Source of the DNA: Pseudomonas sp. ACM7
GTDB lineage: Bacteria; Pseudomonadota; Gammaproteobacteria; Pseudomonadales; Pseudomonadaceae
Length of the DNA stretch: 64,000 nucleotides
NCBI RefSeq assembly: GCF_004136015.1
Contig: NZ_CP024866.1
Span: 114,479 to 178,478, forward strand
Direction: 5' to 3'
The position numbers were made by a program, and so were the translations under genes. This document shows positions 1-64,000 of this stretch, piece after piece; position 1 is the stretch's first letter, and each line of letters opens with the position of its first letter. A model generated the notes under the pieces. The model had not been told where the DNA came from and searched no databases. It saw only the letters and a list, made by a program, of their open reading frames with translations.

Positions 1-270
1 GCCGCTGGCCAGAGCGGCGGCGTGGAACGCGTCAATGGCGGCTCGATCCGGTGCTTCAAAGCTGACGGTGACCCCGTTACCCACACTGGCCGGGGCGCCG
101 TTGGCCGGTTTCAGCACGAAGAAGGATGGGGCGTTTTGCCCCCAGATCGAGCCATTGTCATTCAGGTCAGCGATACGCTTCTGACCTAGTGCTCCGAGCA
201 CACTGTCGTAAAAGTCGCGGGCTTTTTGCAGATTGTTGGTACCGACGGTGACGTGAGTGAAGATGGTCAT
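1..270 (-). CDS. VOC (glyoxalase/bleomycin-resistance) family protein, C-terminus outside the window
   Basis: The 90 visible residues begin MTIFTHVTVGTNNL and continue with the ARDFYDSVLGALG segment typical of the first beta-alpha-beta module of vicinal-oxygen-chelate proteins. His6 could be the first metal ligand. The reading frame runs off the left edge. The start lies 93 bp downstream of frmA on the same strand, so it may be co-transcribed with formaldehyde/glutathione metabolism. The substrate cannot be deduced; VOC proteins include glyoxalases, dioxygenases and resistance proteins. Confidence 0.8.
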   Translation of the reverse strand, partial: MTIFTHVTVGTNNLQKARDFYDSVLGALGQKRIADLNDNGSIWGQNAPSFFVLKPANGAPASVGNGVTVSFEAPDRAAIDAFHAAALASG

Positions 271-363
271 CTTAATGTTCTCTTTGGTAGAAACGCAGTG
301 GGTGGGTATTGCAGTTTCGTCAGGGCGAGACTCGCCCCGGCGGCCATCGCCAAGCCGGTTGAG

Positions 364-1554
<1,191 letters not shown>

Positions 1555-1612
1555 TTACGCAGATGAAGCTGAGGGACGTTACACCGGGAAGGCGTCCTTG
1601 CCCTTTAACCGA

Positions 1613-2581
1613 TTAGAGCGACGCGTCGATTTTTTTCGCGACGGCTTCACTGACCCAGGCGTGCCACACTTCCGGGTGTTCCTTGAGGAAAATCCTGGCC
1701 AGTTTGGGGGATTCGATGCGTTCCTTGGTCATCCTCGCCAGGTTCTGATTCAACAGATCGATGGGGATGTTGACCTTCTCCAGAACCGCAACCAGTTCTG
1801 GCGCCTGCTCATGAAAAGCTTTGGAGAGTCCGACTTTAGTGATGACGTTTTTGTCGATCCCCGGCTTCTCTTCCAGCCTTATCGCATCGATCTGCCCCAT
1901 CAGCGGCGTCGGTGACCAGTAGTAAAACAGCACAGGTTCACCGCGCTTATAGCTGGACAGCACAGCCGCATCCAGTGCAGCGCCAGTTCCCGGACGGAAG
2001 TTTGTGTAGGTGCTTTCAAGACCGTATTCTTTCAACATCTCGGTATTGTCCTGTTCACAAATCCAACCTGCAGGACAATTGTAGAAACGTCCTTTGGAAG
2101 GCTCCTCCGAGTCTCGAAAAACCTCTGGGTATTTGCTCAGGTCTGCAACCGACTTGAGGTCTGGAGCGCGAGCGGGTTTATTGCGTTTAGCGTCCCCCTC
2201 AACCACATAACGCGGTACATACCAGCCCTGGACTGCACCGATGATCGGTGAGCCAACTGCAATGACCTTTCCAGCGGCCGCGGCTTTTTTCCAGACTTCG
2301 CTACGTTCCATCCACTCTTCGCCAAATACTTGAATGTCGTTGCTGGCCAGGGCGGTCTCAAGAATGATGGTGTTACCCACCAACTGATCGGTTTCGCAGC
2401 CGTAGCCATCCTTGAAAACGATCATCATGATGTCGGTGAGGAGCATCCCGCTCTCCCAATTCAGACCGGCAAATTTCACCGATTTGCCTGACTCACACCA
2501 CCCTGAAGCCTGACTTGAAGCGCTACCGACGAGTAAGCCAAGGGTGAGTAACGAGGCCAGCAAGTTCTTCTTGTATTTCAT
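1613..2581 (-). CDS. Glycine betaine/quaternary amine ABC transporter substrate-binding protein (OpuAC family)
   Basis: A 322-residue periplasmic binding protein. It starts at MKYKKNLL with a clear Sec signal peptide ending near ASSQASG, and GGAG lies eight bases before the ATG. The mature part has OpuAC-type features: FAGLNWESG near the N-terminus, the acidic segment QVFGEEWMERSEVW, and many aromatic residues that could cage a quaternary ammonium group. No permease or ATPase gene is adjacent, so it is an orphan that must share a transporter encoded elsewhere. It lies downstream of the 2-oxoglutarate oxygenase on the same strand with a 152 bp gap. The ligand may be glycine betaine, choline, carnitine or a related compound; this cannot be decided from sequence alone. 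Confidence 0.85.
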   Translation of the reverse strand: MKYKKNLLASLLTLGLLVGSASSQASGWCESGKSVKFAGLNWESGMLLTDIMMIVFKDGYGCETDQLVGNTIILETALASNDIQVFGEEWMERSEVWKKAAAAGKVIAVGSPIIGAVQGWYVPRYVVEGDAKRNKPARAPDLKSVADLSKYPEVFRDSEEPSKGRFYNCPAGWICEQDNTEMLKEYGLESTYTNFRPGTGAALDAAVLSSYKRGEPVLFYYWSPTPLMGQIDAIRLEEKPGIDKNVITKVGLSKAFHEQAPELVAVLEKVNIPIDLLNQNLARMTKERIESPKLARIFLKEHPEVWHAWVSEAVAKKIDASL

Positions 2582-2733
2582 GATCAGACGCTCCGAAATT
2601 ATTATTGGGGGGCAGCGAACTGTTGCGTGCACACACGAGGCGAACGAGACCATCAGATCTAACGTGGACAGGTGCCTGTGCATACACGTGATGCGATGAA
2701 GTGAGTGAATAGTTTTATTGTTGATTGGGTAAC

Positions 2734-3573
2734 TTAATTCAAAGGCTCTACCGTGGTACGCCCGTAAAACAATTGACGGGCATAGGCGCTGAACTCGACA
2801 TTTGGCTGATCCACGTAAGCCAATACAGCGTTGAGTCTTAATCTGTCCCCCACCACCGGCGTAACACGATGCAGTGAATAGCGGCCGCGAAACAATGTCA
2901 GTGTTCCAGGCACTTGAGGCAGAACCTCTATCTGCTGGGTGTCGGGGTTATCAAGGAATTGCCTGACCGCGTCATAACAGTCGTCGTCCTCATTGCGAAG
3001 CATGCGTACATATTCAAAATCCCCGCCGGCACTTGCGGCCTGGAGTGACAGCGTGACGCTGAAGTCGGAGCGATCAAAGTGCCACCCCAATTGCTGTCCC
3101 GTCGTAAAGCCCTGCAAGTTAAGTGCGGCTAACGGATCTGCATGGCGATAGAGCGTGTCCAGACCCAACACGTCCTTGATGAAAGAAAGCACTTCGTCCG
3201 ATTCATAGATCCGCCTGATCAAGTTGTCGCCAGGAATATCCGCGTAGGCGACGGTATCTTTTTCGGTTTTCATCAAACGCCGCAGGGGATGCCCTGAATC
3301 AACGCTTTCCTCTTGAGGTTTGAAATAAACCGTGTGGTTTTCCCGGAAATGAAACATGCGCGGGTGCAGTGCAAGCGTTTGATCCGCCATCGTCGCAACC
3401 GACTCATCACGGACAAATCCCGGGAAGATCGCGACGCCTTCCTGCCCGAGCAATGATTGGCTATGAGTGACCAGCGCCCGATAAGCGGGGTGGGTTCGAT
3501 CGGTAATGGGATAACGCTCAAGGTCGATGACATCGCCCAGGGTTACGGCGGGTGTGAGAGGTAGCATAGGCAT
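2734..3573 (-). CDS. Fe(II)/2-oxoglutarate-dependent oxygenase of the BesD/HalD-like family
   Basis: A 279-residue protein with a double-stranded beta-helix iron site: H165-F-D167 in GWHFDRSDF and distal H235 in SLHRVTPV. Flanking blocks (YRHADPLAALN before the HxD, GGDFEYV after it, and PGTLTLFRGR) resemble the family that contains the free-amino-acid halogenase BesD and its relatives. Halogenases of that family have Gly in place of the iron-binding Asp. Asp is present here, so hydroxylation is predicted rather than chlorination. The start at MPMLPL has GGAG about ten bases upstream. It is divergent from the LysR gene at 3683, its likely regulator. The substrate is unknown, perhaps a free amino acid or quaternary amine given the adjacent binding protein. 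Confidence 0.8.
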   Translation of the reverse strand: MPMLPLTPAVTLGDVIDLERYPITDRTHPAYRALVTHSQSLLGQEGVAIFPGFVRDESVATMADQTLALHPRMFHFRENHTVYFKPQEESVDSGHPLRRLMKTEKDTVAYADIPGDNLIRRIYESDEVLSFIKDVLGLDTLYRHADPLAALNLQGFTTGQQLGWHFDRSDFSVTLSLQAASAGGDFEYVRMLRNEDDDCYDAVRQFLDNPDTQQIEVLPQVPGTLTLFRGRYSLHRVTPVVGDRLRLNAVLAYVDQPNVEFSAYARQLFYGRTTVEPLN

Positions 3574-3682
3574 AATTATTGGTCTCCGGTGGCTCTTGCT
3601 GGAGTCAGATTGCATCGGAGGCAAAAACAAGTCACGCTCATATTTTTACGCTATTTTGTGAATTATTTTCAGGTCAAACCCT

Positions 3683-4600
3683 ATGAGACTCACCCTGGAT
3701 CACCTCGTGATGCTGCAAACCCTGTCGGAAGTCGATTCGGTGACCGCTGTGGCCGAGCGTCTATGGCTGACACCTTCAGCAGTCAGTCATCGCATGCGGG
3801 AGGCGGAACGCCGGCTTGGCGTGACCCTGACAGAGCGCTCAGGGGGAAAGTTGCGACTCAGCCCTGCGGGTGTGCGCCTGGAACGAGCAGCAAGGGACAT
3901 CATCGCGATTCTTAACGAAGCGGAGGCGGAGGCCAGATCCATGGCAGGCGGGGTCACAGCCTTTGTACGTATGGGTGTCACCTCATACGGACCGTTTCGC
4001 TGGATTCCAAAATTTATCAAGCATTACTCCAGTCTTCGTCCCGATATCGAAATAACACTGGTGACCGTGCCCCGTAACGACGTTTATGCCAGCCTGATGC
4101 AAGGCAGGCTCGATGTGTCGATTATTGATGACGGTATGGTGCCGAGTGGTGTTGCCAAGTTGCCGCTTTTCCGTGACGACCTGATTGCGATCATGGCAAT
4201 CGATCACCCCCTGGCGCAGAGGAAAAACATTTATGCCGAAGACTTCAAAACTTACAACCTGGTGACGTATTCGACGGACCGCGCAAGCGGCTGGGAATAT
4301 GACCGGTTCTTCGCGCCCGCGAGTATTTTGCCGCGCCGAATGATTACCGTGGAGTTGATTGAAGCCATCGTCGAACTGGTGCGCTCGGGATACGGAATCA
4401 GCATATTGCAACGCGACTTGGTAACGCCCAGCCTTGAGCGCGGAGAGCTTGCATGGGCAGCCCTGAATGACGGCCTGGATATCGCCTGGAACGCGATTAT
4501 TCGCCCCTCCGAGCCCGAAGGCAGTGAAGTCAATCAACTGGTCACCGAACTGACCAGCTGGATTAAACATGCAGGGAAATCCGAGAATGGCTATGCATAG
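3683..4600 (+). CDS. LysR-type transcriptional regulator
   Basis: A 305-residue regulator. The N-terminal winged helix-turn-helix (residues about 4-62) carries VAERLWLTPSAVSHRMREAE, and the C-terminal part is a LysR substrate-binding domain. The start is 109 bp from the divergent oxygenase gene. That intergenic stretch contains an AT-rich segment (TTTTTACGCTATTTTGTGAATTATTTTC) where the promoter and operator probably lie. The divergent arrangement suggests that it controls the oxygenase and binding-protein genes. The inducer is unknown. Confidence 0.9.
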   Translation: MRLTLDHLVMLQTLSEVDSVTAVAERLWLTPSAVSHRMREAERRLGVTLTERSGGKLRLSPAGVRLERAARDIIAILNEAEAEARSMAGGVTAFVRMGVTSYGPFRWIPKFIKHYSSLRPDIEITLVTVPRNDVYASLMQGRLDVSIIDDGMVPSGVAKLPLFRDDLIAIMAIDHPLAQRKNIYAEDFKTYNLVTYSTDRASGWEYDRFFAPASILPRRMITVELIEAIVELVRSGYGISILQRDLVTPSLERGELAWAALNDGLDIAWNAIIRPSEPEGSEVNQLVTELTSWIKHAGKSENGYA

Positions 4601-4752
4601 CCAGAAAGCCCGAGACGGGCGTGGGCAAAATAGTCAGTGGCCGGTCTCCTCCGCTTGTTCAGCGGTTAATCCTGCGGCTATGAGGTATGGCAGGACGTTT
4701 ATTAACTTGTCAGTAGAATGGGCTGCCATTCAAAACAGGTAGGAGTCGGTCG

Positions 4753-5520
4753 ATGCGCATCGCCTTGCTGTCAGACATCCATTTGTCCGTCAACGCGTTA
4801 CCTTTTCCCGATGTGGATGCCGATATTGTCGTCCTCGCGGGAGACATCTCCCGATCGGCCACGGCCATTGAGTGGGCCAAATCGTGCCCTGTTCCGATCG
4901 TGTACGTGGCAGGGAATCACGAGTTTTATGGCAGCGACTTGATCTCTACCTACGAGCACTTGAACAGGTTGTCGGAAGGCACACAGATCCACGTATTGGA
5001 ACGCTCGGAGTATCTCCACAACGGTGTGCGGTTTTTGGGTTGCACCCTGTGGTCTGACTATCGACTTTTCGATTCTGCAGAGGATCGGGCACAGGGTATT
5101 GATCTGGCTACGAAGCTCATGCGGGACTTCACCCACATAAAAATCTCACCAGATTTTCCAGACCTGTTCAGCCCGGCAATTTCCCAACTGATTTTTTTAC
5201 AGACAGTCGCCTGGCTGGAAGACTGCTTCACCCGCGACAGAAGCACTCCCACGGTGGTGGTTTCGCATTTTGCACCGACACGGTTGAGCATAGGCCCGCT
5301 GTTTGAGAATTCGCCGATTAACGCGAGTTTTGTTTCAGACCTCGAAGACCGGATCAACGTCTGGCAGCCGGCACTTTGGCTGCATGGCCATACCCATGGG
5401 AGCTTTGACTACCAGGTGGGCAAAACTCGCGTCATTTGCAACGCCCGGGGCTATGCAAAAAATGGCGTTAATGAAAATCCGGAATTTAATCGCTCATACG
5501 TGATTGACCTGGATATCTGA
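4753..5520 (+). CDS. Calcineurin-like metallophosphoesterase
   Basis: A 255-residue cytoplasmic phosphoesterase with the complete dinuclear metal motif set: D8-I-H10, GDIS near 37, GNHE near 57, a single H in VVSHFAP, and GHTH near 213. There is no signal peptide. GTAGGAG lies upstream of the ATG. It stands alone and its 3' end overlaps the 3' end of the convergent phaG gene by 27 bp. Possible substrates are phosphodiesters such as nucleotides or nucleic acid ends; the sequence does not tell. Confidence 0.9.
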   Translation: MRIALLSDIHLSVNALPFPDVDADIVVLAGDISRSATAIEWAKSCPVPIVYVAGNHEFYGSDLISTYEHLNRLSEGTQIHVLERSEYLHNGVRFLGCTLWSDYRLFDSAEDRAQGIDLATKLMRDFTHIKISPDFPDLFSPAISQLIFLQTVAWLEDCFTRDRSTPTVVVSHFAPTRLSIGPLFENSPINASFVSDLEDRINVWQPALWLHGHTHGSFDYQVGKTRVICNARGYAKNGVNENPEFNRSYVIDLDI

Positions 5521-6369
5521 GGCAACACGGCCCTGCCTCCTGGAAGCCGGATCCAGAAAACCGAGCAAGGCCTGCCGGGTGTCATGCCAGGCCGCCGGAT
5601 GTTCCATATCGAGGAAGTGCCCGGCGTTCTTGATGGTATGGAACCGGGACTGAGACGCATGATCGGCGAACAGCCGGGCGTCTTCGACCGAGGTGTACTC
5701 ATCCCATTCGCCGTTGACAAACAGCAGCGGTATTTCGATGGCAGCGACACAGGCGACATAGCAATGGGTGTCTTGGGTCAGCACCTCATTGACGTGGAAA
5801 TGCATCTGCCTGTACTCGTGCTCGGCCAGGCTTCTGACATGACGGTCATTAAAGCGTTTGAACAGCGATGGCAGGTGCTTGCCGATCGTGCTGTTGATCA
5901 AGCGACCGACATTGAGGCGGTCGCAAGCCTGGAGATGGTTCAGGCCGCTCTCCAGGTAATCGCGCATCGGTGTATTGATACGCGCTGCGAATGAATTGAT
6001 CACCGCCTTCTCGATTCGTCGCGGCCGCTGGGCCAGCGCCAGCAAGGTAGCCGCACCGCCCCAGGAAAAGGACAGCACATGGTGCGCACCAAAGTGTTCG
6101 ATTAAATCCAGCAGTATCGCGGCCTCGTCTTCCTTTCGGATCGGTTGGCCGTGGAGGTTGTGTTCCTTCGACTGACCGGCGTAGGGCTGGTCGTAGAGAA
6201 CCACATTGAATCGCGGCTGCAGGTAACGCACCGTTTGGGCAAAAGATGCGGTCGTTGCCAGTGAGCCGTTGACCAGAATGATGGTCTTGTCAGCGGCAGT
6301 GTTGAGATAGTGCTCGGTATATACCTTGTACTTCCCGCAGATCTCGACGATGGCAGTTTTCGGCATCAT
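5494..6369 (-). CDS. phaG: 3-hydroxyacyl-ACP thioesterase/transacylase PhaG (RhlA-related alpha/beta hydrolase)
   Basis: A 291-residue alpha/beta-hydrolase closely resembling Pseudomonas PhaG: INGSLATTASFAQTVR-like block at 34-48 (VNGSLATTASFAQ here), FNVVLYDQPYAGQSK, nucleophile S102 in SFSWGG, acid in WDEYT near 223 and His in AGHFLDM near 251. PhaG withdraws (R)-3-hydroxyacyl groups from fatty-acid synthesis for medium-chain-length polyhydroxyalkanoate made from sugars. RhlA is the related enzyme for 3-(hydroxyalkanoyloxy)alkanoic acids, but the HYLNTAADKTIILVN segment fits PhaG better. AAGGA lies about ten bases upstream of the first of two ATG codons. It is a single gene with a long non-coding upstream region, which suggests its own regulated promoter. 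Confidence 0.85.
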   Translation of the reverse strand: MMPKTAIVEICGKYKVYTEHYLNTAADKTIILVNGSLATTASFAQTVRYLQPRFNVVLYDQPYAGQSKEHNLHGQPIRKEDEAAILLDLIEHFGAHHVLSFSWGGAATLLALAQRPRRIEKAVINSFAARINTPMRDYLESGLNHLQACDRLNVGRLINSTIGKHLPSLFKRFNDRHVRSLAEHEYRQMHFHVNEVLTQDTHCYVACVAAIEIPLLFVNGEWDEYTSVEDARLFADHASQSRFHTIKNAGHFLDMEHPAAWHDTRQALLGFLDPASRRQGRVASDIQVNHV

Positions 6370-7137
6370 GACATTTACTTCCTTGAACCCATTGGACTAA
6401 GCGCACAGCGTTTGGGATGCCCACAGGGCCCTATCGCAGACAGCAGAACACGTGGACCTGACAGCGAAGTGTCAGGCCAATACATCAATAACTCAGAGTG
6501 GTTTTCAAGCGTCAACGCATAGGCCTCCTCGGGCTTAATCTGGCAACACGGACAAGCGACAACAGCGCGAGGGTGCTCGGATGGCTGCCGTGACCAATGA
6601 GTCACTGACTGACCATATGTTCAGAGTTAAGCAGGGATTTCCCCGTCTGCAAGAACGCAGACGAGTTATTGCGTCGAAGACGGCGTGATGGTCGAACGAT
6701 GTCACCCAAGACGAGGCGACGCGCGAAAGCTCCGCGGGCGGCCATCCCATGTTCGCGGATCACTTTCCGGGGGACGCCCCCGAGTCATCGGTCCCGTCGA
6801 AATACTTGGCTATTGGCCCAGGCCTTGCTTTGGCATCTTTTGCGGCACCTGGTCATCTTTCCGGAATTTCGAATGTTTATGCCTGATAGGGCTTAGTAGA
6901 CGACCGCTGCTGCTGATGCAGACCGCAAGCCTGGTGACGATCATGGAGTTTATGCAGGACCTGAACAGGGTGTTGATTGTGGTAAGCATCTAGACGACAG
7001 ACCGCCCCACTTTCAGGAATCCCCCCAAGGTTGGGGCAAAGAGTCGAAAACGGACGTTTTGGCTTCCTTAAAACTACTGAATGATGACGGCGTAAATCTG
7101 CACAAATCACGAGTAAGCATCGACTCAAAAAGCCGTT
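6370..7137. other. Long non-coding stretch upstream of phaG
   Basis: About 770 bp with no reading frame that I recognise. Short open frames on both strands have unnatural compositions rich in Arg, Cys and Trp. It probably contains the phaG promoter on its left side. No clear sigma-70, sigma-54 or ECF consensus stood out and no homologous gene remnant was recognised. Confidence 0.4.
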
Positions 7138-8121
7138 CTATTTGACGAGTCGCGTTTCCTTGGAAGGCCTGTATCCAAAGTACGAGCTATAGCACTTGCT
7201 GAAATGGCTGGGCGATACAAAGCCACACGCAACCAACACGTCCACCTGGGATAGCTCGGTGTGCTGGAGCAACCGACGCGCCTCGGTAATCCGCAATTCC
7301 ATGTAATACCGTTGTGGTGTTGTGCCCAGTTGCTCCTTGAACAAGCGCTCGAGTTGTCGACGCGAACGACCTGCGTATACGGCCAACTGCTCCAACTCCA
7401 GAGGTTCTTCGAGGTTGGCATCCATCAGCTTCACCACCTCGCGTAATGGTGCGCTCACGCAAACATTTTCAGTCGGTTTTATGCGCCGATAACGTGACTC
7501 CTCGAAAGCCAGGATGTCCTCAATACCCTCGACGAGGGCTTTGTCGTGCAAGCCTTTGATCCAGTCCAGCGACATGTGGAATGCCCCCGAGGGACTGGAA
7601 GCCGTGAGTCGGTCTCGATCGATGACGTAGGGCTCACTGGTGACATGCGTCGCCTTGGCGATTTCCGCGAGCGCGGGGCGATGTTCGGGGTGAATCGCGC
7701 AACGATATCCGTCAAGCAAACCTGCCCTTCCCAGGAACCATGCGCCATTCCACAACCCGGCCAAAATGACGCCCTGGTCTGATGCAGCCCTCAATAGGGA
7801 GATGAGTTCATCCGTCGCTTTGAGTTCTGTCCTGTAGCCGCCACAAACGACCAGAAGGTCCAGCTCCTGGATCGTTGAGCCATCGAAACGGGTATCCGGC
7901 CGAATGACCAGGCCCAGGTCACTGACGACTTCCTCATCGGTCAAGCCGAACGTTCGGGAAGAGAACAACCCGGGTCGCAGAAGATTCGCGGTGACAATCG
8001 TATCCAGTGCTTGCGTGAATGCGGGCAGCGAGAAATGCTCAAGCAGCAGAAATCCTGCCCGGACCATTTGAGTCTTCTCGTTGGGGTTCTCATTCAGATA
8101 GCGGAGATTTTTCCCCTTCAT
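7138..8121 (-). CDS. GlxA-family transcriptional regulator (DJ-1/PfpI-like domain plus AraC helix-turn-helix)
   Basis: About 327 residues. The N-terminal class I glutamine-amidotransferase-like domain (about 20-185) includes LLVVCGGYRT and LAGLWNGAWFLGRAGLL; the usual nucleophile Cys is Asn here, so it is a sensor and not an enzyme. The C-terminal AraC domain (about 215-320) has ELEQLAVYAGRSRRQLERLFKEQLG and ends ACGFVSPSHFSKCYSSYFG. Regulators of this kind in Pseudomonas (ArgR, GbdR, CdhR) respond to arginine, betaine or carnitine derivatives, but I cannot assign this one. The start is ambiguous: ATG at 8121 has GGAGG only one base away, a TTG lies further upstream, and ATG at 8067 is also possible. 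Confidence 0.85.
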   Translation of the reverse strand: MKGKNLRYLNENPNEKTQMVRAGFLLLEHFSLPAFTQALDTIVTANLLRPGLFSSRTFGLTDEEVVSDLGLVIRPDTRFDGSTIQELDLLVVCGGYRTELKATDELISLLRAASDQGVILAGLWNGAWFLGRAGLLDGYRCAIHPEHRPALAEIAKATHVTSEPYVIDRDRLTASSPSGAFHMSLDWIKGLHDKALVEGIEDILAFEESRYRRIKPTENVCVSAPLREVVKLMDANLEEPLELEQLAVYAGRSRRQLERLFKEQLGTTPQRYYMELRITEARRLLQHTELSQVDVLVACGFVSPSHFSKCYSSYFGYRPSKETRLVK

Positions 8122-8308
8122 GCCTCCGCTAAATTGGCGTCGTTCGATCAATGTTCGACCTACTCGGTTACGTTACCCAACCTGTCGTTGGGTGCGTTGA
8201 TAAACCTCAATGCTAACTGCAGACGTTTCAAAACCACTAGCGCCATTTTACGATTGATCAGGCCAGCTGAAAGCCGTGACGTAGCGTTGTATCACTCGCA
8301 AGCTGCAC

Positions 8309-9100
8309 CTAAACGATGGCCGGATACCCATCGACACTATCGGGCCAACGGGTCAGAACCTCGAAGCCGTCGTCAGTGACCGCGACCATATGCTCCCACT
8401 GAGCCGAGAGGGAGTGGTCCTTGGTGACCACGGTCCAGCCATCAGCCAGCGTTTTCACATGGCGTTTGCCAGCGTTCAACATGGGTTCAATGGTGAAGAT
8501 CATGCCGGTTTTCAGTTTCAGGCCCTGGCCTGGGTAGCCGTAATGAAGGACCTGCGGCTCATCGTGATAAATCTTGCCGATACCGTGACCGCAGTATTCA
8601 CGCACGACGCTGAATCCGTCTCTTTCAGCCACCGTCTGAATGGCATGGCCAATGTCACCCAGCGTAGCGCCTGGGCGGACGACGCGAATACCGGCACACA
8701 TCGCTTCATAGGTCGTCTCGGCCAGACGTCGGGCATCCGGGCCGGGCTCACCCACGAAGTACATGCGGCTGGTGTCGCCGTACCAACCCTCCTTGATAAC
8801 GGCAATGTCGATATTGACGATGTCGCCATCCTTTAGTGGCGTGGCCGAAGGAATGCCATGGCAGACCACTTGGTTGACCGATGTACACACGGTTTTCGGG
8901 AAGCCGTGATAGCCGACATTGCCCGGAATGGCTTTCTGCACGTTGACGATGTAGTCGTGACAGAGCTGATCAAGTTCGTCGGTGGTGACCCCCGCTTTGA
9001 CATGCGGAGCAATCATGGCCAGGACCTCGGCGGCCAGCGTGCCCGCAGCGCGAGACTTGGCTATTTCTGCCGGGGTATTGATAGCAACATTGGCCTTCAT
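8309..9100 (-). CDS. map: Type I methionine aminopeptidase (likely accessory paralogue)
   Basis: A 263-residue cytosolic metalloprotease that removes N-terminal Met. Metal ligands are visible: D in VNIDIAV, D in YGDTSRM, H in REYCGHGIG, E in FTIEPM and E in SAQWEHMV. The specificity-loop segment NVGYHGFPKTVCTSVN is intact. It starts four bases inside the ParD-like gene (ATGA overlap), so the two are translationally coupled. The housekeeping Pseudomonas map gene normally sits by rpsB; this one does not, so it is probably a second copy with a special role. Confidence 0.92.
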   Translation of the reverse strand: MKANVAINTPAEIAKSRAAGTLAAEVLAMIAPHVKAGVTTDELDQLCHDYIVNVQKAIPGNVGYHGFPKTVCTSVNQVVCHGIPSATPLKDGDIVNIDIAVIKEGWYGDTSRMYFVGEPGPDARRLAETTYEAMCAGIRVVRPGATLGDIGHAIQTVAERDGFSVVREYCGHGIGKIYHDEPQVLHYGYPGQGLKLKTGMIFTIEPMLNAGKRHVKTLADGWTVVTKDHSLSAQWEHMVAVTDDGFEVLTRWPDSVDGYPAIV

Positions 9101-9363
9101 TGCTGGGCTCCTGGTGTTGCATCAACCTGGGCGTTTTGCGAAAAATCGGCGAGTGCGCATAGCTGTTTTAGATCGAGGCCGCCAGCCAGTTCGGCACGAA
9201 TCAGCAAGCGGCAGATGTCGCTGTGGTCGAGGTTGGGATGTAACTCCGCAAGCATCCCGATGCGCATCCAGTGCTCGGCTTGGGCGTTGATCGAGCGACT
9301 CAGCGCATCGCTGGCGACGCGCAGATTCTCGTGCATGGCTTCTGAAATTTTTACGATACCCAC
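9097..9363 (-). CDS. ParD-like family protein (antitoxin-like), coupled to map
   Basis: An 88-residue protein beginning GTG (MGIVKISEAMHENLR), with a short beta strand and helices resembling the ParD-like antitoxin family: KISEAMHENLRVASDALSRS, then AEHWMRIGMLAELHPNL. No RelE/ParE-type toxin gene is next to it; the following gene, overlapping by ATGA, is methionine aminopeptidase. The first 20 residues look like a ribbon-helix-helix DNA-binding start, so it may autoregulate this two-gene operon. The ribosome binding site before GTG is weak. The role is not known. Confidence 0.75.
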   Translation of the reverse strand: MGIVKISEAMHENLRVASDALSRSINAQAEHWMRIGMLAELHPNLDHSDICRLLIRAELAGGLDLKQLCALADFSQNAQVDATPGAQQ

Positions 9364-9673
9364 TGCTCAATCCGATATGAAATGCATATGAACCGTATAT
9401 TAGTCGGTAGTCGTGTGAAATTGCAATTTCGCGATTTATAGCCATGACTGAAGCGCGCGGCAGCATAAAAAAGTCACTGGGTGACTTGAAGTCCGACTTC
9501 AATAGCTGAGGGAATGAAGTGCTGAGCAATCATCGTTTGTACCCCTACTCGATGATGCTCAGAATTCGTGGCGCAGACGTTAGCCATTGTTCTTCCATTT
9601 GATCGAGTCAGTACCTGTCAGAAAGAGAGCGATTCACCCTTTCACACCGCACCATTCGACTCAGGAGATAACA
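9364..9673. other. Divergent intergenic region between the ParD-like and thiamine-diphosphate enzyme genes
   Basis: A 310 bp region that must contain promoters for both divergent operons. It contains two adjacent inverted repeats (9471-9487 and 9486-9502), described separately, and no gene. Confidence 0.5.
9471..9502. promoter_or_regulatory. Adjacent palindromes, possible operator or minus-strand terminator
   Basis: AAGTCAC-TGG-GTGACTT (9471-9487) forms a 7-bp stem and is followed directly by the perfect 17-bp palindrome TTGAAGTCCGACTTCAA (9486-9502). On the minus strand the first hairpin is followed by a T run (TTTTTT), so it could end a leftward transcript. The second looks like a dimeric regulator site. 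No cognate regulator gene is adjacent. Confidence 0.4.
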
Positions 9674-11353
9674 ATGAATAAAACCATTTCTCGTCGTAGC
9701 GGAGGTCAGATATTGGTGGATGCCTTACGCATCCATGGCGTCAAAAGAGCTTTTTGTGTTCCGGGAGAAAGCTACCTCGCGGTTCTCGATGCATTGCATG
9801 ACGTGCAAGAAGAAATCGACCTGGTGGTGTGCCGCCAGGAAGGTGGGGCGGCCTATATGGCCGAAGCCTACGGCAAGCTCACTGGAGAGCCAGGCATCTG
9901 CTTCGTGACCCGAGGGCCGGGGGCAACGAACGCCTCGGTTGGCGTTCACACTGCGTTCCAGGATTCATCGCCGATGATTCTGTTCATTGGCCAGGTCGCT
10001 CGCGATCAGCAGTATCGCGAAGCCTTTCAGGAAGTTGATTTTCGCCAGATGTTTGGCCCCTTGGCGAAATGGGTCGTGCAAATAGACGACACCCGCAGAA
10101 TTCCCGAACTGATCAGCCAGGCGTTCCACCGAGCGGTCAATGGCAGACCTGGGCCTGTCGTGGTCGCACTGCCGGAAGACATGCTGACCGAAATGGCGGA
10201 AGTCAGTGATGCCGGACCTTTCAAACGCGTATTGATGACCCCGGCAGCCGAGCAAATGGCCGCCATGCAGCAACTGCTTGAGCGATCAGAGCGTCCATTG
10301 ATGGTGCTGGGTGGCAGCGGTTGGGATACCGAGTCAGTGCACGACATCCGGGGTTTTGCTGAACAGCAAAATATCCCGGTTGCCACCTCCTTTCGCTGCC
10401 AGGACCTGTTCGACAATCGACACCCGAACTATGTCGGCGATCTTGGTTTCGCCGCGTCAGCGCAGCTGTCCTCAGCGGTAAAAAACGCCGATCTGCTGCT
10501 GGTCGTGGGCTCCAGAATGGGTGAGGTTTCAACGGGCGGATATGCTGCCTTGGACATCCCGGTACCCAAGCAAACCTTGATCCATATTCACCAAGGCATC
10601 GAGGAACTGGGGCGGGTTTACCAACCTGCGTTAGCGATAAACAGCAGCATGTCGACCTTTGCTAAATCAGCCGCAAAACTTCCGGCGGTGCCCAGCCAAA
10701 TAAAGAGTGAATGGACGCGCACCCTGAACAAAAACTACTGCGAAAATCTGCAACACTCGCCCTCCCCTGGCGATGTGCAAATGGCCGAAATCATTGAGTG
10801 GTTGAATCGCAGTCTTCCGGACGACGCGATCCTGACAAATGGCGCCGGAAACTACGCCGTCTGGCTTCAACGCTTCTATCAGTTCCGCCAATACCGCACT
10901 CAGTTAGGCCCTACCAATGGCTCCATGGGCTACGGCGTTCCTGCGGCGGTGGCCGCCAAACTGACGTGCCCGGATCGAGTGGTGGTTTCGTTTTCCGGGG
11001 ATGGTTGCTTCTTGATGAACGGCCAGGAGATAGCGACTGCAGCGCAGTATGGCGCCCATGTGATTTTCGTCGTGATCAACAACGGAATGTACGGAACCAT
11101 CAGAATGCACCAGGAACGCAATTACCCTGGACGTGTTTCAGGCACCGAATTGCACAACCCGGATTTCGCCGCACTTGCCCAAGCCTATGGACTGCATGGC
11201 GAGGTGGTCACCGCCACGTCGGAATTTGCCCCAGCGTTTGAACGCTGCCTTGGTATGTCCCGGCCATCCTTGATTGAGGTCAGAGTCGACCCTGAAGCAT
11301 TGACCCCTCGACTCAGCCTGACTCAGATCAGAGAGCAATCAAGCAAAAAGTGA
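9674..11353 (+). CDS. Thiamine-diphosphate-dependent enzyme of the acetolactate synthase-like family
   Basis: A 559-residue enzyme with three domains. The N-terminal TPP pyrimidine-binding domain has the catalytic Glu in VVCRQEGGAAYMAEAYGK. The central Rossmann-like domain spans about 190-330. The C-terminal TPP pyrophosphate-binding domain has the metal motif GDGCFLMNGQEIATAAQYGAH followed by NN (GDG...NN). AGGAG precedes the ATG, and a strong terminator follows at 11375. It lacks an adjacent small regulatory subunit (ilvH), so valine/isoleucine synthesis is unlikely. Relatives act as decarboxylases or carboligases on 2-oxo acids. The substrate is unknown. Confidence 0.85.
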   Translation: MNKTISRRSGGQILVDALRIHGVKRAFCVPGESYLAVLDALHDVQEEIDLVVCRQEGGAAYMAEAYGKLTGEPGICFVTRGPGATNASVGVHTAFQDSSPMILFIGQVARDQQYREAFQEVDFRQMFGPLAKWVVQIDDTRRIPELISQAFHRAVNGRPGPVVVALPEDMLTEMAEVSDAGPFKRVLMTPAAEQMAAMQQLLERSERPLMVLGGSGWDTESVHDIRGFAEQQNIPVATSFRCQDLFDNRHPNYVGDLGFAASAQLSSAVKNADLLLVVGSRMGEVSTGGYAALDIPVPKQTLIHIHQGIEELGRVYQPALAINSSMSTFAKSAAKLPAVPSQIKSEWTRTLNKNYCENLQHSPSPGDVQMAEIIEWLNRSLPDDAILTNGAGNYAVWLQRFYQFRQYRTQLGPTNGSMGYGVPAAVAAKLTCPDRVVVSFSGDGCFLMNGQEIATAAQYGAHVIFVVINNGMYGTIRMHQERNYPGRVSGTELHNPDFAALAQAYGLHGEVVTATSEFAPAFERCLGMSRPSLIEVRVDPEALTPRLSLTQIREQSSKK

Positions 11354-11374
11354 GCGGCAATTTCTTCTTTTTGG

Positions 11375-11410
11375 GGCGCCTGGTTCACGTTGTAGAAGGC
11401 GCCTTTTTTA
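11375..11410 (+). terminator. Rho-independent terminator of the thiamine-diphosphate enzyme gene
   Basis: GGCGCCT (11375-11381) pairs with AGGCGCC (11397-11403), followed by TTTTTT. It lies 21 bp after the stop codon. Confidence 0.8.
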
Positions 11411-11563
11411 GTTCTTCCCTCCCACGCAATGGTTCGCCTGCCTGCTACTGAATCAACAGCGGTGCGTTACCACCCAGCGACAACCCATGGATTGCTGCTT
11501 GTGACTCGTGAGTTCATCGACCTGTCCCACCTACAACAGCAGTCGATCAATGGCCTGAACAGC

Positions 11564-12781
11564 ATGCATCCGCAAAGACAAACCCTGCACAACGAACTGC
11601 ACGCGCGCCCGTCACTGTATTTCGACGAACCGGCCCATGTGTTTCATCTGGCCTTTCTTGGCGGGGAACCGGAGTGCAATGCGCTGCTGGAGCGCTGCTG
11701 CCCTGCTCCGATCGATCCTCATGCCGCCCAAGGCATCACCCAACTCGATGGCCACGCCCTGAAATGGGAACGCCACGCCGAGTTCTTCACCCTGACCCTG
11801 GTGGTCACTTCATCCTGCGATGACCTGTCCTGGACATCGCTGCCCGAGGTGCTGGCGCAAAAAGTCGAAGCGCATTTGCCGCAGCTGATCAACTCGGTGC
11901 AGATCGTAGTGCGTGGCGAAGCCGGCCTGGACCTCGCCGGCTACGGCTTCAAGGACCCGTGCGGTTCCTGCGTGGGCGGTGGCGATGCGGTGGTCTGGAG
12001 CGATTTTCGTCTCAGCGAGGACGGCAACAACCACATCCTGTTCGTCAACCGGCGCCTTAACGCTTACCGCCAAGGGCGGATGATCCGCCGTCTGCTGGAA
12101 ATCGAGACCTACCGCATGATGGCCTCGCTGTCGTTGACCACGGCCAAGACCCTCAGCGCGCAACTTGATGTCTTTGACAAGACCTTGGTCACCCTCTCCG
12201 AGCGTAACGCCGACGCCGACAGCGGCAACGCGAAAACCCTGCTGGCGGACATCTCCAACCTGTCAGCCCAAGTGGTCAGCAGTACCGCGAAAACCCGCCA
12301 CCGCTTCAGTGCCACCCAGGCCTATGCCCAACTCGTGTACGAACGCCTGGGCGAATTGCGGGAAAGTCACGTAGGCGATTGCCAACGCCTCGGGGTGTTC
12401 ATCGAGCGCCGTTTCAAACCCACCGTCAGGTACTGCACCGCCACCGAACAACGCCTGGAGCACCTGGCGAAAAGCGTGGCCAACCTGGGCGACCTGTTGC
12501 AAGCCCGGGTTCAGGTGGAAATGGAAGAACAGAACTCGGAAATCCTCAAAAGCCTGAACGCCCGCGCCGACGCCCAGATCAAAATCCAGCGCGCCGTCGA
12601 AGGTCTGTCGATTATTGCCATTACTTACTACCTGCTGAACCTGCTCAAGCTTGGCTACTCAGGGTTGCACCTGCTCGGCGCCGAGGTGGCCCCTCGAGAG
12701 GCGATGCTGGCGATGACGCCCCTCGCGATCGCCATCCTTGCGCTGATTATTTTCCGCATAAAGAAAGTCAAAGAGCACTGA
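11564..12781 (+). CDS. DUF3422 family membrane-anchored protein
   Basis: About 405 residues beginning MHPQRQTLHNELHARP, the conserved start of DUF3422 proteins (RQTLHNELHARPSLYF). A long soluble, largely helical N-terminal region has HAEFFTLTLV and a coiled-coil-prone stretch (about 210-330). Two C-terminal membrane helices follow (GLSIIAITYYLLNLLKLGY and AMTPLAIAILALIIF) with a basic tail, KKVKEH. The function of the family is unknown; the fold suggests an inner-membrane protein with a cytoplasmic coiled-coil domain. A longer frame starts at 11429, but the family start and length favour 11564. Confidence 0.85.
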   Translation: MHPQRQTLHNELHARPSLYFDEPAHVFHLAFLGGEPECNALLERCCPAPIDPHAAQGITQLDGHALKWERHAEFFTLTLVVTSSCDDLSWTSLPEVLAQKVEAHLPQLINSVQIVVRGEAGLDLAGYGFKDPCGSCVGGGDAVVWSDFRLSEDGNNHILFVNRRLNAYRQGRMIRRLLEIETYRMMASLSLTTAKTLSAQLDVFDKTLVTLSERNADADSGNAKTLLADISNLSAQVVSSTAKTRHRFSATQAYAQLVYERLGELRESHVGDCQRLGVFIERRFKPTVRYCTATEQRLEHLAKSVANLGDLLQARVQVEMEEQNSEILKSLNARADAQIKIQRAVEGLSIIAITYYLLNLLKLGYSGLHLLGAEVAPREAMLAMTPLAIAILALIIFRIKKVKEH

Positions 12782-12823
12782 AACGGCGAATCGCAGGGAT
12801 GCTGAATACCGCACACAAGGGCT

Positions 12824-13060
12824 CTAGCAAGCGTCAGCGCCTGAAGCATTTAACGGAGTGACTGAGTCAGTGCCTGAAGCAGAGACATTAAGAAAGGAAT
12901 TCCACATCTCATAAGCATCGTGATGCCGTTTGGTTGCCTCTTCCCATTCCGGCCCTGAAACACATCTGGAAGAGACCAGCGTCATCATTCCCATCGTTGC
13001 GGCATCCAGCTCGATCAGGAAAGCGTGAGAGTGGATCCTGAAGTCTTCGACCGATGGCAT
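12824..13060 (-). CDS. Small hypothetical protein
   Basis: 78 residues, MPSVEDFRIHSHAFLIELDA..., with GGGGGA about nine bases before the ATG. No signal peptide or membrane helix. The central EWEEATKRHHDAYEMWNSFL looks like an amphipathic helix. I do not recognise the family. The good ribosome binding site and natural composition support a real gene. Confidence 0.55.
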   Translation of the reverse strand: MPSVEDFRIHSHAFLIELDAATMGMMTLVSSRCVSGPEWEEATKRHHDAYEMWNSFLNVSASGTDSVTPLNASGADAC

Positions 13061-13255
13061 TACGTGTTCCCCCGGCGGATTCCACCGCTATCAAGGAGCG
13101 ACTGCTCCTCGGACGGTGGAGTATTGCCACCCGGTAGAATTCAGGCCGTCTGACCGCCGGTACGTTTCGTCAGGTAATCGAGGAACGCCGACAAAAAATC
13201 TCGAACTCAAGCCATAGCGTTGAATCCAATGTTCAGGTCAATGGAGGTCAGCGAT

Positions 13256-13456
13256 ATGAACAGCGATGACAGTGTTAATGACGTCAAATCAAATGCAACG
13301 TCAAACGCCGAAAGAGAGCTTGAGGACAGGGACACGGACGCCAAAGGTGTGGATGAAACCGTTACGCCCTCTTCAACTCGAACCAAAGAGCAGGAAGCTG
13401 AGGAACTCAGTCGGAAAATAGCTGGGATAGAACGGAAGGTGGCGGACGGTAACTAG
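13256..13456 (+). CDS. Small acidic hypothetical protein
   Basis: 66 residues, very hydrophilic and rich in Asp, Glu, Ser and Thr (MNSDDSVNDVKSNATSNAE...), ending in an amphipathic helix EEAEELSRKIAGIERKV-like segment. GGAGG lies ten bases before the ATG at 13256, which decides the start over upstream in-frame ATGs. The composition suggests a disordered or stress-related protein. No family recognised. Confidence 0.6.
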   Translation: MNSDDSVNDVKSNATSNAERELEDRDTDAKGVDETVTPSSTRTKEQEAEELSRKIAGIERKVADGN

Positions 13457-13639
13457 TAAGGCTCCAAGGGACGTGAGGTTGTAATCTTGAAGACACGCCG
13501 CTCCTCTCCTTCACCAATGTATTTGCATTGACGTTGGACGGGGCTAGGCCGGTTCCGGTGCTACGCTTTCATTTCCTCGAATAGAGAACGAAGCGATGTC
13601 CACCGAACTCTCGATCCCCACACGTTCACGACTGTAGCC

Positions 13640-14080
13640 ATGAAACGGTTCCTGATCGGTGGTATCGCCGTAGCGATTATCGGCACGATGACGTATGGAT
13701 TTTTCCAATGGAAAGTCGTCGAAAGCCACAAGCACGACATGCTGTGTGGAGAGGCCAAGCAGACGCTGAAAGGCGTGGAAATGCGAGCGAGGGCGTTGGC
13801 TGCCGGATTGTCTGTAGACGCCTATGCCAAGGCTGAAGAAGACGAAGTGGCGACACTCATTGTTGCGCTCGATGCCGCCAAGAGCGACGCTGAGGTCGAC
13901 TCGGTCATAGAGGCTCACGCTGCCGCCCTGGAAGCGGAGGATGCGGCTATTGACGCTCAGGTTGATACCCGAGGCGATCAGACATTCCTCGAGCAGCGAC
14001 TCGTGAAACAGCGGATACCTGTCGACGTTAAACAAGAACTGCAACGCGCCGCGAAGGCCGTTAGCGTCAAGTGTAGTTAG
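13640..14080 (+). CDS. Hypothetical protein with N-terminal membrane anchor or signal
   Basis: 146 residues. MKRFLIGGIAVAIIGTMTYG is a membrane anchor or uncleaved signal. The rest is an Ala- and Glu-rich helical domain (about 40-130). Two Cys (MLCGEAK near 36 and the penultimate VKCS) could form a disulfide in the periplasm. No family recognised. The upstream small proteins are on the same strand but separated by about 180 bp. Confidence 0.65.
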   Translation: MKRFLIGGIAVAIIGTMTYGFFQWKVVESHKHDMLCGEAKQTLKGVEMRARALAAGLSVDAYAKAEEDEVATLIVALDAAKSDAEVDSVIEAHAAALEAEDAAIDAQVDTRGDQTFLEQRLVKQRIPVDVKQELQRAAKAVSVKCS

Positions 14081-14094
14081 TGTTCAACTGTGCC

Positions 14095-14315
14095 CTACCC
14101 CACCGCCCCCAAAAGCAGCCCAAAGGCATTGATCAGGAAATGCTCGTCGGGCCCCGGCACTCGCGCCGAAAAATGCGTGTAGATGTGATCAGTCCATTTG
14201 AACAGGGCCGCCAGCCGATAGGCCGCGGCCAGTTTCACCCGCACATCCCATTCTTCGGGCTGACGCGCTGGCGAACATTTTTAGAGACGCTGGATAACGG
14301 GCTGACGCTGCTCAT
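14095..14315 (-). pseudogene. Class II aldolase/adducin family remnant
   Basis: Read on the minus strand, 14095-14265 encodes EEWDVRVKLAAAYRLAAL, KWTDHIYTHFSARVPGP and DEHFLINAFGLLLG, then a stop. This is the N-terminal part of a class II aldolase/adducin protein (normally about 250 residues), cut off just after the FLINxFG motif. The likely original ATG at 14315 is out of frame with this part, so there is also a frameshift. The metal-binding His cluster is lost; not functional. Confidence 0.7.
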
Positions 14316-14439
14316 GGCAAAACTTCCTGGAGGGCCTTAAGGATCTCCAGCAAGCCTATGGGAAGCCAAAAAATAATAAAAAGCACATGTTAATCCAAGC
14401 TAATTATCATTTTTTTTATTATATTTCAGCCACTCCATT

Positions 14440-14500
14440 CATGCCGCGCTCCGAAGGCAGGGGTCGTGGGTTCGATCCCAACGAAGCTCGCGTATCTTCC
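14440..14500 (+). other. tRNA 3'-half-like fragment (possible attachment-site scar)
   Basis: The stretch resembles the anticodon-to-T-arm part of a tRNA: CTCCGAAGGCAG (an anticodon loop reading CCG, Arg-like) followed by GGGTCGTGGGTTCGATCCC, where GTGGG-TTCGATC-CCAAC makes a T arm with one mismatch. No 5' half or acceptor stem is present. It adjoins an unusually AT-rich patch (14365-14430). tRNA 3' ends are common integration sites, so this may be a leftover of a lost element. Confidence 0.4.
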
Positions 14501-14538
14501 TCGTTCGATAAACAAGCCAACGCTTCTGGTAAATGGGC

Positions 14539-15960
14539 TCAACTCTTGACCTGTTGGCTCCTGCCGTAGACATCTTCCAGGCGCTCGATATCGTCCTCGC
14601 CCAGGTAACTGCCCGACTGCACCTCGATGATTTCCAGCGGGATCTTGCCGGGGTTGGACAGGCGGTGCACCGAAGCGATCGGGATGTAGGTTGACTGGTT
14701 TTCAGTGAGCAGGAAGACCTTTTCGTTGCACGTCACCTGGGCTGTACCGGAGACCACGATCCAGTGTTCGGCGCGGTGGTGATGCATCTGCAGGGAAAGC
14801 TGCGCGCCCGGTTTCACGGTGATGTGCTTGACTTGGTGGCGGGTGCCGCTGTCCACCGAATCGTAACTGCCCCAGGGGCGATACACCGCGCAGTGGCTCT
14901 GGGTTTCCGAGCGACCTTTGGCATCGAGCGCATTGACCAGTTTTTTCACGTCCTGCACGGCATCGCGGTGCGCGACCATCAACGCATCTTTGGTTTCTAT
15001 CACGACCAAATCGTTCAGCCCTAGCAGGGTCACCAGCTTGCTACTGCCATGCACGAAGCAATTGCGGCTGTTGTAGCTGACGACATCGCCCTTGAGCACA
15101 TTGCCGTCGACGTCTTTGTCGTGCACATCCCACAGCGAAGACCAGCAACCGACATCACTCCAGCCAGCGCTTAGCGGGACGACCCAGGCGCGGCTGGTGC
15201 GCTCCATCACCGCATAGTCGATGGAGTTGTCCGGGCAGCATTCAAAGGTGACCCGATCGATACTGGTCACGCCTTCGCTGCTGCGGCTGCGCTCCAGGGC
15301 CAGCACGCAGGTGTCGTACATGTCGGGTTCGTGAGTGCGCAACTCGTCGAGATAGCGGCTGGCACGGAACAGGAACATCCCGCTGTTCCAGAAGTACTCG
15401 CCGGATCGGACAAATTCGCTGGCGGTTTGCTGGTCGGGTTTCTCGATAAACTTCTCGACCTTGAAGGCGCCGGCGCCAGCATCGCTGCCGGCGGCCTTGA
15501 TATACCCAAAACCGGTTTCCGGACGCATCGCCGGAATGCCGAACAACACCATATTGCCTTTGAGCGCCTCTTCCTGCGCGTGTGACAGCGTGGCGCGCAA
15601 GGCGGGCACGTCACTAATCACGTGGTCGGCCGGAAGCACCAGCAGCAGCTCATCGCGGCCCTCGGCGATCAGCTTGAGGGCCACCAGCGCCACCGCCGGC
15701 GCGGTATTGCGGCCGAAGGGTTCGAGCAGTATCGCCTGCGGCGTACAGCCGATGGCGGCGAGTTGTTCATTGACGATAAAGCGATGTTCCTGATTACAGA
15801 CCACGATCGGCTTGCCGATACCCTCGAACGCCAGGCGCTGCAGGGTCTGCTGAAACAGCGATCCCTCGCCTGCCAGACTCAGGAATTGCTTGGGATACAA
15901 CTTGCGCGACAACGGCCACAACCGCGAACCACTGCCGCCGGACAGAATGACTGGAATCAT
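14539..15960 (-). CDS. algA: Mannose-6-phosphate isomerase / mannose-1-phosphate guanylyltransferase
   Basis: A 473-residue bifunctional enzyme for GDP-mannose, the precursor of alginate. The N-terminal nucleotidyltransferase domain has GGSGSRLWPLSRKLYPKQ (residues about 7-24) and FIEKPD. The C-terminal cupin isomerase domain has QMHHHRAEHW. The start at MIPVILSGG is supported by GGAGGAAAG upstream. It is the last gene of the alginate operon. It follows algL after only 133 bp, whereas in other pseudomonads algI, algJ and algF stand between them. Having algA intact at the end of the transcript indicates that the operon still supplies GDP-mannose. Confidence 0.95.
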   Translation of the reverse strand: MIPVILSGGSGSRLWPLSRKLYPKQFLSLAGEGSLFQQTLQRLAFEGIGKPIVVCNQEHRFIVNEQLAAIGCTPQAILLEPFGRNTAPAVALVALKLIAEGRDELLLVLPADHVISDVPALRATLSHAQEEALKGNMVLFGIPAMRPETGFGYIKAAGSDAGAGAFKVEKFIEKPDQQTASEFVRSGEYFWNSGMFLFRASRYLDELRTHEPDMYDTCVLALERSRSSEGVTSIDRVTFECCPDNSIDYAVMERTSRAWVVPLSAGWSDVGCWSSLWDVHDKDVDGNVLKGDVVSYNSRNCFVHGSSKLVTLLGLNDLVVIETKDALMVAHRDAVQDVKKLVNALDAKGRSETQSHCAVYRPWGSYDSVDSGTRHQVKHITVKPGAQLSLQMHHHRAEHWIVVSGTAQVTCNEKVFLLTENQSTYIPIASVHRLSNPGKIPLEIIEVQSGSYLGEDDIERLEDVYGRSQQVKS

Positions 15961-16093
15961 TGCACTTTCCTCCTGCACCTTCATCACTCGACATGAAGGC
16001 GCTTCGAACAGCGAAGGACTGCCTTCTCTTTTACAACACAAGCCCAATTACGAATGGCCCCACCGGGTATCCAGAGCGTGTTGGTTGTTACAT
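15961..16093. other. algL-algA junction, position of the missing algI-algJ-algF
   Basis: 133 bp without any recognisable remnant of algI, algJ or algF in six frames. The algA ribosome binding site is at its left end. Sequence next to the algL stop is slightly AT-rich (AACAACCAACAC read leftward). Confidence 0.8.
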
Positions 16094-17185
16094 TTATTCT
16101 TTCTGGTCAGCAAATAGCTGGGTGATGTCGCCGCCCAGGCGGTAGGTTTTCATCGGTTCGAACGATTGGCGCCAGCGGTTGGTTTGCAACGAGCAGTCGT
16201 ACAGCGCGCAGTAAGGTTCCAGCCAGGCAAACTTGCCATCCTCGTCGAGGTCCTCGAGTTCCTGCTTGTAGCCGGTCTTGCGTTCAAACGTGCGTGGGTC
16301 CTTGATCCCCTCCTCCACCCGCGCTGCCAGACGCCGCATGGCACCGTGGTTTTCTTCGCGCAGGTCGATGTCATTGGCTCGGGCAAAGGCAGCGATCATC
16401 ATCAGCGGCCCCATCGCATAGTTGTGGTAAGCCAGCGCACGGGTTTCGCGGTTCAGTTCGTTGGGCAGGTATCCGTCTGCATCGACCTGGGAAGCGCCGA
16501 TGCGAAACTGCGCTACCGACCAGTCGAACAGGTCGCGTCGGTCGACCACCACCGAGGCCGCCATGACGGCCCAGGCCGCCCAATACTGGTGATTGTTCAG
16601 TCGGTCCAGTGGCTGGTCGCGCCAGTCCCGCACCACCTGATCGGCGAGCTGGCCGATCCAGACCTCGATCGGTCGGGTCTGCGCCTCGCGGCCCCTCAAA
16701 GGCTGCGAGCGCGAATACTTGAGCCGCAGATAGGCCGAAGAAATACTGCCCAGCGCCCATTTGCGCATCGACTTGCCGGTATGGGTGTAGGTGGTACTCA
16801 GCAGCGCCTGCGCCTTGGCCCAATCGCCCAGCCAACTCAGGGTGCAGTCCACATGGCCGGCGCGGCCGAGCCGTAAATAGGCGGCGACTTGTTTGTTGAC
16901 GCCCTTCTCCAGTTCGTTGATATCGGCTGACATTTGCTTGTAGCGTTGGTTGGATTCCACGTTGAGCTGATCACGTGCCTTGCCCGAGCCCTCGTACTTA
17001 CTGGGGATCAACAGGTCACCGGTATAGGGTTTGGGCGCCGCCGGACAGCTCGGCACGTCGCCATTCTTCTCCACGGCCGACGCGTAATAGCCCTGCGGCG
17101 GGCGCAGTTGAGCGGCCACCGCCTGCACGGTCGGCCCCATCAGAATGAAGGCCACGCCAATGGCGGCCCAGTGCGCCTGACGCAT
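16094..17185 (-). CDS. algL: Periplasmic poly(beta-D-mannuronate) lyase
   Basis: A 363-residue PL5 alginate lyase with a signal peptide (MRQAHWAAIGVAF to VQAVAAQ). It cleaves mannuronate links and clears polymer trapped in the periplasm. Catalytic elements are present: LNNHQYWAAW (Asn-His pair) and RALAYHNYAM (Tyr), and the block AWLEPYCALYDC near the C-terminus. The ATG overlaps the algX stop (TGATG at 17183-17187), so it is translationally coupled. The sequence looks fully functional. Confidence 0.95.
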   Translation of the reverse strand: MRQAHWAAIGVAFILMGPTVQAVAAQLRPPQGYYASAVEKNGDVPSCPAAPKPYTGDLLIPSKYEGSGKARDQLNVESNQRYKQMSADINELEKGVNKQVAAYLRLGRAGHVDCTLSWLGDWAKAQALLSTTYTHTGKSMRKWALGSISSAYLRLKYSRSQPLRGREAQTRPIEVWIGQLADQVVRDWRDQPLDRLNNHQYWAAWAVMAASVVVDRRDLFDWSVAQFRIGASQVDADGYLPNELNRETRALAYHNYAMGPLMMIAAFARANDIDLREENHGAMRRLAARVEEGIKDPRTFERKTGYKQELEDLDEDGKFAWLEPYCALYDCSLQTNRWRQSFEPMKTYRLGGDITQLFADQKE

Positions 17186-18582
17186 CAGTGCCCCTCCGTC
17201 TGCGCGGTGCGCAGGGAAGGTGTCGCAGAGATGACGGGCTTGGCACACAAGCGGGCCGAGAGCTCCATGGAGGTCGGTCCAGGCGGTGGCTGCACGTCCA
17301 TGGAAAGAAAAGTCAGTTCGTCCCAGTCCGCATCGGCGCGCAGCTCGAAGGCGAAGCGGCCCTGGGTATTGACCGTCGGCGAACGGCTCAAGCTGATGTT
17401 TTCCTGGCGACCGTTCATGTAGGTCAGGGTCGCGCTCATCAGATGCACGGCGGGATCGGCGAACTTTAGGTCGACCTGATAACGATTGCCCTTGATCGGA
17501 TACACATTGCCGCCACCGCCGTTGAACAACACCTGATTGCGCCCGCTGTGCAGGGTCGAAAGGCTTTTGAGCAGCGGCGCCTGGTTGTCGCAGCCATCGC
17601 TCAGCGCTGCCATCGCCTGCCGGTAGAAACTGGATTTGCCCAGGTTGTCGAGATTATCGGTTTCCCACACCAGCACCGTCGGCGGGCGCTTCTGGAAGTC
17701 GTCGCCGAGCAGGTAGGCGATCAACGAATCATCATAGCCACCGCCCGGCACACTGAAGTTGCTGACCGGCGTCTGCAGATACTGTTCGAGGAAGCCGGCA
17801 AAGTTGAACGCCTCGCCGCTGGCGCTGGTACCGATCAATACGACCTTGGCGGGGACCTTGGCATCGCCTTGGGCCCGGGTTTGATAACGGGTGACAAACT
17901 GCGCCGCATAACCGTTGCCGCAGATCTGCGCGGCGGCTTTTTGCAACGTGCCAGAGCGTCCCAACAAGCCGACCGGCTGGCTGGCGAAGACCTGATGCGG
18001 CAACGCCTTGAGCACGTCGTTACCGCTGAGCGTCTGGGCCACCAGCTGGGCGCTGCGTTCGGCGCCATAGGGCGTCCAGTTGTGGTCGCCCTTGAAGTAG
18101 AAAGGCTGCCCGGTTGGCTGCGGCGCACCCAGCAGGCTGGTGAAGTCGGGGACCAGAATACGTAAGTCGCGCACCCGGTCCAGCGTTTGCAAGTAGTTCT
18201 GCCGGGCCTTGGCCTGATCGAAGTTGGCCAGTTCCAGCGGCGTCAGGCGGTCGGCATGCAGCAAGCCGCGGCTGGGTGGCAACACCAACACCAGCTCGAC
18301 CCCGCGTTGGGCCAGCCCGTCGCGCAGACGCTTGAGGGCTTTGTAACCGCTCTCATCGAGGCCGAAGTCAGTGCGAAAATCGCTTTGGGTGCGAAAGAGC
18401 CACTGGTCTTGGGCCTCCACCAGGGTCGCGTAGTTTTTCAGCTCCGGCTGCTCGTAAAGTGTCGCCTGCGCCGCTTGTGGGCACAGCTGACAGCAGGCCT
18501 CGGCCGTGTACTCCGGCTGCGCCTGTCCCCACGTCGGCACAGACAGCAGGCACAGCGCGGCAAATCCATGGAGGGTGTTCAT
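17185..18582 (-). CDS. algX: Alginate O-acetyltransferase-like/scaffold protein AlgX with an altered catalytic motif
   Basis: A 465-residue periplasmic SGNH-hydrolase-like protein with a signal peptide (MNTLHGFAALCLLSVPTWGQA) and a C-terminal carbohydrate-binding module. AlgX carries out the last step of alginate O-acetylation and is also a structural part of the export complex. The serine block LIGTSASGEAFNF is intact. The DxHW motif reads G-D166-H-N168-W, so the third position, His in P. aeruginosa AlgX (H176) and in AlgJ, is Asn here (codon 18079-18081). That should abolish acetyl transfer. The ATG at 18582 has GAGG-rich sequence within algG's end; an in-frame GTG at 18597 is less likely. 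Confidence 0.93.
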   Translation of the reverse strand: MNTLHGFAALCLLSVPTWGQAQPEYTAEACCQLCPQAAQATLYEQPELKNYATLVEAQDQWLFRTQSDFRTDFGLDESGYKALKRLRDGLAQRGVELVLVLPPSRGLLHADRLTPLELANFDQAKARQNYLQTLDRVRDLRILVPDFTSLLGAPQPTGQPFYFKGDHNWTPYGAERSAQLVAQTLSGNDVLKALPHQVFASQPVGLLGRSGTLQKAAAQICGNGYAAQFVTRYQTRAQGDAKVPAKVVLIGTSASGEAFNFAGFLEQYLQTPVSNFSVPGGGYDDSLIAYLLGDDFQKRPPTVLVWETDNLDNLGKSSFYRQAMAALSDGCDNQAPLLKSLSTLHSGRNQVLFNGGGGNVYPIKGNRYQVDLKFADPAVHLMSATLTYMNGRQENISLSRSPTVNTQGRFAFELRADADWDELTFLSMDVQPPPGPTSMELSARLCAKPVISATPSLRTAQTEGH

Positions 18583-18593
18583 CGGCAGGCTCC

Positions 18594-20111
18594 TCACAGT
18601 GTCTCGGGCAGAATCAACGCGGCTGCATGGCGGCGCAGGAGAATGTCCATCAAGTCGCCTTGCACCTCCCCCAGCAAACCGGTGAAGGCAAGGCCGTCCT
18701 GTTTCTGCGGCGCCAGAAAGGTCAAGTCATAGAGTTCCAGACGCGAGGGTGAAAACACGGTGATGGGGCTGGAACCGTTGCCGATCAGCTTGCCGCCGAC
18801 CACGGTGAGCGACAACCTGGCTTCGTAGGGGTCTTCCTTGAGGTCGCGGTCGCTGCCGCGCAAATCCTTGATGTGACCGTAGATACCGGTCAGGGCATTG
18901 GCCATCAGCTCGTTTTCATACAGCCGCACACCGGTGCTGTTACGCACCCGGATCCCGTGCCGGTCATTGTCGATCGCGCGGTTGCGCCAGATCAGGTTAT
19001 TGCCGCTCTCATACAGGGTCATGCCGTCGGAGCGGTTTTTGTAGGTCTCGTTGTAGGCCACCAGGTTATTGACGCTGGAACGGTCCAGAACGATGCCCGA
19101 CAGGTGGTTGTTGTAGGCGCGGTTGTAGATGATCCAGCTGTCGTTGACCTCGCGTGAGAGGATAATGCCGTGCTTCTTGCGGGTACCAAAGGCGTCGTTG
19201 TGGGCAATGATCAGCCGGCGTGAACGGTCGTGCGGGTCGATGCCATAGACGATGTTGTCGCGGTAGGAATTGCCGAGAATCACCACGTCGTCGGCCTCAT
19301 AGCAATAGAAGCCGTACCAGTTGTCAACGAACTGCGAATTGAGCAACCAGCCGGTCGGCCGCTTGCGCTTCATCTTCGGCGCCATGCTCGGGCTGTACTG
19401 GGAAATACTCACCCCATAACTCTTGCTCGCGGTGTAGCCGAAGCTGGTGATGGTGCTGTTGACGATGTAGGTCTCGGTGCCGCCCCAGGACACCAGGAAG
19501 GGCCGAAACTCCCCCTCTTTCTTGTACCAGGCCGGGCTGTCGTCCTTCTCGCTCCAGGCGCTGACCTTGGTGTCGGTGATAAACAGCTTGCCGTCATTGA
19601 CCAGGAAGGAACCGCCCTCCTGGGACAATCGCAACTCCTTGACCGACTTGTCGATATGCAGGGTCCCGCCCGGACGTATGACGATTGGCAAGCGTGCCAG
19701 AAACACTCCCGGCGCAGTTTCGCGCAAGGCCGTCGGTGGCAGGCTGCGCGCCAGTTGCGTCAAGTTCATGTAGCCCCGATCGATGAAGATCGCCACCGGC
19801 ATTCGCTGCTGGCGCACCACCCATTCCTTGAGACGCTCCTTGCCGCCGATGAACTCGTCGAGCGAGTTTTCCTTGAGCATCGGCTGGATCAAGGCACTGC
19901 CGGCGGGCTTGTAGGAAATCTTCGCCATGGCTGCCTCGGCCGTATAGCCGGACAGGTCGGGGATCTTTGGCTCGCTGATCAGCAAGGGCTTTCCCGGAGC
20001 CTCGCTAATGGTATAGCGCGGCGCGAATACGAGACCCGCCGCGCTGACACCCGCGGTCTGCACCAACAGCAGTCCGGCGAGCAACAGCCCTATCTTGACG
20101 ACACTGTCCAT
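18594..20111 (-). CDS. algG: Periplasmic mannuronan C5-epimerase
   Basis: About 505 residues: a signal peptide (MDSVVKIGLLLAGLLL...SAAG) and a right-handed beta-helix built from CASH-type repeats. It converts mannuronate to guluronate in the polymer and protects it from AlgL as part of the periplasmic complex. The catalytic DPHD motif is present in YGIDPHDRSRRL, followed by repeats NNLVAYNETY, NNLIWRNRAID and GVRLYENELM. Start: ATG at 20111 with a close GAGG, or GTG at 20120; uncertain by three codons. The stop overlaps the algX ribosome binding site. Confidence 0.94.
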   Translation of the reverse strand: MDSVVKIGLLLAGLLLVQTAGVSAAGLVFAPRYTISEAPGKPLLISEPKIPDLSGYTAEAAMAKISYKPAGSALIQPMLKENSLDEFIGGKERLKEWVVRQQRMPVAIFIDRGYMNLTQLARSLPPTALRETAPGVFLARLPIVIRPGGTLHIDKSVKELRLSQEGGSFLVNDGKLFITDTKVSAWSEKDDSPAWYKKEGEFRPFLVSWGGTETYIVNSTITSFGYTASKSYGVSISQYSPSMAPKMKRKRPTGWLLNSQFVDNWYGFYCYEADDVVILGNSYRDNIVYGIDPHDRSRRLIIAHNDAFGTRKKHGIILSREVNDSWIIYNRAYNNHLSGIVLDRSSVNNLVAYNETYKNRSDGMTLYESGNNLIWRNRAIDNDRHGIRVRNSTGVRLYENELMANALTGIYGHIKDLRGSDRDLKEDPYEARLSLTVVGGKLIGNGSSPITVFSPSRLELYDLTFLAPQKQDGLAFTGLLGEVQGDLMDILLRRHAAALILPETL

Positions 20112-20197
20112 AAGCCTCACTCATCAAAATAAATGCAACCTGGTGTGATCAAGGCGCTGTTGCCCACGATGGCATCACTGCGGGCAACAACCTGGGC

Positions 20198-21631
20198 CTA
20201 GATTTTCCAGACGAAATCAATGAACGCCCGGTGCATGCTCGAGTCGGTGTCGCTGGCGTACGCGTCACCCGGGAAGAACACGCCGAGGCGCAAGCGGATC
20301 AGCGCCGAGGGTTCGTCGACCCAATCCACCATGCTCGCGGGCAACAGGCCTTGTTTGAAGTACTTGGTCATGACCAGATCGACTTCCTGGCCCAGGTCCT
20401 TCTCACCGTCCACCAGTGCCGCATTGATGATCCCGCCGTCGCCGGTGTCCTGCTGGTCGTCGACCCGCCAGAAGCGGTGGTAGACGAGGCTGGCGTCGTA
20501 GTCCTCGCGCAACTGCCAGGAGCCGAACAGGGTAGCCACCTGGAGGTTGCTCAGTTCACCGCGAAAGGCTTCGCCGAAACGGTGAACGCGCGAACGCGTG
20601 CCGGTGTAGTTCGAGCGATTGCTCTGCAGGCCGGTTTGCTGGAACTGATTCTCCTGGTCGTTACCGCCGCCGTCGCCGCGGGCTGCGGCAGCGCCGAGGC
20701 GCCAGCTTTCATCGATGTTCCAGCGCAAGCCCAGGTCCGCGCCCCAGGCGTTGACGTCGCCACTGGTGTGGCCCGTCGCAACTCGATCGCCGTTAGCATC
20801 GATCACGCTGGTAAGGTTGTCGCGACTGCCGGTCAGCCAGGTCGCGTTGAGCCAGTAATTGACCGGCATCGTCGAGCGATAGTTGTAGCCGTCACCGTTC
20901 GCTTCGAGACCGACCCAGGTCAGGCTGCCGGTGTTGGTCTTGTCGAGCGCATCGAGCTGCTCGCCCGTATTGGGCAGACTGCCGCTGTCCTCGGAGTGAT
21001 GCACGCGCAGGCCCAACCAGTGATTGGGCGCCCATTGCGTAGAGATGTCGGCGAAGGCATGGGAGCGGTCTTTGTCTTGGGGCGCCAGGTCGCTCAAGTC
21101 AGTGCGGTAGTCGGAAAAGCGTTCAGCGGCGCCGAGGTGGGCGCGCAACAGCGTGGTCTCGAAGGTCCAGTTGAGCGCTTCGATGTTGGTGTCCATCCAC
21201 TCGCCGCTGTCCTCGCGCAAACGCTGGCGCCCCAAGCGCAAATGCTCGCCCGGATAGGCGGTGATGCCCGAATAGTCGACCCAGAACTCGCGCATCGCCA
21301 GGTAGCTGTCATCGGTCCCGCGGGCGTTACTTTCGTCGACGCCGTTGTTCACCGTATCGGTGTCGATGGTATCGGTCGCTGCCACCGCCTGCCCCATCAA
21401 ATAGGCACTCCAGTCACCCCATTGGCCAAAGGCCCAGGGGCGCAAGTCGATGCCAATACCGTTGAGGGTGCCACCGGGTGCGGTGCCCAGGTCACGGTCG
21501 TCCTGCGACTCACCGGTAATCTTCACATCCAGGCCGAAATTCTTCGGAGCCACCTCCGCCGCCAGCACCAGACCGGCACTGCACATCAGCGAAACACCCA
21601 GACCACAACCTGCCAATAATGCTTGCTTCAT
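20198..21631 (-). CDS. algE: Outer-membrane alginate export porin
   Basis: A 477-residue protein with a signal peptide ([15 protein letters not shown]...LVLAAE) and a beta-barrel pattern of alternating aromatic strands ending FIDFVWKI. AlgE is the 18-stranded channel through which alginate leaves the cell. Conserved blocks include [39 protein letters not shown] and [12 protein letters not shown]. It begins inside the algK stop (ATGA overlap at 21628-21631). A 77 bp gap separates it from algG. Confidence 0.94.
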
Positions 21632-23028
21632 AGTAAGTCCTGTCCATTTTCCGGAGTTTGCAGTCTGGCTAGCGCCGCGCCCGTCAGACGGGCCTGGGCT
21701 TCCCCTTCAAGCAAAGGCTGCGCGATTTTCCTTTCTGCCGGGGTCAGCCCCGACTGCAGGGCCGACAGCACTGGCTCTGCATTTACCACGCCCTGACGCT
21801 GCGCGAGTTGCGCAAAGACATAGGCATTGATCCGATTGACCTTGACCCCGCGGGAGTCGGAAAACATGTGCGCCAGGGCCAGGTCGGCATTGGGCGAACC
21901 GTTGCGGGCCGCCAGCAACAAATGTTGCAGCGCCTTCTGCGGTTCGACCTGGCCCAGATAACCGCGCCGGTACAACTGGCCCAGGTAGTAATGCGCCCCG
22001 ACTTCACCGGCCGCGGCCGCCTTGAGCAAATGCTCTTCAGCCAGACGCGGGTTCTGCGGCAACCATTTGCCGAGGTAATACAGCCGCCCGGTCAGCAGTT
22101 CCGCCCGTGGGTCGCCCGCCTCGCGCCCGCGCTGCAAGGCCGAGAGCAATTGCGGCGCATCGCCTTGCACGGGGTAGTCGTTGATCAACCGTGCCAGGCT
22201 GGTCCAGGCCGGCGCATAGACCGGCGCCAATTCCTCGAGCAGGCGCTGGGCGCTTTGTGCATCGGCCGGGCCTTCGAGGGCTGGCGACGATAGAACGCGC
22301 GCCACCGACTCGACCCGCAAGGGCGCGACTCGTCCCTCGCGCCAACCCTGGCGCAACTCCACCAGCAAGGCCGCTTGCGCATTGGGCTGGGCGCGCATTC
22401 GGTTGATGGTGGCCAGCTCCACATAACAGGCATCGAGTACCGCAAGCCGAGCCCGGCACATCTGCTCGATCTGCGGCAGGTGAGCCTTATAGGTGCCCTG
22501 ATTGCGGTAAATCAGAATCTGCGCCAGATCCGCCTCGACAATGCCCTGGGCGCGCCAGCCATCGACCTTCTGCTGCGGATCCACCCCAGGCACCAGTTGC
22601 GGGTAGCCCAGGTACAACAACGTCAGCGGCACCACCGCACTGAACTCGCCTTTATCCAGCGCGCCTTCCAATAATTGCTGGGCCTCGCGCACTTGCTTGG
22701 GATCACTCGGTCCCTGACGCAACAACAAGCGGCCCAGACGTGACTGCGCCTTGACCGACTCCGGCGCGGCCTGCCGGTACAAGGCTTCAGCCTCTTTCAG
22801 GCTCGCCGGGTCGCCCGCCGACGCCGTCAGGTCGCCCATCCCGGCCTGGGCATCGGCATAGCCGTCCTGGGCCAGCGCCGCATAGTGCTTGCGTGCCGTT
22901 TCATAATCGCCGCGCAACATGGCCTCGCGCGCCAACCCCTGATCCGGCAGGGTGCCGCAACCATGAATCATCATCAGAGCTGCGGCCAGCGCAGAAAACC
23001 GCAGCCCCGATCGCCATGCGCCGTTCAT
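21628..23028 (-). CDS. algK: Alginate outer-membrane lipoprotein with TPR/Sel1-like repeats
   Basis: A 466-residue lipoprotein. A signal peptide ends at the lipobox MIHGC (Cys24), followed by an array of helical repeats such as [46 protein letters not shown] and [23 protein letters not shown]. AlgK anchors to the inner leaflet of the outer membrane, places AlgE and binds AlgX. Both ends are coupled to neighbours by 4-bp overlaps (alg44 upstream, algE downstream). Confidence 0.94.
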
Positions 23029-24239
23029 TTTCCGGCCGCCATGGCTTTATTCTCCCAGGCATTCTTCACCCAGGTATTGGCCGCCCAGGCATTCTTCACC
23101 CAGGCATTGCTTTGCAGGTTTTCGATACTGACTTCCACCGGACGCCCGGCGAGATCGGTCTGCAACGCGCTGTCAGGCTCAATGGTGACCCGCAGGTCGG
23201 AGGCCAGGCCGCCGTTGTCCAGCACCACCGTGGCGATTTTGCCCGTGCGTGGCTGTTCTTCACCCACCAGTTGGAAGCTCACTGCCTTGCCAGGCTGGAT
23301 CTTGGCAAAGTTCTTATAGGGGAAGCGCGCCTCGATGGTCGCCACACCATCGATCGGCATCAACTCGTATACCGTGGTGCCCTTGCCGACGACCTGGCCG
23401 TCCGGCACCAGCTGCGCCACCACCCGGCAATCGCAAGGGCTGGTCAGCGAACCTTGCAGGGTCCGGCTGAACAGGCGCTCGAGGTTTTCCGGGGTCGCCT
23501 GCCCGGGTGGCAGGTTGCCTTTCATCACATCCAGCAGCGACGCGGAAAAGGTCGCCAGCGGCGCCCCCTTGGACACCACCGCCCCCACCTTGACCAACGA
23601 CTTGACGCTGCCGTCGCGCGGCAGGCCGATCAACTGGCCGGGCACGTTGACCCGCGCCGATTCGGCATGAGTGACGAAATAAATGCCATACAACTGGTTC
23701 AGCACATAACCAAAGGCACCCAGTCCCACCAGGAACATCAGCAGGCTCACCGTGGTCGCCCGCAAGCGTGCGAAAAAGCCCAGGCCGTTGCCGCTATCGT
23801 GCTTTCGCGGCTTGGTGAAGTTGTCGCGCTGCTGGGTCGCGAGCATGTCACCCAGGCTGATCACCCCACCCGAGAGGTAGGAGGTGATCAGATAACGCAA
23901 TGCGGAGATCGCACGTGGAGGCAGGTTGTGGAACTCGCAACCCACCCGCAGCCCCTCGCTGCCTACCGAGCGCACGACAAACTCCACGTCGATGGCAAAC
24001 CCAAGCGCATCGACCTGAAACACCAGTTTGCCTTTGTGCTGTCGGCCCACGATCAGCGGTGGGTTCAGCTGACTCAGGCTGAAGCCACCGGCCGACAAGT
24101 CGATCAGTTCGCAATCGAACATCTCCCGGTTCGGCACGTGTAACTTGAGCCTCGCCGGTAGATTCAGCCGCGCATGCTGACGCTGCACCTCCGACTCATG
24201 CACAACATTGTCATCAACAGCAATACAAGCTGTGTTCAT
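23025..24239 (-). CDS. alg44: Alginate polymerase co-factor Alg44 (PilZ domain, membrane fusion-like)
   Basis: A 404-residue c-di-GMP receptor for alginate polymerisation. The N-terminal PilZ domain has the binding motif RQHAR (20-24) and DLSAGGFSL. A single membrane helix (about 165-190, VSLLMFLVGLGAFGYVLNQLYG) is followed by a periplasmic HlyD-like part. The start at MNTACIAV matches family members and has GGGA upstream. The C-terminus is unusual: short tandem repeats of the type N-A/T-W-V-K-N-A-W. The residues that bind c-di-GMP are intact, so polymerisation should depend on this second messenger. Confidence 0.93.
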   Translation of the reverse strand: MNTACIAVDDNVVHESEVQRQHARLNLPARLKLHVPNREMFDCELIDLSAGGFSLSQLNPPLIVGRQHKGKLVFQVDALGFAIDVEFVVRSVGSEGLRVGCEFHNLPPRAISALRYLITSYLSGGVISLGDMLATQQRDNFTKPRKHDSGNGLGFFARLRATTVSLLMFLVGLGAFGYVLNQLYGIYFVTHAESARVNVPGQLIGLPRDGSVKSLVKVGAVVSKGAPLATFSASLLDVMKGNLPPGQATPENLERLFSRTLQGSLTSPCDCRVVAQLVPDGQVVGKGTTVYELMPIDGVATIEARFPYKNFAKIQPGKAVSFQLVGEEQPRTGKIATVVLDNGGLASDLRVTIEPDSALQTDLAGRPVEVSIENLQSNAWVKNAWAANTWVKNAWENKAMAAGK

Positions 24240-24356
24240 AACGCGTCCCTTCCCTTCCACGATTGAGAACGATCCGGCAGGTCAGAGCCGGTATGCACCT
24301 TTATCCTTTACCGCTGTGCAGACCGGCACGGCATGCCGACTGCCCTGACACCTGCG

Positions 24357-25838
24357 CTACACCATCCACATCAGCAGCGCGCAAAACACACTGCCGGCCG
24401 AAAAGGTCATGGCCCGCGACGACCAGGTATTGAACCAGCGCTGATAGCTGGCCAGCCCGCGGTCGAGTCTGGTTTTCTGGCGCGTCCACGATTGCCGGTC
24501 GAGACGGAAGAACACATAGATCTTCACCACGGCGCCGACCAACTGGTTGTAATAGAGAATCAGTGGATAGGCCGGCCCGACCGGGTGCCCCGAAGCCAGC
24601 AACAGCAGACTCAGGAACAAGCGAGTCAGGCCGATCCAGAGCACATAGATCAGCAGGTAGGCCATGCTGTATTTGAGGCTGGCAATGATCGCCACTGACG
24701 GCCCGAGCAGGCTGGCCCACATCGATACGCGTTGATCGAACAGCACCAGCGAGGTGAACCAGCCCAACCGCTGCACGCCCAAGTGCAGCGCCCGCGAGTT
24801 CTGCCGCAGGTTATTGCCATACCAACGGAACATCAGCTGGCGGCTGGCCTTGAAGAAGCTCTTTTCCGGGGGGTGCTCGACCGTGTTGATCGCCGCATCG
24901 GGCACATAAAAGGTGTCGTAGCCCAGCCGCATCAGGCTGTACCAACTGGACTTGTCATCACCGGTCAGGAAGCGGAAACGCCCCAGGCGCCAGTGCTGCA
25001 GATAATCGCTCTCTACGTCTTGAATAAAGCCGGGGTCGGTCACCACTTGGGCGCGAAACACCGACATCCGCCCGGTCATTGTCAGCACTCGCTTGCCCAG
25101 TGCCATCGAACACATATTGATGTGCCGCTGGGCGAACCGCAGCTTATGCCATTGGCTCATCAGGTAGCTTCCGCGCACCTCGCAGAACTCATTGGTGGTC
25201 AGCCCGCCGACGTTCGGGAACAGCTTGAACCAGGGCACGGTCTGACGCACCAGCCCGGGCGAGAGCACGGTGTCGCCATCGACCACCGCCACCACCGCAT
25301 CGGCATCCGGCAAATACCGGGAGATCGCCCGAAAACCATGGGCCAGGCCATCGCGCTTACCGGTGCCGGGAATCCGCACGAAGCTCAGCTTGACCTGCTC
25401 CGGCGGGGTATAGCTGTCCCACAGCGCTTTGATCAGCAGTTCATCGGCCAGCTCGACGATGGAACAGACCACCGTGGTCGGGTAACCACAACCGATGGCC
25501 TCTTCGATCACCGAGCGGTAGACCTGCGCCGTGGTCAACGCATCGATACGAAAACTGGTGACCAGCAAAAACACCTGCGACGGATCGGCAGTGCTGCCCA
25601 GCCTGGTGACTCTGCGTCTGTAATAAGGGAATACCAGATAAAGGAACAGCATCCCCCGCAGGTAATGGATCGCGCCCATCGAATAACGCCAGATACCGAC
25701 CGCCCCCAGCAACAGGAGAAAGTCCCTGGATTGGGGATCGAACACGGTGCGCGGCAGCAACAGTGCAAGCCCCATCAGCGCGGTGACGTAGAACAACCAG
25801 CCCGCAGCTTCGCGCAAGTAAACCCTGGAATCAGCCAT
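24357..25838 (-). CDS. alg8: Mannuronan synthase catalytic subunit Alg8
   Basis: A 493-residue GT2-family membrane glycosyltransferase that polymerises GDP-mannuronate. N-terminal membrane helices (about 10-65) precede the cytoplasmic GT-A domain with [11 protein letters not shown] (DxD), [10 protein letters not shown] (acceptor-site Asp pair) and SRQLMFRW (a QxxRW-like product-binding motif); C-terminal helices follow. The ATG at 25838 (MADSRVYL) gives the family length; the frame is open further upstream to 26015, overlapping algD, but that part has no homology I recognise. Confidence 0.94.
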
Positions 25839-25899
25839 ACCTATGACCCCCCGTTCGATAAACCCATGTTGTTTGGGGCGCATCAGCTCCGCGCCTCGC

Positions 25900-27210
25900 T
25901 TACCAGCAGATACCCTCGAGCCGATCGTCACTGGCGTGTGGCAGGAAGCCCACCAGGTCAACCACCTGCTTGCCCTCGGGCACCTGAAGCGCAATGGCTT
26001 TGAAGGACTCGTCACTGTTACCCAGCACGATCACCTCCGCCTGCTCGATCACTTTCGCAAGGTCAGGGCACAACAGCGAAGCCAGGTGCGGAATCTTCGA
26101 CTCGATGTACTCTTTGTTGGCCCCGTAGATACGCGCGTATTCAACGTTGCGGTCGAAGATATGCAGGTCGTAGCCCTTGCCTATCAGCATCTCGGCCAAC
26201 TCCACCAGCGGGCTTTCGCGCAGGTCATCGGTGCCCGCCTTGAAGCTCAGGCCGAGTAGCGCGACACGCCGCTTGCCGTAACTGCTGATAATGTCGAAGG
26301 CTCTCTGTACCTGCACCGCATTGCTGCGCATGATCGAGGCCAGTAGCGGGTGCTCGACGTCCATTTGCCCGGCGCGATAGTTCAGCGCACGCACATCCTT
26401 GGGCAGGCAGGAACCGCCGAACGCAAAGCCGGGGCGCATGTAATAACGCGACAGGTTGAGTTTGGTGTCCTGGCAGATCACGTCCATCACATCGCGACCG
26501 TCCACGCCGGCGGCCTTCGCGATATTGCCGATCTCATTGGCGAAGGTCACTTTGGTCGCGTGCCAGACATTGCAGGTGTACTTGATCATCTCCGCCACTT
26601 CGATGCTCCTGCGCAGGAGCGGCGCGTCCAGCTCTTGATAAAGCGTGGCGAGCATGTCACCGCTGCGCTGGTCGAGTTCACCGATCACCGTCATGGGCGG
26701 ACAGTTGTAATCCTTGATCGCGGTACTTTCGCGCAGGAACTCCGGGTTGATCGCCACGCCGAAGTCGACCCCGGCCTTCTTGCCGGAATAGTCTTCAAGT
26801 ATCGGGATCACCACGTTCTTCACCGTGCCCGGCAGCACCGTGCTACGCACCACTACTGTGTGCCAACTGTGCTTGTCGTGCAGGGCTTCTCCGATCTCGC
26901 GGCAGACCGACTCGATGTAGACCAAGTCCAGATCGCCATTCTTCTTGCTGGGCGTACCGACGCAGAGGAACGACATGTCCGTGCCCATCACTGCCGCCTT
27001 CACATCACGGTCACCACGCAGCCGCCCAAAACTCACACCCAGCTCGAGCAGCGGCTCCAGGTCGGGTTCAACGATGGGCGACTTACCCTGGTTGATCAGG
27101 TCAACCTTGACTTGCGAGACATCCACCCCGATTACGTCATGACCGCGAGCACAGAGACAGCCCGCACATACAGCGCCCACGTACCCCAAACCAAATATGC
27201 TGATCCGCAT
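25900..27210 (-). CDS. algD: GDP-mannose 6-dehydrogenase, first gene of the alginate operon
   Basis: A 436-residue enzyme that oxidises GDP-mannose to GDP-mannuronate, the committed step of alginate synthesis, with two NAD+ per turn. The N-terminal Rossmann fold has FGLGYVG, the active-site Cys268 stands in FGGSCLPKD, and [14 protein letters not shown] lies in the C-terminal UDP/GDP-binding domain. GGGGGA is eight bases before the ATG. It heads the operon downstream of a long AT-rich leader; a 61 bp gap leads to alg8. Confidence 0.97.
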
Positions 27211-27828
27211 GGGTGAATCCCCCGTATACCTTGATTCAAGAATGCCATCGGCATGCCGCGCAGGCCGACAGTCGCTCTACCGCACCAACTAATAACCGAT
27301 CGTTAGGCACAACTTGACTCTCGACCCACACCGTAAAATTGGAGTGTAGACAAACATCAAGCACGTTCTGTTTTTTTTAAAATAAATTTCGAACACTTCG
27401 CGCCGACAACATGAGTAGTTAGATCAGCAAAGTGAGTACCCACATCGTAAACACGTTAACCATTGATAAAATTACTATTAAAATCAGTGGCATATAAAAA
27501 TTATCGTGACTGACACCTCAAACAAAAACATATACCCGCGCACCAAAAACAAGCAGATACTTACGATACTTACCGGACAGACACGCCTAAAGCCCTGACA
27601 CAGTGCAATGCCAACGTTGCAACATTGTAAGCGTATCTAATAAATTCCTCGTACTGTGTAAAGCTACTGAAACACGTCAATTTTTTTAATAACTATTTAT
27701 TGGCGCTCGCCCTACACGCAATAGTTAATACCTTTTAAAGAACAAACTCTTTAGGGACTCTCCGAATAAGTCCTCGAATGTGCTGATATATGTCCTGACT
27801 ACCTGAGCGAGCCGCCCATGAACCCGAT
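27211..27828 (-). promoter_or_regulatory. algD upstream regulatory region
   Basis: About 600 bp of AT-rich sequence (for example 27365-27395 and 27470-27500) without a gene, in strong contrast to the GC-rich coding DNA around it. In Pseudomonas the algD promoter is controlled over several hundred base pairs by AlgU, AlgR, AmrZ and AlgB, and this region has the expected position and character. A small hairpin, TAAAGA-acaaac-TCTTTA, lies near 27736-27753. I could not find a convincing AlgR consensus box. Confidence 0.6.
27339..27370 (-). promoter_or_regulatory. Weak AlgU-like promoter candidate for algD
   Basis: Read on the minus strand, AGAACGT (5 of 6 to the GAACTT -35 of AlgU/RpoE-type promoters) is followed after 19 bp by TCCAA. 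The spacing is two to three bases longer than usual, so this is only a candidate. It would give an untranslated leader of about 120 bases. Confidence 0.25.
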
Positions 27829-28106
27829 GAGCTCTGCTGGCGCTGATCGAGCCGTACTATCCCAAGGCCGGCGGCGGCGCACACCTTATTCTCCGGACGC
27901 TATGCTGCGCATTCATCGGCTGCAAAACGGTTTGCATTGAGCGATTCGGCGATGGAAGAGGCGCTCTATGAAATCACTTCGCTGCGCCAGTTCGCCCAGC
28001 TCACGCTGGGCGCTCCGATCCCTGAAGACACCACCCTCATGAATGTCCGGCATCTGCCGGAAAAACACCCGTTGGCGGCGGGAATCCTGGCCGTCATCAA
28101 TGCCGC
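27829..28106 (+). mobile_element. Degraded IS5-family transposase fragment
   Basis: Translated pieces in changing frames match the N-terminal part of Pseudomonas IS5-type transposases: LALIEPYYPKAGGG, then MLRIHRLQNG, then FALSDSAMEEALYEI and TSLRQFAQLTLGAPIPEDTT, ending HPLAAGILAVINA. At least two frameshifts and the loss of the whole catalytic C-terminal half show that it is dead. No terminal inverted repeats were recognised. Confidence 0.75.
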
Positions 28107-28195
28107 GACGGTGGAGCTGGCGAACACTCGCCGTAGCTATGACATCGTCCCGGTCAAGGTTGATGAGCTGGCCGAGCAGCAACGCATCGCTGACA
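28107..28195 (+). pseudogene. C-terminal scrap of an SsuA-like sulfonate-binding protein
   Basis: Directly after the transposase piece the same frame reads TVELANTRRSYDIVPV and DELAEQQRIADT, the end of a sulfonate/taurine-type ABC binding protein. The same motif family recurs in the next pseudogene (ETANTHRSYQVQPV), so two paralogues or a duplicated gene were involved. Confidence 0.65.
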
Positions 28196-28204
28196 CCAAA
28201 ACGC

Positions 28205-28729
28205 TGAAGCGAAATACCGTCGCCCGGTACTGGCCGGTCTGGTCGTTGCAATGGCCTTGTCGTTCACCTTTGCGGCCCAGGCCCGGGAAACGGTACGAAT
28301 CGGTTACCAGAAGTCATCGACCCTCATCACCTTGTTGAAAACCCAAGGCACGCAGGAAAAAACCCTCGCGCAGAAGAACATCGATGTGAGCTGGCATGTG
28401 TTTTCAAGTGGTTTGCCACTGCTGGAAGCGCTGAATGTCGGCAACGTCGATATCAGCGCTGACGTGGCGGATACCATGCCGATTTTTGCTCAGGCTGCGC
28501 AGGCTGATCGCTGCCTTGGAAAAAGCAGGCGGCGCAAATACTCAGCCCATTGTGGGGCAACCTTGATGTAACAACCATCGAGACGGCCAACACCCATCGC
28601 AGCTACCAGGTACAGCCGGTGCAAGGCGATCAGTTGGGTGAGCAGCAGAAAATCGCCGACGCTTTTTTTGCCGCGGGTTTATTGCCCAAGGCAGTGGATG
28701 CGAAAGACGTCGATATCTGGAAACCCTGA
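28205..28729 (+). pseudogene. SsuA-like sulfonate ABC transporter binding protein with internal deletion
   Basis: The N-terminal part is clear: a signal-peptide-like stretch (VLAGLVVAMALSFTFAAQA) and the mature start RETVRIGYQKSSTLITLL, going on to GLPLLEALNVGNVDISADVAD. After IFAQAAQA the frame changes and the sequence jumps to the C-terminal region (LIAALEKAGG; then WGNLDVTTIETANTHRSY; ending AKDVDIWKP). About half of the usual 320 residues is missing and there are at least two frameshifts. It has no transporter partners next to it. Confidence 0.75.
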
Positions 28730-28737
28730 GGACAAGC

Positions 28738-29811
28738 TCAAGGCGTGATCGCAACTTTCATCACCCCGTCCCGCTGATGCGCAAACAACTCATACGCGGC
28801 TTCGATGTCGTCAAGCTTGAAGCGATGCGTCACCAGCGGCGACAGATCGACGCCACCGCTTTGCACCACCGCCATCAACCGTCGCATGCGTTCTTTACCG
28901 CCGGGGCACAGGGTGCTGACGATGCTGAAATCCCCGAGCCCCGCGGAAAAAGCTTCGAGGGGAATGCGCAGATCACTGGAGTAAACCCCCAGGCTGGACA
29001 AACGACCACCGGGGCGCAACACCCGCAGCGCGGACTCGAAAGTACCCTGGGTGCCCAGCGCTTCGATGGCCACGTCGACACCTCGACCGTCGGTCAGGGC
29101 CATGATCTGCGCGACCACGTCGCCGTCCTTGAAATTGACCACGTGGGTCGCACCCAACTGCCGGGCGACGCTCATCCGTTCTGCCACGGTATCGATGCCG
29201 ATAATGGTGCTGGCGCCCTTGAGGCGCGCGCCGGCCACGGCACACAGGCCGATCGGCCCGAGGGCGAACACTGCCACGGTATCGCCAATCTTGACCTCGC
29301 CCCGCTCTGCCCCGGAAAACCCGGTGGACATGATGTCCGGGCACATCAGCACCTGTTCGTCGCTGAGGCCATCGGGGATCGGGCACAGGTTGGCCAATGC
29401 ATCCGGCACCAGCACGTACTCGGCCTGGCAGCCATCGATGGTGTTGCCGAACTTCCAGCCACCGGCGGCGCGGAAGCCATGGCGGGTGTCCGGGCCATCC
29501 TGTGAACTGCAACCGCACAGGCAGGCGTAACTTTGTCCGCTGGGGGTAATGGCGCCGGCAATCACCCGCTGGCCTTCGACAAAACCACGCACCTGCGAGC
29601 CCAGCCGCTCGATGATGCCCACCGGTTCGTGACCGATGGTCAGCCCTTTGGCCACCGGGTATTCACCCCGCAGGATGTGCACGTCGGTGCCGCAGATCGT
29701 CGTGGTAGTAATGCGGACCAGCGCATCCAGCGGCCCGACCTCGGGGATCGGTTTGTCATCCAGCACGATGCGGTTTTTCTCAACGAATATCGCGGCTTTC
29801 ATGGTTGCCAT
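28738..29811 (-). CDS. Zinc-dependent alcohol dehydrogenase (isopropanol/secondary alcohol dehydrogenase-like)
   Basis: A 357-residue medium-chain dehydrogenase. Catalytic zinc ligands: Cys in TTICGTDVH and His-Glu in TIGHEPVG, with Asp in CPDIMSTGF. Cofactor fold: FALGPIGLCAVAGARL. The structural-zinc Cys cluster of classical ADHs is absent, as in the tetrameric secondary-alcohol dehydrogenases. It is divergent from the universal stress protein gene, and the shared intergenic region has an ANR-type box, so it is probably induced at low oxygen. It would interconvert alcohols and aldehydes or ketones; the substrate is unknown. Confidence 0.88.
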   Translation of the reverse strand: MATMKAAIFVEKNRIVLDDKPIPEVGPLDALVRITTTTICGTDVHILRGEYPVAKGLTIGHEPVGIIERLGSQVRGFVEGQRVIAGAITPSGQSYACLCGCSSQDGPDTRHGFRAAGGWKFGNTIDGCQAEYVLVPDALANLCPIPDGLSDEQVLMCPDIMSTGFSGAERGEVKIGDTVAVFALGPIGLCAVAGARLKGASTIIGIDTVAERMSVARQLGATHVVNFKDGDVVAQIMALTDGRGVDVAIEALGTQGTFESALRVLRPGGRLSSLGVYSSDLRIPLEAFSAGLGDFSIVSTLCPGGKERMRRLMAVVQSGGVDLSPLVTHRFKLDDIEAAYELFAHQRDGVMKVAITP

Positions 29812-29887
29812 CGGGGTTCTCCTGAGCGTTCACGTGCGCTTGAGTTCAGCATGAACCTCAGCCTGCGCCCGGTTTACGGACGGGAGG

Positions 29888-29901
29888 TTGATCATGGTCA
29901 A
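29888..29901. promoter_or_regulatory. ANR/DNR (FNR-type) box between adh and usp genes
   Basis: TTGATCATGGTCAA fits TTGAT-N4-ATCAA with one mismatch. It is 67 bp before the usp start codon and 76 bp from the divergent dehydrogenase start, so it can serve either promoter. Confidence 0.6.
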
Positions 29902-29967
29902 TACTTAGAGACTGGATGTACGTCGCACGAGCCGCACGTCGGGCGGCTAATCCACGGGAGGTTCGTC

Positions 29968-30894
29968 ATGTCTGGTCAATCCCGCTTCATGCTGGTTGCA
30001 TCACCGCTGATGGAACACAGCCCCGCTTTCGACAGGGCCGCTGCGCTGGCCAAGGCCGAAGACGCCGCGCTGCACATCGTCGCCTTCGATTATCTGGAAG
30101 GCCTGGCGACCGCCAGTCTGGTCAACGAAAAGGCGCTGGAACAAATCCGCGTGGGCTACGTCGAGCGCCACCGCCAATGGCTTGAGGAACAGGCCCGCCC
30201 CTTGCGCAAAATCGGTGTGCACGTCACCACCGAAGTGGCCTGGGTCGAACGCCCCTTGGAGGAAATCCTGATTCACCTCAAAGAGCAGCCGATGGACGTG
30301 CTGATCAAGGCGCTGGAGCACGAATCGCTGCTGTCGCGGCTGATGTTTACCCCGCTCGATGTGCATTTGTTGCGCGAATGCCCGGTGCCGCTGCATTTCG
30401 TGAGCCACGCCGTGCACGCCTTGCCGCGAAAGATCGTCGCGGCGGTCGACCCCTTTCATCGCGATGACCATTACAAAACCTTCAACGACCGGATCCTCCA
30501 CGAGGCGGCGAAACTGGCGAGCGCCTGTAATGCCGAGCTCGATGTGGTCTACGCCTATGACCTTTCATCCATCAGCGCCGACGAATTCGGCTTCGACAAC
30601 GGGTCGGCGTTCTTCTCGTCGGGCAAGGCCAAGACCGTATTCGATTACCAGGAGGATGCCTTCAACGACTTGGCCGAGCGCAACGGCATCGCGCCGGAGC
30701 AGCGGCACATGATCATGGGCAACCCGGCCAAAGTCCTCACCCGCTATGTCGATGCATATGACGTTGACGTGATTGTCATGGGCCGGATCGGTCATCGCGG
30801 CATGGGCCGGCTGATCGGCAGTACGGTGGAGCATCTGCTGTACAAAATGCCGTGCAGCGTTTGGGTGGTGTACACCGAGCGGCTGGATGAATAG
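29968..30894 (+). CDS. Tandem universal stress protein
   Basis: 308 residues made of two Usp domains (about 1-140 and 150-308). The second has the ATP-binding signature near the C-terminus: VMGRIGHRGMGRLIGSTVEHLL-type G-x2-G-x9-G-S/T motif, read here as GRIGHRGMGRLIGST. The first domain's motif is degenerate, as is usual in tandem Usps. GGGAGG lies before the ATG at 29968; a longer frame upstream (from 29533) runs antisense to the dehydrogenase and is discarded. In Pseudomonas such proteins help survival under oxygen limitation, which agrees with the ANR-type box. Confidence 0.88.
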   Translation: MSGQSRFMLVASPLMEHSPAFDRAAALAKAEDAALHIVAFDYLEGLATASLVNEKALEQIRVGYVERHRQWLEEQARPLRKIGVHVTTEVAWVERPLEEILIHLKEQPMDVLIKALEHESLLSRLMFTPLDVHLLRECPVPLHFVSHAVHALPRKIVAAVDPFHRDDHYKTFNDRILHEAAKLASACNAELDVVYAYDLSSISADEFGFDNGSAFFSSGKAKTVFDYQEDAFNDLAERNGIAPEQRHMIMGNPAKVLTRYVDAYDVDVIVMGRIGHRGMGRLIGSTVEHLLYKMPCSVWVVYTERLDE

Positions 30895-30913
30895 CCGCGA
30901 TACACGCAGCCCC

Positions 30914-31005
30914 TGTAGGAGCTGCCGCAGGCTGCGATCTTTTGATCTTGACCCTATTGCGTCGAATGAAGATCAAAAGATCGCAGCCTGCGGCAACTCC
31001 TACAG
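30914..31005. repeat. REP/REPIN-type inverted repeat (type A)
   Basis: CTGTAGGAGCTGCCGCAGG...GATCTTTTGATCTT is followed, after a short spacer, by its inverse complement ending GGCAACTCCTACAG. Located between the convergent usp and methyltransferase genes, where it may also stop transcription. Confidence 0.85.
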
Positions 31006-31031
31006 TGTTCTCTTCAGATAGGTGAATGAGG

Positions 31032-31844
31032 TCAACGCCGGGTGATCACCACTTCCAGGTATTCACTCGGCACCACCAGCGATTTTTCTCCCGCTCTGTT
31101 CATACGGTTGATCAGTTCGGTCAGGTCGTTTTCCAGCCCTTGGGCGCCTTCAGGAGGCAGCGCCGCGAAGGCTTTGTGGACCGGGCCGTACCAGGTGCGG
31201 AACGTATCGATGAAATGCGCCGCCGAGCGGTAACGGAAGTTGAAGGTTTTGCGCGTCACCTGGACCTGAAAGTCACGTTCGTCGAAGTGCGTGTGCAGCC
31301 AGGCTTCGGTGCCCCACTGCGAAGGCGGTTGAGCGCCCGGCGGTGGCGGCAGGTGGCGGCCGAGGGTCTTGAACATCTGGCCGACGAACCCTTCGGGCGT
31401 CCAGTTGGCGAGGCCGATCCGCCCTCCGGGGCGACAAACCCGCGCCAGTTCCGTGGCGGCCTTGGGTTGGTCCGGCGTAAACATCACACCGAAGGTCGAA
31501 AGCACGGCATCGAAGCTGGCATCCTCGAACGGCAAGGCTTCGGCGTCAGCCACTTGAAACGTGACTTCCAGGTGTTCTGCCCTGGCCCGGTCTTCGCCGC
31601 GTTCCAGCAGCGCGGCCACGTAGTCGGTAGAAGTGACATGGCAACCACGGCGCGCGGCAGCGAGCGTCGCGTTACCGTTGCCGGCGGCCACGTCGAGTAC
31701 CTGTTCATCGCAGAGCAGGTCGCAGGCTTCGGCCAGTTGCTCGCCGACGATCTGCAAGGTGGTGCCGATCACGGCATAGTCGCCACTGGCCCAAGAGGCC
31801 ATCTGACGGTTTTTCAAGGCAGTAAGATCAATGCGTGTACTCAT
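31032..31844 (-). CDS. Class I SAM-dependent methyltransferase
   Basis: 270 residues. SAM-binding motif I VLDVAAGNGNATLAAAR (about 48-64), acidic motif II STDYVAALL, motif III ADAEALPFEDASFDAVLSTFG and the post-motif RVCRPGGRIGLANWTPEGFVG typical of Methyltransf_11/25 proteins. GGAG precedes the ATG. It follows the DUF4242 gene by 37 bp on the same strand, so they form a small operon. The substrate is unknown; probably a small molecule. Confidence 0.85.
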   Translation of the reverse strand: MSTRIDLTALKNRQMASWASGDYAVIGTTLQIVGEQLAEACDLLCDEQVLDVAAGNGNATLAAARRGCHVTSTDYVAALLERGEDRARAEHLEVTFQVADAEALPFEDASFDAVLSTFGVMFTPDQPKAATELARVCRPGGRIGLANWTPEGFVGQMFKTLGRHLPPPPGAQPPSQWGTEAWLHTHFDERDFQVQVTRKTFNFRYRSAAHFIDTFRTWYGPVHKAFAALPPEGAQGLENDLTELINRMNRAGEKSLVVPSEYLEVVITRR

Positions 31845-31881
31845 GAATTCCGCTCCGTTGCGGGTTGGAACGCAACCCGGC

Positions 31882-32151
31882 TTATTCGGCCGTGGTGGGA
31901 TCGATGATGGCCGTGACCTGGGAAATGCGGTTGGCCGGGAAACCGCTCTGCCTGGCGTGTTCCTTGATCAACTCTTCGTTGGGCGCGATGTACACGCAGT
32001 AGAGCTTGTCACCGGTGACATAACTCTGCTGCCACTGCACCTCTGGCAAGTCGCGCAACGTCTTGCAGGACTTTTGCGAAGCGGCTTTCAAATCCCTTTC
32101 TGACAGTGTTCCAGCACCCGGAATCTCGCGTTCTATAACGAACTTAGGCAT
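31882..32151 (-). CDS. DUF4242 (SCO4226-type nickel-binding) small protein
   Basis: 89 residues, MPKFVIEREIPGAG..., matching the DUF4242 pattern: PKFVIEREIPG, LPEVQWQQSYVTGDKLYCVY and APNEELIKEHARQSGFP. The family has a ferredoxin-like fold and one structure binds nickel. GAGAGG lies before the ATG. First gene of an operon with the methyltransferase; divergent from the broken AraC gene at 32346. Confidence 0.8.
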   Translation of the reverse strand: MPKFVIEREIPGAGTLSERDLKAASQKSCKTLRDLPEVQWQQSYVTGDKLYCVYIAPNEELIKEHARQSGFPANRISQVTAIIDPTTAE

Positions 32152-32345
32152 GGCAACCTCTCATTCTTGTTATTGATGACAGGGTCGGCAGACCCTGTAG
32201 GTCAACTATCGCGCCGGGCAACGCTGGCGTCCTGCCCGATCGTCGGCCAACCCTGCCCGATCGTCCGGAGATTTCACGCTCTGGCGCGACAGGCTCACAA
32301 TCAAGCTCACCACCCAAAGCTGCCCGCCAACACGGGAAAACCACC

Positions 32346-33338
32346 ATGGACGCCCTGTCCCAGACGTTGCGCGTCGTCCACCTGGTCGGCGCGATTTTCA
32401 TCAATGCCAGGTTCACTGCACCCTGGTGCTACCAATCGCCGAGCGCCGACGCGGCGGCTCCGTTTCTGGAGCCCGGCGCCGAACGCGTGGTGATCTTCCA
32501 CTTGATCACCGAAGGCGAGTGTTATGTCGAACTGGGTGATGATCCCCCGCTCCTGCTGACGGCCGGCGATGTGGTGGTTTTCCCTCAGGGAGACGCCCAC
32601 CGCATGAGCTCTAACCCGGGGCTCGCACCCGCCACCGGTGCGCGGCTGGACGTGGTGCTGGCGCGCCGTCCACGGCAATTGAGCTATGGCGGTGGCGGCG
32701 CGATAACGCGGTTGGTGTGCGGCTATCTGGCGTGCGATACCCGTCTGGCCGGCATGTTGCTGACCGGGTTGCCGGCGGTGGTCCGGGTTAATGTGCGAGG
32801 CTCGAATGCCGGTATCTGGCTGGAATCGTCGGTCCGTTATGCACTGGCCGAAGCCCGATCGCCCCGCCCCGGTGGCGAAGGTGTGCTGGCGAAACTGGCC
32901 GAGGTGTTGTTCATTGAGGTGCTACGCCTGTACATGCACGAACAGGGCGAAGGTCGCACCGGTTGACTGGCGGGTGTGGGCGACCGGATTGTCGGCGCCG
33001 CCCTCAACGCATTGCACAAAAAACCGTGTCACGCCTGGACCCTGGATGAACTGGCGCGCACTGCCGGTACTTCAAGATCGGTGTTGGCGGAGCGCTTTCA
33101 GCAACTGGTGGGAAGTTCGCCGATGCAGTACCTGACGCAATGGCGGATGTTGCTGGCGGCCAACCTGTTACGCAGCAGTAACAGCTCGTTGATGCGGATT
33201 GCCGAAGAGGTGGGCTACCAAACTGACACGGCGTTCAGTCGGGCGTTTCGTCGAGAGTATGGAGCGCCACCGGCGGCGTGGCGGCGCAGTCAGGAGAAAA
33301 AACCAATGACCCACGGCGCACAGCCTGTGAGCCATTGA
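32346..33338 (+). pseudogene. AraC-type regulator (cupin_6 plus HTH) split by one in-frame stop
   Basis: Codons 1-206 encode the N-terminal cupin-like domain (VVIFHLITEGECYVELGD, LTAGDVVVFPQGDAHRM) up to QGEGRTG. Then TGA at 32964-32966. The same frame continues without any shift into LAGVGDRIVGAALNALHKKP and a complete AraC HTH (WTLDELARTAGTSRSVLAERF; IAEEVGYQTDTAFSRAFRREYG). A TGG-to-TGA change (Trp to stop) explains everything. The intact gene would be about 330 residues. Divergent from the DUF4242/methyltransferase operon, which it may have regulated. Confidence 0.85.
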
Positions 33339-33347
33339 TGTGAAGCC

Positions 33348-34559
33348 TTACGCAGCGGGTGCTTTGGCCTCTTCCAGTAACTGCTGAATCACTTTCTCCT
33401 GAGTCTCGTAACTGCCTTCACCAAAGTGGGTATAACGCACCTGACCCTTGGCATCGATCAGGTAGTGAGCGGGCCAGTACTGGTTGTCGAAGTTGCGCCA
33501 GATCGCGTAGTTGTTGTCGATCGCCACCGGGTAGGTGATGCCGAGCTTTTTCACTTGATCCTTGACGTTGTCGATGATGCGCTCGAAACCGTATTCAGGG
33601 GTGTGGACGCCGATCACTACCAGGCCGTCCTTCTCGTATTTCTTCGCCCAGTCCTTCACGTACGGCAAGGTGTGCTGGCAGTTGATGCAGTCGAAGGTCC
33701 AGAAGTCCACCAGCACTACTTTGCCTTTCAGCGAATCGTTGCTCAGGGCTGGCGAGTTAAGCCATTGCACTGCGCCGGCAATTGACGGCATGGCGCCTTT
33801 GGCGTTGTCCATGGACGAGTCTGCGTTGACCTTGCTGACGAAGTAATCGACGACTTTCGGTACGGTTTCCAACACACTTTTCTCGATGCTGCTGACGCCT
33901 TCGGACGAAGTGCCGGCCAGCAGTGTTTTGTCGGCACCGGTGGAAATCACCGCCGCAGCCGCCAGCACCGCAGCACCCGCACCACGACGCAGCCAACCGG
34001 TGACCGGGATCGACGCTTTCAAGCGATTGACCAGGCCGCGACCGGCGAAGATCAAGGTGCCCAGGGACAATGCGCTGCCCAGGCCATACGCCACCAATAA
34101 CAGGCTGGTTTGAGCGTTTGCACCTTGCAGCATGGCGCCCGTGAGGATGACCCCGAGGATCGGTCCGGCGCACGGTGCCCAGAGCAGACCGGTGGCAACG
34201 CCGATCATGAGCGAACTCAACGGGCCGGACATTTTGCGTGTGTCCGGATCGAGGCGGTTGCCCAGCGCCACGAAGGGACGGGCCAGCCAGTCACCGACAC
34301 GGGCGGAAATCAGCGACAGGGCGAACAGCACCATCACGATCAGCGCTAAGTGGCGACCGGTGTTGTTGGCTTGTATCACCCACTCGCTGCTGACCACGGC
34401 CAGGCTGGAGATCAGGGCGAAGGTCAGGACCATGCCGCCAAGGGTGAGCAGGATCGAGGAACGTGTACGTTTAACACCGGCGAACAGGAACGGCACGACC
34501 GGGAGGATGCAAGGGCTGAGGACGGTCAATATGCCGCCCAGGAAAGCGATGAGAAACAT
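33348..34559 (-). CDS. CcdA-thioredoxin fusion protein (DipZ-type cytochrome c biogenesis/thiol reductase)
   Basis: 403 residues. The N-terminal CcdA/DsbD-like membrane domain (about 1-220, six or so helices) has the electron-transfer Cys in LSPCILPVVPF and WAPCAGPIL. The C-terminal periplasmic TlpA/thioredoxin-like domain has VDFWTFDCINCQHTLPY (CxxC) and PAHYLIDAKGQVRYTHFGEG. It should pass electrons from cytoplasmic thioredoxin to periplasmic targets. The start at MFLIAFLGG is chosen because the family begins there and AAGG is at the right distance. Upstream is a REP repeat. Confidence 0.9.
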   Translation of the reverse strand: MFLIAFLGGILTVLSPCILPVVPFLFAGVKRTRSSILLTLGGMVLTFALISSLAVVSSEWVIQANNTGRHLALIVMVLFALSLISARVGDWLARPFVALGNRLDPDTRKMSGPLSSLMIGVATGLLWAPCAGPILGVILTGAMLQGANAQTSLLLVAYGLGSALSLGTLIFAGRGLVNRLKASIPVTGWLRRGAGAAVLAAAAVISTGADKTLLAGTSSEGVSSIEKSVLETVPKVVDYFVSKVNADSSMDNAKGAMPSIAGAVQWLNSPALSNDSLKGKVVLVDFWTFDCINCQHTLPYVKDWAKKYEKDGLVVIGVHTPEYGFERIIDNVKDQVKKLGITYPVAIDNNYAIWRNFDNQYWPAHYLIDAKGQVRYTHFGEGSYETQEKVIQQLLEEAKAPAA

Positions 34560-34604
34560 GGGATCACCTTGGAAAATTGAGTGCGGCGGTTTACACACAT
34601 CCCC

Positions 34605-34694
34605 TGTGGGAGCGGGCTTGCTGGCGAAGAGGTCAGTACATTCAACATTCATGTCGACTGACTCTCCGCTTTCGCGAGCAAGCCCGTTCCCACA
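34605..34694. repeat. REP/REPIN-type inverted repeat (type B)
   Basis: TGTGGGAGCGGGCTTGCTGGCGA and the inverse TCGCGAGCAAGCCCGTTCCCACA flank a 45 bp spacer. The arms have a few mismatches. Confidence 0.8.
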
Positions 34695-34731
34695 CTGGAT
34701 CGGTGGTGTTTACAGATCAGTGTTCCGGGCT

Positions 34732-34893
34732 TCAGGCCGTCTGGTTGTCCAGCTGCTGCCCCTGCGGCGTACGGCTGGAACCGTCCTGCGCCAGAAAGAC
34801 GTCCCCGCCCTTCTCCGCCACCGGCGTCAGCTGGAAGCAAGTCGCACTGCCACAGCTTTTCTGTTCAACAGCAGCGTTGGCATGGGCAATGGG
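34732..34893 (-). other. Open frame without a start codon, possible remnant of a small secreted protein
   Basis: The minus-strand frame reads AHANAAVEQKSCGSATCFQL, then TPVAEKGGDVFLAQDGS, then a stop. It looks like the mature part of a small periplasmic protein with two Cys, with AHANA like the end of a signal peptide, but a stop and no ATG lie upstream. I do not recognise the family. It follows the DUF2790 gene on the same strand. Confidence 0.3.
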
Positions 34894-34905
34894 TCAGCGC
34901 AGGAC

Positions 34906-35169
34906 TCAGTTCTCTGAGTTGCAGCCATCAGCAAATTTGCGATAGTCCAGAACCTGGGTTTGGTTATGGGAATCCAGGTAAGTCAGCTGGGCATCCACAA
35001 CCCCACAGGAAGTCGAGGCGTCCTGTTTCAGCGACACCACTTTCTTGATGTCCAGGTGCGTGCCGTAGGTGTAGGTTTTAGCGGAGACATCAGCTTCGGC
35101 GCGGGCCGACAAGGTGCAGATGTTCAGGGCGGCAAACAGGCAAGCGGCGTAGACGGCTTTGGTGTTCAT
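34906..35169 (-). CDS. DUF2790 periplasmic protein
   Basis: 87 residues with a signal peptide (MNTKAVYAACLFAALNICTLSARAEA) and the DUF2790 core: YGTHLDIKKVVSL, CGVVDAQLTYLDSHNQ, VLDYRKFADGC. Members are common in Pseudomonas and often lie next to copper- or stress-responsive two-component systems; here the divergent neighbour at 35475 is such a system. Function unknown. Confidence 0.85.
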   Translation of the reverse strand: MNTKAVYAACLFAALNICTLSARAEADVSAKTYTYGTHLDIKKVVSLKQDASTSCGVVDAQLTYLDSHNQTQVLDYRKFADGCNSEN

Positions 35170-35474
35170 GGTGGTTTCCTCAAGGCTTCAATAGGTCAAT
35201 CGTTTATTGGGCCGAGGCGGTTTGATTTGCCTCGATGGAACCTATTAGAAGCCCGCGAGGTATCCCGACTGTGTCGGGAACAGGCGCGTGTAAATCGGTA
35301 CGTATCAAAACCGGGCCGGGATACACAGCGATACAAAAGCCCTGAAAATGAGTGTTTTTGCGTCCACGTGTATCCGCCGACATGCCAGATACACTGCAAT
35401 ACAAAGGACTGCGGGCGAGCGGGCCAAGGCTCGATAGACTGCGCGACATCCCCCATCTACAGAGACCTGGCCAA

Positions 35475-36215
35475 ATGGAACACGTCGATCACATTCTCAT
35501 CGTGGACGATGACCGCGAGATCCGGGAACTGGTAGGCAACTACCTCAAGAAAAACGGCCTGCGCACCACCGTCGTGGCGGATGGACGGCAAATGCGCACG
35601 TTCCTGGAATCCACGCCAGTGGACCTGATCGTGCTCGACATCATGATGCCGGGCGACGATGGCCTGATGCTGTGCCGTGAGTTACGCGCCGGCAAACACA
35701 AGGCCACGCCGGTGCTGATGCTCACCGCGCGCAACGATGAAACCGACCGCATCATCGGCCTGGAAATGGGCGCCGACGATTACCTGGTCAAGCCGTTCGC
35801 TGCGCGTGAACTGCTCGCCCGAATCAACGCCGTGCTGCGCCGCACACGGATGCTGCCGCCCAACCTGGTGGTCACCGAAAGCGGTCGTTTGCTGGCCTTC
35901 GGGCGCTGGCGCCTGGACACCTCGGCCCGGCACCTGCTCGATGAGGACGGCACGATGGTCGCGCTCAGTGGCGCGGAATATCGGTTGCTGCGGGTGTTCC
36001 TCGATCATCCTCAGCGGGTGCTCAATCGCGATCAATTGCTGAACCTGACCCAAGGCCGCGATGCCGACCTGTTCGACCGCTCCATCGACTTGCTGGTCAG
36101 CCGCTTGCGCCAGCGACTGCTGGACGATGCCCGCGAACCGGCCTACATCAAAACCGTGCGTAGCGAAGGCTATGTGTTTTCGCTGCCGGTGGAAGTCCTC
36201 GGGGCGCCCTCATGA
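35475..36215 (+). CDS. OmpR-family response regulator
   Basis: 246 residues. The receiver domain (1-120) has the acidic pocket DDD at 11-13, phospho-acceptor D55 in VLDIMMPG and Lys in DYLVKPF. The OmpR winged-helix DNA-binding domain (about 140-240) has SGAEYRLLRVFLDHP and DRSIDLLVSRLRQRL. Start at MEHVDHILIVDDD. Its stop overlaps the kinase start (ATGA at 36212-36215). Likely targets are itself and the divergent DUF2790 gene. Confidence 0.92.
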   Translation: MEHVDHILIVDDDREIRELVGNYLKKNGLRTTVVADGRQMRTFLESTPVDLIVLDIMMPGDDGLMLCRELRAGKHKATPVLMLTARNDETDRIIGLEMGADDYLVKPFAARELLARINAVLRRTRMLPPNLVVTESGRLLAFGRWRLDTSARHLLDEDGTMVALSGAEYRLLRVFLDHPQRVLNRDQLLNLTQGRDADLFDRSIDLLVSRLRQRLLDDAREPAYIKTVRSEGYVFSLPVEVLGAPS

Positions 36216-37513
36216 ATCTCTCGATGCGCTGGCCCCGCACCCTCGCCTCGCGACTGTCGCTGATCTTCCTGATCGGCTTGATTCTCGCGCAGGCGCTGTC
36301 CTTCGGCGCGCAGTACTACGAGCGATACGAAAGCACGAAGAACACCATGCTGGGCAATCTGGAAACTGACGTCTCGACCTCCATCGCCATCCTCGACCGC
36401 TTGCCGGCCGAAGAACGCATGAGCTGGCTGCAACAACTGGATCGACGTAACTACCGCTATTTGTTGAACGAAGGCTCGCCGGGCATGCCCATGAGCGATT
36501 CGCCCATAGCGATGACTTCGATCAAAGAGGCCATCGGCAAGGATTACCCGATGACGGTCACCGACATCCCCGGGCCGGATAAACATTTTCAGGTCCACCT
36601 GAAACTGGCGGACGGTAGCCCGGTAACCATCGACGTTCGACCCTCGATGGTGCCGTTGTCGCCGTGGTTACCCATCGTGTTGCTGGGGCAACTGGCACTG
36701 ATGCTCATCTGCACCTGGCTGGCCGTGAGAATCGCCATCCGCCCCCTCACCCGCCTCGCCCAAGCGGTAGAGACCCTGGACCCCAACACCCACGCGGTGC
36801 ACCTGGACGAAAAAGGCCCGACCGAAGTCGCCCATGCCGCCATGGCCTTCAATTCGATGCAGGCGCGCATCGCCGCTTACCTCAAGGAACGCATGCAACT
36901 GCTGGCGGCGATTTCCCACGACCTGCAAACCCCGATTACCCGCATGAAACTGCGTGCCGAATTCATGGACGACTCCGTCGAGAAAGGCAAACTCTGGAAT
37001 GATCTTGGCGAGATCGAACACCTGGTGCGCGAAGGCGTGGCCTATGCCCGCAGCGTGCATGGCGCCACCGAGGAAAGTCGCCGCACCCATCTGGATTCGT
37101 TCCTCGACAGCCTGGTGTTCGACTATCAGGACATGGGCAAAGACGTTCAGCTCGGCGGTAAAAGTGACGCGGTGATCAACACCCGGCCGCACGCCTTGCG
37201 GCGAGTGCTGGTGAACCTGACGGACAACGCACTCAAATTTGCCGGCGCCGCCGAGTTGTGGGTGGAAGCGAAGGCTGACGGCAGTTTGTCGGTGAAGGTG
37301 ATGGACCGCGGGCCAGGGATTGCCGAGGAAGAATTGGCTCAGGTGATGGAACCGTTTTATCGCGTGGAGAACTCACGTAACCGCAGCACCGGCGGGACCG
37401 GGTTGGGGTTGGCGATTGCACAGCAGTTGGCGTTGGCGATCGGGGGATCGTTGACGTTGAGCAATCGCGAGGGGGGTGGGTTGTGCGCGGAGCTTAGATT
37501 GTCGGTTCAGTAA
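36212..37513 (+). CDS. Sensor histidine kinase (EnvZ/PmrB-like)
   Basis: 433 residues. Two membrane helices (about 12-33 and 152-175) bound a periplasmic sensor loop of about 115 residues. HAMP follows, then H236 in ISHDLQTPITRMKLR, the N box LVNLTDNALKFA, G1 DRGPGIAEEE and G2 GGTGLGLAIAQQLA. Translationally coupled to the response regulator. The signal is unknown; the sensor loop lacks clusters of His or Cys, so no specific metal ligand set is evident. Confidence 0.92.
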   Translation: MNLSMRWPRTLASRLSLIFLIGLILAQALSFGAQYYERYESTKNTMLGNLETDVSTSIAILDRLPAEERMSWLQQLDRRNYRYLLNEGSPGMPMSDSPIAMTSIKEAIGKDYPMTVTDIPGPDKHFQVHLKLADGSPVTIDVRPSMVPLSPWLPIVLLGQLALMLICTWLAVRIAIRPLTRLAQAVETLDPNTHAVHLDEKGPTEVAHAAMAFNSMQARIAAYLKERMQLLAAISHDLQTPITRMKLRAEFMDDSVEKGKLWNDLGEIEHLVREGVAYARSVHGATEESRRTHLDSFLDSLVFDYQDMGKDVQLGGKSDAVINTRPHALRRVLVNLTDNALKFAGAAELWVEAKADGSLSVKVMDRGPGIAEEELAQVMEPFYRVENSRNRSTGGTGLGLAIAQQLALAIGGSLTLSNREGGGLCAELRLSVQ

Positions 37514-37515
37514 CA

Positions 37516-37540
37516 TGATCGTTCCCACGGTGGGAACGAT
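37516..37540. terminator. Bidirectional hairpin between convergent genes
   Basis: GATCGTTCCCAC and GTGGGAACGATC form a 12-bp stem with almost no loop, right after the kinase stop codon and before the end of the convergent SRPBCC gene. No long T run, so termination may be weak. Confidence 0.6.
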
Positions 37541-37550
37541 CAGTCCAGGG

Positions 37551-37961
37551 TCAGGCCGGGTAGTTCGCGCGCAGGGCTTCGAGGCCGCCTTGGTAGATAC
37601 CGGTAAACAGCGCCACCACTTCCTCGTCACTCACACCGACAGGTGCAAACCGCCCAGACCACGTCACTCGCGCGCCCTGCCCCTGCGCTTCAACACTGAT
37701 AGTCGCCAGATAGTCAGTAGCCGGAAACGGCGCCTGCAAAATCGAATAACTGTAAGTCTTCCCAGCGTTATCAAACGCCTCCAACCGCTCAACCACCACC
37801 GCCCCATCCGCCGTTTGCAAGCTACGCACCCGGCCGCCTTCACTCAGCTCGCTTTTCGGGATAAACGGCAGCCAGTCCGGCAGCGAGTTAAAGCCGCCGA
37901 TCAATTGCCAAACCTGGTCGGCGGTCGCCGGGATGTCGATGAATGCTGATGCTGCAGCCAT
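37551..37961 (-). CDS. SRPBCC (START-like/polyketide cyclase) family protein
   Basis: 136 residues. ASAFIDIPATADQVWQLIGGFNSLPDWLP is the typical first strand and helices of the Bet-v1-like fold; EAQGQGARVTWSGRF and a final helix (LFTGIYQGGLEALRANY) complete it. Such proteins bind hydrophobic ligands. Last gene of the aldo/keto reductase-SDR-SRPBCC operon, 27 bp after the SDR gene; all three are probably controlled by the divergent LysR regulator at 39924. Confidence 0.85.
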   Translation of the reverse strand: MAAASAFIDIPATADQVWQLIGGFNSLPDWLPFIPKSELSEGGRVRSLQTADGAVVVERLEAFDNAGKTYSYSILQAPFPATDYLATISVEAQGQGARVTWSGRFAPVGVSDEEVVALFTGIYQGGLEALRANYPA

Positions 37962-37988
37962 GAAATATTCTCTCTCAATCAATAAGGT

Positions 37989-38786
37989 TCAGATCGCCAT
38001 GCTGTCGACAACACCACCGTCGACCCGCAACGCCGCGCCAGTAGTGGCCGAAGACAGCGGCGAGGCGATATAAGCCACCAGATTCGCGACCTCCTCGACA
38101 TCCGCCACGCGCTGGATGATCGAACTCGGCCGGGCCTTGCGCACGAAGGCGTCGGCTTCTTCCCGAACGCTGCGCCCGGATTCGGCGGTGGCGTCCTTGA
38201 GCATCTGTTCCAAACCATCGGTCAATGTCGGGCCGGGCAAGATCGCGTTGACCGTCACCCCGGTGCCCGCCAGCCGCTTGGCCAAACCATGGGACACCGC
38301 CAGGTTGGCGCTTTTGGTCACGCCGTAGTTGATCATGTCGGCCGGTGTTGCGACCCCGGATTCCGAGGACAGGAAGATCACCCGCCCCCAGCCCTGCTTG
38401 ACCATGTCTGGCACGTAATGCCGTGACAGGCGCACGCCGGAGATCACGTTGACCTCATAAAAACGCGTCCACTCGCTGTCCGGTGCATCGAAGAAATCCA
38501 CGTCGTTGAAGATCCCGAGGTTGTTCACCAGGATGTCCGCCCGTGGTTCGGCGGCGAACAACAACTCGGCGCCTTCGGCCGTGCCGAGGTCTGCGGTCAG
38601 GCCACGCAACTGCGCGTCCGGCACGCTCTGGCGAATGCTCGCCAGCGCCTGTTCGACCTTGGCCGTCTCGCGGCCGATCACCACCACCGTGGCGCCGGAT
38701 CCGGCCAGCGCCTTGCTGATGCCCAGGCCAATGCCGGCGGTGCTGCCGCTGACAATGGCGCATTTTCCACTCAGATCGATTTTCAT
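37989..38786 (-). CDS. Short-chain dehydrogenase/reductase
   Basis: 265 residues. Cofactor motif GSTAGIGLGI, the NNLG block (NNLGIF), catalytic Ser in FLSSESG and YGVTK (YxxxK). GGAGG lies six bases before the ATG at 38786. It overlaps the end region of the aldo/keto reductase gene, whose stop is at 38789. Substrate unknown. Confidence 0.88.
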   Translation of the reverse strand: MKIDLSGKCAIVSGSTAGIGLGISKALAGSGATVVVIGRETAKVEQALASIRQSVPDAQLRGLTADLGTAEGAELLFAAEPRADILVNNLGIFNDVDFFDAPDSEWTRFYEVNVISGVRLSRHYVPDMVKQGWGRVIFLSSESGVATPADMINYGVTKSANLAVSHGLAKRLAGTGVTVNAILPGPTLTDGLEQMLKDATAESGRSVREEADAFVRKARPSSIIQRVADVEEVANLVAYIASPLSSATTGAALRVDGGVVDSMAI

Positions 38787-38788
38787 GC

Positions 38789-39805
38789 TCAACCTCCAAT
38801 GATCGGCAATGGCGCACGTTCGGACACCAGTTTCGCGTCGCGCATCGCCTGCCAGAAAGCAGCGGGAATGACGGCCGACATCGCGGCAACGTCTTCAGCA
38901 ATCCGGTCCGGACGGCTGGACCCCGGAATCACCGCCGCCACGGCCGGGTTAGCCAACGAGAACTGCAACGCAGCTGCCTTGATGTCGACACCATGCGCGG
39001 CAGCAATGCGTTTGATCTGCTCGACTTTATTGATGATCGCCGGGCTGGCTTTCTGGTACTCGAAGTGTGTGCCACCGGCCAAAATGCCCGAGCTGTAAGG
39101 ACCACCGACCACAATCTCGACGTTCTGCGCCAGCGCGGCATCCATCAAACGCTGCAAGGCACGGTCGTGGTCGAGCAGCGTGTAGCGACCCGCCAGCAGA
39201 AAACCGTCCGGCTGAGCTTCGGTCAGATCCAGGGTCAGTTCGCACGGTTCAACCTTGTTCACGCCCAGGCCCCAGCCCTTGATCACGCCTTCTTCGCGTA
39301 AACGGGTCAGCACTTTGAAGGCGCCGGTGCGGGCCTGGTTGAAGTATTCCAGCCACTGATCGCCGTAGAAGTCCTGGGCGATGTCATGCACCCAGACGAT
39401 GTCCAGACGATCGGTTTGCAGGCGCTTGAGGCTGTCTTCGATGGAGCGCATCGTGGCATCGGCGCTGTAGTCGTTGACGATCTTGTTCGGGCGGCCGTGT
39501 TCGAACACGCCGCTTTTTTCGCCCAAGTCACGGGCCGCCGCATCTTCAACTTCATCGAGAATGACCCGACCGACTTTGCTGCTGAGTACATAGTCGTCAC
39601 GGTTGTACTGGGCCAACGCGGCGCCCAGACGAATTTCCGACAGGCCCGAGCCGTAAAACGGAGCGGTGTCGAAGTAACGCACACCGGCATCCCAGGCGGC
39701 GTGGACAGTAGCCATCGCCTCTTCTTCAGGAATGGCGCGGAACATGTTGCCCAATGGAGCGGTGCCGAAACCGAGGGTGCCAGGCAATTTGTCTTTCAAG
39801 CTCAT
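38789..39805 (-). CDS. Aldo/keto reductase
   Basis: 338 residues with a TIM-barrel AKR pattern: FGTAPLGNMF, AGVRYFDTAPFYGSGLSE (catalytic Asp and Tyr), LSSKVGR (Lys), IVWVHDI (His) and the C-terminal NADPH motif AAVIPGSSRPDRIAED. It resembles the D-threo-aldose 1-dehydrogenase / L-fucose dehydrogenase / pyridoxal 4-dehydrogenase group. AGAGGA lies before the start at MSLKDKLPG. First gene of the operon, divergent from a LysR gene. Confidence 0.88.
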   Translation of the reverse strand: MSLKDKLPGTLGFGTAPLGNMFRAIPEEEAMATVHAAWDAGVRYFDTAPFYGSGLSEIRLGAALAQYNRDDYVLSSKVGRVILDEVEDAAARDLGEKSGVFEHGRPNKIVNDYSADATMRSIEDSLKRLQTDRLDIVWVHDIAQDFYGDQWLEYFNQARTGAFKVLTRLREEGVIKGWGLGVNKVEPCELTLDLTEAQPDGFLLAGRYTLLDHDRALQRLMDAALAQNVEIVVGGPYSSGILAGGTHFEYQKASPAIINKVEQIKRIAAAHGVDIKAAALQFSLANPAVAAVIPGSSRPDRIAEDVAAMSAVIPAAFWQAMRDAKLVSERAPLPIIGG

Positions 39806-39923
39806 GGGTTTTTCCTCTTGAGTGTCAGGGGTCATCAGAGGTGACCGTTGAGCAGATGCTAGATTGCGATGATCGGACCGTCCAAGACATAATATGCAGC
39901 ACTTGAGTCCTGATAGGTCTGAC

Positions 39924-40829
39924 ATGATCGACATCCGCCAATTGCGCTACTTCGTCGCCGTCGCCGAAGAAGAACACGTCGGTCGCGCCGCCGAACGCCT
40001 GCACATTTCCCAATCGCCCCTGAGCCGGCAGATCGCCCAGCTCGAAGAGCGCCTGGGCCTGACCCTGTTCGAACGCAGCCAGCAACGCATTCGCCTGACC
40101 CGCGATGGCCAGACTTTTCTGGCTGAAACCCGTGCCCTGCTGACCCACGCCAATCGCCTGGAATCCCTGGGCAAGCGCCTCGGTCGTGGTGAAGAAGGCG
40201 GCTTGTGCATCGGCTACATCGAAAACGCCATGCACGCCGGCGTCTTGCCCAATGCCTTGCGGGTGCTGCGGGTCGACCGGCCGAACGTTCACGTCGCGCT
40301 GTACAACCTGAATTCCGCCGAACAACTCGAAGGCCTGCGTCAGCGTAGTCTGGATATCGCACTGGTCAGCGAACCGCCCGTCGCCGACGACCCGGACCTG
40401 CTGGGTTTTCAGGTGCTGGACGATCCGATGCTGCTGGCCCTGCCCGAACATCATCTTTTGGCGAACCACACAACACTGACCCCGGCGGACCTGGCCGATC
40501 AGGAATGGATCGGCGTGCAACCCCGCCAAGACGCCGCCAGCCGCGACGACTTCGTCAGCGCCTGCATCCGCGCTGGTTTCACCCCGGACATTCGCATGGA
40601 AGCCACCGAACCTTTCACCGCGTTGGGATTGGTGGCATCGGGGCTGGGCATCGCCATGATTCAGAAAGGCCTGAGCCGCAACGCACCGCCCGGCGTGGTA
40701 TTGCGGGAAGTGCCGTGGATTTCCTTCACCACGCCGCTGTGGGCCGCGTGGCACCGGATCAATTTGCGGCCGCTGGTGGAGACGTTCAGGAAGGTGCTGA
40801 CGGAGCCATGTTCGGCTGACTCGCCCTGA
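39924..40829 (+). CDS. LysR-type transcriptional regulator
   Basis: 301 residues. The N-terminal HTH has FVAVAEEEHVGRAAERLHIS and SQSPLSRQIAQLEERLG, followed by a type-2 periplasmic-binding-like effector domain with the CatR/BenM-like pattern LLALPEHHLLA. Divergent from the aldo/keto reductase operon with about 118 bp between start codons, so it is the likely regulator. Effector unknown. Confidence 0.92.
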   Translation: MIDIRQLRYFVAVAEEEHVGRAAERLHISQSPLSRQIAQLEERLGLTLFERSQQRIRLTRDGQTFLAETRALLTHANRLESLGKRLGRGEEGGLCIGYIENAMHAGVLPNALRVLRVDRPNVHVALYNLNSAEQLEGLRQRSLDIALVSEPPVADDPDLLGFQVLDDPMLLALPEHHLLANHTTLTPADLADQEWIGVQPRQDAASRDDFVSACIRAGFTPDIRMEATEPFTALGLVASGLGIAMIQKGLSRNAPPGVVLREVPWISFTTPLWAAWHRINLRPLVETFRKVLTEPCSADSP

Positions 40830-40837
40830 GATTTCAA

Positions 40838-40936
40838 GATCAAAAGATCGCAGCCTCATTGCACTCGACAGCTCCTACAGGGTTTGGCGCACACCTGTAG
40901 GAGCTGTCGAGTGCAACGAGGCTGCGATCCTTTGAT
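40838..40936. repeat. REP/REPIN-type inverted repeat (type A)
   Basis: GATCAAAAGATCGCAGCCTC...CGACAGCTCCTACAG faces its inverse CTGTAGGAGCTGTCGAGTGC...GATCCTTTGAT. Just after the LysR stop codon. Confidence 0.85.
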
Positions 40937-41019
40937 TTTCTAAGCGAATGGATCTTCGACTGCCACACAGGGTTTGGTGCTTTACTGAAAAGACCCCGAA
41001 ATCCTGCGAGCAACCCCAC

Positions 41020-41940
41020 ATGAACCGCAACGACCTGCGTCGCGTGGACATGAACCTGCTGGTGATTTTCGAAACCCTGATGTTCGAAAAGAACCTGACC
41101 CGTGCCGGGGAGAAACTGTTTCTCGGCCAGCCTGCCGTCAGTGCCTCGCTGGCCGAGTTGCGCGACCTGTTCGACGACCCGCTGCTGGTGCGTAACGGTC
41201 GTGTGCTGGAGCCGACCCAGCGCGCATTGGCGATCCTCAAGGAGTTGCAGCCGGCGATGGACACCATCTCCGGCGCGGTCAGCCGGGCCAAGGATTTCGA
41301 CCCGTCCACTAGCCGCGATGTATTCCGCATCGGCCTGTCCGACGACGCCGAGTTCGGCCTGTTTCCGCCGCTGCTCAAGCAAATACGCGAAGAGGCGCAG
41401 AACGTCGTGGTGGTGGTGCGGCGGGTGAATTTCATGCTGATGTCGTCGATGCTGGCCAGCGGGGAGATTTCCGTCGGGATCAGCTACACCACGGAACTGC
41501 CGGCCAACGCCAAGCGCAAGAAGCTGCGCGACCTGAGCGTCAAGATCCTGCGTGGCGATGACCGTCCCGGCACCCTGACCCTGGATGAGTATTGCGAGCG
41601 CCCTCACGCGCTGGTGTCGTTTTCCGGGGATTTGACCGGTGCCATCGATAGCGACCTGGCCCGTATCGGTCGTTCACGCCGGGTGGTGCTGGCGGTGCCG
41701 CAATTCGCCGGCCTGCGCGCCTTGCTGACCGGCACCGATATGCTCGCCACGGTGCCGGACTACGCGGCGTGCGCGCTGATCGAAGGCAGCAGCCAGTTGC
41801 GGGCCGACGACCCGCCGTTTGACATCGTGCTGTCCGAACTGTCCATGGTCTGGAACGGGGTCAACGATAACGATCCGGCAGAACGTTGGTTGCGCTCGCG
41901 AATTGCCCAACACATGGCCGCTCCACTGCCGGGGCATTAA
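41020..41940 (+). CDS. LysR-type transcriptional regulator (NodD/SyrM-like N-terminus)
   Basis: 306 residues. DLRRVDMNLLVIFETLMFEKNLTRAGEKL followed by FLGQPAVSASLAELRDLFDDPLL is the usual start of NodD/LeuO-type LysR proteins, then DDAEFGLFPPLL opens the effector domain. No divergent target gene is adjacent. Its last 80 bp overlap the 3' end of the convergent DinB-family gene. Confidence 0.9.
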   Translation: MNRNDLRRVDMNLLVIFETLMFEKNLTRAGEKLFLGQPAVSASLAELRDLFDDPLLVRNGRVLEPTQRALAILKELQPAMDTISGAVSRAKDFDPSTSRDVFRIGLSDDAEFGLFPPLLKQIREEAQNVVVVVRRVNFMLMSSMLASGEISVGISYTTELPANAKRKKLRDLSVKILRGDDRPGTLTLDEYCERPHALVSFSGDLTGAIDSDLARIGRSRRVVLAVPQFAGLRALLTGTDMLATVPDYAACALIEGSSQLRADDPPFDIVLSELSMVWNGVNDNDPAERWLRSRIAQHMAAPLPGH

Positions 41941-42457
41941 TCGATTTGAAAGACTCGGGGTCGGTCTCGCGCAGGTAGACCGGCAGGTCAGTGACCGGCG
42001 GCATGACCGGAATTTCGAAGTACATCTGGACCACCCAGCCGCGGTGGTAGCTGGCGTGGTTGACCACGTGCATCAGTATCGCGCCGGCGCTCATGGTGCC
42101 GCTTTCCCCCGAGACAAAGCTGAACTCGACGGGTTTATCCAGCGAGGCATCGGTCTGCCGTTCGCTCCAGTCGCAGTACCAGTGATCGATGTCCTTTTGC
42201 GCCAGGCGCAGCTCGGCGAGTTCGGGGTGCAGCAGATCGTGTGACGTCTTGAAGCCGTGCCCTCGGCCTTCGAGGTGGGCCTGCCAGATGCAGTCCACCA
42301 CGTAGAGGTGGTTCAGGGTGCCGATCATGTTCTTGAACACCGACACGCGCTCTTTATTGACCTCACCCGGCGGCAGTGCGGCCAGGCTGTCAAAGAGGCG
42401 TTGATTGGCCCAGCGCTTGTAATCGGCAAGCATGCGGGCAGTGCGTACGTTAATCAT
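41861..42457 (-). CDS. DinB-family (DUF664-like) metal-binding protein
   Basis: 198 residues. A four-helix bundle with the His triad of the DinB/YfiT family: His in GTLNHLYVVD (near 50) and two in LMHVVNHASYHRGWV (near 135). Members are putative metal-dependent, thiol-linked transferases. GGGAG precedes the ATG. The last 25 or so residues, encoded over the LysR gene, have no family counterpart that I know; the original stop may have been lost. Confidence 0.85.
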   Translation of the reverse strand: MINVRTARMLADYKRWANQRLFDSLAALPPGEVNKERVSVFKNMIGTLNHLYVVDCIWQAHLEGRGHGFKTSHDLLHPELAELRLAQKDIDHWYCDWSERQTDASLDKPVEFSFVSGESGTMSAGAILMHVVNHASYHRGWVVQMYFEIPVMPPVTDLPVYLRETDPESFKSINAPAVERPCVGQFASATNVLPDRYR

Positions 42458-42557
42458 CGGAGGTCTCCCATTGTGATGGGCGCACTGCCAAGCATAGCCC
42501 TCAGGGCGAGCGGCATTGCAAACGCTGATTACCGGTCACTTCGCAGTAACACGATCT

Positions 42558-42707
42558 GTGTAGCAGCTGCCGAGCAACGCGAGGCTGCGTTCGGCGGCGA
42601 AGCCGTCGTAAAACCTGAGACCGCGTTGCATCAGGTAGACCGCATTCGCCGGACTACGGCGGCTTCGCCGCCGAACGCAGCCTCGCGTTGCTCGGCAGCT
42701 GCTACAC
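42558..42707. repeat. REPIN with perfect 48-bp arms
   Basis: The arm 42558-42605 (starting GTGTAGCAGCTGCCGAGC) is repeated as an exact inverse complement at 42660-42707, with a 54 bp spacer. The right end overlaps the last codons of the FAD oxidoreductase gene. Confidence 0.9.
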
Positions 42708-43820
42708 CGGTCGTTGTGTGGCTAATACCGTCGTCACCCGATCAGCCAGCGCCAGGCAACTGGTCAACCCCGGTGATTCAATACCGAACAGATTCACCAA
42801 CCCCGGCACACCATGCTCGGCCGGACCACTGATGACAAAGTCGGCCGCCGGCTCGGTCGGGCCCGTGATTTTCGGGCGGATACCGCTGTAGGCCGGTTTC
42901 AGGCTGTTATCGGGCAACGCCGGCCAGTAGCGCCGGATTGCCTCGTAGAAGCCATCGGCTCGGCGTGGATCCACACGGAAATCGACGTGATCGACCCATT
43001 CGACGTCCGGCCCAAAGCGCGCCTGACCGCCCAGATCCAGCGTCATGTGCACACCCAACCCCGCACTCTCCGGGGCCGGATACACCAAATGCCGGAACGG
43101 CGCCCGGCCGCTGAAACTGAAATAGCTGCCCTTGCATAGCCGGGCAGTTGGAACGTGCTGCGACGGCAAGCCATCAATCCGGCTCGCCACCTCAGGCGCG
43201 GACAATCCCGCGCAATTGATCAACGCACGGCAGCTCAAGGTAATCGGTTGGGCGCCGCCCATCCGCAATTCGAAACCTTGCTCGGTGCAACGGGCCGACG
43301 CCAGCGGCGTATGAAAAACCAGCGACGTGCCACTGGCCTCGGCATCCGCCTGAAGCGCCAGCATCAGGGCATGGGAATCGACAATCCCGGTGGACGGTGA
43401 CCAGAGCGCAGCGACGCAGGACACTGCCGGTTCAAGTTCCCGCGCCTGTTCGGCGTCCAGCCATTGCAGGTCATCAACGCCATTGTGCAGGCCCTGCTCC
43501 AGCAATTTGCGCAAGGCTGCGCATTGACCGTCATCCGTGGCCACGATCAGCTTGCCCAGGCGCTGGTAATCGACGCCGCGCTCATCGCAAAAGGCGTAAA
43601 GGCGTTGTTTGCCCTCCACGCACACTTGCGCCTTGAGGCTGCCGCTCGGGTAGTAAATGCCGGCGTGGATCACTTCCGAATTGCGCGAACTGATGCCCAC
43701 GCCAATGCCCTCGCCCGCCTCGACGAGGATCACTTCCCGCCCGCTGCGGGCCAGGGCTCTGGCGACCGCCAGCCCGACCACTCCGGCCCCGACCACCACG
43801 CATTCGATATCGACGCTCAC
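42702..43820 (-). CDS. FAD-dependent oxidoreductase, L-2-hydroxyglutarate oxidase-like
   Basis: 372 residues of the DAO/L2HGDH family. N-terminal FAD motif [27 protein letters not shown] (GxGxxG), then [21 protein letters not shown], strongly like L-2-hydroxyglutarate oxidase/dehydrogenase. C-terminal block [13 protein letters not shown] and [16 protein letters not shown] closes the FAD site. The family oxidises 2-hydroxy acids and feeds electrons to quinones or oxygen. The stop codon lies inside the adjacent REPIN, so the last residues are repeat-derived. Immediately upstream are remnants of an MFS transporter. Confidence 0.88.
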
Positions 43821-43836
43821 CTGCCCTCCGCTCCTT

Positions 43837-44007
43837 TCACGCCAGCCCTCGTTCCCGATAATCGATCAGGCTGGAGAATATCGCCAGCAGCATGGCCATG
43901 ACCACGAAGAAGATCAGCACCAGGAAATACGACCCGGTGAACTGCACGATCAGCCCGATCAGGATCGGCACGATCACCCCGGCCATGTTCCCGCAGAAGT
44001 TGATACC
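43837..44007 (-). pseudogene. 3' end of an MFS transporter gene
   Basis: Minus-strand translation gives GINFCGNMAGVIVPILIGLI, then VQFTGSYFLVLIFFVVMAML and [11 protein letters not shown], stop. This is the last two or so helices of an ACS/D-galactonate-type MFS permease (normally about 430 residues). The remainder is gone and the sequence joins directly to a porin fragment on the other strand. Confidence 0.8.
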
Positions 44008-44154
44008 CAGAAAGAATGGGAGCGGGACATCGCTCTGGACTACGTGATTCAGCCCGGCACGCTTAAAGGTGTCGGATTCGGATGGCGTAACGGCGCGTCC
44101 CGCAACCAGGATCAGAATCGCTTGATCGTGAGCTACAGCATTCCTTTGCTTTAG
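44008..44154 (+). pseudogene. 3' end of an OprD-family porin gene
   Basis: Plus-strand translation from 44008 gives QKEWERDIALDYVIQPGTLKG, then VGFGWRNGASRNQDQNRLIV and SYSIPLL, stop, the last three beta strands of an OprD-type porin. The 5' part (about 370 residues) is missing at the junction with the MFS fragment. Confidence 0.8.
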
Positions 44155-44434
44155 CAGAGCGACCTAAGCCCGCCTTGCCTCTTGGACTCAGCGCTGACAC
44201 TGGGTCAGCGCTTTGCCTGGGCTGACCAATGGCCGCGGCCCGCGCGTGCGGCGAAGCAAAGCGAGCTGATCCAGCGTTTTCGGTGGAGATTATTGTGTGT
44301 GCGGCGAGGATCTGAGCCTTTTCAGACGCAGGCGTTGGACTGATCACGCATCGACAGGGAACTCCTGACGACCGCCACGCATCTTACAGATGAGGTACTT
44401 CCTTTTTTGCTTCACGCTTTCAGAGGACACCGTC
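44155..44434. other. Intergenic region before the DUF2388 gene
   Basis: About 280 bp. It contains a GC-rich hairpin-prone stretch (CAGCGCTGAC..GGTCAGCGCT, 44190-44212), likely the old porin terminator, and presumably the DUF2388 promoter. No gene seen. Confidence 0.45.
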
Positions 44435-44752
44435 ATGCGCCGTCTGATTATCATCTCTTCCCTTTTGCTGTGTTTACCCTTCGGCTCCGCTATGGCCAAA
44501 GTGGATGCGGGCGATGTCGCCACGTCAGCCGGGGTTTCCGCATCGTTGTACTCGACGTTCAAGGACCACAAACTCATGATTCCTGCCCGGGATGACGCCT
44601 CCAGCTTCGTTGCCAGTGGCGGCGCGATTCGTGGTGTTTATCTGGAGTCATACTTAAAGCAGATTCGTCAGGAACATCCAGGCCTCAACGCCAGCGACGA
44701 AGATCTGGCCAGAGCGATCCTCGTCCAGGAAGGCGTTGCCGCGGGTCAATAA
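44435..44752 (+). CDS. DUF2388 periplasmic protein
   Basis: 105 residues: signal peptide MRRLIIISSLLLCLPFGSAMA, then the DUF2388 core ATSAGVSASLYSTFKDHKL and ARDDASSFVASGGAIRGVYLES. AGAGGA lies before the ATG at 44435; upstream in-frame codons lack a ribosome binding site. Typical of Pseudomonas; often in several copies. Function unknown. Confidence 0.88.
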   Translation: MRRLIIISSLLLCLPFGSAMAKVDAGDVATSAGVSASLYSTFKDHKLMIPARDDASSFVASGGAIRGVYLESYLKQIRQEHPGLNASDEDLARAILVQEGVAAGQ

Positions 44753-44803
44753 AGGCTGAAAAAGTAGCGGTGGGGCTGCAGCACCCGGATAGCGTTTGCA
44801 GCC

Positions 44804-45736
44804 CTACCTTGCTTCAACACCGGTGGATAATCGCGCCCAACCCGCCACCAATTGCGCGCTGATGCTCACGCCGCCGCACACCACAATCACCACATCATGG
44901 GCCTCGGCAATCGCCGGATGGTCCAGGTATCCAATCGCCAACGAAACGCCGCACGCCGGCTCGACCAACTGACGCAGGTCGTTGGCGTAACGCACCACGC
45001 CCATGATCGCCTCGTCATCGCTGAGCGCGACACACTCGTGCGGGAAATCGAGGATATGCTGCACCGGCCAGGCGGCAACCTGAGTCGCGCCGAGCGACTT
45101 GGCGACCGTATCGATCCGGGGGAATTTGACCGGATGTCCGGCACTGACAGCGGCGGCAAAAGACGCAGAACCCTGGGTTTCACACGCGATGATCCGGCAG
45201 TCCATGCGCTTGTGGCGAATCAATCCGGTGAGAATCCCCGCCAGCAAACCTCCACCCCCTACCGACATCACGAGCGCATCGACCTGAGGACAATCCTCAA
45301 GGATTTCGTCGACCATCGTGCTGTGCCCTTCCCACAACACCGGGTGATCGAAGGCTGGCACGTACTCGGTGTCCGCGCCCTGCGCGAGTTCTTTGGCCCG
45401 TAGATTGGCTTCGTCCCAGACCTTGCCATGAACGATCACCTCGGCACCGGTTTTCCTGATCCGTGCGCGGGTGGTTTCCGGCGTGGTGTGCGGCACCACA
45501 ATGCAGGCTTTCAATCCCAGTCTGGCGGCAGCCACGGCGGTGGCGAACCCGGCGTTGCCGCCGGAAGGACAGATCACTTTGCGTTTCCCTTGCGCCGCTG
45601 CCTGGCTGCACAAGAGCCCAATACCGCGAAGTTTGAAAGAGCCGCTCGGTTGCAGGTTTTCCAGCTTGAGCCATATTCGTCGAGATGGGGTCGACAGGTC
45701 TGGATGCAGAATCAACGGCGTTCTGATGTGAAGCAT
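44804..45736 (-). CDS. PLP-dependent serine/threonine dehydratase
   Basis: 310 residues, fold type II. PLP-binding Lys in SGSFKLRG (near 35), SGGNAGFATAVAAARLG phosphate/substrate loop, and glycine-rich SVGGGGLLAG near 170. The order and length match the single-domain catabolic L-serine dehydratases, which release pyruvate or 2-oxobutyrate and ammonia. There is no C-terminal ACT domain, so it should lack isoleucine feedback. AGGAG before the ATG. Single gene. Confidence 0.88.
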   Translation of the reverse strand: MLHIRTPLILHPDLSTPSRRIWLKLENLQPSGSFKLRGIGLLCSQAAAQGKRKVICPSGGNAGFATAVAAARLGLKACIVVPHTTPETTRARIRKTGAEVIVHGKVWDEANLRAKELAQGADTEYVPAFDHPVLWEGHSTMVDEILEDCPQVDALVMSVGGGGLLAGILTGLIRHKRMDCRIIACETQGSASFAAAVSAGHPVKFPRIDTVAKSLGATQVAAWPVQHILDFPHECVALSDDEAIMGVVRYANDLRQLVEPACGVSLAIGYLDHPAIAEAHDVVIVVCGGVSISAQLVAGWARLSTGVEAR

Positions 45737-45804
45737 GGCGGAGCTCCTTTAGGGTGAACGGTCCTAATCCAAGCTTAGTTCACCCCGCTCCCACGGTTAC
45801 CGCT

Positions 45805-46596
45805 TCAGCGATAACGCGGTGCTGCCGTGGAATGGCCGAACAAGCCTGAAAGCCTCTGACGCTGGGCTTCGTAGGCATCCCACTTATCGCCTTGGTGCAG
45901 GCCCGGAATGGTCACCACTTCGCCTTGCGCCAACCCCGTCAACGCCGCATCGACCATGTCCTGGGCGGACATCACGATCTCTTGCGGCAGGTTTTCCACC
46001 GGGTTGCCGGCCTCGCTCCAGAAGTCGGTGGCGGTAGCGCCGGGCAATACGGCCTGGATCCGAATGCCTTTGTCGGCCAGCTCGCGGTGCATCGATTGGC
46101 TCAGGCCGAGGACAAATGCCTTGGTCCCGCCATACACGCCGTTGAGAATTTCCGGGGCGATGGCAACGATCGAGGAGATATTGATCACCGTCCCGGTGCC
46201 CCGAGCGACGAAGCCTGGCACCACCGCGTAAGCCAGGCGCATCAACGCGGTCACGTTGAGGGTGATCATGTCTTCCATCTCATCCACGGGGCTGCCGAGC
46301 AGCGGCATGACAGCGCCGACCCCGGCGTTGTTGACCAACAGGGTGATACTGGCGTCGGAGCGTAGAATTTCTTCGACCCGCCGCAAGTCGGCCTTGTCTT
46401 TCAAATCGGCGGCGACCACTTCCACGGCGCGGCCGGTTTCATTACTCAAGTGGTTGGCCAAGGCGCTCAGTTTCGCCTGGCTGCGGGCGACCAGAATCAG
46501 ATCGTAACCCTGCCGCGCGAGACGGTCGGCATACACCGCGCCGATGCCCGAAGAAGCGCCAGTGATCAGAGCGGTACCTTTGGATGAGAGGGCCAT
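45805..46596 (-). CDS. Short-chain dehydrogenase/reductase
   Basis: 263 residues. TGASSGIGAVYADRLARQGYDLILVAR, NNAG, SSIVAIAP (catalytic Ser) and YGGTK (YxxxK). It resembles the YqjQ/DltE-like group of reductases. AAGGA precedes the ATG at 46596. Divergent from the GlxA-type regulator at 46720 (123 bp apart), which probably controls it. Confidence 0.88.
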   Translation of the reverse strand: MALSSKGTALITGASSGIGAVYADRLARQGYDLILVARSQAKLSALANHLSNETGRAVEVVAADLKDKADLRRVEEILRSDASITLLVNNAGVGAVMPLLGSPVDEMEDMITLNVTALMRLAYAVVPGFVARGTGTVINISSIVAIAPEILNGVYGGTKAFVLGLSQSMHRELADKGIRIQAVLPGATATDFWSEAGNPVENLPQEIVMSAQDMVDAALTGLAQGEVVTIPGLHQGDKWDAYEAQRQRLSGLFGHSTAAPRYR

Positions 46597-46719
46597 GTCG
46601 ATTTCCTTCACAGTGAGGCGATAACGTCGCCGGGTGTGAACCGTTATAAAGGGTCTAACGCCCGTCTCAAATGACGTTTAAAGTACGTTTTTCGGACATG
46701 ACCTTTTGAGGACATCTCG

Positions 46720-47658
46720 ATGACTTCCGTGGCATTTGTAGTGTTTGAAGGGTTCCAGTCCATGGCGCTGGCGGCCATGCCGGTGTTCGAGTACGCCAAC
46801 TTCAGCGCCGGCGAGGCGCTTTATGACGTCAGCGTATTGTCCGAAGACGGCCGCACATTACGCGCTTCCGGTGGGCTGAGCGTCGGCACCGAGGCCTTTG
46901 GTGAGCGGGTGTTCGATACGGTGATTGTGGTGGGCGGCGATGCCATCCTCGAGCAGGCACCCGAAGGCGTGCTGAGTTACCTGCGCGACAGCGTTAAAAC
47001 CGCACGGCGCACGGCGTCGATCTGCTCCGGAGCGTTCGTCCTGGCCCAGGCCGGTTTACTCGACGGACGGCGCGCCACCACCCACTGGGCTTATGCACGG
47101 GAGCTGCAAGCGCGGTTTCCGTCGATCAAGGTCGAAGAAGACCGCATCTACGTCGTCGACGGTTCGATCTGGACCTCCGCCGGGATGACCGCCGGCATCG
47201 ACCTGGCGCTGGCCATGGTGGAAAAGGATCACGGCGCCGCACTGGCCCGTTCCGTGGCGCAGAAACTGGTGATGTACCACCGCCGCGCAGGCGGCCAGTC
47301 GCAACACTCGGCGCTGCTGGAACTGGAAGCGAAATCCGACCGCATTCAAACAGTCCTCGGCTATGCGCGAGAACACCTCACCGAGACGTTGTCGGTGGAG
47401 CAACTGGCAGACGTCGCGCGCCTCAGCCCTCGGCAGTTCAGCCGAGCCTTCCGGACGGAAACCGGTCAATCACCGGCCAAAGCCATCGAAAACCTGCGCC
47501 TGGAAACGGCGCGGCAGATGCTGGAACGCGGGCGCCTGACCCTCGATCAGATCGCCGAAGAATCCGGCTTCAGCGACTGCCGCCGCATGCGCGAAGCCTT
47601 CCTTCGGGCGTTCGGACAGCCGCCGCAGGTGATTCGGCGTAATGCCAGGGCCCTGTAG
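46720..47658 (+). CDS. GlxA-family transcriptional regulator (DJ-1/PfpI plus AraC domains)
   Basis: 312 residues. DJ-1/PfpI-like domain: VVFEGFQSMALAAMPVFE, TVIVVGGDAI, and the nucleophile-elbow motif ASICSGAFVLAQAGLLDGRRATTHW (Cys present). AraC domain: LSVEQLADVARLSPRQFSRAF and LDQIAEESGFSDCRRMREAFLRAFGQ. Divergent from an SDR gene that is the likely target. Its TAG stop lies within a REP repeat. Confidence 0.9.
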   Translation: MTSVAFVVFEGFQSMALAAMPVFEYANFSAGEALYDVSVLSEDGRTLRASGGLSVGTEAFGERVFDTVIVVGGDAILEQAPEGVLSYLRDSVKTARRTASICSGAFVLAQAGLLDGRRATTHWAYARELQARFPSIKVEEDRIYVVDGSIWTSAGMTAGIDLALAMVEKDHGAALARSVAQKLVMYHRRAGGQSQHSALLELEAKSDRIQTVLGYAREHLTETLSVEQLADVARLSPRQFSRAFRTETGQSPAKAIENLRLETARQMLERGRLTLDQIAEESGFSDCRRMREAFLRAFGQPPQVIRRNARAL

Positions 47659-47752
47659 GAGCTGCCGAAGGTTCGGGCCGCGTTCGGACGATCTTTTGAT
47701 CTTGTTTTTAAAAGCGAAGATCAAAAGATCGCAGCCTGCGGCAGCTCCTACA
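47654..47752. repeat. REP/REPIN-type inverted repeat (type A), left arm interrupted
   Basis: CTGTAGGAGCTGCCGAAGG...GATCTTTTGATCTT faces GAAGATCAAAAGATCGCAGCCTGCGGCAGCTCCTACA. The left arm has about 20 extra bases (TTCGGGCCGCGTTCGGAC). It begins inside the end of the regulator gene. Confidence 0.8.
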
Positions 47753-47786
47753 ATGAACGGTGTCAGGTCCGTTTGTGGAGGTGCAG

Positions 47787-48446
47787 ATGAAAATCTCGGC
47801 CAAACTGGCGTTTTTCGCCGTTGTTTCCACCCTCGCCTACCTTGGGCTCGCGGTGTGGGGGCTTGGCGGATTATCGGCGTTTTTCTCTCATGCACCGCTG
47901 GTGGTCATTGCGCTTGCCACTTTGGTGATGGCCATCGCGTCCTTGTTCACCGAGGTCAACCTGAGTTCCGGCGAACGTGAAGACCGGGCCAATCGCTGGG
48001 TGCTGCCGGCGTTCGGGGTGATCGGTTTATTGAGCGGGTACCTGCCGGCCTATACCGACCGAATCGATTTCTGGACCTTTGGTGACGAAGGTGTGCGCTG
48101 GCTCGGGGCATTACTGTTCATCATCGGCGGCACGCTGCGGCTGTGGCCGGTGTTTGTGCTGGGCAAGCGTTTCAGCGGACTGGTGGCGATTCAGCCGGGG
48201 CACACGCTGGTCACCGACGGGATTTATCGCACCTTGCGCAACCCCAGTTATCTGGGGCTGATGATCACTGCAGTGGGCTGGGCACTGGCCTTTCGCTCCG
48301 GCGTTGGCCTGTTGCTGGCCGCGGTGACGCTGATCCCGCTGATCGCCCGCATTCACGCCGAAGAAGGGCTGTTAAGGGCGCAGTTCGGCAGTGAATACGA
48401 GGCTTATTGCGCCCGCAGTTGGCGGTTGATTCCCGGGGTTTACTGA
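47787..48446 (+). CDS. Isoprenylcysteine carboxyl methyltransferase-family membrane protein
   Basis: 219 residues with about five membrane helices. The C-terminal ICMT/PEMT-type signature is visible: HTLVTDGIYRTLRNPSYLGL, LIPLIARIHAEEGLLRAQFG and EYEAYCARSWRLIPG. Bacterial members methylate unknown membrane-associated substrates using SAM. GGAGG lies before the ATG at 47787. Flanked by REP repeats on both sides. Confidence 0.85.
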   Translation: MKISAKLAFFAVVSTLAYLGLAVWGLGGLSAFFSHAPLVVIALATLVMAIASLFTEVNLSSGEREDRANRWVLPAFGVIGLLSGYLPAYTDRIDFWTFGDEGVRWLGALLFIIGGTLRLWPVFVLGKRFSGLVAIQPGHTLVTDGIYRTLRNPSYLGLMITAVGWALAFRSGVGLLLAAVTLIPLIARIHAEEGLLRAQFGSEYEAYCARSWRLIPGVY

Positions 48447-48459
48447 AACAACACAACCC

Positions 48460-48554
48460 TAATGTGGGAGCGAGCTTGCTCGCGAATGCGGTGTGTCATT
48501 CGCCATCGATGTGCCGGACACACCGCTTTCGCGAGCAAGCCCGCTCCCACATTA
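48460..48554. repeat. REP/REPIN-type inverted repeat (type B)
   Basis: TAATGTGGGAGCGAGCTTGCTCGCGAA and TTCGCGAGCAAGCCCGCTCCCACATTA with a 41 bp spacer. The last three bases form the stop codon of the HAD phosphatase gene. Confidence 0.88.
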
Positions 48555-49220
48555 GATTTTCTGTAGGCGGACATGTCCCTCAGGGTCTACTAGCGCGACG
48601 ACCGAGTCGTAGCTGGCCAATGTGGCATGCGGGGTCTGGAGCGGATGGTCGTGGGTCGCGGTCACCACGATAAGGCCCGCGCCCGCTGCCTCGGCGGCGA
48701 GAATGCCCACGGTGGCGTCTTCGAAAATCAGGCAATCGGCCGGTTCAACACCCAAGCGTTTGGCCGCCAGTCGATAGCCCGCAGGATCGGGTTTTCCGGC
48801 GCTGACGTCTTCGGCAGTGACCATCACCAAAGGCTGCGCAATACCCGCCGCGGCCATCCGCCGCAGCGCCAATGCCTTCGGCGCCGAGGTGACGATCGCC
48901 CACTGGTTCGCGGGCAGCGACTTCAGAAAGTCTGCCGCGCCAGGCACCTCGATGATCCCCTCGACATCCTCGATTTCCGCCTCGGTGATGAACGCCGCTT
49001 CAGCCTCGGCATCCACCCCGGGCAACGCCAGGCGATTGATGGTGTCGATGGCGCGAACGCCATGGATAGTGGGCAGGAATGAGACGACATCAACGCCGTG
49101 GCGCAAGGCCCAGGCCGCCCAGATCCGCTCGGCAGCGGCGATGGAATTGAGGACGGTGCCGTCCATATCGAACAGAAAAGCGCGGTACGGGGTGTTGAAG
49201 ACAGATTCTTGAGCAGACAA
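48552..49220 (-). CDS. HAD-superfamily phosphatase (sugar-phosphatase-like)
   Basis: 222 residues from a TTG start at 49220 (LSAQESVFNTPYRAF), which has GAGGTAG upstream; no better ATG exists. HAD motifs: FLFDMDGTVLNS (DxD nucleophile and acid), VTSAPKALAL (motif II Ser/Thr), Lys in AGKPDPAGY and IFEDATVGILAA (acidic motif IV). The helical cap domain 1 is of the beta-phosphoglucomutase/DOG phosphatase kind. Likely hydrolyses sugar or polyol phosphates. Confidence 0.85.
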   Translation of the reverse strand: MSAQESVFNTPYRAFLFDMDGTVLNSIAAAERIWAAWALRHGVDVVSFLPTIHGVRAIDTINRLALPGVDAEAEAAFITEAEIEDVEGIIEVPGAADFLKSLPANQWAIVTSAPKALALRRMAAAGIAQPLVMVTAEDVSAGKPDPAGYRLAAKRLGVEPADCLIFEDATVGILAAEAAGAGLIVVTATHDHPLQTPHATLASYDSVVALVDPEGHVRLQKI

Positions 49221-49274
49221 GGGGGAGCTACCTCTCGCAAGTGCCAGGCGGGTTCGCCGAGCAATGTAGCATTT

Positions 49275-49320
49275 GCGAGGAGCTGCCGAACGCGGCCCCA
49301 ACCTTCGGCAACTCCTGCAG
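49275..49320. repeat. Short degenerate REP-like inverted repeat
   Basis: GAGGAGCTGCCGAA and TTCGGCAACTCCTGCAG flank a short spacer: a reduced relative of the type A repeats, upstream of the HAD gene and just beyond the DUF1059 stop. Confidence 0.5.
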
Positions 49321-49332
49321 AGGATTTCCTTG

Positions 49333-49545
49333 CTAAGCGGGACGCGGTGCTTCAACAGGCGGGGTGCCGTCGTGAAACATCGTCTTCAGTTGAGCACGCA
49401 GTTCCGGTGAGTCGATGTGCTTGTGAACACTGACCGCATGCTGTGCGGCGGCTTCGAGCAGTTCGTTTTCAGAGTCTGCGGACAGTGCGACCGAGCATTT
49501 GGCATCGCTTGGAAACTCGCGGCAGTCGATGTATTTACGCGCCAT
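49333..49545 (-). CDS. DUF1059 small protein
   Basis: 70 residues, MARKYIDCREFPSDAKCSVALSADS..., the DUF1059 pattern: YIDCREFPS, CSVALSADSENELLEAAAQHAV and HAVSVHKHIDSPELRAQLKTMF. Two Cys. GGAG precedes the ATG. Function unknown. Confidence 0.88.
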   Translation of the reverse strand: MARKYIDCREFPSDAKCSVALSADSENELLEAAAQHAVSVHKHIDSPELRAQLKTMFHDGTPPVEAPRPA

Positions 49546-49720
49546 GATCTTCTCCTCCCTACGACGAAGGCAGGCCGTGGCCTGCGTGAACGATCACTCG
49601 ACGCGCCATCCCATCCATCAAACACGATTGCAGGTCGCACCGAGTGTGCCGACTCTTGAAGTATAGGCCCGCCACAAGGCGCAACGTGACAGGTTGTAGT
49701 GATCAGATGTGCCGCAGGTT

Positions 49721-50128
49721 CTAAAGGGTACGTTTCGACTTCAAGGCACCTTCCAAACAGTCCAGCAACTGCCCAAGCGCCCACGGTTTCTTGATGAACG
49801 ACACCGAATGCCTGACCCCGGCGCTTTCCGGCGTTTCGAAACCGGACATGATCATGATCGGTTTGTCCGGCCAGCGGTCGCCAAACAGATTGGCCAGGTC
49901 CGCACCATTGAGTTTGCCCGGCATGGTGATGTCCGTGAGCAATAGACGGACGCCGTCCGAGTGCTGCTCCAGATACTTCGACGCGGCATCCGCGCTGGTC
50001 TGAGGTTCAACCACAAAGCCTTCTTCCTGAAGAACTTCACAGAGAAACTCCAGGATCAGCGGGTCGTCCTCAACCACAAGAATCAACCCGCCAGGAAGGA
50101 GCTCACCCGCCGTCGATACTGGACTCAT
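49721..50128 (-). CDS. Stand-alone response regulator receiver protein
   Basis: 135 residues, receiver domain only. Acidic pairs VVEDDPLILEFLCEVL, phospho-acceptor D66 in LLTDITMPGKLNG, and the Lys in FIKKPWALGQLL. No output domain. The GKLNGADLANL segment is typical of single-domain receivers paired with hybrid PAS kinases in Pseudomonas and rhizobia; none is encoded nearby. Start chosen at MSPVSTAG. Confidence 0.85.
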   Translation of the reverse strand: MSPVSTAGELLPGGLILVVEDDPLILEFLCEVLQEEGFVVEPQTSADAASKYLEQHSDGVRLLLTDITMPGKLNGADLANLFGDRWPDKPIMIMSGFETPESAGVRHSVSFIKKPWALGQLLDCLEGALKSKRTL

Positions 50129-50310
50129 GACCGTGACACTCCCTGATTGCATGAATGATTTCGCGCGCTTAAATCCGCCACCTATCAGGTATGAGCAGCG
50201 GACTTCGCGGAAATTCATTTTTGATACAACCGGGCGATTAAATCGGGCGCCATACAGCGGCGTATGGGCGTCTGCAAACCAGGGTCTGGCCTCGAAGGAG
50301 GGTGTTCGGA

Positions 50311-50637
50311 TCAGTACGAAGGAGCCTCTTTTTTCATTGTGTCCTTGGACATCGCGTCCTTCTTCATTCCGTCCTTGCTCATGGCGTCCTTGGACATGTT
50401 GTCTTTCTTCATCGCGTCCTTGGACATGTTGTCTTTCTTCATCGCGTCCTTGCTCATGGAATCCTTGGTCATGGCGTCCTTTTTCATCGTGTCTTTATGC
50501 ATGGCGTCTTTAGACATTGAATCCTTGCTCATGCTGTCGTTGCTCATGCCGTTATTGGTTGTAGCATCGGCGGCAAACACGCTGGCGGTGCCAAACACCA
50601 GGCACATGGACAGTACGGTGGTCGCTAACTTTTTCAT
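50311..50637 (-). CDS. Pentapeptide MXKDX repeat protein
   Basis: 108 residues: signal peptide MKKLATTVLSMCLVFGTASVFA, then about 15 tandem copies of a Met-Ser/Lys-Lys-Asp-x pentapeptide (for example MSKDSMSKDAM, MKKDNMSKDAM), ending EAPSY. This is the MXKDX family, exported, Met- and Lys/Asp-rich, perhaps metal-binding. AGGAG before the ATG. It lies just downstream of the molybdopterin oxidoreductase operon. Confidence 0.92.
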   Translation of the reverse strand: MKKLATTVLSMCLVFGTASVFAADATTNNGMSNDSMSKDSMSKDAMHKDTMKKDAMTKDSMSKDAMKKDNMSKDAMKKDNMSKDAMSKDGMKKDAMSKDTMKKEAPSY

Positions 50638-50708
50638 GATGGAACTCCTTGAAGCACAGGTTGCGAATGAGCGCAGCGGGCGCTACGCAGTGAAGTGGCC
50701 AGGCGCCA

Positions 50709-51494
50709 TCAGCTACCACCGAACCAGTTGTAGCCCTGGTCTTCCCAGTAGCCACCCGGATAGGTGTTGGTGACGAACATCGCCTGAATGTGTTTGGGAT
50801 TCTTGTAGCCCAGCTTGGTGGGCATACGCAGCTTCATCGGGAAGCCGTACTGGCGAGGCAGCACCGCGCCGTCATAGGTCAGCGTCAACAAGGTTTGCGA
50901 ATGCAGCGCGGTGGCCATGTCGATGCTGGTGTAGTAGTCGTCCGCGCATTTGAAGCCGACATATTTGGCATCCGTGTCGGCACCGACCCGCTTCAGGAAG
51001 TCGCTGAACCGTACGCCGCCCCAGCGCCCGATCGCGCTCCAGCCTTCGACGCAGATGTGTCGGGTAATCTGTTCGGTCTGGGCCATGGCACGCAGTTCTT
51101 CCAGGCGCCAGCTGCGCTTGTCGGCGACCATGCCGGTCACTTCCAGTCGATAACTCTCTTCCTCCACCGTCGGCGCCTCGTCGATGCCGTAAAAGGCATT
51201 GAACGGAAACGGCCGGGTGATCATTGACTCGGGATAGGTCGGCGCCAGCGCATTGGGGTTGAACAACCAGCCCTGCACCCGATCGTTGAACCGGGACATG
51301 GAGGACAACGCGGTGTCGACGCTTTCGTTGTCGGTGAGGTTGCAGCCGGACAACATGGCCACGCCGCCGAGTGTCAGGCTGCGCATCAGGAACGAGCGTC
51401 GTGAGCGGTCCTCGATCTGTGGGGCAATGATTTTCCTGGCATCTGTCAGGATGGACGACTCGTCCAGCCCTGAGCCTTGAATGCGCTTTTTCAT
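50709..51494 (-). CDS. Periplasmic molybdopterin-dependent oxidoreductase (sulfite oxidase/MsrP-like fold)
   Basis: 261 residues. An N-terminal twin-arginine signal (RSRRSFLMRSLTLGGVAMLSGC) also resembles a lipobox at the final Cys. The molybdenum ligand Cys is in RHICVEGWSAIG. Further conserved blocks are DKRSWRLEELRAM, FKCADDYYTSIDM and the C-terminal PTKLGYKNPKHI. It probably reduces or oxidises a small substrate in the periplasm, taking electrons from the cytochrome b encoded upstream. ATGA overlap with that gene (51491-51494). Confidence 0.88.
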   Translation of the reverse strand: MKKRIQGSGLDESSILTDARKIIAPQIEDRSRRSFLMRSLTLGGVAMLSGCNLTDNESVDTALSSMSRFNDRVQGWLFNPNALAPTYPESMITRPFPFNAFYGIDEAPTVEEESYRLEVTGMVADKRSWRLEELRAMAQTEQITRHICVEGWSAIGRWGGVRFSDFLKRVGADTDAKYVGFKCADDYYTSIDMATALHSQTLLTLTYDGAVLPRQYGFPMKLRMPTKLGYKNPKHIQAMFVTNTYPGGYWEDQGYNWFGGS

Positions 51495-52111
51495 ACGACC
51501 TCCTTGCGACCGACAATCATGGCCCACAACGTTTTGGGAACCAGCGCGACCATCACCAGATGAACTGCGACAAAGGCCACCAACAGCGACATCGCGATGA
51601 AGTGCACGTGCCGCGCGACTTCGTAACCGCCCAGCAGTTCACGCAACAGCGGAAACTGGACGGACTTCCACAACACCAGACCGGAAATCACCAGCAGCGT
51701 GATGTCGACCATCACGAACAGGTACGCCACCCGTTGCACGTGGTTGTAATGACTCAGATCGGCATGCCCCAACCGCCCTCTCAACGCGGCCCACAGGTCA
51801 TGCAGGACACCTTTAGGCGAAACCGGGAAAAAGCGCCGTTTCAGACGACCACTGACGAGGTTGATGATCAGGTAGACAAGACCGTTGACGGCCAGAAACC
51901 ACATCGCCGCGAAATGCCATTGCAATGCGCCGCCGAGCCATCCACCCAAGGTGATCGTTTTGGGAAAACTGAAGTCGTACAGCGGGGAAGCGTTATAGAT
52001 TCGCCAACCGCTGGTGACCATGACCAGCACCGCCAAGGCGTTCAGCCAATGGGTCAGCCGTAGCCAGCGGGGATGGCTACTGACGGCGGGTGAAGCAGGT
52101 AACTGCGACAT
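51491..52111 (-). CDS. Cytochrome b561-type membrane subunit
   Basis: 206 residues, four membrane helices with haem-ligand His in WLRLTHWLNALAVLVM, ALQWHFAAMWFL, VARHVHFIAMSLL and VAVHLVMVALVPK, a dihaem pattern of the Ni/Fe-hydrogenase cytochrome b / YedZ-like group. It passes electrons between quinol and the molybdopterin subunit. GGGAG before the ATG at 52111. Confidence 0.88.
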   Translation of the reverse strand: MSQLPASPAVSSHPRWLRLTHWLNALAVLVMVTSGWRIYNASPLYDFSFPKTITLGGWLGGALQWHFAAMWFLAVNGLVYLIINLVSGRLKRRFFPVSPKGVLHDLWAALRGRLGHADLSHYNHVQRVAYLFVMVDITLLVISGLVLWKSVQFPLLRELLGGYEVARHVHFIAMSLLVAFVAVHLVMVALVPKTLWAMIVGRKEVV

Positions 52112-52281
52112 GATGGGCTCCCGGCGGTTGATCGTTGGAGCCGAGTATGTGGGCCTACAGATCGCCAAATCCTCACGTAAAGTTAAATTAAACGTGATAA
52201 CTACCCCCCAATAGCCTGTGGGAGCGAGCTTGGCTCAATTGTGGTTAAAATGCCGCCCCAACAAATTGCTGGCCCTGCCCG

Positions 52282-53223
52282 ATGAACGCTGACGCTCTCT
52301 CCACCCTCCACGACCATTTACTGACGGCTCTGGCGGCTGCCCCCGCCGAAACCCGCCGGCTGTTCCACGGCCGTGGCCGGTGCTGGCCGGGGCTGGAGCA
52401 ATTGACTGTCGACTGGTTGCAGGGCGTGGTGCTGGTGTCGCTGTTCAAGGAACCCGACGCGTCGCAGCTGGAAGCGTTGAAACAGAAGCTGATGGATGTC
52501 ACGCACTCGCCTGCGTGGACGCAATCCGGCGCGCACACGCTCCTGCTGCAACATCGCTACCTGCTGCAAAGCACCACCGAGTGGCTTTTGGGGGACGCGA
52601 TCGACGAGATGACGATCACCGAGGGCGGTTTGCATTACCGGGTGGACCTGGGCCGCAAACAGAACACCGGCCTGTTCCTCGACATGCGTTATGGCCGCGA
52701 CTGGGTGCGGGCCAATGCCCAGGGCAAGCGCGTGCTGAATCTGTTCGCCTACACCTGCGGATTCTCGGTAGCGGCCATCGAGGGGGGAGCAACGCACGTG
52801 GTCAATCTGGACATGTCCAGCCCGGCCCTGAGCCGTGGCCGCGACAATCACCGACTCAACGGCCACGACCTGAGCAAGGTGACTTTCCTCGGACATGACC
52901 TGTTCAAGTCCTGGGGCAAGGTGATTGGCAAGGGCCCTTACGACCTGGTGATCATCGACCCGCCGTCCTTTCAGAAAGGCAGTTTTCTGCTGACCAAGGA
53001 CTACCAGCGCGTGCTGCGCCGACTGCCGGAACTGCTCAGCCCACAGGGCACGGTGCTGGCGTGCATGAACGATCCGGCGTTCGGTGCGGACTTCCTCATC
53101 GACGGCGTCACCCGCGAAGCACCGAGCCTGCGTTTCGAGCAACGGCTGGATAATCCACCGGAGTTTCCGGACGCCGATGTTGAATGCGGGTTGAAGGCGC
53201 TGGTGTTCAGGCTGGCTAGCTAA
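52282..53223 (+). CDS. Class I SAM-dependent methyltransferase, RlmI-like
   Basis: 313 residues. C-terminal catalytic domain: GLFLDMRYGRDWVR, motif I VLNLFAYTCGFSVAAIEGGA, NLDMSSPALSRGRDNHRLNG and motif IV IIDPPSFQKGSF, all typical of RlmI/RlmK-type methyltransferases. The N-terminal PUA domain of RlmI is missing and replaced by another 110-residue region. Might methylate RNA. Followed by a REP repeat. Confidence 0.85.
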   Translation: MNADALSTLHDHLLTALAAAPAETRRLFHGRGRCWPGLEQLTVDWLQGVVLVSLFKEPDASQLEALKQKLMDVTHSPAWTQSGAHTLLLQHRYLLQSTTEWLLGDAIDEMTITEGGLHYRVDLGRKQNTGLFLDMRYGRDWVRANAQGKRVLNLFAYTCGFSVAAIEGGATHVVNLDMSSPALSRGRDNHRLNGHDLSKVTFLGHDLFKSWGKVIGKGPYDLVIIDPPSFQKGSFLLTKDYQRVLRRLPELLSPQGTVLACMNDPAFGADFLIDGVTREAPSLRFEQRLDNPPEFPDADVECGLKALVFRLAS

Positions 53224-53225
53224 AA

Positions 53226-53308
53226 ATCAAAAGATCGCAGGCTTCGCCAGCTCCTACGTTGGGATGGCGTACACCCTGTAGAGCTGGCGAAGCCTGCGAT
53301 CTTTTGAT
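53226..53308. repeat. REPIN with perfect 28-bp arms (type A)
   Basis: ATCAAAAGATCGCAGGCTTC...GCTC (53226-53253) and its exact inverse complement (53281-53308), between convergent genes. Confidence 0.88.
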
Positions 53309-53315
53309 GTTGATT

Positions 53316-54089
53316 TCAATGCGGCTGCAACACCAAAGCAAACAACTCACCATGCCCATTCACATTGAGCTTGTGATAGAGATTGCGCCGGTGCACTTTC
53401 ACCGTCTCCGGGGAAATGCCCATCTGCTGGGCGATGGCCTTGCTTGAGAAGCCCTGAAGAATCAGCCGTGCCGTTTCGATTTCCCGCACCGACAGGCGCG
53501 CATCGAAACGATCCAGCAGGGTCGCCAGATCCCCGGCCACCGCTTCGGCGGCCGGTCCTTCCGGCGGCATCAATTGCAGGTGACGGCGCATCGCCGCCAG
53601 CACCCAATCGCGCACGCAAAGCAGGCGCCCCTGTTCCTCAAGCGTGAATCGCGTCGAGCGTCCCAACGACAAACCGAGCACGCCGCCCTCGACGTTGACC
53701 ATGAACTGCAACTCGTCACCGCCCACCACAGTACGGAAATAGCTCAGGTAGTACTCGCTCTGCTGGAACTGGTCGGGGGCCACCGATTCGAGGCTGTGCA
53801 AGCCGTCGACAATGCCGGCACAGGCGGCCTGATAAAACGGATCGAGCAGGTACATGCCGGCGCTGTAATCCGCCAGTTCTTCTTGCTCGGTAGCACCGCC
53901 CTTTGAGTCGAAGTCGATCAGCAGGCGCGGCACCCGCCCGGCCCGCATTACCGCGACCAACGCGTTGTCCATCGGCACCAGCAGCCGCAGCGTGTCGACC
54001 AGCGCACGCCAGAACCCGTCCTGCCCCAAGGCACCAAATACCCGCGCCAACCCTTGGTGCACCGGTAACTCTTTCAACAACGCGTCCAC
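53316..54089 (-). CDS. LuxR-family transcriptional regulator
   Basis: 257 residues. The N-terminal 180 residues are a sensory region without the acyl-homoserine-lactone pocket residues I would expect. The C-terminal GerE/LuxR HTH is LSVREIETARLILQGFSSKAIAQQMGIS followed by ETVKVHRRNLYHKLNV. Divergent from the polyamine-binding protein gene (111 bp), which is its likely target. Confidence 0.88.
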   Translation of the reverse strand: MDALLKELPVHQGLARVFGALGQDGFWRALVDTLRLLVPMDNALVAVMRAGRVPRLLIDFDSKGGATEQEELADYSAGMYLLDPFYQAACAGIVDGLHSLESVAPDQFQQSEYYLSYFRTVVGGDELQFMVNVEGGVLGLSLGRSTRFTLEEQGRLLCVRDWVLAAMRRHLQLMPPEGPAAEAVAGDLATLLDRFDARLSVREIETARLILQGFSSKAIAQQMGISPETVKVHRRNLYHKLNVNGHGELFALVLQPH

Positions 54090-54200
54090 GCCCTACCCCT
54101 TTCGAGTAACCCATGATGGGAATGGGTGAGTCCACTCCCTGCCGATACGCTGCAAGCACCTGATCATCACCGGCCTGCAACAGGCCAGGAGTGCCGCATC

Positions 54201-55304
54201 ATGAGTCGTCACCGCTCGTATATCAATCTTGGACTGGGCACCTGTTTGTCGGTCTCGCTATCGGCGGTTGCCGCCGAGGGCCCGACGGTTCACGTCTACA
54301 ACTGGTATGACTACATTGGCCCTACGACCCTGCGGGATTTCAAGCGTGACACCGGGATTGCGCCGGTCTATGACACCTTCGACAGTGCCGAAGTGCTGGA
54401 GGGCAAATTGCTCACCAGCCGCAGCGGATACGACGTGGTGGTGGCCAGCAACTTCAGCTTGCCGACCCTGATCAAGGCCGGCGCCCTTGCGCCTCTGCCC
54501 CACGCTCAGATGCCGGACTTCAAAAACATGGACGCTGACCTGTTGGCAAAACTAGCCAACAACGACCCGGGCAACCAGTACGCCGTGCCGTATCTGTGGG
54601 GCACCAATGGCATCGGCTACAACATCGACAAGGTCCGCGCCGCGCTGGGCGACAAGGCGCCGGTGGACTCCTGGGACCTGGTGTTCAACGAAGAAAACCT
54701 GGCCAAACTCGGCCAGTGCGGCGTGGCCATGCTCGACTCGCCGGCCGAGATGTTGCCGGTCGCCCTGCACTACCTCGGCCTGCCCCCCAACAGCACCAAC
54801 CCCGAGGACTACAAAAAGGCCGAAGCACTGCTGCTCAAGCTGCGTCCACACATCGCCTACTTCAACTCGTCCAAGTTCATCAGCGACCTGGCCAACGGCA
54901 ACATTTGCGTGGCGGTGGGCTGGTCCGGCGCGATGCTGGAAGCCAAGACCAATGCAGAGCAGGCCAACAATGGGGTGAAAATCGCCTACAGCCTGCCGAA
55001 AGAAGGCGCGCCGGTGTGGTTCGACACCCTGGTGTTGCTCAAGGACGCACCACATCCGGAACAGGGTTTGGCCTTCATCGACTACCTGATGCGTCCCGAC
55101 GTCATAGCGCCGGTCAGTGATCACCTCTCCTACCCCAACGGCAACCGCAGCGCGACGCCACTGGTGGCCGAAGCGACCCGCAACAATCCTGCCGTGTATC
55201 CGTCGGCCGAAGCCATGGCCACGTTATTCACGCTTCAGCCCTTGCCGCCCGCCACCGAGCGCGTGCGGACGCGGATCTGGAGCAAAGTCAAAAACGGTCA
55301 GTGA
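54201..55304 (+). CDS. Polyamine ABC transporter substrate-binding protein (PotF/SpuD family)
   Basis: 367 residues with a signal peptide (MSRHRSYINLGLGTCLSVSLSAVAAE). Conserved features: VHVYNWYDYIGPTTLRDF, VYDTFDSAEVLEGKLLT, YLWGTNGIGYN and the C-terminal YPNGNRSATPLV. AGGAG before the ATG at 54201. No permease or ATPase gene nearby, so it may work with a shared transporter. It is followed by the P1 peptidase gene after a REP repeat, and preceded by the LuxR regulator; such triads suggest uptake and processing of amine-containing peptides or amides, which is inference. Confidence 0.9.
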   Translation: MSRHRSYINLGLGTCLSVSLSAVAAEGPTVHVYNWYDYIGPTTLRDFKRDTGIAPVYDTFDSAEVLEGKLLTSRSGYDVVVASNFSLPTLIKAGALAPLPHAQMPDFKNMDADLLAKLANNDPGNQYAVPYLWGTNGIGYNIDKVRAALGDKAPVDSWDLVFNEENLAKLGQCGVAMLDSPAEMLPVALHYLGLPPNSTNPEDYKKAEALLLKLRPHIAYFNSSKFISDLANGNICVAVGWSGAMLEAKTNAEQANNGVKIAYSLPKEGAPVWFDTLVLLKDAPHPEQGLAFIDYLMRPDVIAPVSDHLSYPNGNRSATPLVAEATRNNPAVYPSAEAMATLFTLQPLPPATERVRTRIWSKVKNGQ

Positions 55305-55316
55305 ACCCGATGGGAT

Positions 55317-55458
55317 CTGTAGCAGCTGTCGAGCTTGCGAGGCTGCGTTCGGCTGCGCAGCAGTCGTAAATTCTGAAATCTCGGTCTACCTGGAACAACG
55401 CACTGCCTGATTTCACGACTGCTTCGCAGCCGAACGCAGGCTTCGCCAGCTGCTACAG
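55317..55458. repeat. REPIN (type A variant) with imperfect arms
   Basis: CTGTAGCAGCTGTCGAGC...GCTGCGTTCGGCTGCG and the inverse CGCAGCCGAACGCAGG...CAGCTGCTACAG. Similar core to the element at 42558-42707. Confidence 0.8.
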
Positions 55459-55508
55459 GGATTGTGTTAGCCAATAATTTTTTGAATGAATTGAAGATGA
55501 GAGAAACG

Positions 55509-56639
55509 ATGAAACCACGTGCCCGCGACCTGAACATCCAGTTCGGCCAACTGCAACCCGGCCCGCTCAACGCCATCACCGATGTGCCCGGCGTACGGGT
55601 CGGCCACAGCAATGTGCGAGGACGCACCTCGACCGGCCGCGACATCCTGACCGGCGTCACCGTGATCGAGCCGCGTGCCGGCTCTACCAGCCTGCAACCA
55701 TGCTTTGCCGGCGTCCATGTGCTCAATGGCAACGGTGATGCGACCGGTCTTGAATGGATTCGCGAAGCAGGTCTTTTGACCAGCCCGATCGCCTTCACCA
55801 ACACCCACAGCCTGGGTGTGGTGCGCGATGCGCTGGTGACGCTGGATCGCCAGAACCAGCCCGATGACGGGCGACTCTACTGGAACATGCCAGTGGTGCT
55901 GGAAACCTTCGACGGTCTGCTCAACGACATCAACGGTTTCCACGTGAAGCCTGAACATGTGGCCGAAGCCCTGCGCACGGCGGTGGGTGGTCCGGTGATC
56001 GAAGGCGCTGTCGGCGGCGGCAGCGGCATGATCTGCCACGAATTCAAGGGTGGGATCGGCACCGCTTCGCGACGTCTGAACAGTGCTCAGGGCGGCTGGA
56101 CCGTCGGCGCCATCGTCCAGGCCAACCATGGCATCCGCAACGAACTGCGGGTCGACGGTTACCCGGTCGGGCGCTACATGGAAAAGGCCGACTCGCCATT
56201 TCTCAAGGCGTCCTTGCCGCATCCGGGTATGGGCTCGATCGTCGTCTGCCTGGCCACCGATGCACCGTTGCTGCCGCATCAGTGCACGCGCCTCGCGCAG
56301 CGCGCCAGCCTCGGCCTGGCCCGCACCGGCGGCGGCAATGAAGACCACAGCGGAGACATCTTCATCGCCTTCGCCACCGGCAATCAACACGTGCCGCCGG
56401 CCGCTTACGAGAGCAAGCGTGCGCCGACCACCGACAACCTGAGCATGGTCAACAACGACCACATCAGCGAGTTGTTCCTGGCCGCCACTGAAGCGGTGGA
56501 GGAAGCAATCATCAATGCCTTACTGGCCTCCGACACCGCCGAAGGCAATGGCCATGCGGTACCGGGACTGGATGCCGGGACGTTGCTCAACGCCTTGCGT
56601 CGGGCGGGCTGGCCGGGTGAACAGGGCTATCAGGATTGA
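55509..56639 (+). CDS. P1-family aminopeptidase (DmpA/beta-peptidyl aminopeptidase, N-terminal nucleophile)
   Basis: 376 residues. DVPGVRVGHSNV and TNTHSLGVVRDALV near the N-terminus, VGGGSGMICHEFKGGIGTASR in the middle, VGAIVQANHG, and the autoproteolysis site in HPGMG-SIVVCLATDAPL, where Ser becomes the N-terminal nucleophile. No signal peptide, so it acts in the cytoplasm. The family removes N-terminal D- or L-residues or beta-amino acids from small peptides and amides. The final 53 bp overlap the convergent oxidoreductase gene. Confidence 0.9.
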   Translation: MKPRARDLNIQFGQLQPGPLNAITDVPGVRVGHSNVRGRTSTGRDILTGVTVIEPRAGSTSLQPCFAGVHVLNGNGDATGLEWIREAGLLTSPIAFTNTHSLGVVRDALVTLDRQNQPDDGRLYWNMPVVLETFDGLLNDINGFHVKPEHVAEALRTAVGGPVIEGAVGGGSGMICHEFKGGIGTASRRLNSAQGGWTVGAIVQANHGIRNELRVDGYPVGRYMEKADSPFLKASLPHPGMGSIVVCLATDAPLLPHQCTRLAQRASLGLARTGGGNEDHSGDIFIAFATGNQHVPPAAYESKRAPTTDNLSMVNNDHISELFLAATEAVEEAIINALLASDTAEGNGHAVPGLDAGTLLNALRRAGWPGEQGYQD

Positions 56640-57237
56640 GGTGTCTGGATGCCGCAAAGAGCTCGCGACCGAAGCTTTTCGCGGCGTCCAGGTGCACCGT
56701 CGGGTCCTGAATTTCCGATTCGAGCAGCAACTCGGACGTCACCACCCGCGCACCGCAATAATCAAAAATGCCATGGTCAATCTGCGTCCTCATGGCCTCG
56801 GCATAACCGTGCCGGGCGTAGGTGGCAGCGTCGGCACCGCCCACACCGATCAGGTGAACCCGCAGGTGGCCAAGCTTCTTTTCCAGCTTGGCATCGGCAG
56901 TGAAATCGAACGCCCAGCCGTTGGCGAACACCCGATCAATCCAGCCCTTGAGCAGCGCCGGCATCGACCACCAATAGACGGGATAGACCAGCACCACCGC
57001 ATCGGCGCGGTCTATCCGCGCTTGCTCGGCAACCACATCAGCAGGAGGCCGCGCTTCCCGGTGATGCACCGCCAGATCAGCGGCGCTGAACCTCGGATCG
57101 AACCCTTCGGCCGAGAGGTCGGCGATTTCAACGGTATGACCGGGATCGTCCAGGGTGATGCCCTGAGCGACTTGCGCAACCAGGCTATGGGTAAGCGAAC
57201 GAGGATCGTGATGAGCCACAACGATAAGCGCGTGCAT
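56587..57237 (-). CDS. NAD(P)H dehydrogenase (quinone), flavodoxin-like fold
   Basis: 216 residues of the NQO1/MdaB/KefF family: LIVVAHHDPRSLTHSLV, LVYPVYWWSMPALLKGWIDRVFANGWAF (FMN and quinone site) and LIGVGGADAATYARHGY. AGGAG before the ATG at 57237. Divergent from a TetR gene, a frequent pairing that senses electrophiles or quinones. Confidence 0.9.
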   Translation of the reverse strand: MHALIVVAHHDPRSLTHSLVAQVAQGITLDDPGHTVEIADLSAEGFDPRFSAADLAVHHREARPPADVVAEQARIDRADAVVLVYPVYWWSMPALLKGWIDRVFANGWAFDFTADAKLEKKLGHLRVHLIGVGGADAATYARHGYAEAMRTQIDHGIFDYCGARVVTSELLLESEIQDPTVHLDAAKSFGRELFAASRHLNPDSPVHPASPPDARR

Positions 57238-57285
57238 GCTGGAAACTCCTGATTGAGAGCACAAGGCGGACCTTATATACTCTTG

Positions 57286-57308
57286 GTAAGTTACGATCAG
57301 TAAGTTAC
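57286..57308. promoter_or_regulatory. Twin TetR operator candidate
   Basis: GTAAGTTAC occurs at 57286-57294 and again at 57300-57308 (14 bp centre to centre). Each copy is a palindrome GTAA-N-TTAC. They overlap a CTTATATACT promoter-like stretch between the divergent oxidoreductase and TetR genes. Confidence 0.65.
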
Positions 57309-57323
57309 TTTTGGTACATAGCC

Positions 57324-58004
57324 ATGTCAACCACCGAAACAGACGCGCAAGATTCCACGCCGCAACCGCGACGACGAATGTCCCGGGAGGACCGCCAACG
57401 CCAGTTGCTGGACGTCGCCTGGCAACTCGTTCGGGAAGAAGGTACGGACGCGCTGACATTGGGGCGACTTGCCGAGCTAGCCGGGATCACCAAACCGGTG
57501 GTGTACGATCACTTCACGACGCGCCCCGGGCTGTTGGCGGCGCTCTATCAAGACTTCGATGCCCGGCAGACTGCACTGATGGATGCGGCGCTTCAGGACA
57601 GCGAACCGACTTTACCCGGCACCGCCAGGGTGATTGCTTCGTCATACGTCGACTGCGTGCTGCTTCAGGGCAACGAGATTCCCGGCGTCATCGCGGCACT
57701 GGCCAGTTCCCCGGAACTGGAGAAGATCAAGCGCGAGTACGAAGCTATTTTCCTGAACAAGTGCCGAACCGCCCTCGCCCCTTTCGCTGGCGTGGGTGAG
57801 ATCAAGGCAGCGGGATTGCGGGCGATGCTCGGTGCGGCGGAAGCTTTGTCACACGCCGCCGCGAATGCAGAAATCAGCGCCGTGCAGGCACAGGACGAGC
57901 TGTACGAAACCATCATTGCAATGGTCGAAAGAAGTGCCCGTGGCGACGTTGGAAACATCGCGGAAACTGACACCAGAAAGATGGATTCGACTAGCGGTAC
58001 TTGA
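57324..58004 (+). CDS. TetR-family transcriptional regulator
   Basis: 226 residues. HTH at about 25-65: QLLDVAWQLVREEGTDALTLGRLAELAGITKPVVYDHF. The ligand domain follows (VIASSYVDCVLLQGNEIPGVIAALA). Probably represses itself and the divergent quinone oxidoreductase through the twin GTAAGTTAC sites. Confidence 0.9.
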   Translation: MSTTETDAQDSTPQPRRRMSREDRQRQLLDVAWQLVREEGTDALTLGRLAELAGITKPVVYDHFTTRPGLLAALYQDFDARQTALMDAALQDSEPTLPGTARVIASSYVDCVLLQGNEIPGVIAALASSPELEKIKREYEAIFLNKCRTALAPFAGVGEIKAAGLRAMLGAAEALSHAAANAEISAVQAQDELYETIIAMVERSARGDVGNIAETDTRKMDSTSGT

Positions 58005-58029
58005 GCGCCAACCCCCAACTTTCTACGAT
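58001..58029 (+). promoter_or_regulatory. Sigma-70-like promoter candidate for the small RNA
   Basis: TTGAGC (58001-58006) and TACGAT (58024-58029) are separated by the optimal 17 bp; each matches four of six consensus bases. Predicted start near 58036. The -35 overlaps the TetR stop codon. Confidence 0.45.
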
Positions 58030-58034
58030 GATTC

Positions 58035-58176
58035 TACGCAGCCGCTTGTTTGCTCAAGCCACTGCGTAGGTGGTGAGTGAACTGAACCCCCAACAAGCTC
58101 ACCACTTGTTTCATGCGCATCTTGAGCCTCAAGGGCTCTACTTCCTCCCCATCAAAGAGCGTTGAGGCTCTTTTTT
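58035..58176 (+). ncRNA. Candidate structured small RNA with three stem-loops and terminator
   Basis: Hairpin 1: CTACGCAG (58034-58041) with CTGCGTAG (58062-58069), continued inside by GCTTG/CAAGC. Hairpin 2: GTGGTGAG (58070-58077) with CTCACCAC (58098-58105), loop containing AACCCCCAAC. Hairpin 3: GAGCCTCAA (58124-58132) with TTGAGGCTC (58162-58170), inner stem GCTCT/AGAGC, loop ACTTCCTCCCCATCAA, then TTTTTT. Stems are perfect, there is no reading frame, and a promoter candidate lies at the right place. The CUUCCUCCCC loop is complementary to Shine-Dalgarno sequences, suggesting trans-acting repression. I do not recognise the RNA family. Confidence 0.6.
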
Positions 58177-58198
58177 AACTGCGCGAAATCCAGACATG

Positions 58199-58239
58199 AA
58201 AAAGCCCTTGGCGCGTTGTCCGCACCAAGGGCTTTTTTT
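58199..58239. terminator. Bidirectional Rho-independent terminator
   Basis: AAAAAGCCCTTGG and CCAAGGGCTTTTTTT around a 13-base loop. It has T runs in both directions, so it ends the GNAT gene (minus strand) and anything coming from the left. Confidence 0.85.
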
Positions 58240-58256
58240 GCGTTGAGTCGAAGCAA

Positions 58257-58979
58257 CTAGACCAACCGCAGTCGAGGTGAAGGAGCTGGCACCGCCCCTT
58301 CACCCAATCGCTCCCGAACAAACTCATTCACCTTGCGCGTCATCTGGTCCAGATGCCGGTCACGCTGTTTTTCCGCATCGAGCATGGCCCGCTTGCCGTG
58401 TTTTTGCAGCAGGTACGTATGAATCTGTCGCACCTCGAGCGAGCTGTAGATCGACGCCACGTCCAGCACGGCCATCAAGCCATCAGTGCCGTGATCGCGG
58501 GTGTTCATCAACACCTGAGTCGCGCGCACGCCCACTACCTGAAACCCCATAGCCTCAAAATAAGGAACCTTGGCGACCGCGCACGTCAGCTCGGCATGAG
58601 GGTAGCGGCCGACCATCTCCCGCAGCATCTTTCGGGCGACACCCTGACGCCGATGGCTGGCACTCACCGCCATATACGCAACACCGCATGCATCGGGATC
58701 GTCCTTGACCGGCAGGTACAGCAGGAAGCCGACGACCTTCTCGGGGTCGTCTTCGTCGGTCGCGACGAGCAATTCCACCGCAATCCCTTTCGCCCCGTTC
58801 AATGCTTCCAGATAGAGGTGAACCTCGTAGCCGATCGCGTACTGGTACACGTTGTACAACAGATTGCTCGGCGTGATAGCGATCATGCTGATGTCGGTCA
58901 GGTAATCGACCACCATCTGCAGGATCTGGCTATTGATGTGCTCGGGGCACGGGGTTTTGAAATGGGTGATCTGGGGCAT
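58257..58979 (-). CDS. GNAT-family N-acetyltransferase
   Basis: 240 residues, MPQITHFKTPCPEHINSQIL.... Acetyl-CoA-binding motif A: VAYMAVSASHRRQGVARKMLREM (R/Q-x-x-G-x-A), and the final strand LTCAVAKVPYFEAMGFQVVG. A C-terminal basic helical extension (LLQKHGKRAMLDAEKQRDRHLDQM) follows the GNAT fold. Start at 58979 is by family length; the ribosome binding site is weak. Substrate unknown. Confidence 0.85.
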   Translation of the reverse strand: MPQITHFKTPCPEHINSQILQMVVDYLTDISMIAITPSNLLYNVYQYAIGYEVHLYLEALNGAKGIAVELLVATDEDDPEKVVGFLLYLPVKDDPDACGVAYMAVSASHRRQGVARKMLREMVGRYPHAELTCAVAKVPYFEAMGFQVVGVRATQVLMNTRDHGTDGLMAVLDVASIYSSLEVRQIHTYLLQKHGKRAMLDAEKQRDRHLDQMTRKVNEFVRERLGEGAVPAPSPRLRLV

Positions 58980-59097
58980 TCGTGGCTCTGACTCTGGGGC
59001 GGACGTGAAGAGTGTGTTCGCGGGCGTGCCTATCATAACGTGCTGACGTGACCGAAGGTGGTGTGTCAGTCGACAGCAATGCTGGATGCCCAGGCCC

Positions 59098-59174
59098 CAT
59101 CGCGAGCAAGCTCGCTCCCACATTGGATCTGTGGCGTTCACAAATCCCCTGTGGGAGCGAGCTTGCTCGCGATG
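59098..59174. repeat. REPIN with perfect 25-bp arms (type B)
   Basis: CATCGCGAGCAAGCTCGCTC...CACA (59098-59122) and its exact inverse (59150-59174). Confidence 0.88.
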
Positions 59175-59372
59175 AGGCCAGAGGCGACACAACTAAACGG
59201 TAGCTTTAAACCCCTCCTCCCGCTGCAATGCCCGCGCCTGAATCACATCCAGAACGGCGCACCCTTCGCGTGTCAGCAGATGCACCGCGCGGGAGCGTGG
59301 GAACGATCGTCGGCCGCCATTGATGAGCCCGCCTCATGACTCGCAATGACCACTTGGGACCCCGCATGCGTG
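59175..59372. other. Short non-coding stretch with a possible gene scrap
   Basis: Minus-strand translation around 59196-59290 gives RAVHLLTREGCAVLDVIQAR, which has natural protein composition and a stop in phase, but is too short to assign. Probably a decayed 3' end. Nothing else seen. Confidence 0.3.
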
Positions 59373-59942
59373 TTACCGCTGCGGCGCAACCATCCGAAAC
59401 CGGATATTGATCTTGTCGGAGACGACACCGTCGGCCCATTCGCCCTCACCGACTTTGAAGTCGCTGCGCTTGAGCGTTAACTGCCCATCGAAAATCCCGA
59501 TGGCGTTCTCGGCCTTCAAGAGGACCGGCACCTCCACTTCACGCGTGATCCCCCTGAGCGTGAGTTTGCCGGTGATCGAGTAACGGTTGTTGCCCAGTAC
59601 CTTCACGCCGGTCGACACAAACTTCGCCACAGGATACGTTGCCGTGTCGAACCAGGCCGGTTTTTTCAGTTCGCTGTTAGCGTCGCTGCTTCCGGCATCG
59701 ATGCTGTCGAGCTGGATGGTGAGCGCGGCCCGGCCTGCTGATGGTTTTGCCGTGTTGAAATCAAGCGTGGCCTCGAACTTGCCGAACGTGCCGTATACCC
59801 GCGAGGAGAACTGTTTATACGTGAAGGAGATCGTGCTTGCGGTTTCATTGACCTGCGTGTATTCGACCGCCTGGACGCAAGGCATCGCGCCGAATGCAAG
59901 GGCGGCAACCAGCACGGCGCAGGTCGGGAATCGGTGTTTCAT
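59373..59942 (-). CDS. YceI-family periplasmic lipid-binding protein
   Basis: 189 residues: signal peptide (MKHRFPTCAVLVAALAFGAM...VQA) and a lipocalin-like barrel, with ASTISFTYKQFSSRVYGTFGKFEATLDF, KFVSTGVKVLGNNRYSITGKLTLRG and the C-terminal DKINIRFRM. The family binds polyisoprenoids or other amphiphiles. GGAG before the ATG at 59942. Confidence 0.92.
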   Translation of the reverse strand: MKHRFPTCAVLVAALAFGAMPCVQAVEYTQVNETASTISFTYKQFSSRVYGTFGKFEATLDFNTAKPSAGRAALTIQLDSIDAGSSDANSELKKPAWFDTATYPVAKFVSTGVKVLGNNRYSITGKLTLRGITREVEVPVLLKAENAIGIFDGQLTLKRSDFKVGEGEWADGVVSDKINIRFRMVAPQR

Positions 59943-60148
59943 GGGATTCTCCGGTTGGGCTCCCGTCATGAGCTGAGGCGCCGCACACGTGAGCCAGCGA
60001 TAGGTGGACTAAAGCAAACAAACGCCGTTAATTCCACCTGCCGCTCAGACTTCCGACCACCTGTCGGCCCACGCAAGTGTCCGCCCCGATAGGGCCGCTG
60101 TCCGGGTGTTTAATGACTGTCCCAACACACCGCATCGGGAGACCGGCC

Positions 60149-60904
60149 ATGAAATTCGTCATCATTGGAGGAAGCGGGCTGATTGGCAGCAATGTCTGCA
60201 AGAACCTCCAGAATCAGGGGCATGAAGTCATAGCGGCGTCACCGAGTACCGGCATCAACGTCATCACTGGCGAGGGCCTGGCGGACGCGCTCAAGGGCGC
60301 CGAGGTGGTGGTCGACGTGGCCAACTCCCCCTCATTCGAGGATCACGCGGCGTTGCATTTCTTTGAGACCGCCGGGCATAACCTGTTCGCTGCCGAGAAG
60401 GTTGCCGGCACCAAACACCATGTTGCCCTGTCAGTCGTCGGCACCGAACGGATGCTCGACAGCGGATATTTCCGAGCCAAAATGGCCCAGGAAAAACTCA
60501 TCAAGGCATCGGGTGTTCCCTACACCATCCTGCGCGCCACGCAGTTCTTCGAGTTCATTGGTGCCATTGCTTACTCGGGTCGCGAGGACGGCAACACCAT
60601 CCATTTAACGTCCGCCGCCCTGCAACCGGTGGCCTCGGTCGATGTCGCGGCCGCACTGACGGCTATCGCTCAAAAAGCGCCGATCAATCAGACCGTGGAA
60701 GTGGCCGGGCCGGATCGCCGACCCATTGTCGAATTCGTGAGTGAGTACCTGAAACATACCAAGGACCCGCGCGAAGCCGTCTCGGATGACACGGTTCCTT
60801 ACTTCGGCGCCCCGATCAATGACAAGTCCCTCACGCCAGGCGATAACCCCATTGTCGGAGCGACCCGGTTTGAAGATTGGCTAGAGATCGCGCATCCCTC
60901 TTGA
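60149..60904 (+). CDS. NmrA-like NAD(P)-binding atypical SDR
   Basis: 251 residues. Cofactor motif FVIIGGSGLIGSNV (GxxGxxG), HHVALSVVGTERM, AKMAQEKLIKASGVPYTILRATQF and PVASVDVAAALTA, the typical blocks of NmrA/YtfG-like proteins that sense or use NADP(H). No clear catalytic Tyr-Lys pair, as is usual in this group. Function unknown. It stands upstream of the truncated MerR gene. Confidence 0.88.
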   Translation: MKFVIIGGSGLIGSNVCKNLQNQGHEVIAASPSTGINVITGEGLADALKGAEVVVDVANSPSFEDHAALHFFETAGHNLFAAEKVAGTKHHVALSVVGTERMLDSGYFRAKMAQEKLIKASGVPYTILRATQFFEFIGAIAYSGREDGNTIHLTSAALQPVASVDVAAALTAIAQKAPINQTVEVAGPDRRPIVEFVSEYLKHTKDPREAVSDDTVPYFGAPINDKSLTPGDNPIVGATRFEDWLEIAHPS

Positions 60905-61063
60905 GTCGCTAGTGGCGATGATGATCAGCGGGTCCAGCGAAACTGAACCCGCTCTCGCCGTCAGGTATCACCCTTCACAGACAATGGCTTGCAAGCAAAC
61001 CGGGCTGCGATAGGATGGCTTGCGGATTTTCGATAGCGACTCGCGTGGCGAGAAGGATTGCTG

Positions 61064-61275
61064 ATGTTCATTGGAAGACTCGCCGGGCTTACCGGCTGCA
61101 CCCCGAAAGCCATTCGACTTTACGAACAGATGGGGTTGATCCCGGAACCGGATCGCCAGGGTCAATATCGCGTCTACACCTCACATCACCTCACGCTCGC
61201 GCGCCTGATCCGCCGGGCACAGGTCGCCGGTTTCAAGCTCGCCGAGATGGTGCCTCTCATCGCTGCAAAGAACGA
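61064..61275 (+). pseudogene. MerR-family regulator, truncated after the DNA-binding domain
   Basis: AAGGA precedes ATG at 61064. MFIGRLAGLTGCTPKAIRLYEQMGLI, then GQYRVYTSHHLTLARLIRRAQ and GFKLAEMVPLIAAKNE: a complete MerR winged helix, but the dimerisation helix and effector part are missing. From about 61270 the frame runs on to 61705 antisense to the epimerase remnant, so any product would be a chimera. Confidence 0.8.
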
Positions 61276-61714
61276 GGATCATCCCCAGGGCGACATCTCG
61301 CACGTCGACAAAATTGAAATGAAAGCCCGGGTCCAGAAGCAGCCCGTTCTGACCGATGGCCGCAACGGAACTGACATACACCACGCGCTTGACCCCGGCC
61401 TTCGCCGCCGCCTGCAAAACGCGACGTGTTCCTTCCACATTCGGTTCGATAATCTCGGCGTACGGATGCCTCGCCCAGTGCTTGAACACCGCCGCAACCT
61501 GAAACAACAAGTCCACCCCGTTCAACGCCTCGAGCATGGCCGCTTCGTCGAGCAGTTCGGCATACACCCTTTCGCAATCCAGCCCCTCGAACGCTGCCGA
61601 ATCGTTCACATCACGAACCCCGGCGCGGACTCGGTAACCCTGATCGAGCAAGGCTCTGACCAAGGTATTGCCCAAATGCCCATTGGCGCCCGTGACCAAA
61701 CATAACTGACTCAT
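61270..61714 (-). pseudogene. NAD-dependent epimerase/dihydroflavonol reductase-like gene with internal deletion and lost 3' end
   Basis: From ATG 61714 the protein reads LCLVTGANGHLGNTLVRAL and GVDLLFQVAAVFKHWARH to RVVYVSSVAAIGQNG, then jumps to DPGFHFNFVDVRDVALGMIL. About 70-80 residues with the catalytic YxxxK are absent, and the C-terminal quarter is replaced by antisense of the MerR gene. A good ribosome binding site (GGGGGA) remains. Confidence 0.8.
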
Positions 61715-61800
61715 ACAACTGTCCCCCTCGCTTGAACAAACATCCGTTTTGGCGAGGACGACCTTAGGCTCTATCCCGTGGGACAGAGTCAATATCAGCG

Positions 61801-61826
61801 GATCAAAAGATCGCAGCCTGCGGCGC
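61801..61826. repeat. Single REP half (type A)
   Basis: GATCAAAAGATCGCAGCCTG followed by CGGCGCC, without an inverse partner nearby. It supplies the stop and last codons of the binding-protein gene. Confidence 0.6.
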
Positions 61827-62543
61827 CACCGTGACATCCGCCTGACCGCTGGCCTTCAGTGCCGCGTGCACGAACCCTTCTGCTTTTTTACGCTCCACAA
61901 ATGCCCTCACATAAGCAGCACCTGCCTCTCGATCTCGAGGCACAGCCATTGCCTGGCGAATGGCCGTGAAGGCCCCTTCAAGCACGCGATAACGCGGGTC
62001 AGCATCGGCTACTTTCTGCAACGGTTGGCGCACGCCTGCCGCGGCATCCAGGTCCTTGTCGAAGAACAAGTCGACCGCAGCGGCGGAGGTTTCCGCCCGC
62101 GCCAGCTGCGCGTGTTTCAAGGTGCGCGCGAGGAACAGGTCATAGGCCGCACCCTTGCCGACCGCCAGCCGCAATCCTGGCTGATCGAGATCTTCGACGG
62201 CCACGAAGGGCGAATCGGCCGCTACCAGGTAAGTGCCTTCAATGATCACGTAGGGCGCACTGAACGCGATCTGTTGCTCGCGCACGGGCTCGATGGCAAG
62301 GAACGCAAGGCTCCAGGCCCCCTCCTCCAGCGCGGCAAACACTTTACCGGCGGCGTCGAACGTCACCATCTCCAGACGCACGCCAAGCTCTTGCGCCAGT
62401 GCCTTGGCCAATGCGACGGAGACGCCTTGTGGCGATCCATCTTGGCCCTGCTGAGCCAATACCGGATTACCGAAATTGATCGCTGCACGAAGGACGCCTT
62501 GCGGGGCGAGATCTTCAAGCACTGCGGGGGTGATAGCACTCAT
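61803..62543 (-). CDS. Amino-acid-type substrate-binding domain protein lacking a signal peptide
   Basis: 246 residues of the SBP_bac_3 fold: LRAAINFGNPVLAQ, GVSVALAKALAQELGVRLEMVTF, WSLAFLAIEPVREQQIAFSAPYVIIEGTYLV and a C-terminal helix. The ATG at 62543 has GGAG upstream and there is no hydrophobic leader, so it is predicted to be cytoplasmic. Such orphan solute-binding domains may serve as ligand sensors or enzymes. It follows the phosphoribosyltransferase gene by 160 bp. Confidence 0.8.
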   Translation of the reverse strand: MSAITPAVLEDLAPQGVLRAAINFGNPVLAQQGQDGSPQGVSVALAKALAQELGVRLEMVTFDAAGKVFAALEEGAWSLAFLAIEPVREQQIAFSAPYVIIEGTYLVAADSPFVAVEDLDQPGLRLAVGKGAAYDLFLARTLKHAQLARAETSAAAVDLFFDKDLDAAAGVRQPLQKVADADPRYRVLEGAFTAIRQAMAVPRDREAGAAYVRAFVERKKAEGFVHAALKASGQADVTVAPQAAIF

Positions 62544-62703
62544 CATTTGCTCCAGGTAGCGCGGGTCAGGTTGCGCTCCTGCGCCACCGTGATGAAAAGA
62601 TCCAGGCTCGTGAGGTCGTATCGCAATGGAAGAATCCTTGACTCGAGAACGCTGAGTGAAGCACGCCAGGCAACGCGTTATCCAGTGAAGGCTCTGATCC
62701 TTA

Positions 62704-63399
62704 TCAACTATGACCGGAGCGTTGCTGTGCGGCGCTGGACTCTCGCTGCCACGCCCGCTGCAACAGCTTGATGACCTCTGCATCCGAGGTCTGGGTAAAG
62801 TCCATGTACCAACGGCTGATCGACATCAGCCAGTCGGGAATGAGCGGGCATATCAGCTCATCCACCTCGCGGCGTAGCGCCTCCGCCGTTTCTATCGGTG
62901 CCACCGGCACGGCGACGACGATACGAGACGGCGCTTGCGCACGCACCGCGTGGATCGCCGCCATCATCGAGGCGCCTGTCGCCAGGCCGTCGTCGATCAG
63001 GATCACCACCTGATCCTTGAGTTGCACAGGCGCGCGCGTTCCCCGGTAAAGCTGCTCGCGACGTAGCAGCTCCCGGGTTTCCCGTGCGACCACGTCATCG
63101 AACGTAGCCGGGTCAATCGGGTGAACCCGCAGTGCATGTTCATTGAGGATCTGTATGCCGCCACTGGCGATGGCGCCCATGGCAAATTCTTGATGAGACG
63201 GAACGCCCAGCTTGCGCACCACCATCAGGTCCAGACGAACGTCCAGTGCGGCGGCCACTTCATAGGCCACCGGCACACCGCCACGGGGCAAGGCGAGGAT
63301 GATGACATCGGGGCGATGAGCGTATTTGAGCAGCGGTTCCACCAGACGTCGCCCGGCCGCGGCCCGGTCCTGCAGGATGGTGGGCGATGAGGGACTCAT
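62704..63399 (-). CDS. Phosphoribosyltransferase-like protein
   Basis: 231 residues. The type I PRPP-binding signature VVILIDDGLATGASMMAA is present, with ALPRGGVPVAYEVAAALDVRLDLMVVRKLGVP at the N-terminus. Proteins of this kind in Pseudomonas are annotated as phosphoribosyltransferases of unknown substrate and are often fused to or near hydrolases. AGGAGG before the ATG. Confidence 0.88.
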   Translation of the reverse strand: MSPSSPTILQDRAAAGRRLVEPLLKYAHRPDVIILALPRGGVPVAYEVAAALDVRLDLMVVRKLGVPSHQEFAMGAIASGGIQILNEHALRVHPIDPATFDDVVARETRELLRREQLYRGTRAPVQLKDQVVILIDDGLATGASMMAAIHAVRAQAPSRIVVAVPVAPIETAEALRREVDELICPLIPDWLMSISRWYMDFTQTSDAEVIKLLQRAWQRESSAAQQRSGHS

Positions 63400-63786
63400 T
63401 TGAAAACCTCCTCAGGCGATCACGCCTGTCGGTTCGCATCACACGGTCACTCAGGATTGTCGGTCTGACGGTAGCTGACATCAAGCTCAGCCATGACGCA
63501 CGCGCCCGCCGATCGCATGGCCGGCGTCAGCGCGAATGACTCAAAAAAGCGACCTCCCTGATGCAGGACTTTATTGTCACCTTCACTAAGAAGGTCGCAC
63601 CTGTCAGCTACGAATAAGCCCTAAGGCTTACACGCGGAATCGGCCTAGCATGCGCTCGCTACTGTCCGTGGAGAAATAACGACGGAGTCCTGTCGTTTCA
63701 CAGTATCCGCTCCATGAACTCCACATTCCAAGCGGATAGCTGACGGCTGATGCTGTGCTCCCGATTTCCATCAGGAGCCCATCACC
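63400..63786. other. Non-coding stretch before the IS66-type element
   Basis: 387 bp without a gene. Contains an inverted repeat GCGACCT (63549-63555) / AGGTCGC (63592-63598) and a hairpin TAAGCC-CTAA-GGCTTA (63615-63630). The left end of the IS66 element should lie here, but I could not place its terminal repeat. No tnpA frame was found. Confidence 0.4.
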
Positions 63787-64000
63787 ATGATGCGTCCCAA
63801 TGCCAGCGTTGAAAAAGTGTACCTCTACCCAAAGCCTGTCGATTTTCGAAAGTCCATCGACGGCCTGGCTGCATTGGTCGAACTGGACATCAAAGTTGCG
63901 GTGTTCGACCCTGTGCTTTTCGTCTTTCTAAATCGCCACCGCAACCGCGTCAAAGTGTTGTACTGGGAGCGCAACGGCTTCTGCCTTTGGCTCAAGCGCC
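63787..64000 (+). mobile_element. tnpB: IS66-family element: TnpB accessory protein, partial
   Basis: 71 residues visible before the window ends: MMRPNASVEKVYLYPKPVDF, RKSIDGLAALVE and VFLNRHRNRVKVLYWERNGFCLWLKR, the diagnostic sequence of the IS66 Orf2 (TnpB) protein. CAGGAG precedes the ATG pair. The DDE transposase tnpC should follow outside the window. Confidence 0.92.

What the first reader, a model, noticed from the sequence alone, without database searches (positions are those of the whole stretch)
14539..20111. Alginate operon without algI-algJ-algF and with AlgX lacking its catalytic His
algL is followed after 133 bp by algA; the three acetylation genes found between them in other pseudomonads are absent without trace. 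In addition, AlgX, the terminal acetyltransferase, reads D166-H-N168-W where the family has DxHW; the His that completes the Ser-His-Asp triad (H176 in P. aeruginosa) is Asn. All other alginate genes look intact. The two changes agree with each other: acetylation was lost and AlgX was released from catalytic constraint but kept for its structural role. This predicts non-acetylated alginate with different lyase sensitivity, gelling and surface attachment.
Basis: partly seen in the sequence, partly recalled or inferred. Interest (0 to 1): 0.85.

Follow-up and report, generated by a model that had tools for sequence, protein, structure and literature searches.

The report
Second alginate operon with dead AlgX
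This bacterium carries two sets of alginate-making genes, and the one found here has lost its acetylation genes and keeps an acetyl-transferring protein whose active site is broken, so it probably makes a second, unacetylated kind of alginate beside the normal one.

Summary
In detail: algL and algA are 133 bp apart, algI-algJ-algF are absent, and the AlgX catalytic His (H176 in P. aeruginosa) is Asn. The organism-level reading fails: this is a second alginate operon, and the same chromosome holds a complete canonical one with algIJF. Thirteen examined genomes in two genera carry such a second operon; 13 of 13 lack algIJF in it and hold canonical algF elsewhere. They form one clade. In this AlgX lineage the oxyanion Tyr (Y328) and pinch-point Trp (W400) are lost in 30 of 30 sequences, His in 21, Ser in 11; the AlgK-docking end, predicted fold and purifying selection remain. 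Best reading: AlgX became a pseudo-acetyltransferase kept for export, and the operon makes non-acetylated alginate. The product is untested. Loss of acetylation genes in one such operon is already in print (P. resinovorans, PMC7112194); nine searches of open-licence papers showed nothing on the dead AlgX.

The parts
25900..27210 (-). algD copy 2, GDP-mannose 6-dehydrogenase
   Evidence: 74% aa identity to the canonical AlgD of the same genome; nucleotide sugar dehydrogenase TIGR03026 over cut-off
24357..26015 (-). alg8 copy 2, mannuronan synthase; likely true start near 25838 (MADSRVYL), the ORF given is longer
   Evidence: 77% to canonical Alg8; VDGD and LMFRW stretches kept
23025..24260 (-). 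alg44 copy 2, c-di-GMP-binding co-polymerase
   Evidence: 48% to canonical; RxxxR and DxSxxG PilZ motifs kept (motif meaning recalled)
21628..23028 (-). algK copy 2, TPR lipoprotein, partner of AlgX
   Evidence: 48% to canonical; matches 7ULA chain B at 1.7e-125; NCBIfam AlgK model 545 bits, below its cut-off of 700
20198..21631 (-). algE copy 2, outer-membrane porin
   Evidence: 55% to canonical
18594..20120 (-). algG copy 2, mannuronan C5-epimerase
   Evidence: 59% to canonical; NCBIfam NF038177 over cut-off; DPHD motif kept (catalytic role recalled)
17185..18597 (-). algX copy 2, AlgX without a working acetyltransferase site; likely start Met6 at 18582
   Evidence: 39% to canonical AlgX; matches 4KNC and 7ULA; model mean pLDDT 85.7, TM-score 0.94 to 4KNC normalised by the target
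18079..18081 (-). Asn173 codon AAC at the place of catalytic H176
   Evidence: Asn in 15 of 15 window-type AlgX
17824..17826 (-). Ser258, place of catalytic S269, kept here; replaced in 11 of 15 V-type AlgX
17806..17808 (-). Phe264 at the place of active-site Tyr Y275
   Evidence: Tyr in 27 of 28 AlgX outside the lineage, in 1 of 30 inside it
17647..17649 (-). Asp317 at the place of oxyanion-hole Tyr Y328
   Evidence: Tyr in 26 of 28 AlgX outside the lineage, in 0 of 30 inside it
17422..17424 (-). Thr392 at the place of pinch-point Trp W400 of the carbohydrate-binding module
   Evidence: Trp in 28 of 28 outside the lineage, Thr in 30 of 30 inside it; role of W400 from PMC9487903 passages
18478..18516 (-). 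AlgK-docking N-terminus of mature AlgX (PEYTAEACCQLCP), kept
   Evidence: docking segment from PMC9734138 section 6
16094..17248 (-). algL copy 2, periplasmic alginate lyase; likely start Met at 17185
   Evidence: 55% to canonical; NF001467 over cut-off; NNHxYW and R...Y stretches kept
15961..16093 (.). 133-bp gap where canonical operons have algI-algJ-algF; no trace of them
14539..16047 (-). algA copy 2, PMI/GMP; likely start at 15960
   Evidence: 71% to canonical; TIGR01479 over cut-off
27211..27400 (-). upstream leader of algD, similar among window-type operons although the flanks beyond it differ

Best explanation
The region is a second, acetylation-free alginate operon. In an ancestor of this operon lineage algI, algJ and algF were lost and AlgX lost its oxyanion Tyr and pinch-point Trp, so AlgX stopped being an acetyltransferase. 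After that the catalytic His and Ser eroded separately in different branches (His to Asn here). AlgX was kept because it docks on AlgK and guides polymer to the AlgK-AlgE export pore. Alg8/Alg44 make polymannuronate, AlgG can epimerise it without acetyl groups in its way, AlgL clears periplasmic polymer, and AlgE exports non-acetylated alginate. The cell thus keeps two alginate pathways, a canonical acetylating one and this one. Shown: gene content, the second operon, residue losses, clade, selection, predicted fold. Inferred: no activity in AlgX, the export role of this AlgX, the order of events, a non-acetylated and possibly more epimerised product, separate deployment of the two operons.
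For: Canonical operon with algIJF elsewhere on the chromosome. 13 of 13 examined operons of this lineage lack algIJF and 13 of 13 host genomes hold a canonical algF. One clade, SH-aLRT 100. AlgX inside the lineage against outside: Y328 lost 30 of 30 against 2 of 28, W400 30 of 30 against 0, Y275 29 of 30 against 1, H176 21 of 30 against 1, S269 11 of 30 against 0. Median dN/dS of window-type AlgX 0.24, other eight genes 0.11-0.19, over the 10 pairs of five of the seven window-type genomes. Fold kept, AlgK-docking end kept, AlgK contacts partly kept. Literature: D174, H176, S269 needed for acetylation (PMC4148444 passages); AlgX mutants without activity still make nonacetylated alginate (PMC10641220 passages); [quoted passage not shown]
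Against: No chemistry or expression data. AlgX dN/dS relative to the canonical copy (1.9-fold) is no higher than for AlgL (2.6), AlgK (2.1) or AlgD (1.9), so relaxation is not specific to AlgX by this measure. Overall, AlgX keeps 63% (window-type) and 56% (V-type) of the sites fixed in canonical AlgX, but 67% in the three second operons that do have algIJF, so the total erosion is not special either; only which sites are lost is. In the window type Ser258 and Asn173 are both fixed in 15 of 15, more orderly than free drift. One AlgX outside the lineage (P0092) also lacks the His (D-Y-S), and two outside lack the Tyr, so single lesions are not diagnostic. The canonical AlgIJFX of the same cell could acetylate this polymer in the periplasm. 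Unordered parsimony allows as few as four intact/lost changes on the AlgX tree, with regains.
Confidence: 0.78

Rival explanations
1. Acetylation in trans: when both operons are on, the canonical AlgI/J/F and canonical AlgX acetylate polymer made by the second Alg8/Alg44, so the second operon raises alginate output rather than giving a different polymer.
For: 13 of 13 host genomes keep canonical algF and the own genome the whole set. Synthase and precursor genes are the most alike between the two operons (Alg8 77%, AlgD 74%, AlgA 71%).
Against: The second operon has its own AlgK, AlgX and AlgE, at 39-55% identity to canonical, and AlgX with AlgK forms the route to the pore; lineage-wide loss of W400, Y275 and Y328 is not expected if the polymer were routinely handed to the same chemistry.
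Confidence: 0.13
2. AlgX was re-purposed rather than silenced: Asn173 and Ser258 serve another activity or a tuned polymer-binding site.
For: D-N-S is fixed in 15 of 15 window-type AlgX; W400 is replaced by Thr in 30 of 30, the same residue each time; R406 by Gln in 30 of 30.
Against: Sister V-type AlgX carry Tyr or Asn at the His and Gly, Arg or Asn at the Ser, with no shared new set.
Confidence: 0.06
3. The operon is a decaying duplicate without function.
For: The copy is rare (10 of 398 genomes of the genus, own one included); algK of one relative (G401) reads in two frames.
Against: All nine genes are open in the window and dN/dS is 0.11-0.24; the lineage is old, at 39-77% identity to canonical, and V-type operons share their flanks in two genera.
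Confidence: 0.03

Closest known systems
Canonical algD operon of Pseudomonas (algD-8-44-K-E-G-X-L-I-J-F-A)
   Same: Nine of twelve genes in the same order and orientation; synthase, epimerase and lyase motifs kept
   Different: No algI, algJ, algF; AlgX active site broken; located elsewhere and present beside a canonical operon
Partial alginate operon duplication in Pseudomonas resinovorans with loss of acetylation machinery (PMC7112194, passages incl. S5 Fig legend)
   Same: Second alginate operon without algIJF.
   Different: The passages I read name one genome and call it a partial duplication; here 13 genomes in two genera form a separate old clade, and the AlgX lesions are not mentioned in those passages
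Second alginate operons with moved acetylation genes (X-I-J-F-L-A; G377, G214, G291 here; apparently clade ii in PMC7112194)
   Same: Nearest lineage to this one in the concatenated tree (midpoint root)
   Different: Keep algIJF, and AlgX keeps D-H-S, Y328 and W400
P. aeruginosa AlgX catalytic mutants (PMC10641220, PMC4148444 passages)
   Same: AlgX without a working triad; alginate still made, not acetylated
   Different: Laboratory mutants; here a natural, long-lived state
Pap cluster of P. fluorescens F113 (PMC7716237 passages)
   Same: Second acidic polysaccharide locus in fluorescent pseudomonads
   Different: Wzy-type, different genes; not this operon

Membership tests
Alginate biosynthesis operon | algD, alg8, alg44, algK, algE, algG, algX, algL, algA together on one strand | tested here: met
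Alginate biosynthesis operon | acetylation genes algI, algJ, algF in the operon | tested here: not met
   present elsewhere in the genome
Alginate biosynthesis operon | makes alginate | not testable with these tools
   no wet-lab data
AlgX alginate O-acetyltransferase | AlgX fold, SGNH-like domain plus CBM | tested here: met
   PF16822, 4KNC/7ULA by sequence and by model
AlgX alginate O-acetyltransferase | Asp-His-Ser triad (D174, H176, S269) | tested here: not met
   D kept, His to Asn, Ser kept
AlgX alginate O-acetyltransferase | oxyanion-hole Tyr Y328 | tested here: not met
   Asp317; role from PMC4148444
AlgX alginate O-acetyltransferase | pinch-point W400 and active-site Y275 | tested here: not met
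   Thr392 and Phe264; roles from PMC9487903
AlgX alginate O-acetyltransferase | docks on AlgK through its N-terminus | tested here: inconclusive
   docking sequence kept, 4 of 8 listed AlgK contact residues identical and one conservative; binding not tested
AlgX alginate O-acetyltransferase | transfers acetyl to polymannuronate | not testable with these tools
   needs purified protein

The most novel reading that the evidence does not exclude
Some Pseudomonas and a sister genus keep two alginate pathways that make two chemically different alginates: an acetylated one from the canonical operon and a non-acetylated, probably more epimerised and calcium-gelling one from an old second operon in which AlgX is a natural pseudoenzyme devoted to export.
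Probability: 0.5. Interest if true: 0.75.

Novelty: new variant of a known kind. Interest (0 to 1): 0.6.

Why it matters
AlgX has two jobs that are hard to separate in P. aeruginosa: acetylation and guiding polymer to export. This lineage is a natural separation of the two. It shows which parts of AlgX can go once acetylation is gone (Y328, W400, Y275, H176, S269) and which are kept (AlgK-docking end, fold). If the product is non-acetylated, these bacteria can choose between two alginates with different gelling and lyase sensitivity, and the name 'alginate O-acetyltransferase' is wrong for these proteins.

Tried and rejected
Organism-wide loss of acetylation: rejected, canonical operon present. 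Catalytic His shifted by one place (D-H-N-W): rejected, the middle residue is variable in the family. Sequencing error: rejected. Pap of F113 as the same thing: rejected. An AlgU-type promoter upstream of algD: the pattern found nothing in 12 of 13 second-operon upstream stretches, but also nothing upstream of the canonical algD, so the test says nothing. Integration at a tRNA: ARAGORN finds no tRNA in the window and Rfam no tRNA in 12700-14600; a tRNA-like T-arm at 14466-14479 was not resolved. AlgX-specific relaxation by dN/dS or by overall site retention: not shown. Independent His/Ser losses: unordered parsimony gives 4 intact/lost changes, 7 for His and 5 for Ser over 64 rows, the change in P0092 included; counting losses only I read 8 inside the lineage from the drawn tree (inference). 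NCBIfam has no match for the window AlgX.
Full report
What is in the window. On the minus strand, window 27210-14539 holds algD, alg8, alg44, algK, algE, algG, algX, algL and algA. The gap between algL and algA is 133 bp and holds no piece of algI, algJ or algF. In the alignment to PDB 4KNC and 7ULA the residue at catalytic H176 is Asn173; D174 and S269 are kept.

It is a second operon. The window lies in a 6.60-Mb single-contig genome. The same contig has algX (1548819-1550267), algI (1551601-1553190), algJ (1553202-1554377), algF and algA after algD-8-44-K-E-G, a complete canonical operon. Its algI is the one place found with PF03062, the MBOAT family (of the 14 control genomes PF03062 rang in 3, PF16822 and PF11182 in none). 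Identities between the two copies are AlgD 74, Alg8 77, Alg44 48, AlgK 48, AlgE 55, AlgG 59, AlgX 39, AlgL 55 and AlgA 71%. The canonical AlgX reads D-Q-H-W with Ser. So the organism has not lost the acetylation genes.

How common it is. A search with the window AlgG over 398 genomes of the genus found 10, the own one included, with a window-like second copy (67-100% identity; at most three candidates per genome were scored, so this is a lower bound); the window and the nine fetched stretches all lack algIJF in that operon. A search with a related AlgX (P0019) over 398 genomes of the family found 6 at E <= 1e-122, the own one included; three were new and in another genus (G517, G567, G570), also without algIJF. 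The draws overlap in part. A search of 143 relatives of G027 found 3, all known. Named records with a window-type AlgX (80-100%) are P. migulae NBRC 103157, P. fluorescens PS691 and PS858, Pseudomonas sp. AL03, UYIF39 and R5(2019), six of eight loci found; the other two are at 42 and 30%. All 13 examined genomes hold a canonical algF elsewhere. The canonical stretch was fetched for the 12 others; for G231 it is cut by the contig end and shows algI, algJ, algF and algA only.

Lineage. A tree of nine concatenated proteins from 31 operons puts the 13 operons without algIJF in one clade (SH-aLRT 100), apart from the 15 canonical operons; three second operons with the order X-I-J-F-L-A are the nearest relatives under a midpoint root (short search, LG+G4, no bootstrap). 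The six V-type operons (G027, G080, G401, G517, G567, G570) share flanks across two genera; in G517 these hold an aconitase and an MCP/PAS gene. The seven window-type operons sit in at least three different surroundings within the 2-5 kb looked at: G000 with G198; G078; and G231, G282, G321, G403. Except in G198, homology to the window ends within about 50 bp past algA and 190-530 bp before algD, which suggests transfer or relocation. A transposase-domain remnant lies upstream of algD in the window (27937-28338, just below the Pfam cut-off).

AlgX. The protein search gave 177 proteins at E <= 1e-20, of which the best 120 are listed and used. In an alignment of 138 rows (these 120, the window protein, 17 loci) 108 read D-H-S; of the 30 that do not, 29 belong to this lineage and one (P0092, D-Y-S) does not. 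After removal of six duplicate rows (P0012, P0018, P0019, P0020, P0009, W_G198), one search compares 15 window-type, 15 V-type and 28 other AlgX; the 28 are 15 canonical, 3 X-I-J-F-L-A and 10 database hits chosen for the tree. Only 12 of the 30 (13 with W_G198) and 18 of the 28 have their operon content checked; the rest are placed by sequence. Lost inside/outside: Y328 30/30 and 2/28; W400 30/30 and 0/28; Y275 29/30 and 1/28; H176 21/30 and 1/28; S269 11/30 and 0/28; D174 0/30 and 0/28. None of the exceptions outside is among the 18 with checked content. P. aeruginosa numbers were assigned by counting along the 4KNC chain (offset 26, consistent for D174, H176, S269, Y275, Y328 and W400). The AlgX tree (64 rows, triad columns left out) holds the lineage together at 100/100 and needs 7 changes at the His and 5 at the Ser column; binary intact/lost needs 4 if regain is allowed (it warns of long branches joining the X-I-J-F-L-A rows with P0029). 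Because the 13 operons are one clade, the link between algIJF loss and Y328/W400 loss counts as one event, not thirteen.

What is kept. Of 88 columns nearly invariant outside the lineage, 19 are kept in under half of the window-type or of the V-type AlgX, among them H173, the Ser block (T257, S258), F264 and T392 (16, 19 and 28 rows, with some duplicates). The AlgK-docking N-terminus (mostly AEACCQLCP) is kept. In AlgK, of eight contact residues listed for P. putida, G367, Q372, R383 and G402 are identical, R404 is Lys, and N368, H401 and A333 are Gln, Arg and Gln (contact list from PMC9734138 section 6; positions by my counting). The model of AlgX (48 sequences, mean pLDDT 85.7) matches 4KNC with TM-score 0.94 by target length. 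Median dN/dS over the ten pairs of G000, G078, G403, G282 and G321 is 0.24 for AlgX and 0.11-0.19 for the other eight genes, against 0.13 and 0.06-0.13 in their canonical operons; the increase is general, not special to AlgX. Of sites fixed in canonical AlgX, 63% are kept in window-type, 56% in V-type and 67% in X-I-J-F-L-A operons, so the amount of erosion is not special either; the choice of sites is. Motifs of AlgG, AlgL, Alg44 and Alg8 are kept. The window AlgK scores below NCBI's AlgK cut-off (545 of 700 bits) and AlgX matches no NCBIfam model.

Mechanism. Work in P. aeruginosa shows that AlgX D174, H176 and S269 are needed for acetylation (PMC4148444 passages), that AlgX mutants without activity still make nonacetylated alginate (PMC10641220 passages), and that loss of algI, algJ or algF leaves secretion intact while loss of algX does not (PMC9734138 passages). 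AlgG epimerises unacetylated residues (PMC9734138). From these the best reading is a second pathway that makes non-acetylated alginate with AlgX as export scaffold. That more epimerisation follows is inference.

What is known. PMC7112194 (passages, S5 Fig legend) reports a partial operon duplication with loss of acetylation machinery in Pseudomonas resinovorans, a clade with rearranged acetylation genes, and greater divergence of alg44 and algX among alginate operon clades. The loss of algIJF in one such operon is therefore in print. I found nothing on the AlgX lesions or on the width of the clade in search listings 19, 23, 26, 29, 61, 63, 64, 76 and 80, which cover open-licence PMC papers only; Riley 2013 on AlgX is not held, and supplementary files were not open to me.

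Verdict. Real, correctly seen in the sequence, wrongly scaled to the organism, and part of a wider pattern: an old, rare second alginate operon with a natural pseudo-acetyltransferase.

Noticed in passing
G000:C1:5786829-5797545 (L009 1830-12546): A synthase-type polysaccharide cluster with UDP-GlcNAc 2-epimerase, BcsB-like, GT2 with MshEN domain, NfrA-like, an AlgF-like and an AlgX/AlgJ-family protein but no MBOAT gene found by PF03062.
   Followed up: partly
L079, L080, L082 (G377, G214, G291): Alginate operons with order X-I-J-F-L-A; two AlgG matches in each of these genomes.
   Followed up: partly
G007:C4:101890-103269, G025:C22:49785-51191, G015:C1:2223558-2224904, G001:C1:753181-754542: Nearly full-length AlgX-like proteins at 30-33% identity; in G007, G015 and G025 another AlgX/AlgJ-family match lies about 0.75 kb away; the G025 one has a stop inside.
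   Followed up: no
window 14466-14479: T-arm-like piece (GTGGGTTCGATCCC) just downstream of algA, perhaps a tRNA remnant; no tRNA called by ARAGORN or Rfam.
   Followed up: partly
L077 12017-13347 (G401): algK of this relative gives two tblastn pieces in different frames, so it may be broken.
   Followed up: no
P0092: An AlgX outside the lineage that reads D-Y-S; gene context unknown.
   Followed up: no
window 27937-28338: Transposase-domain (DUF772) remnant upstream of algD, just under the Pfam cut-off.
   Followed up: no
window 27211-27740: A 530-bp stretch of 41.5% GC before algD, against 61.3% in the operon; the 190-530 bp next to algD are similar among window-type operons.
   Followed up: partly
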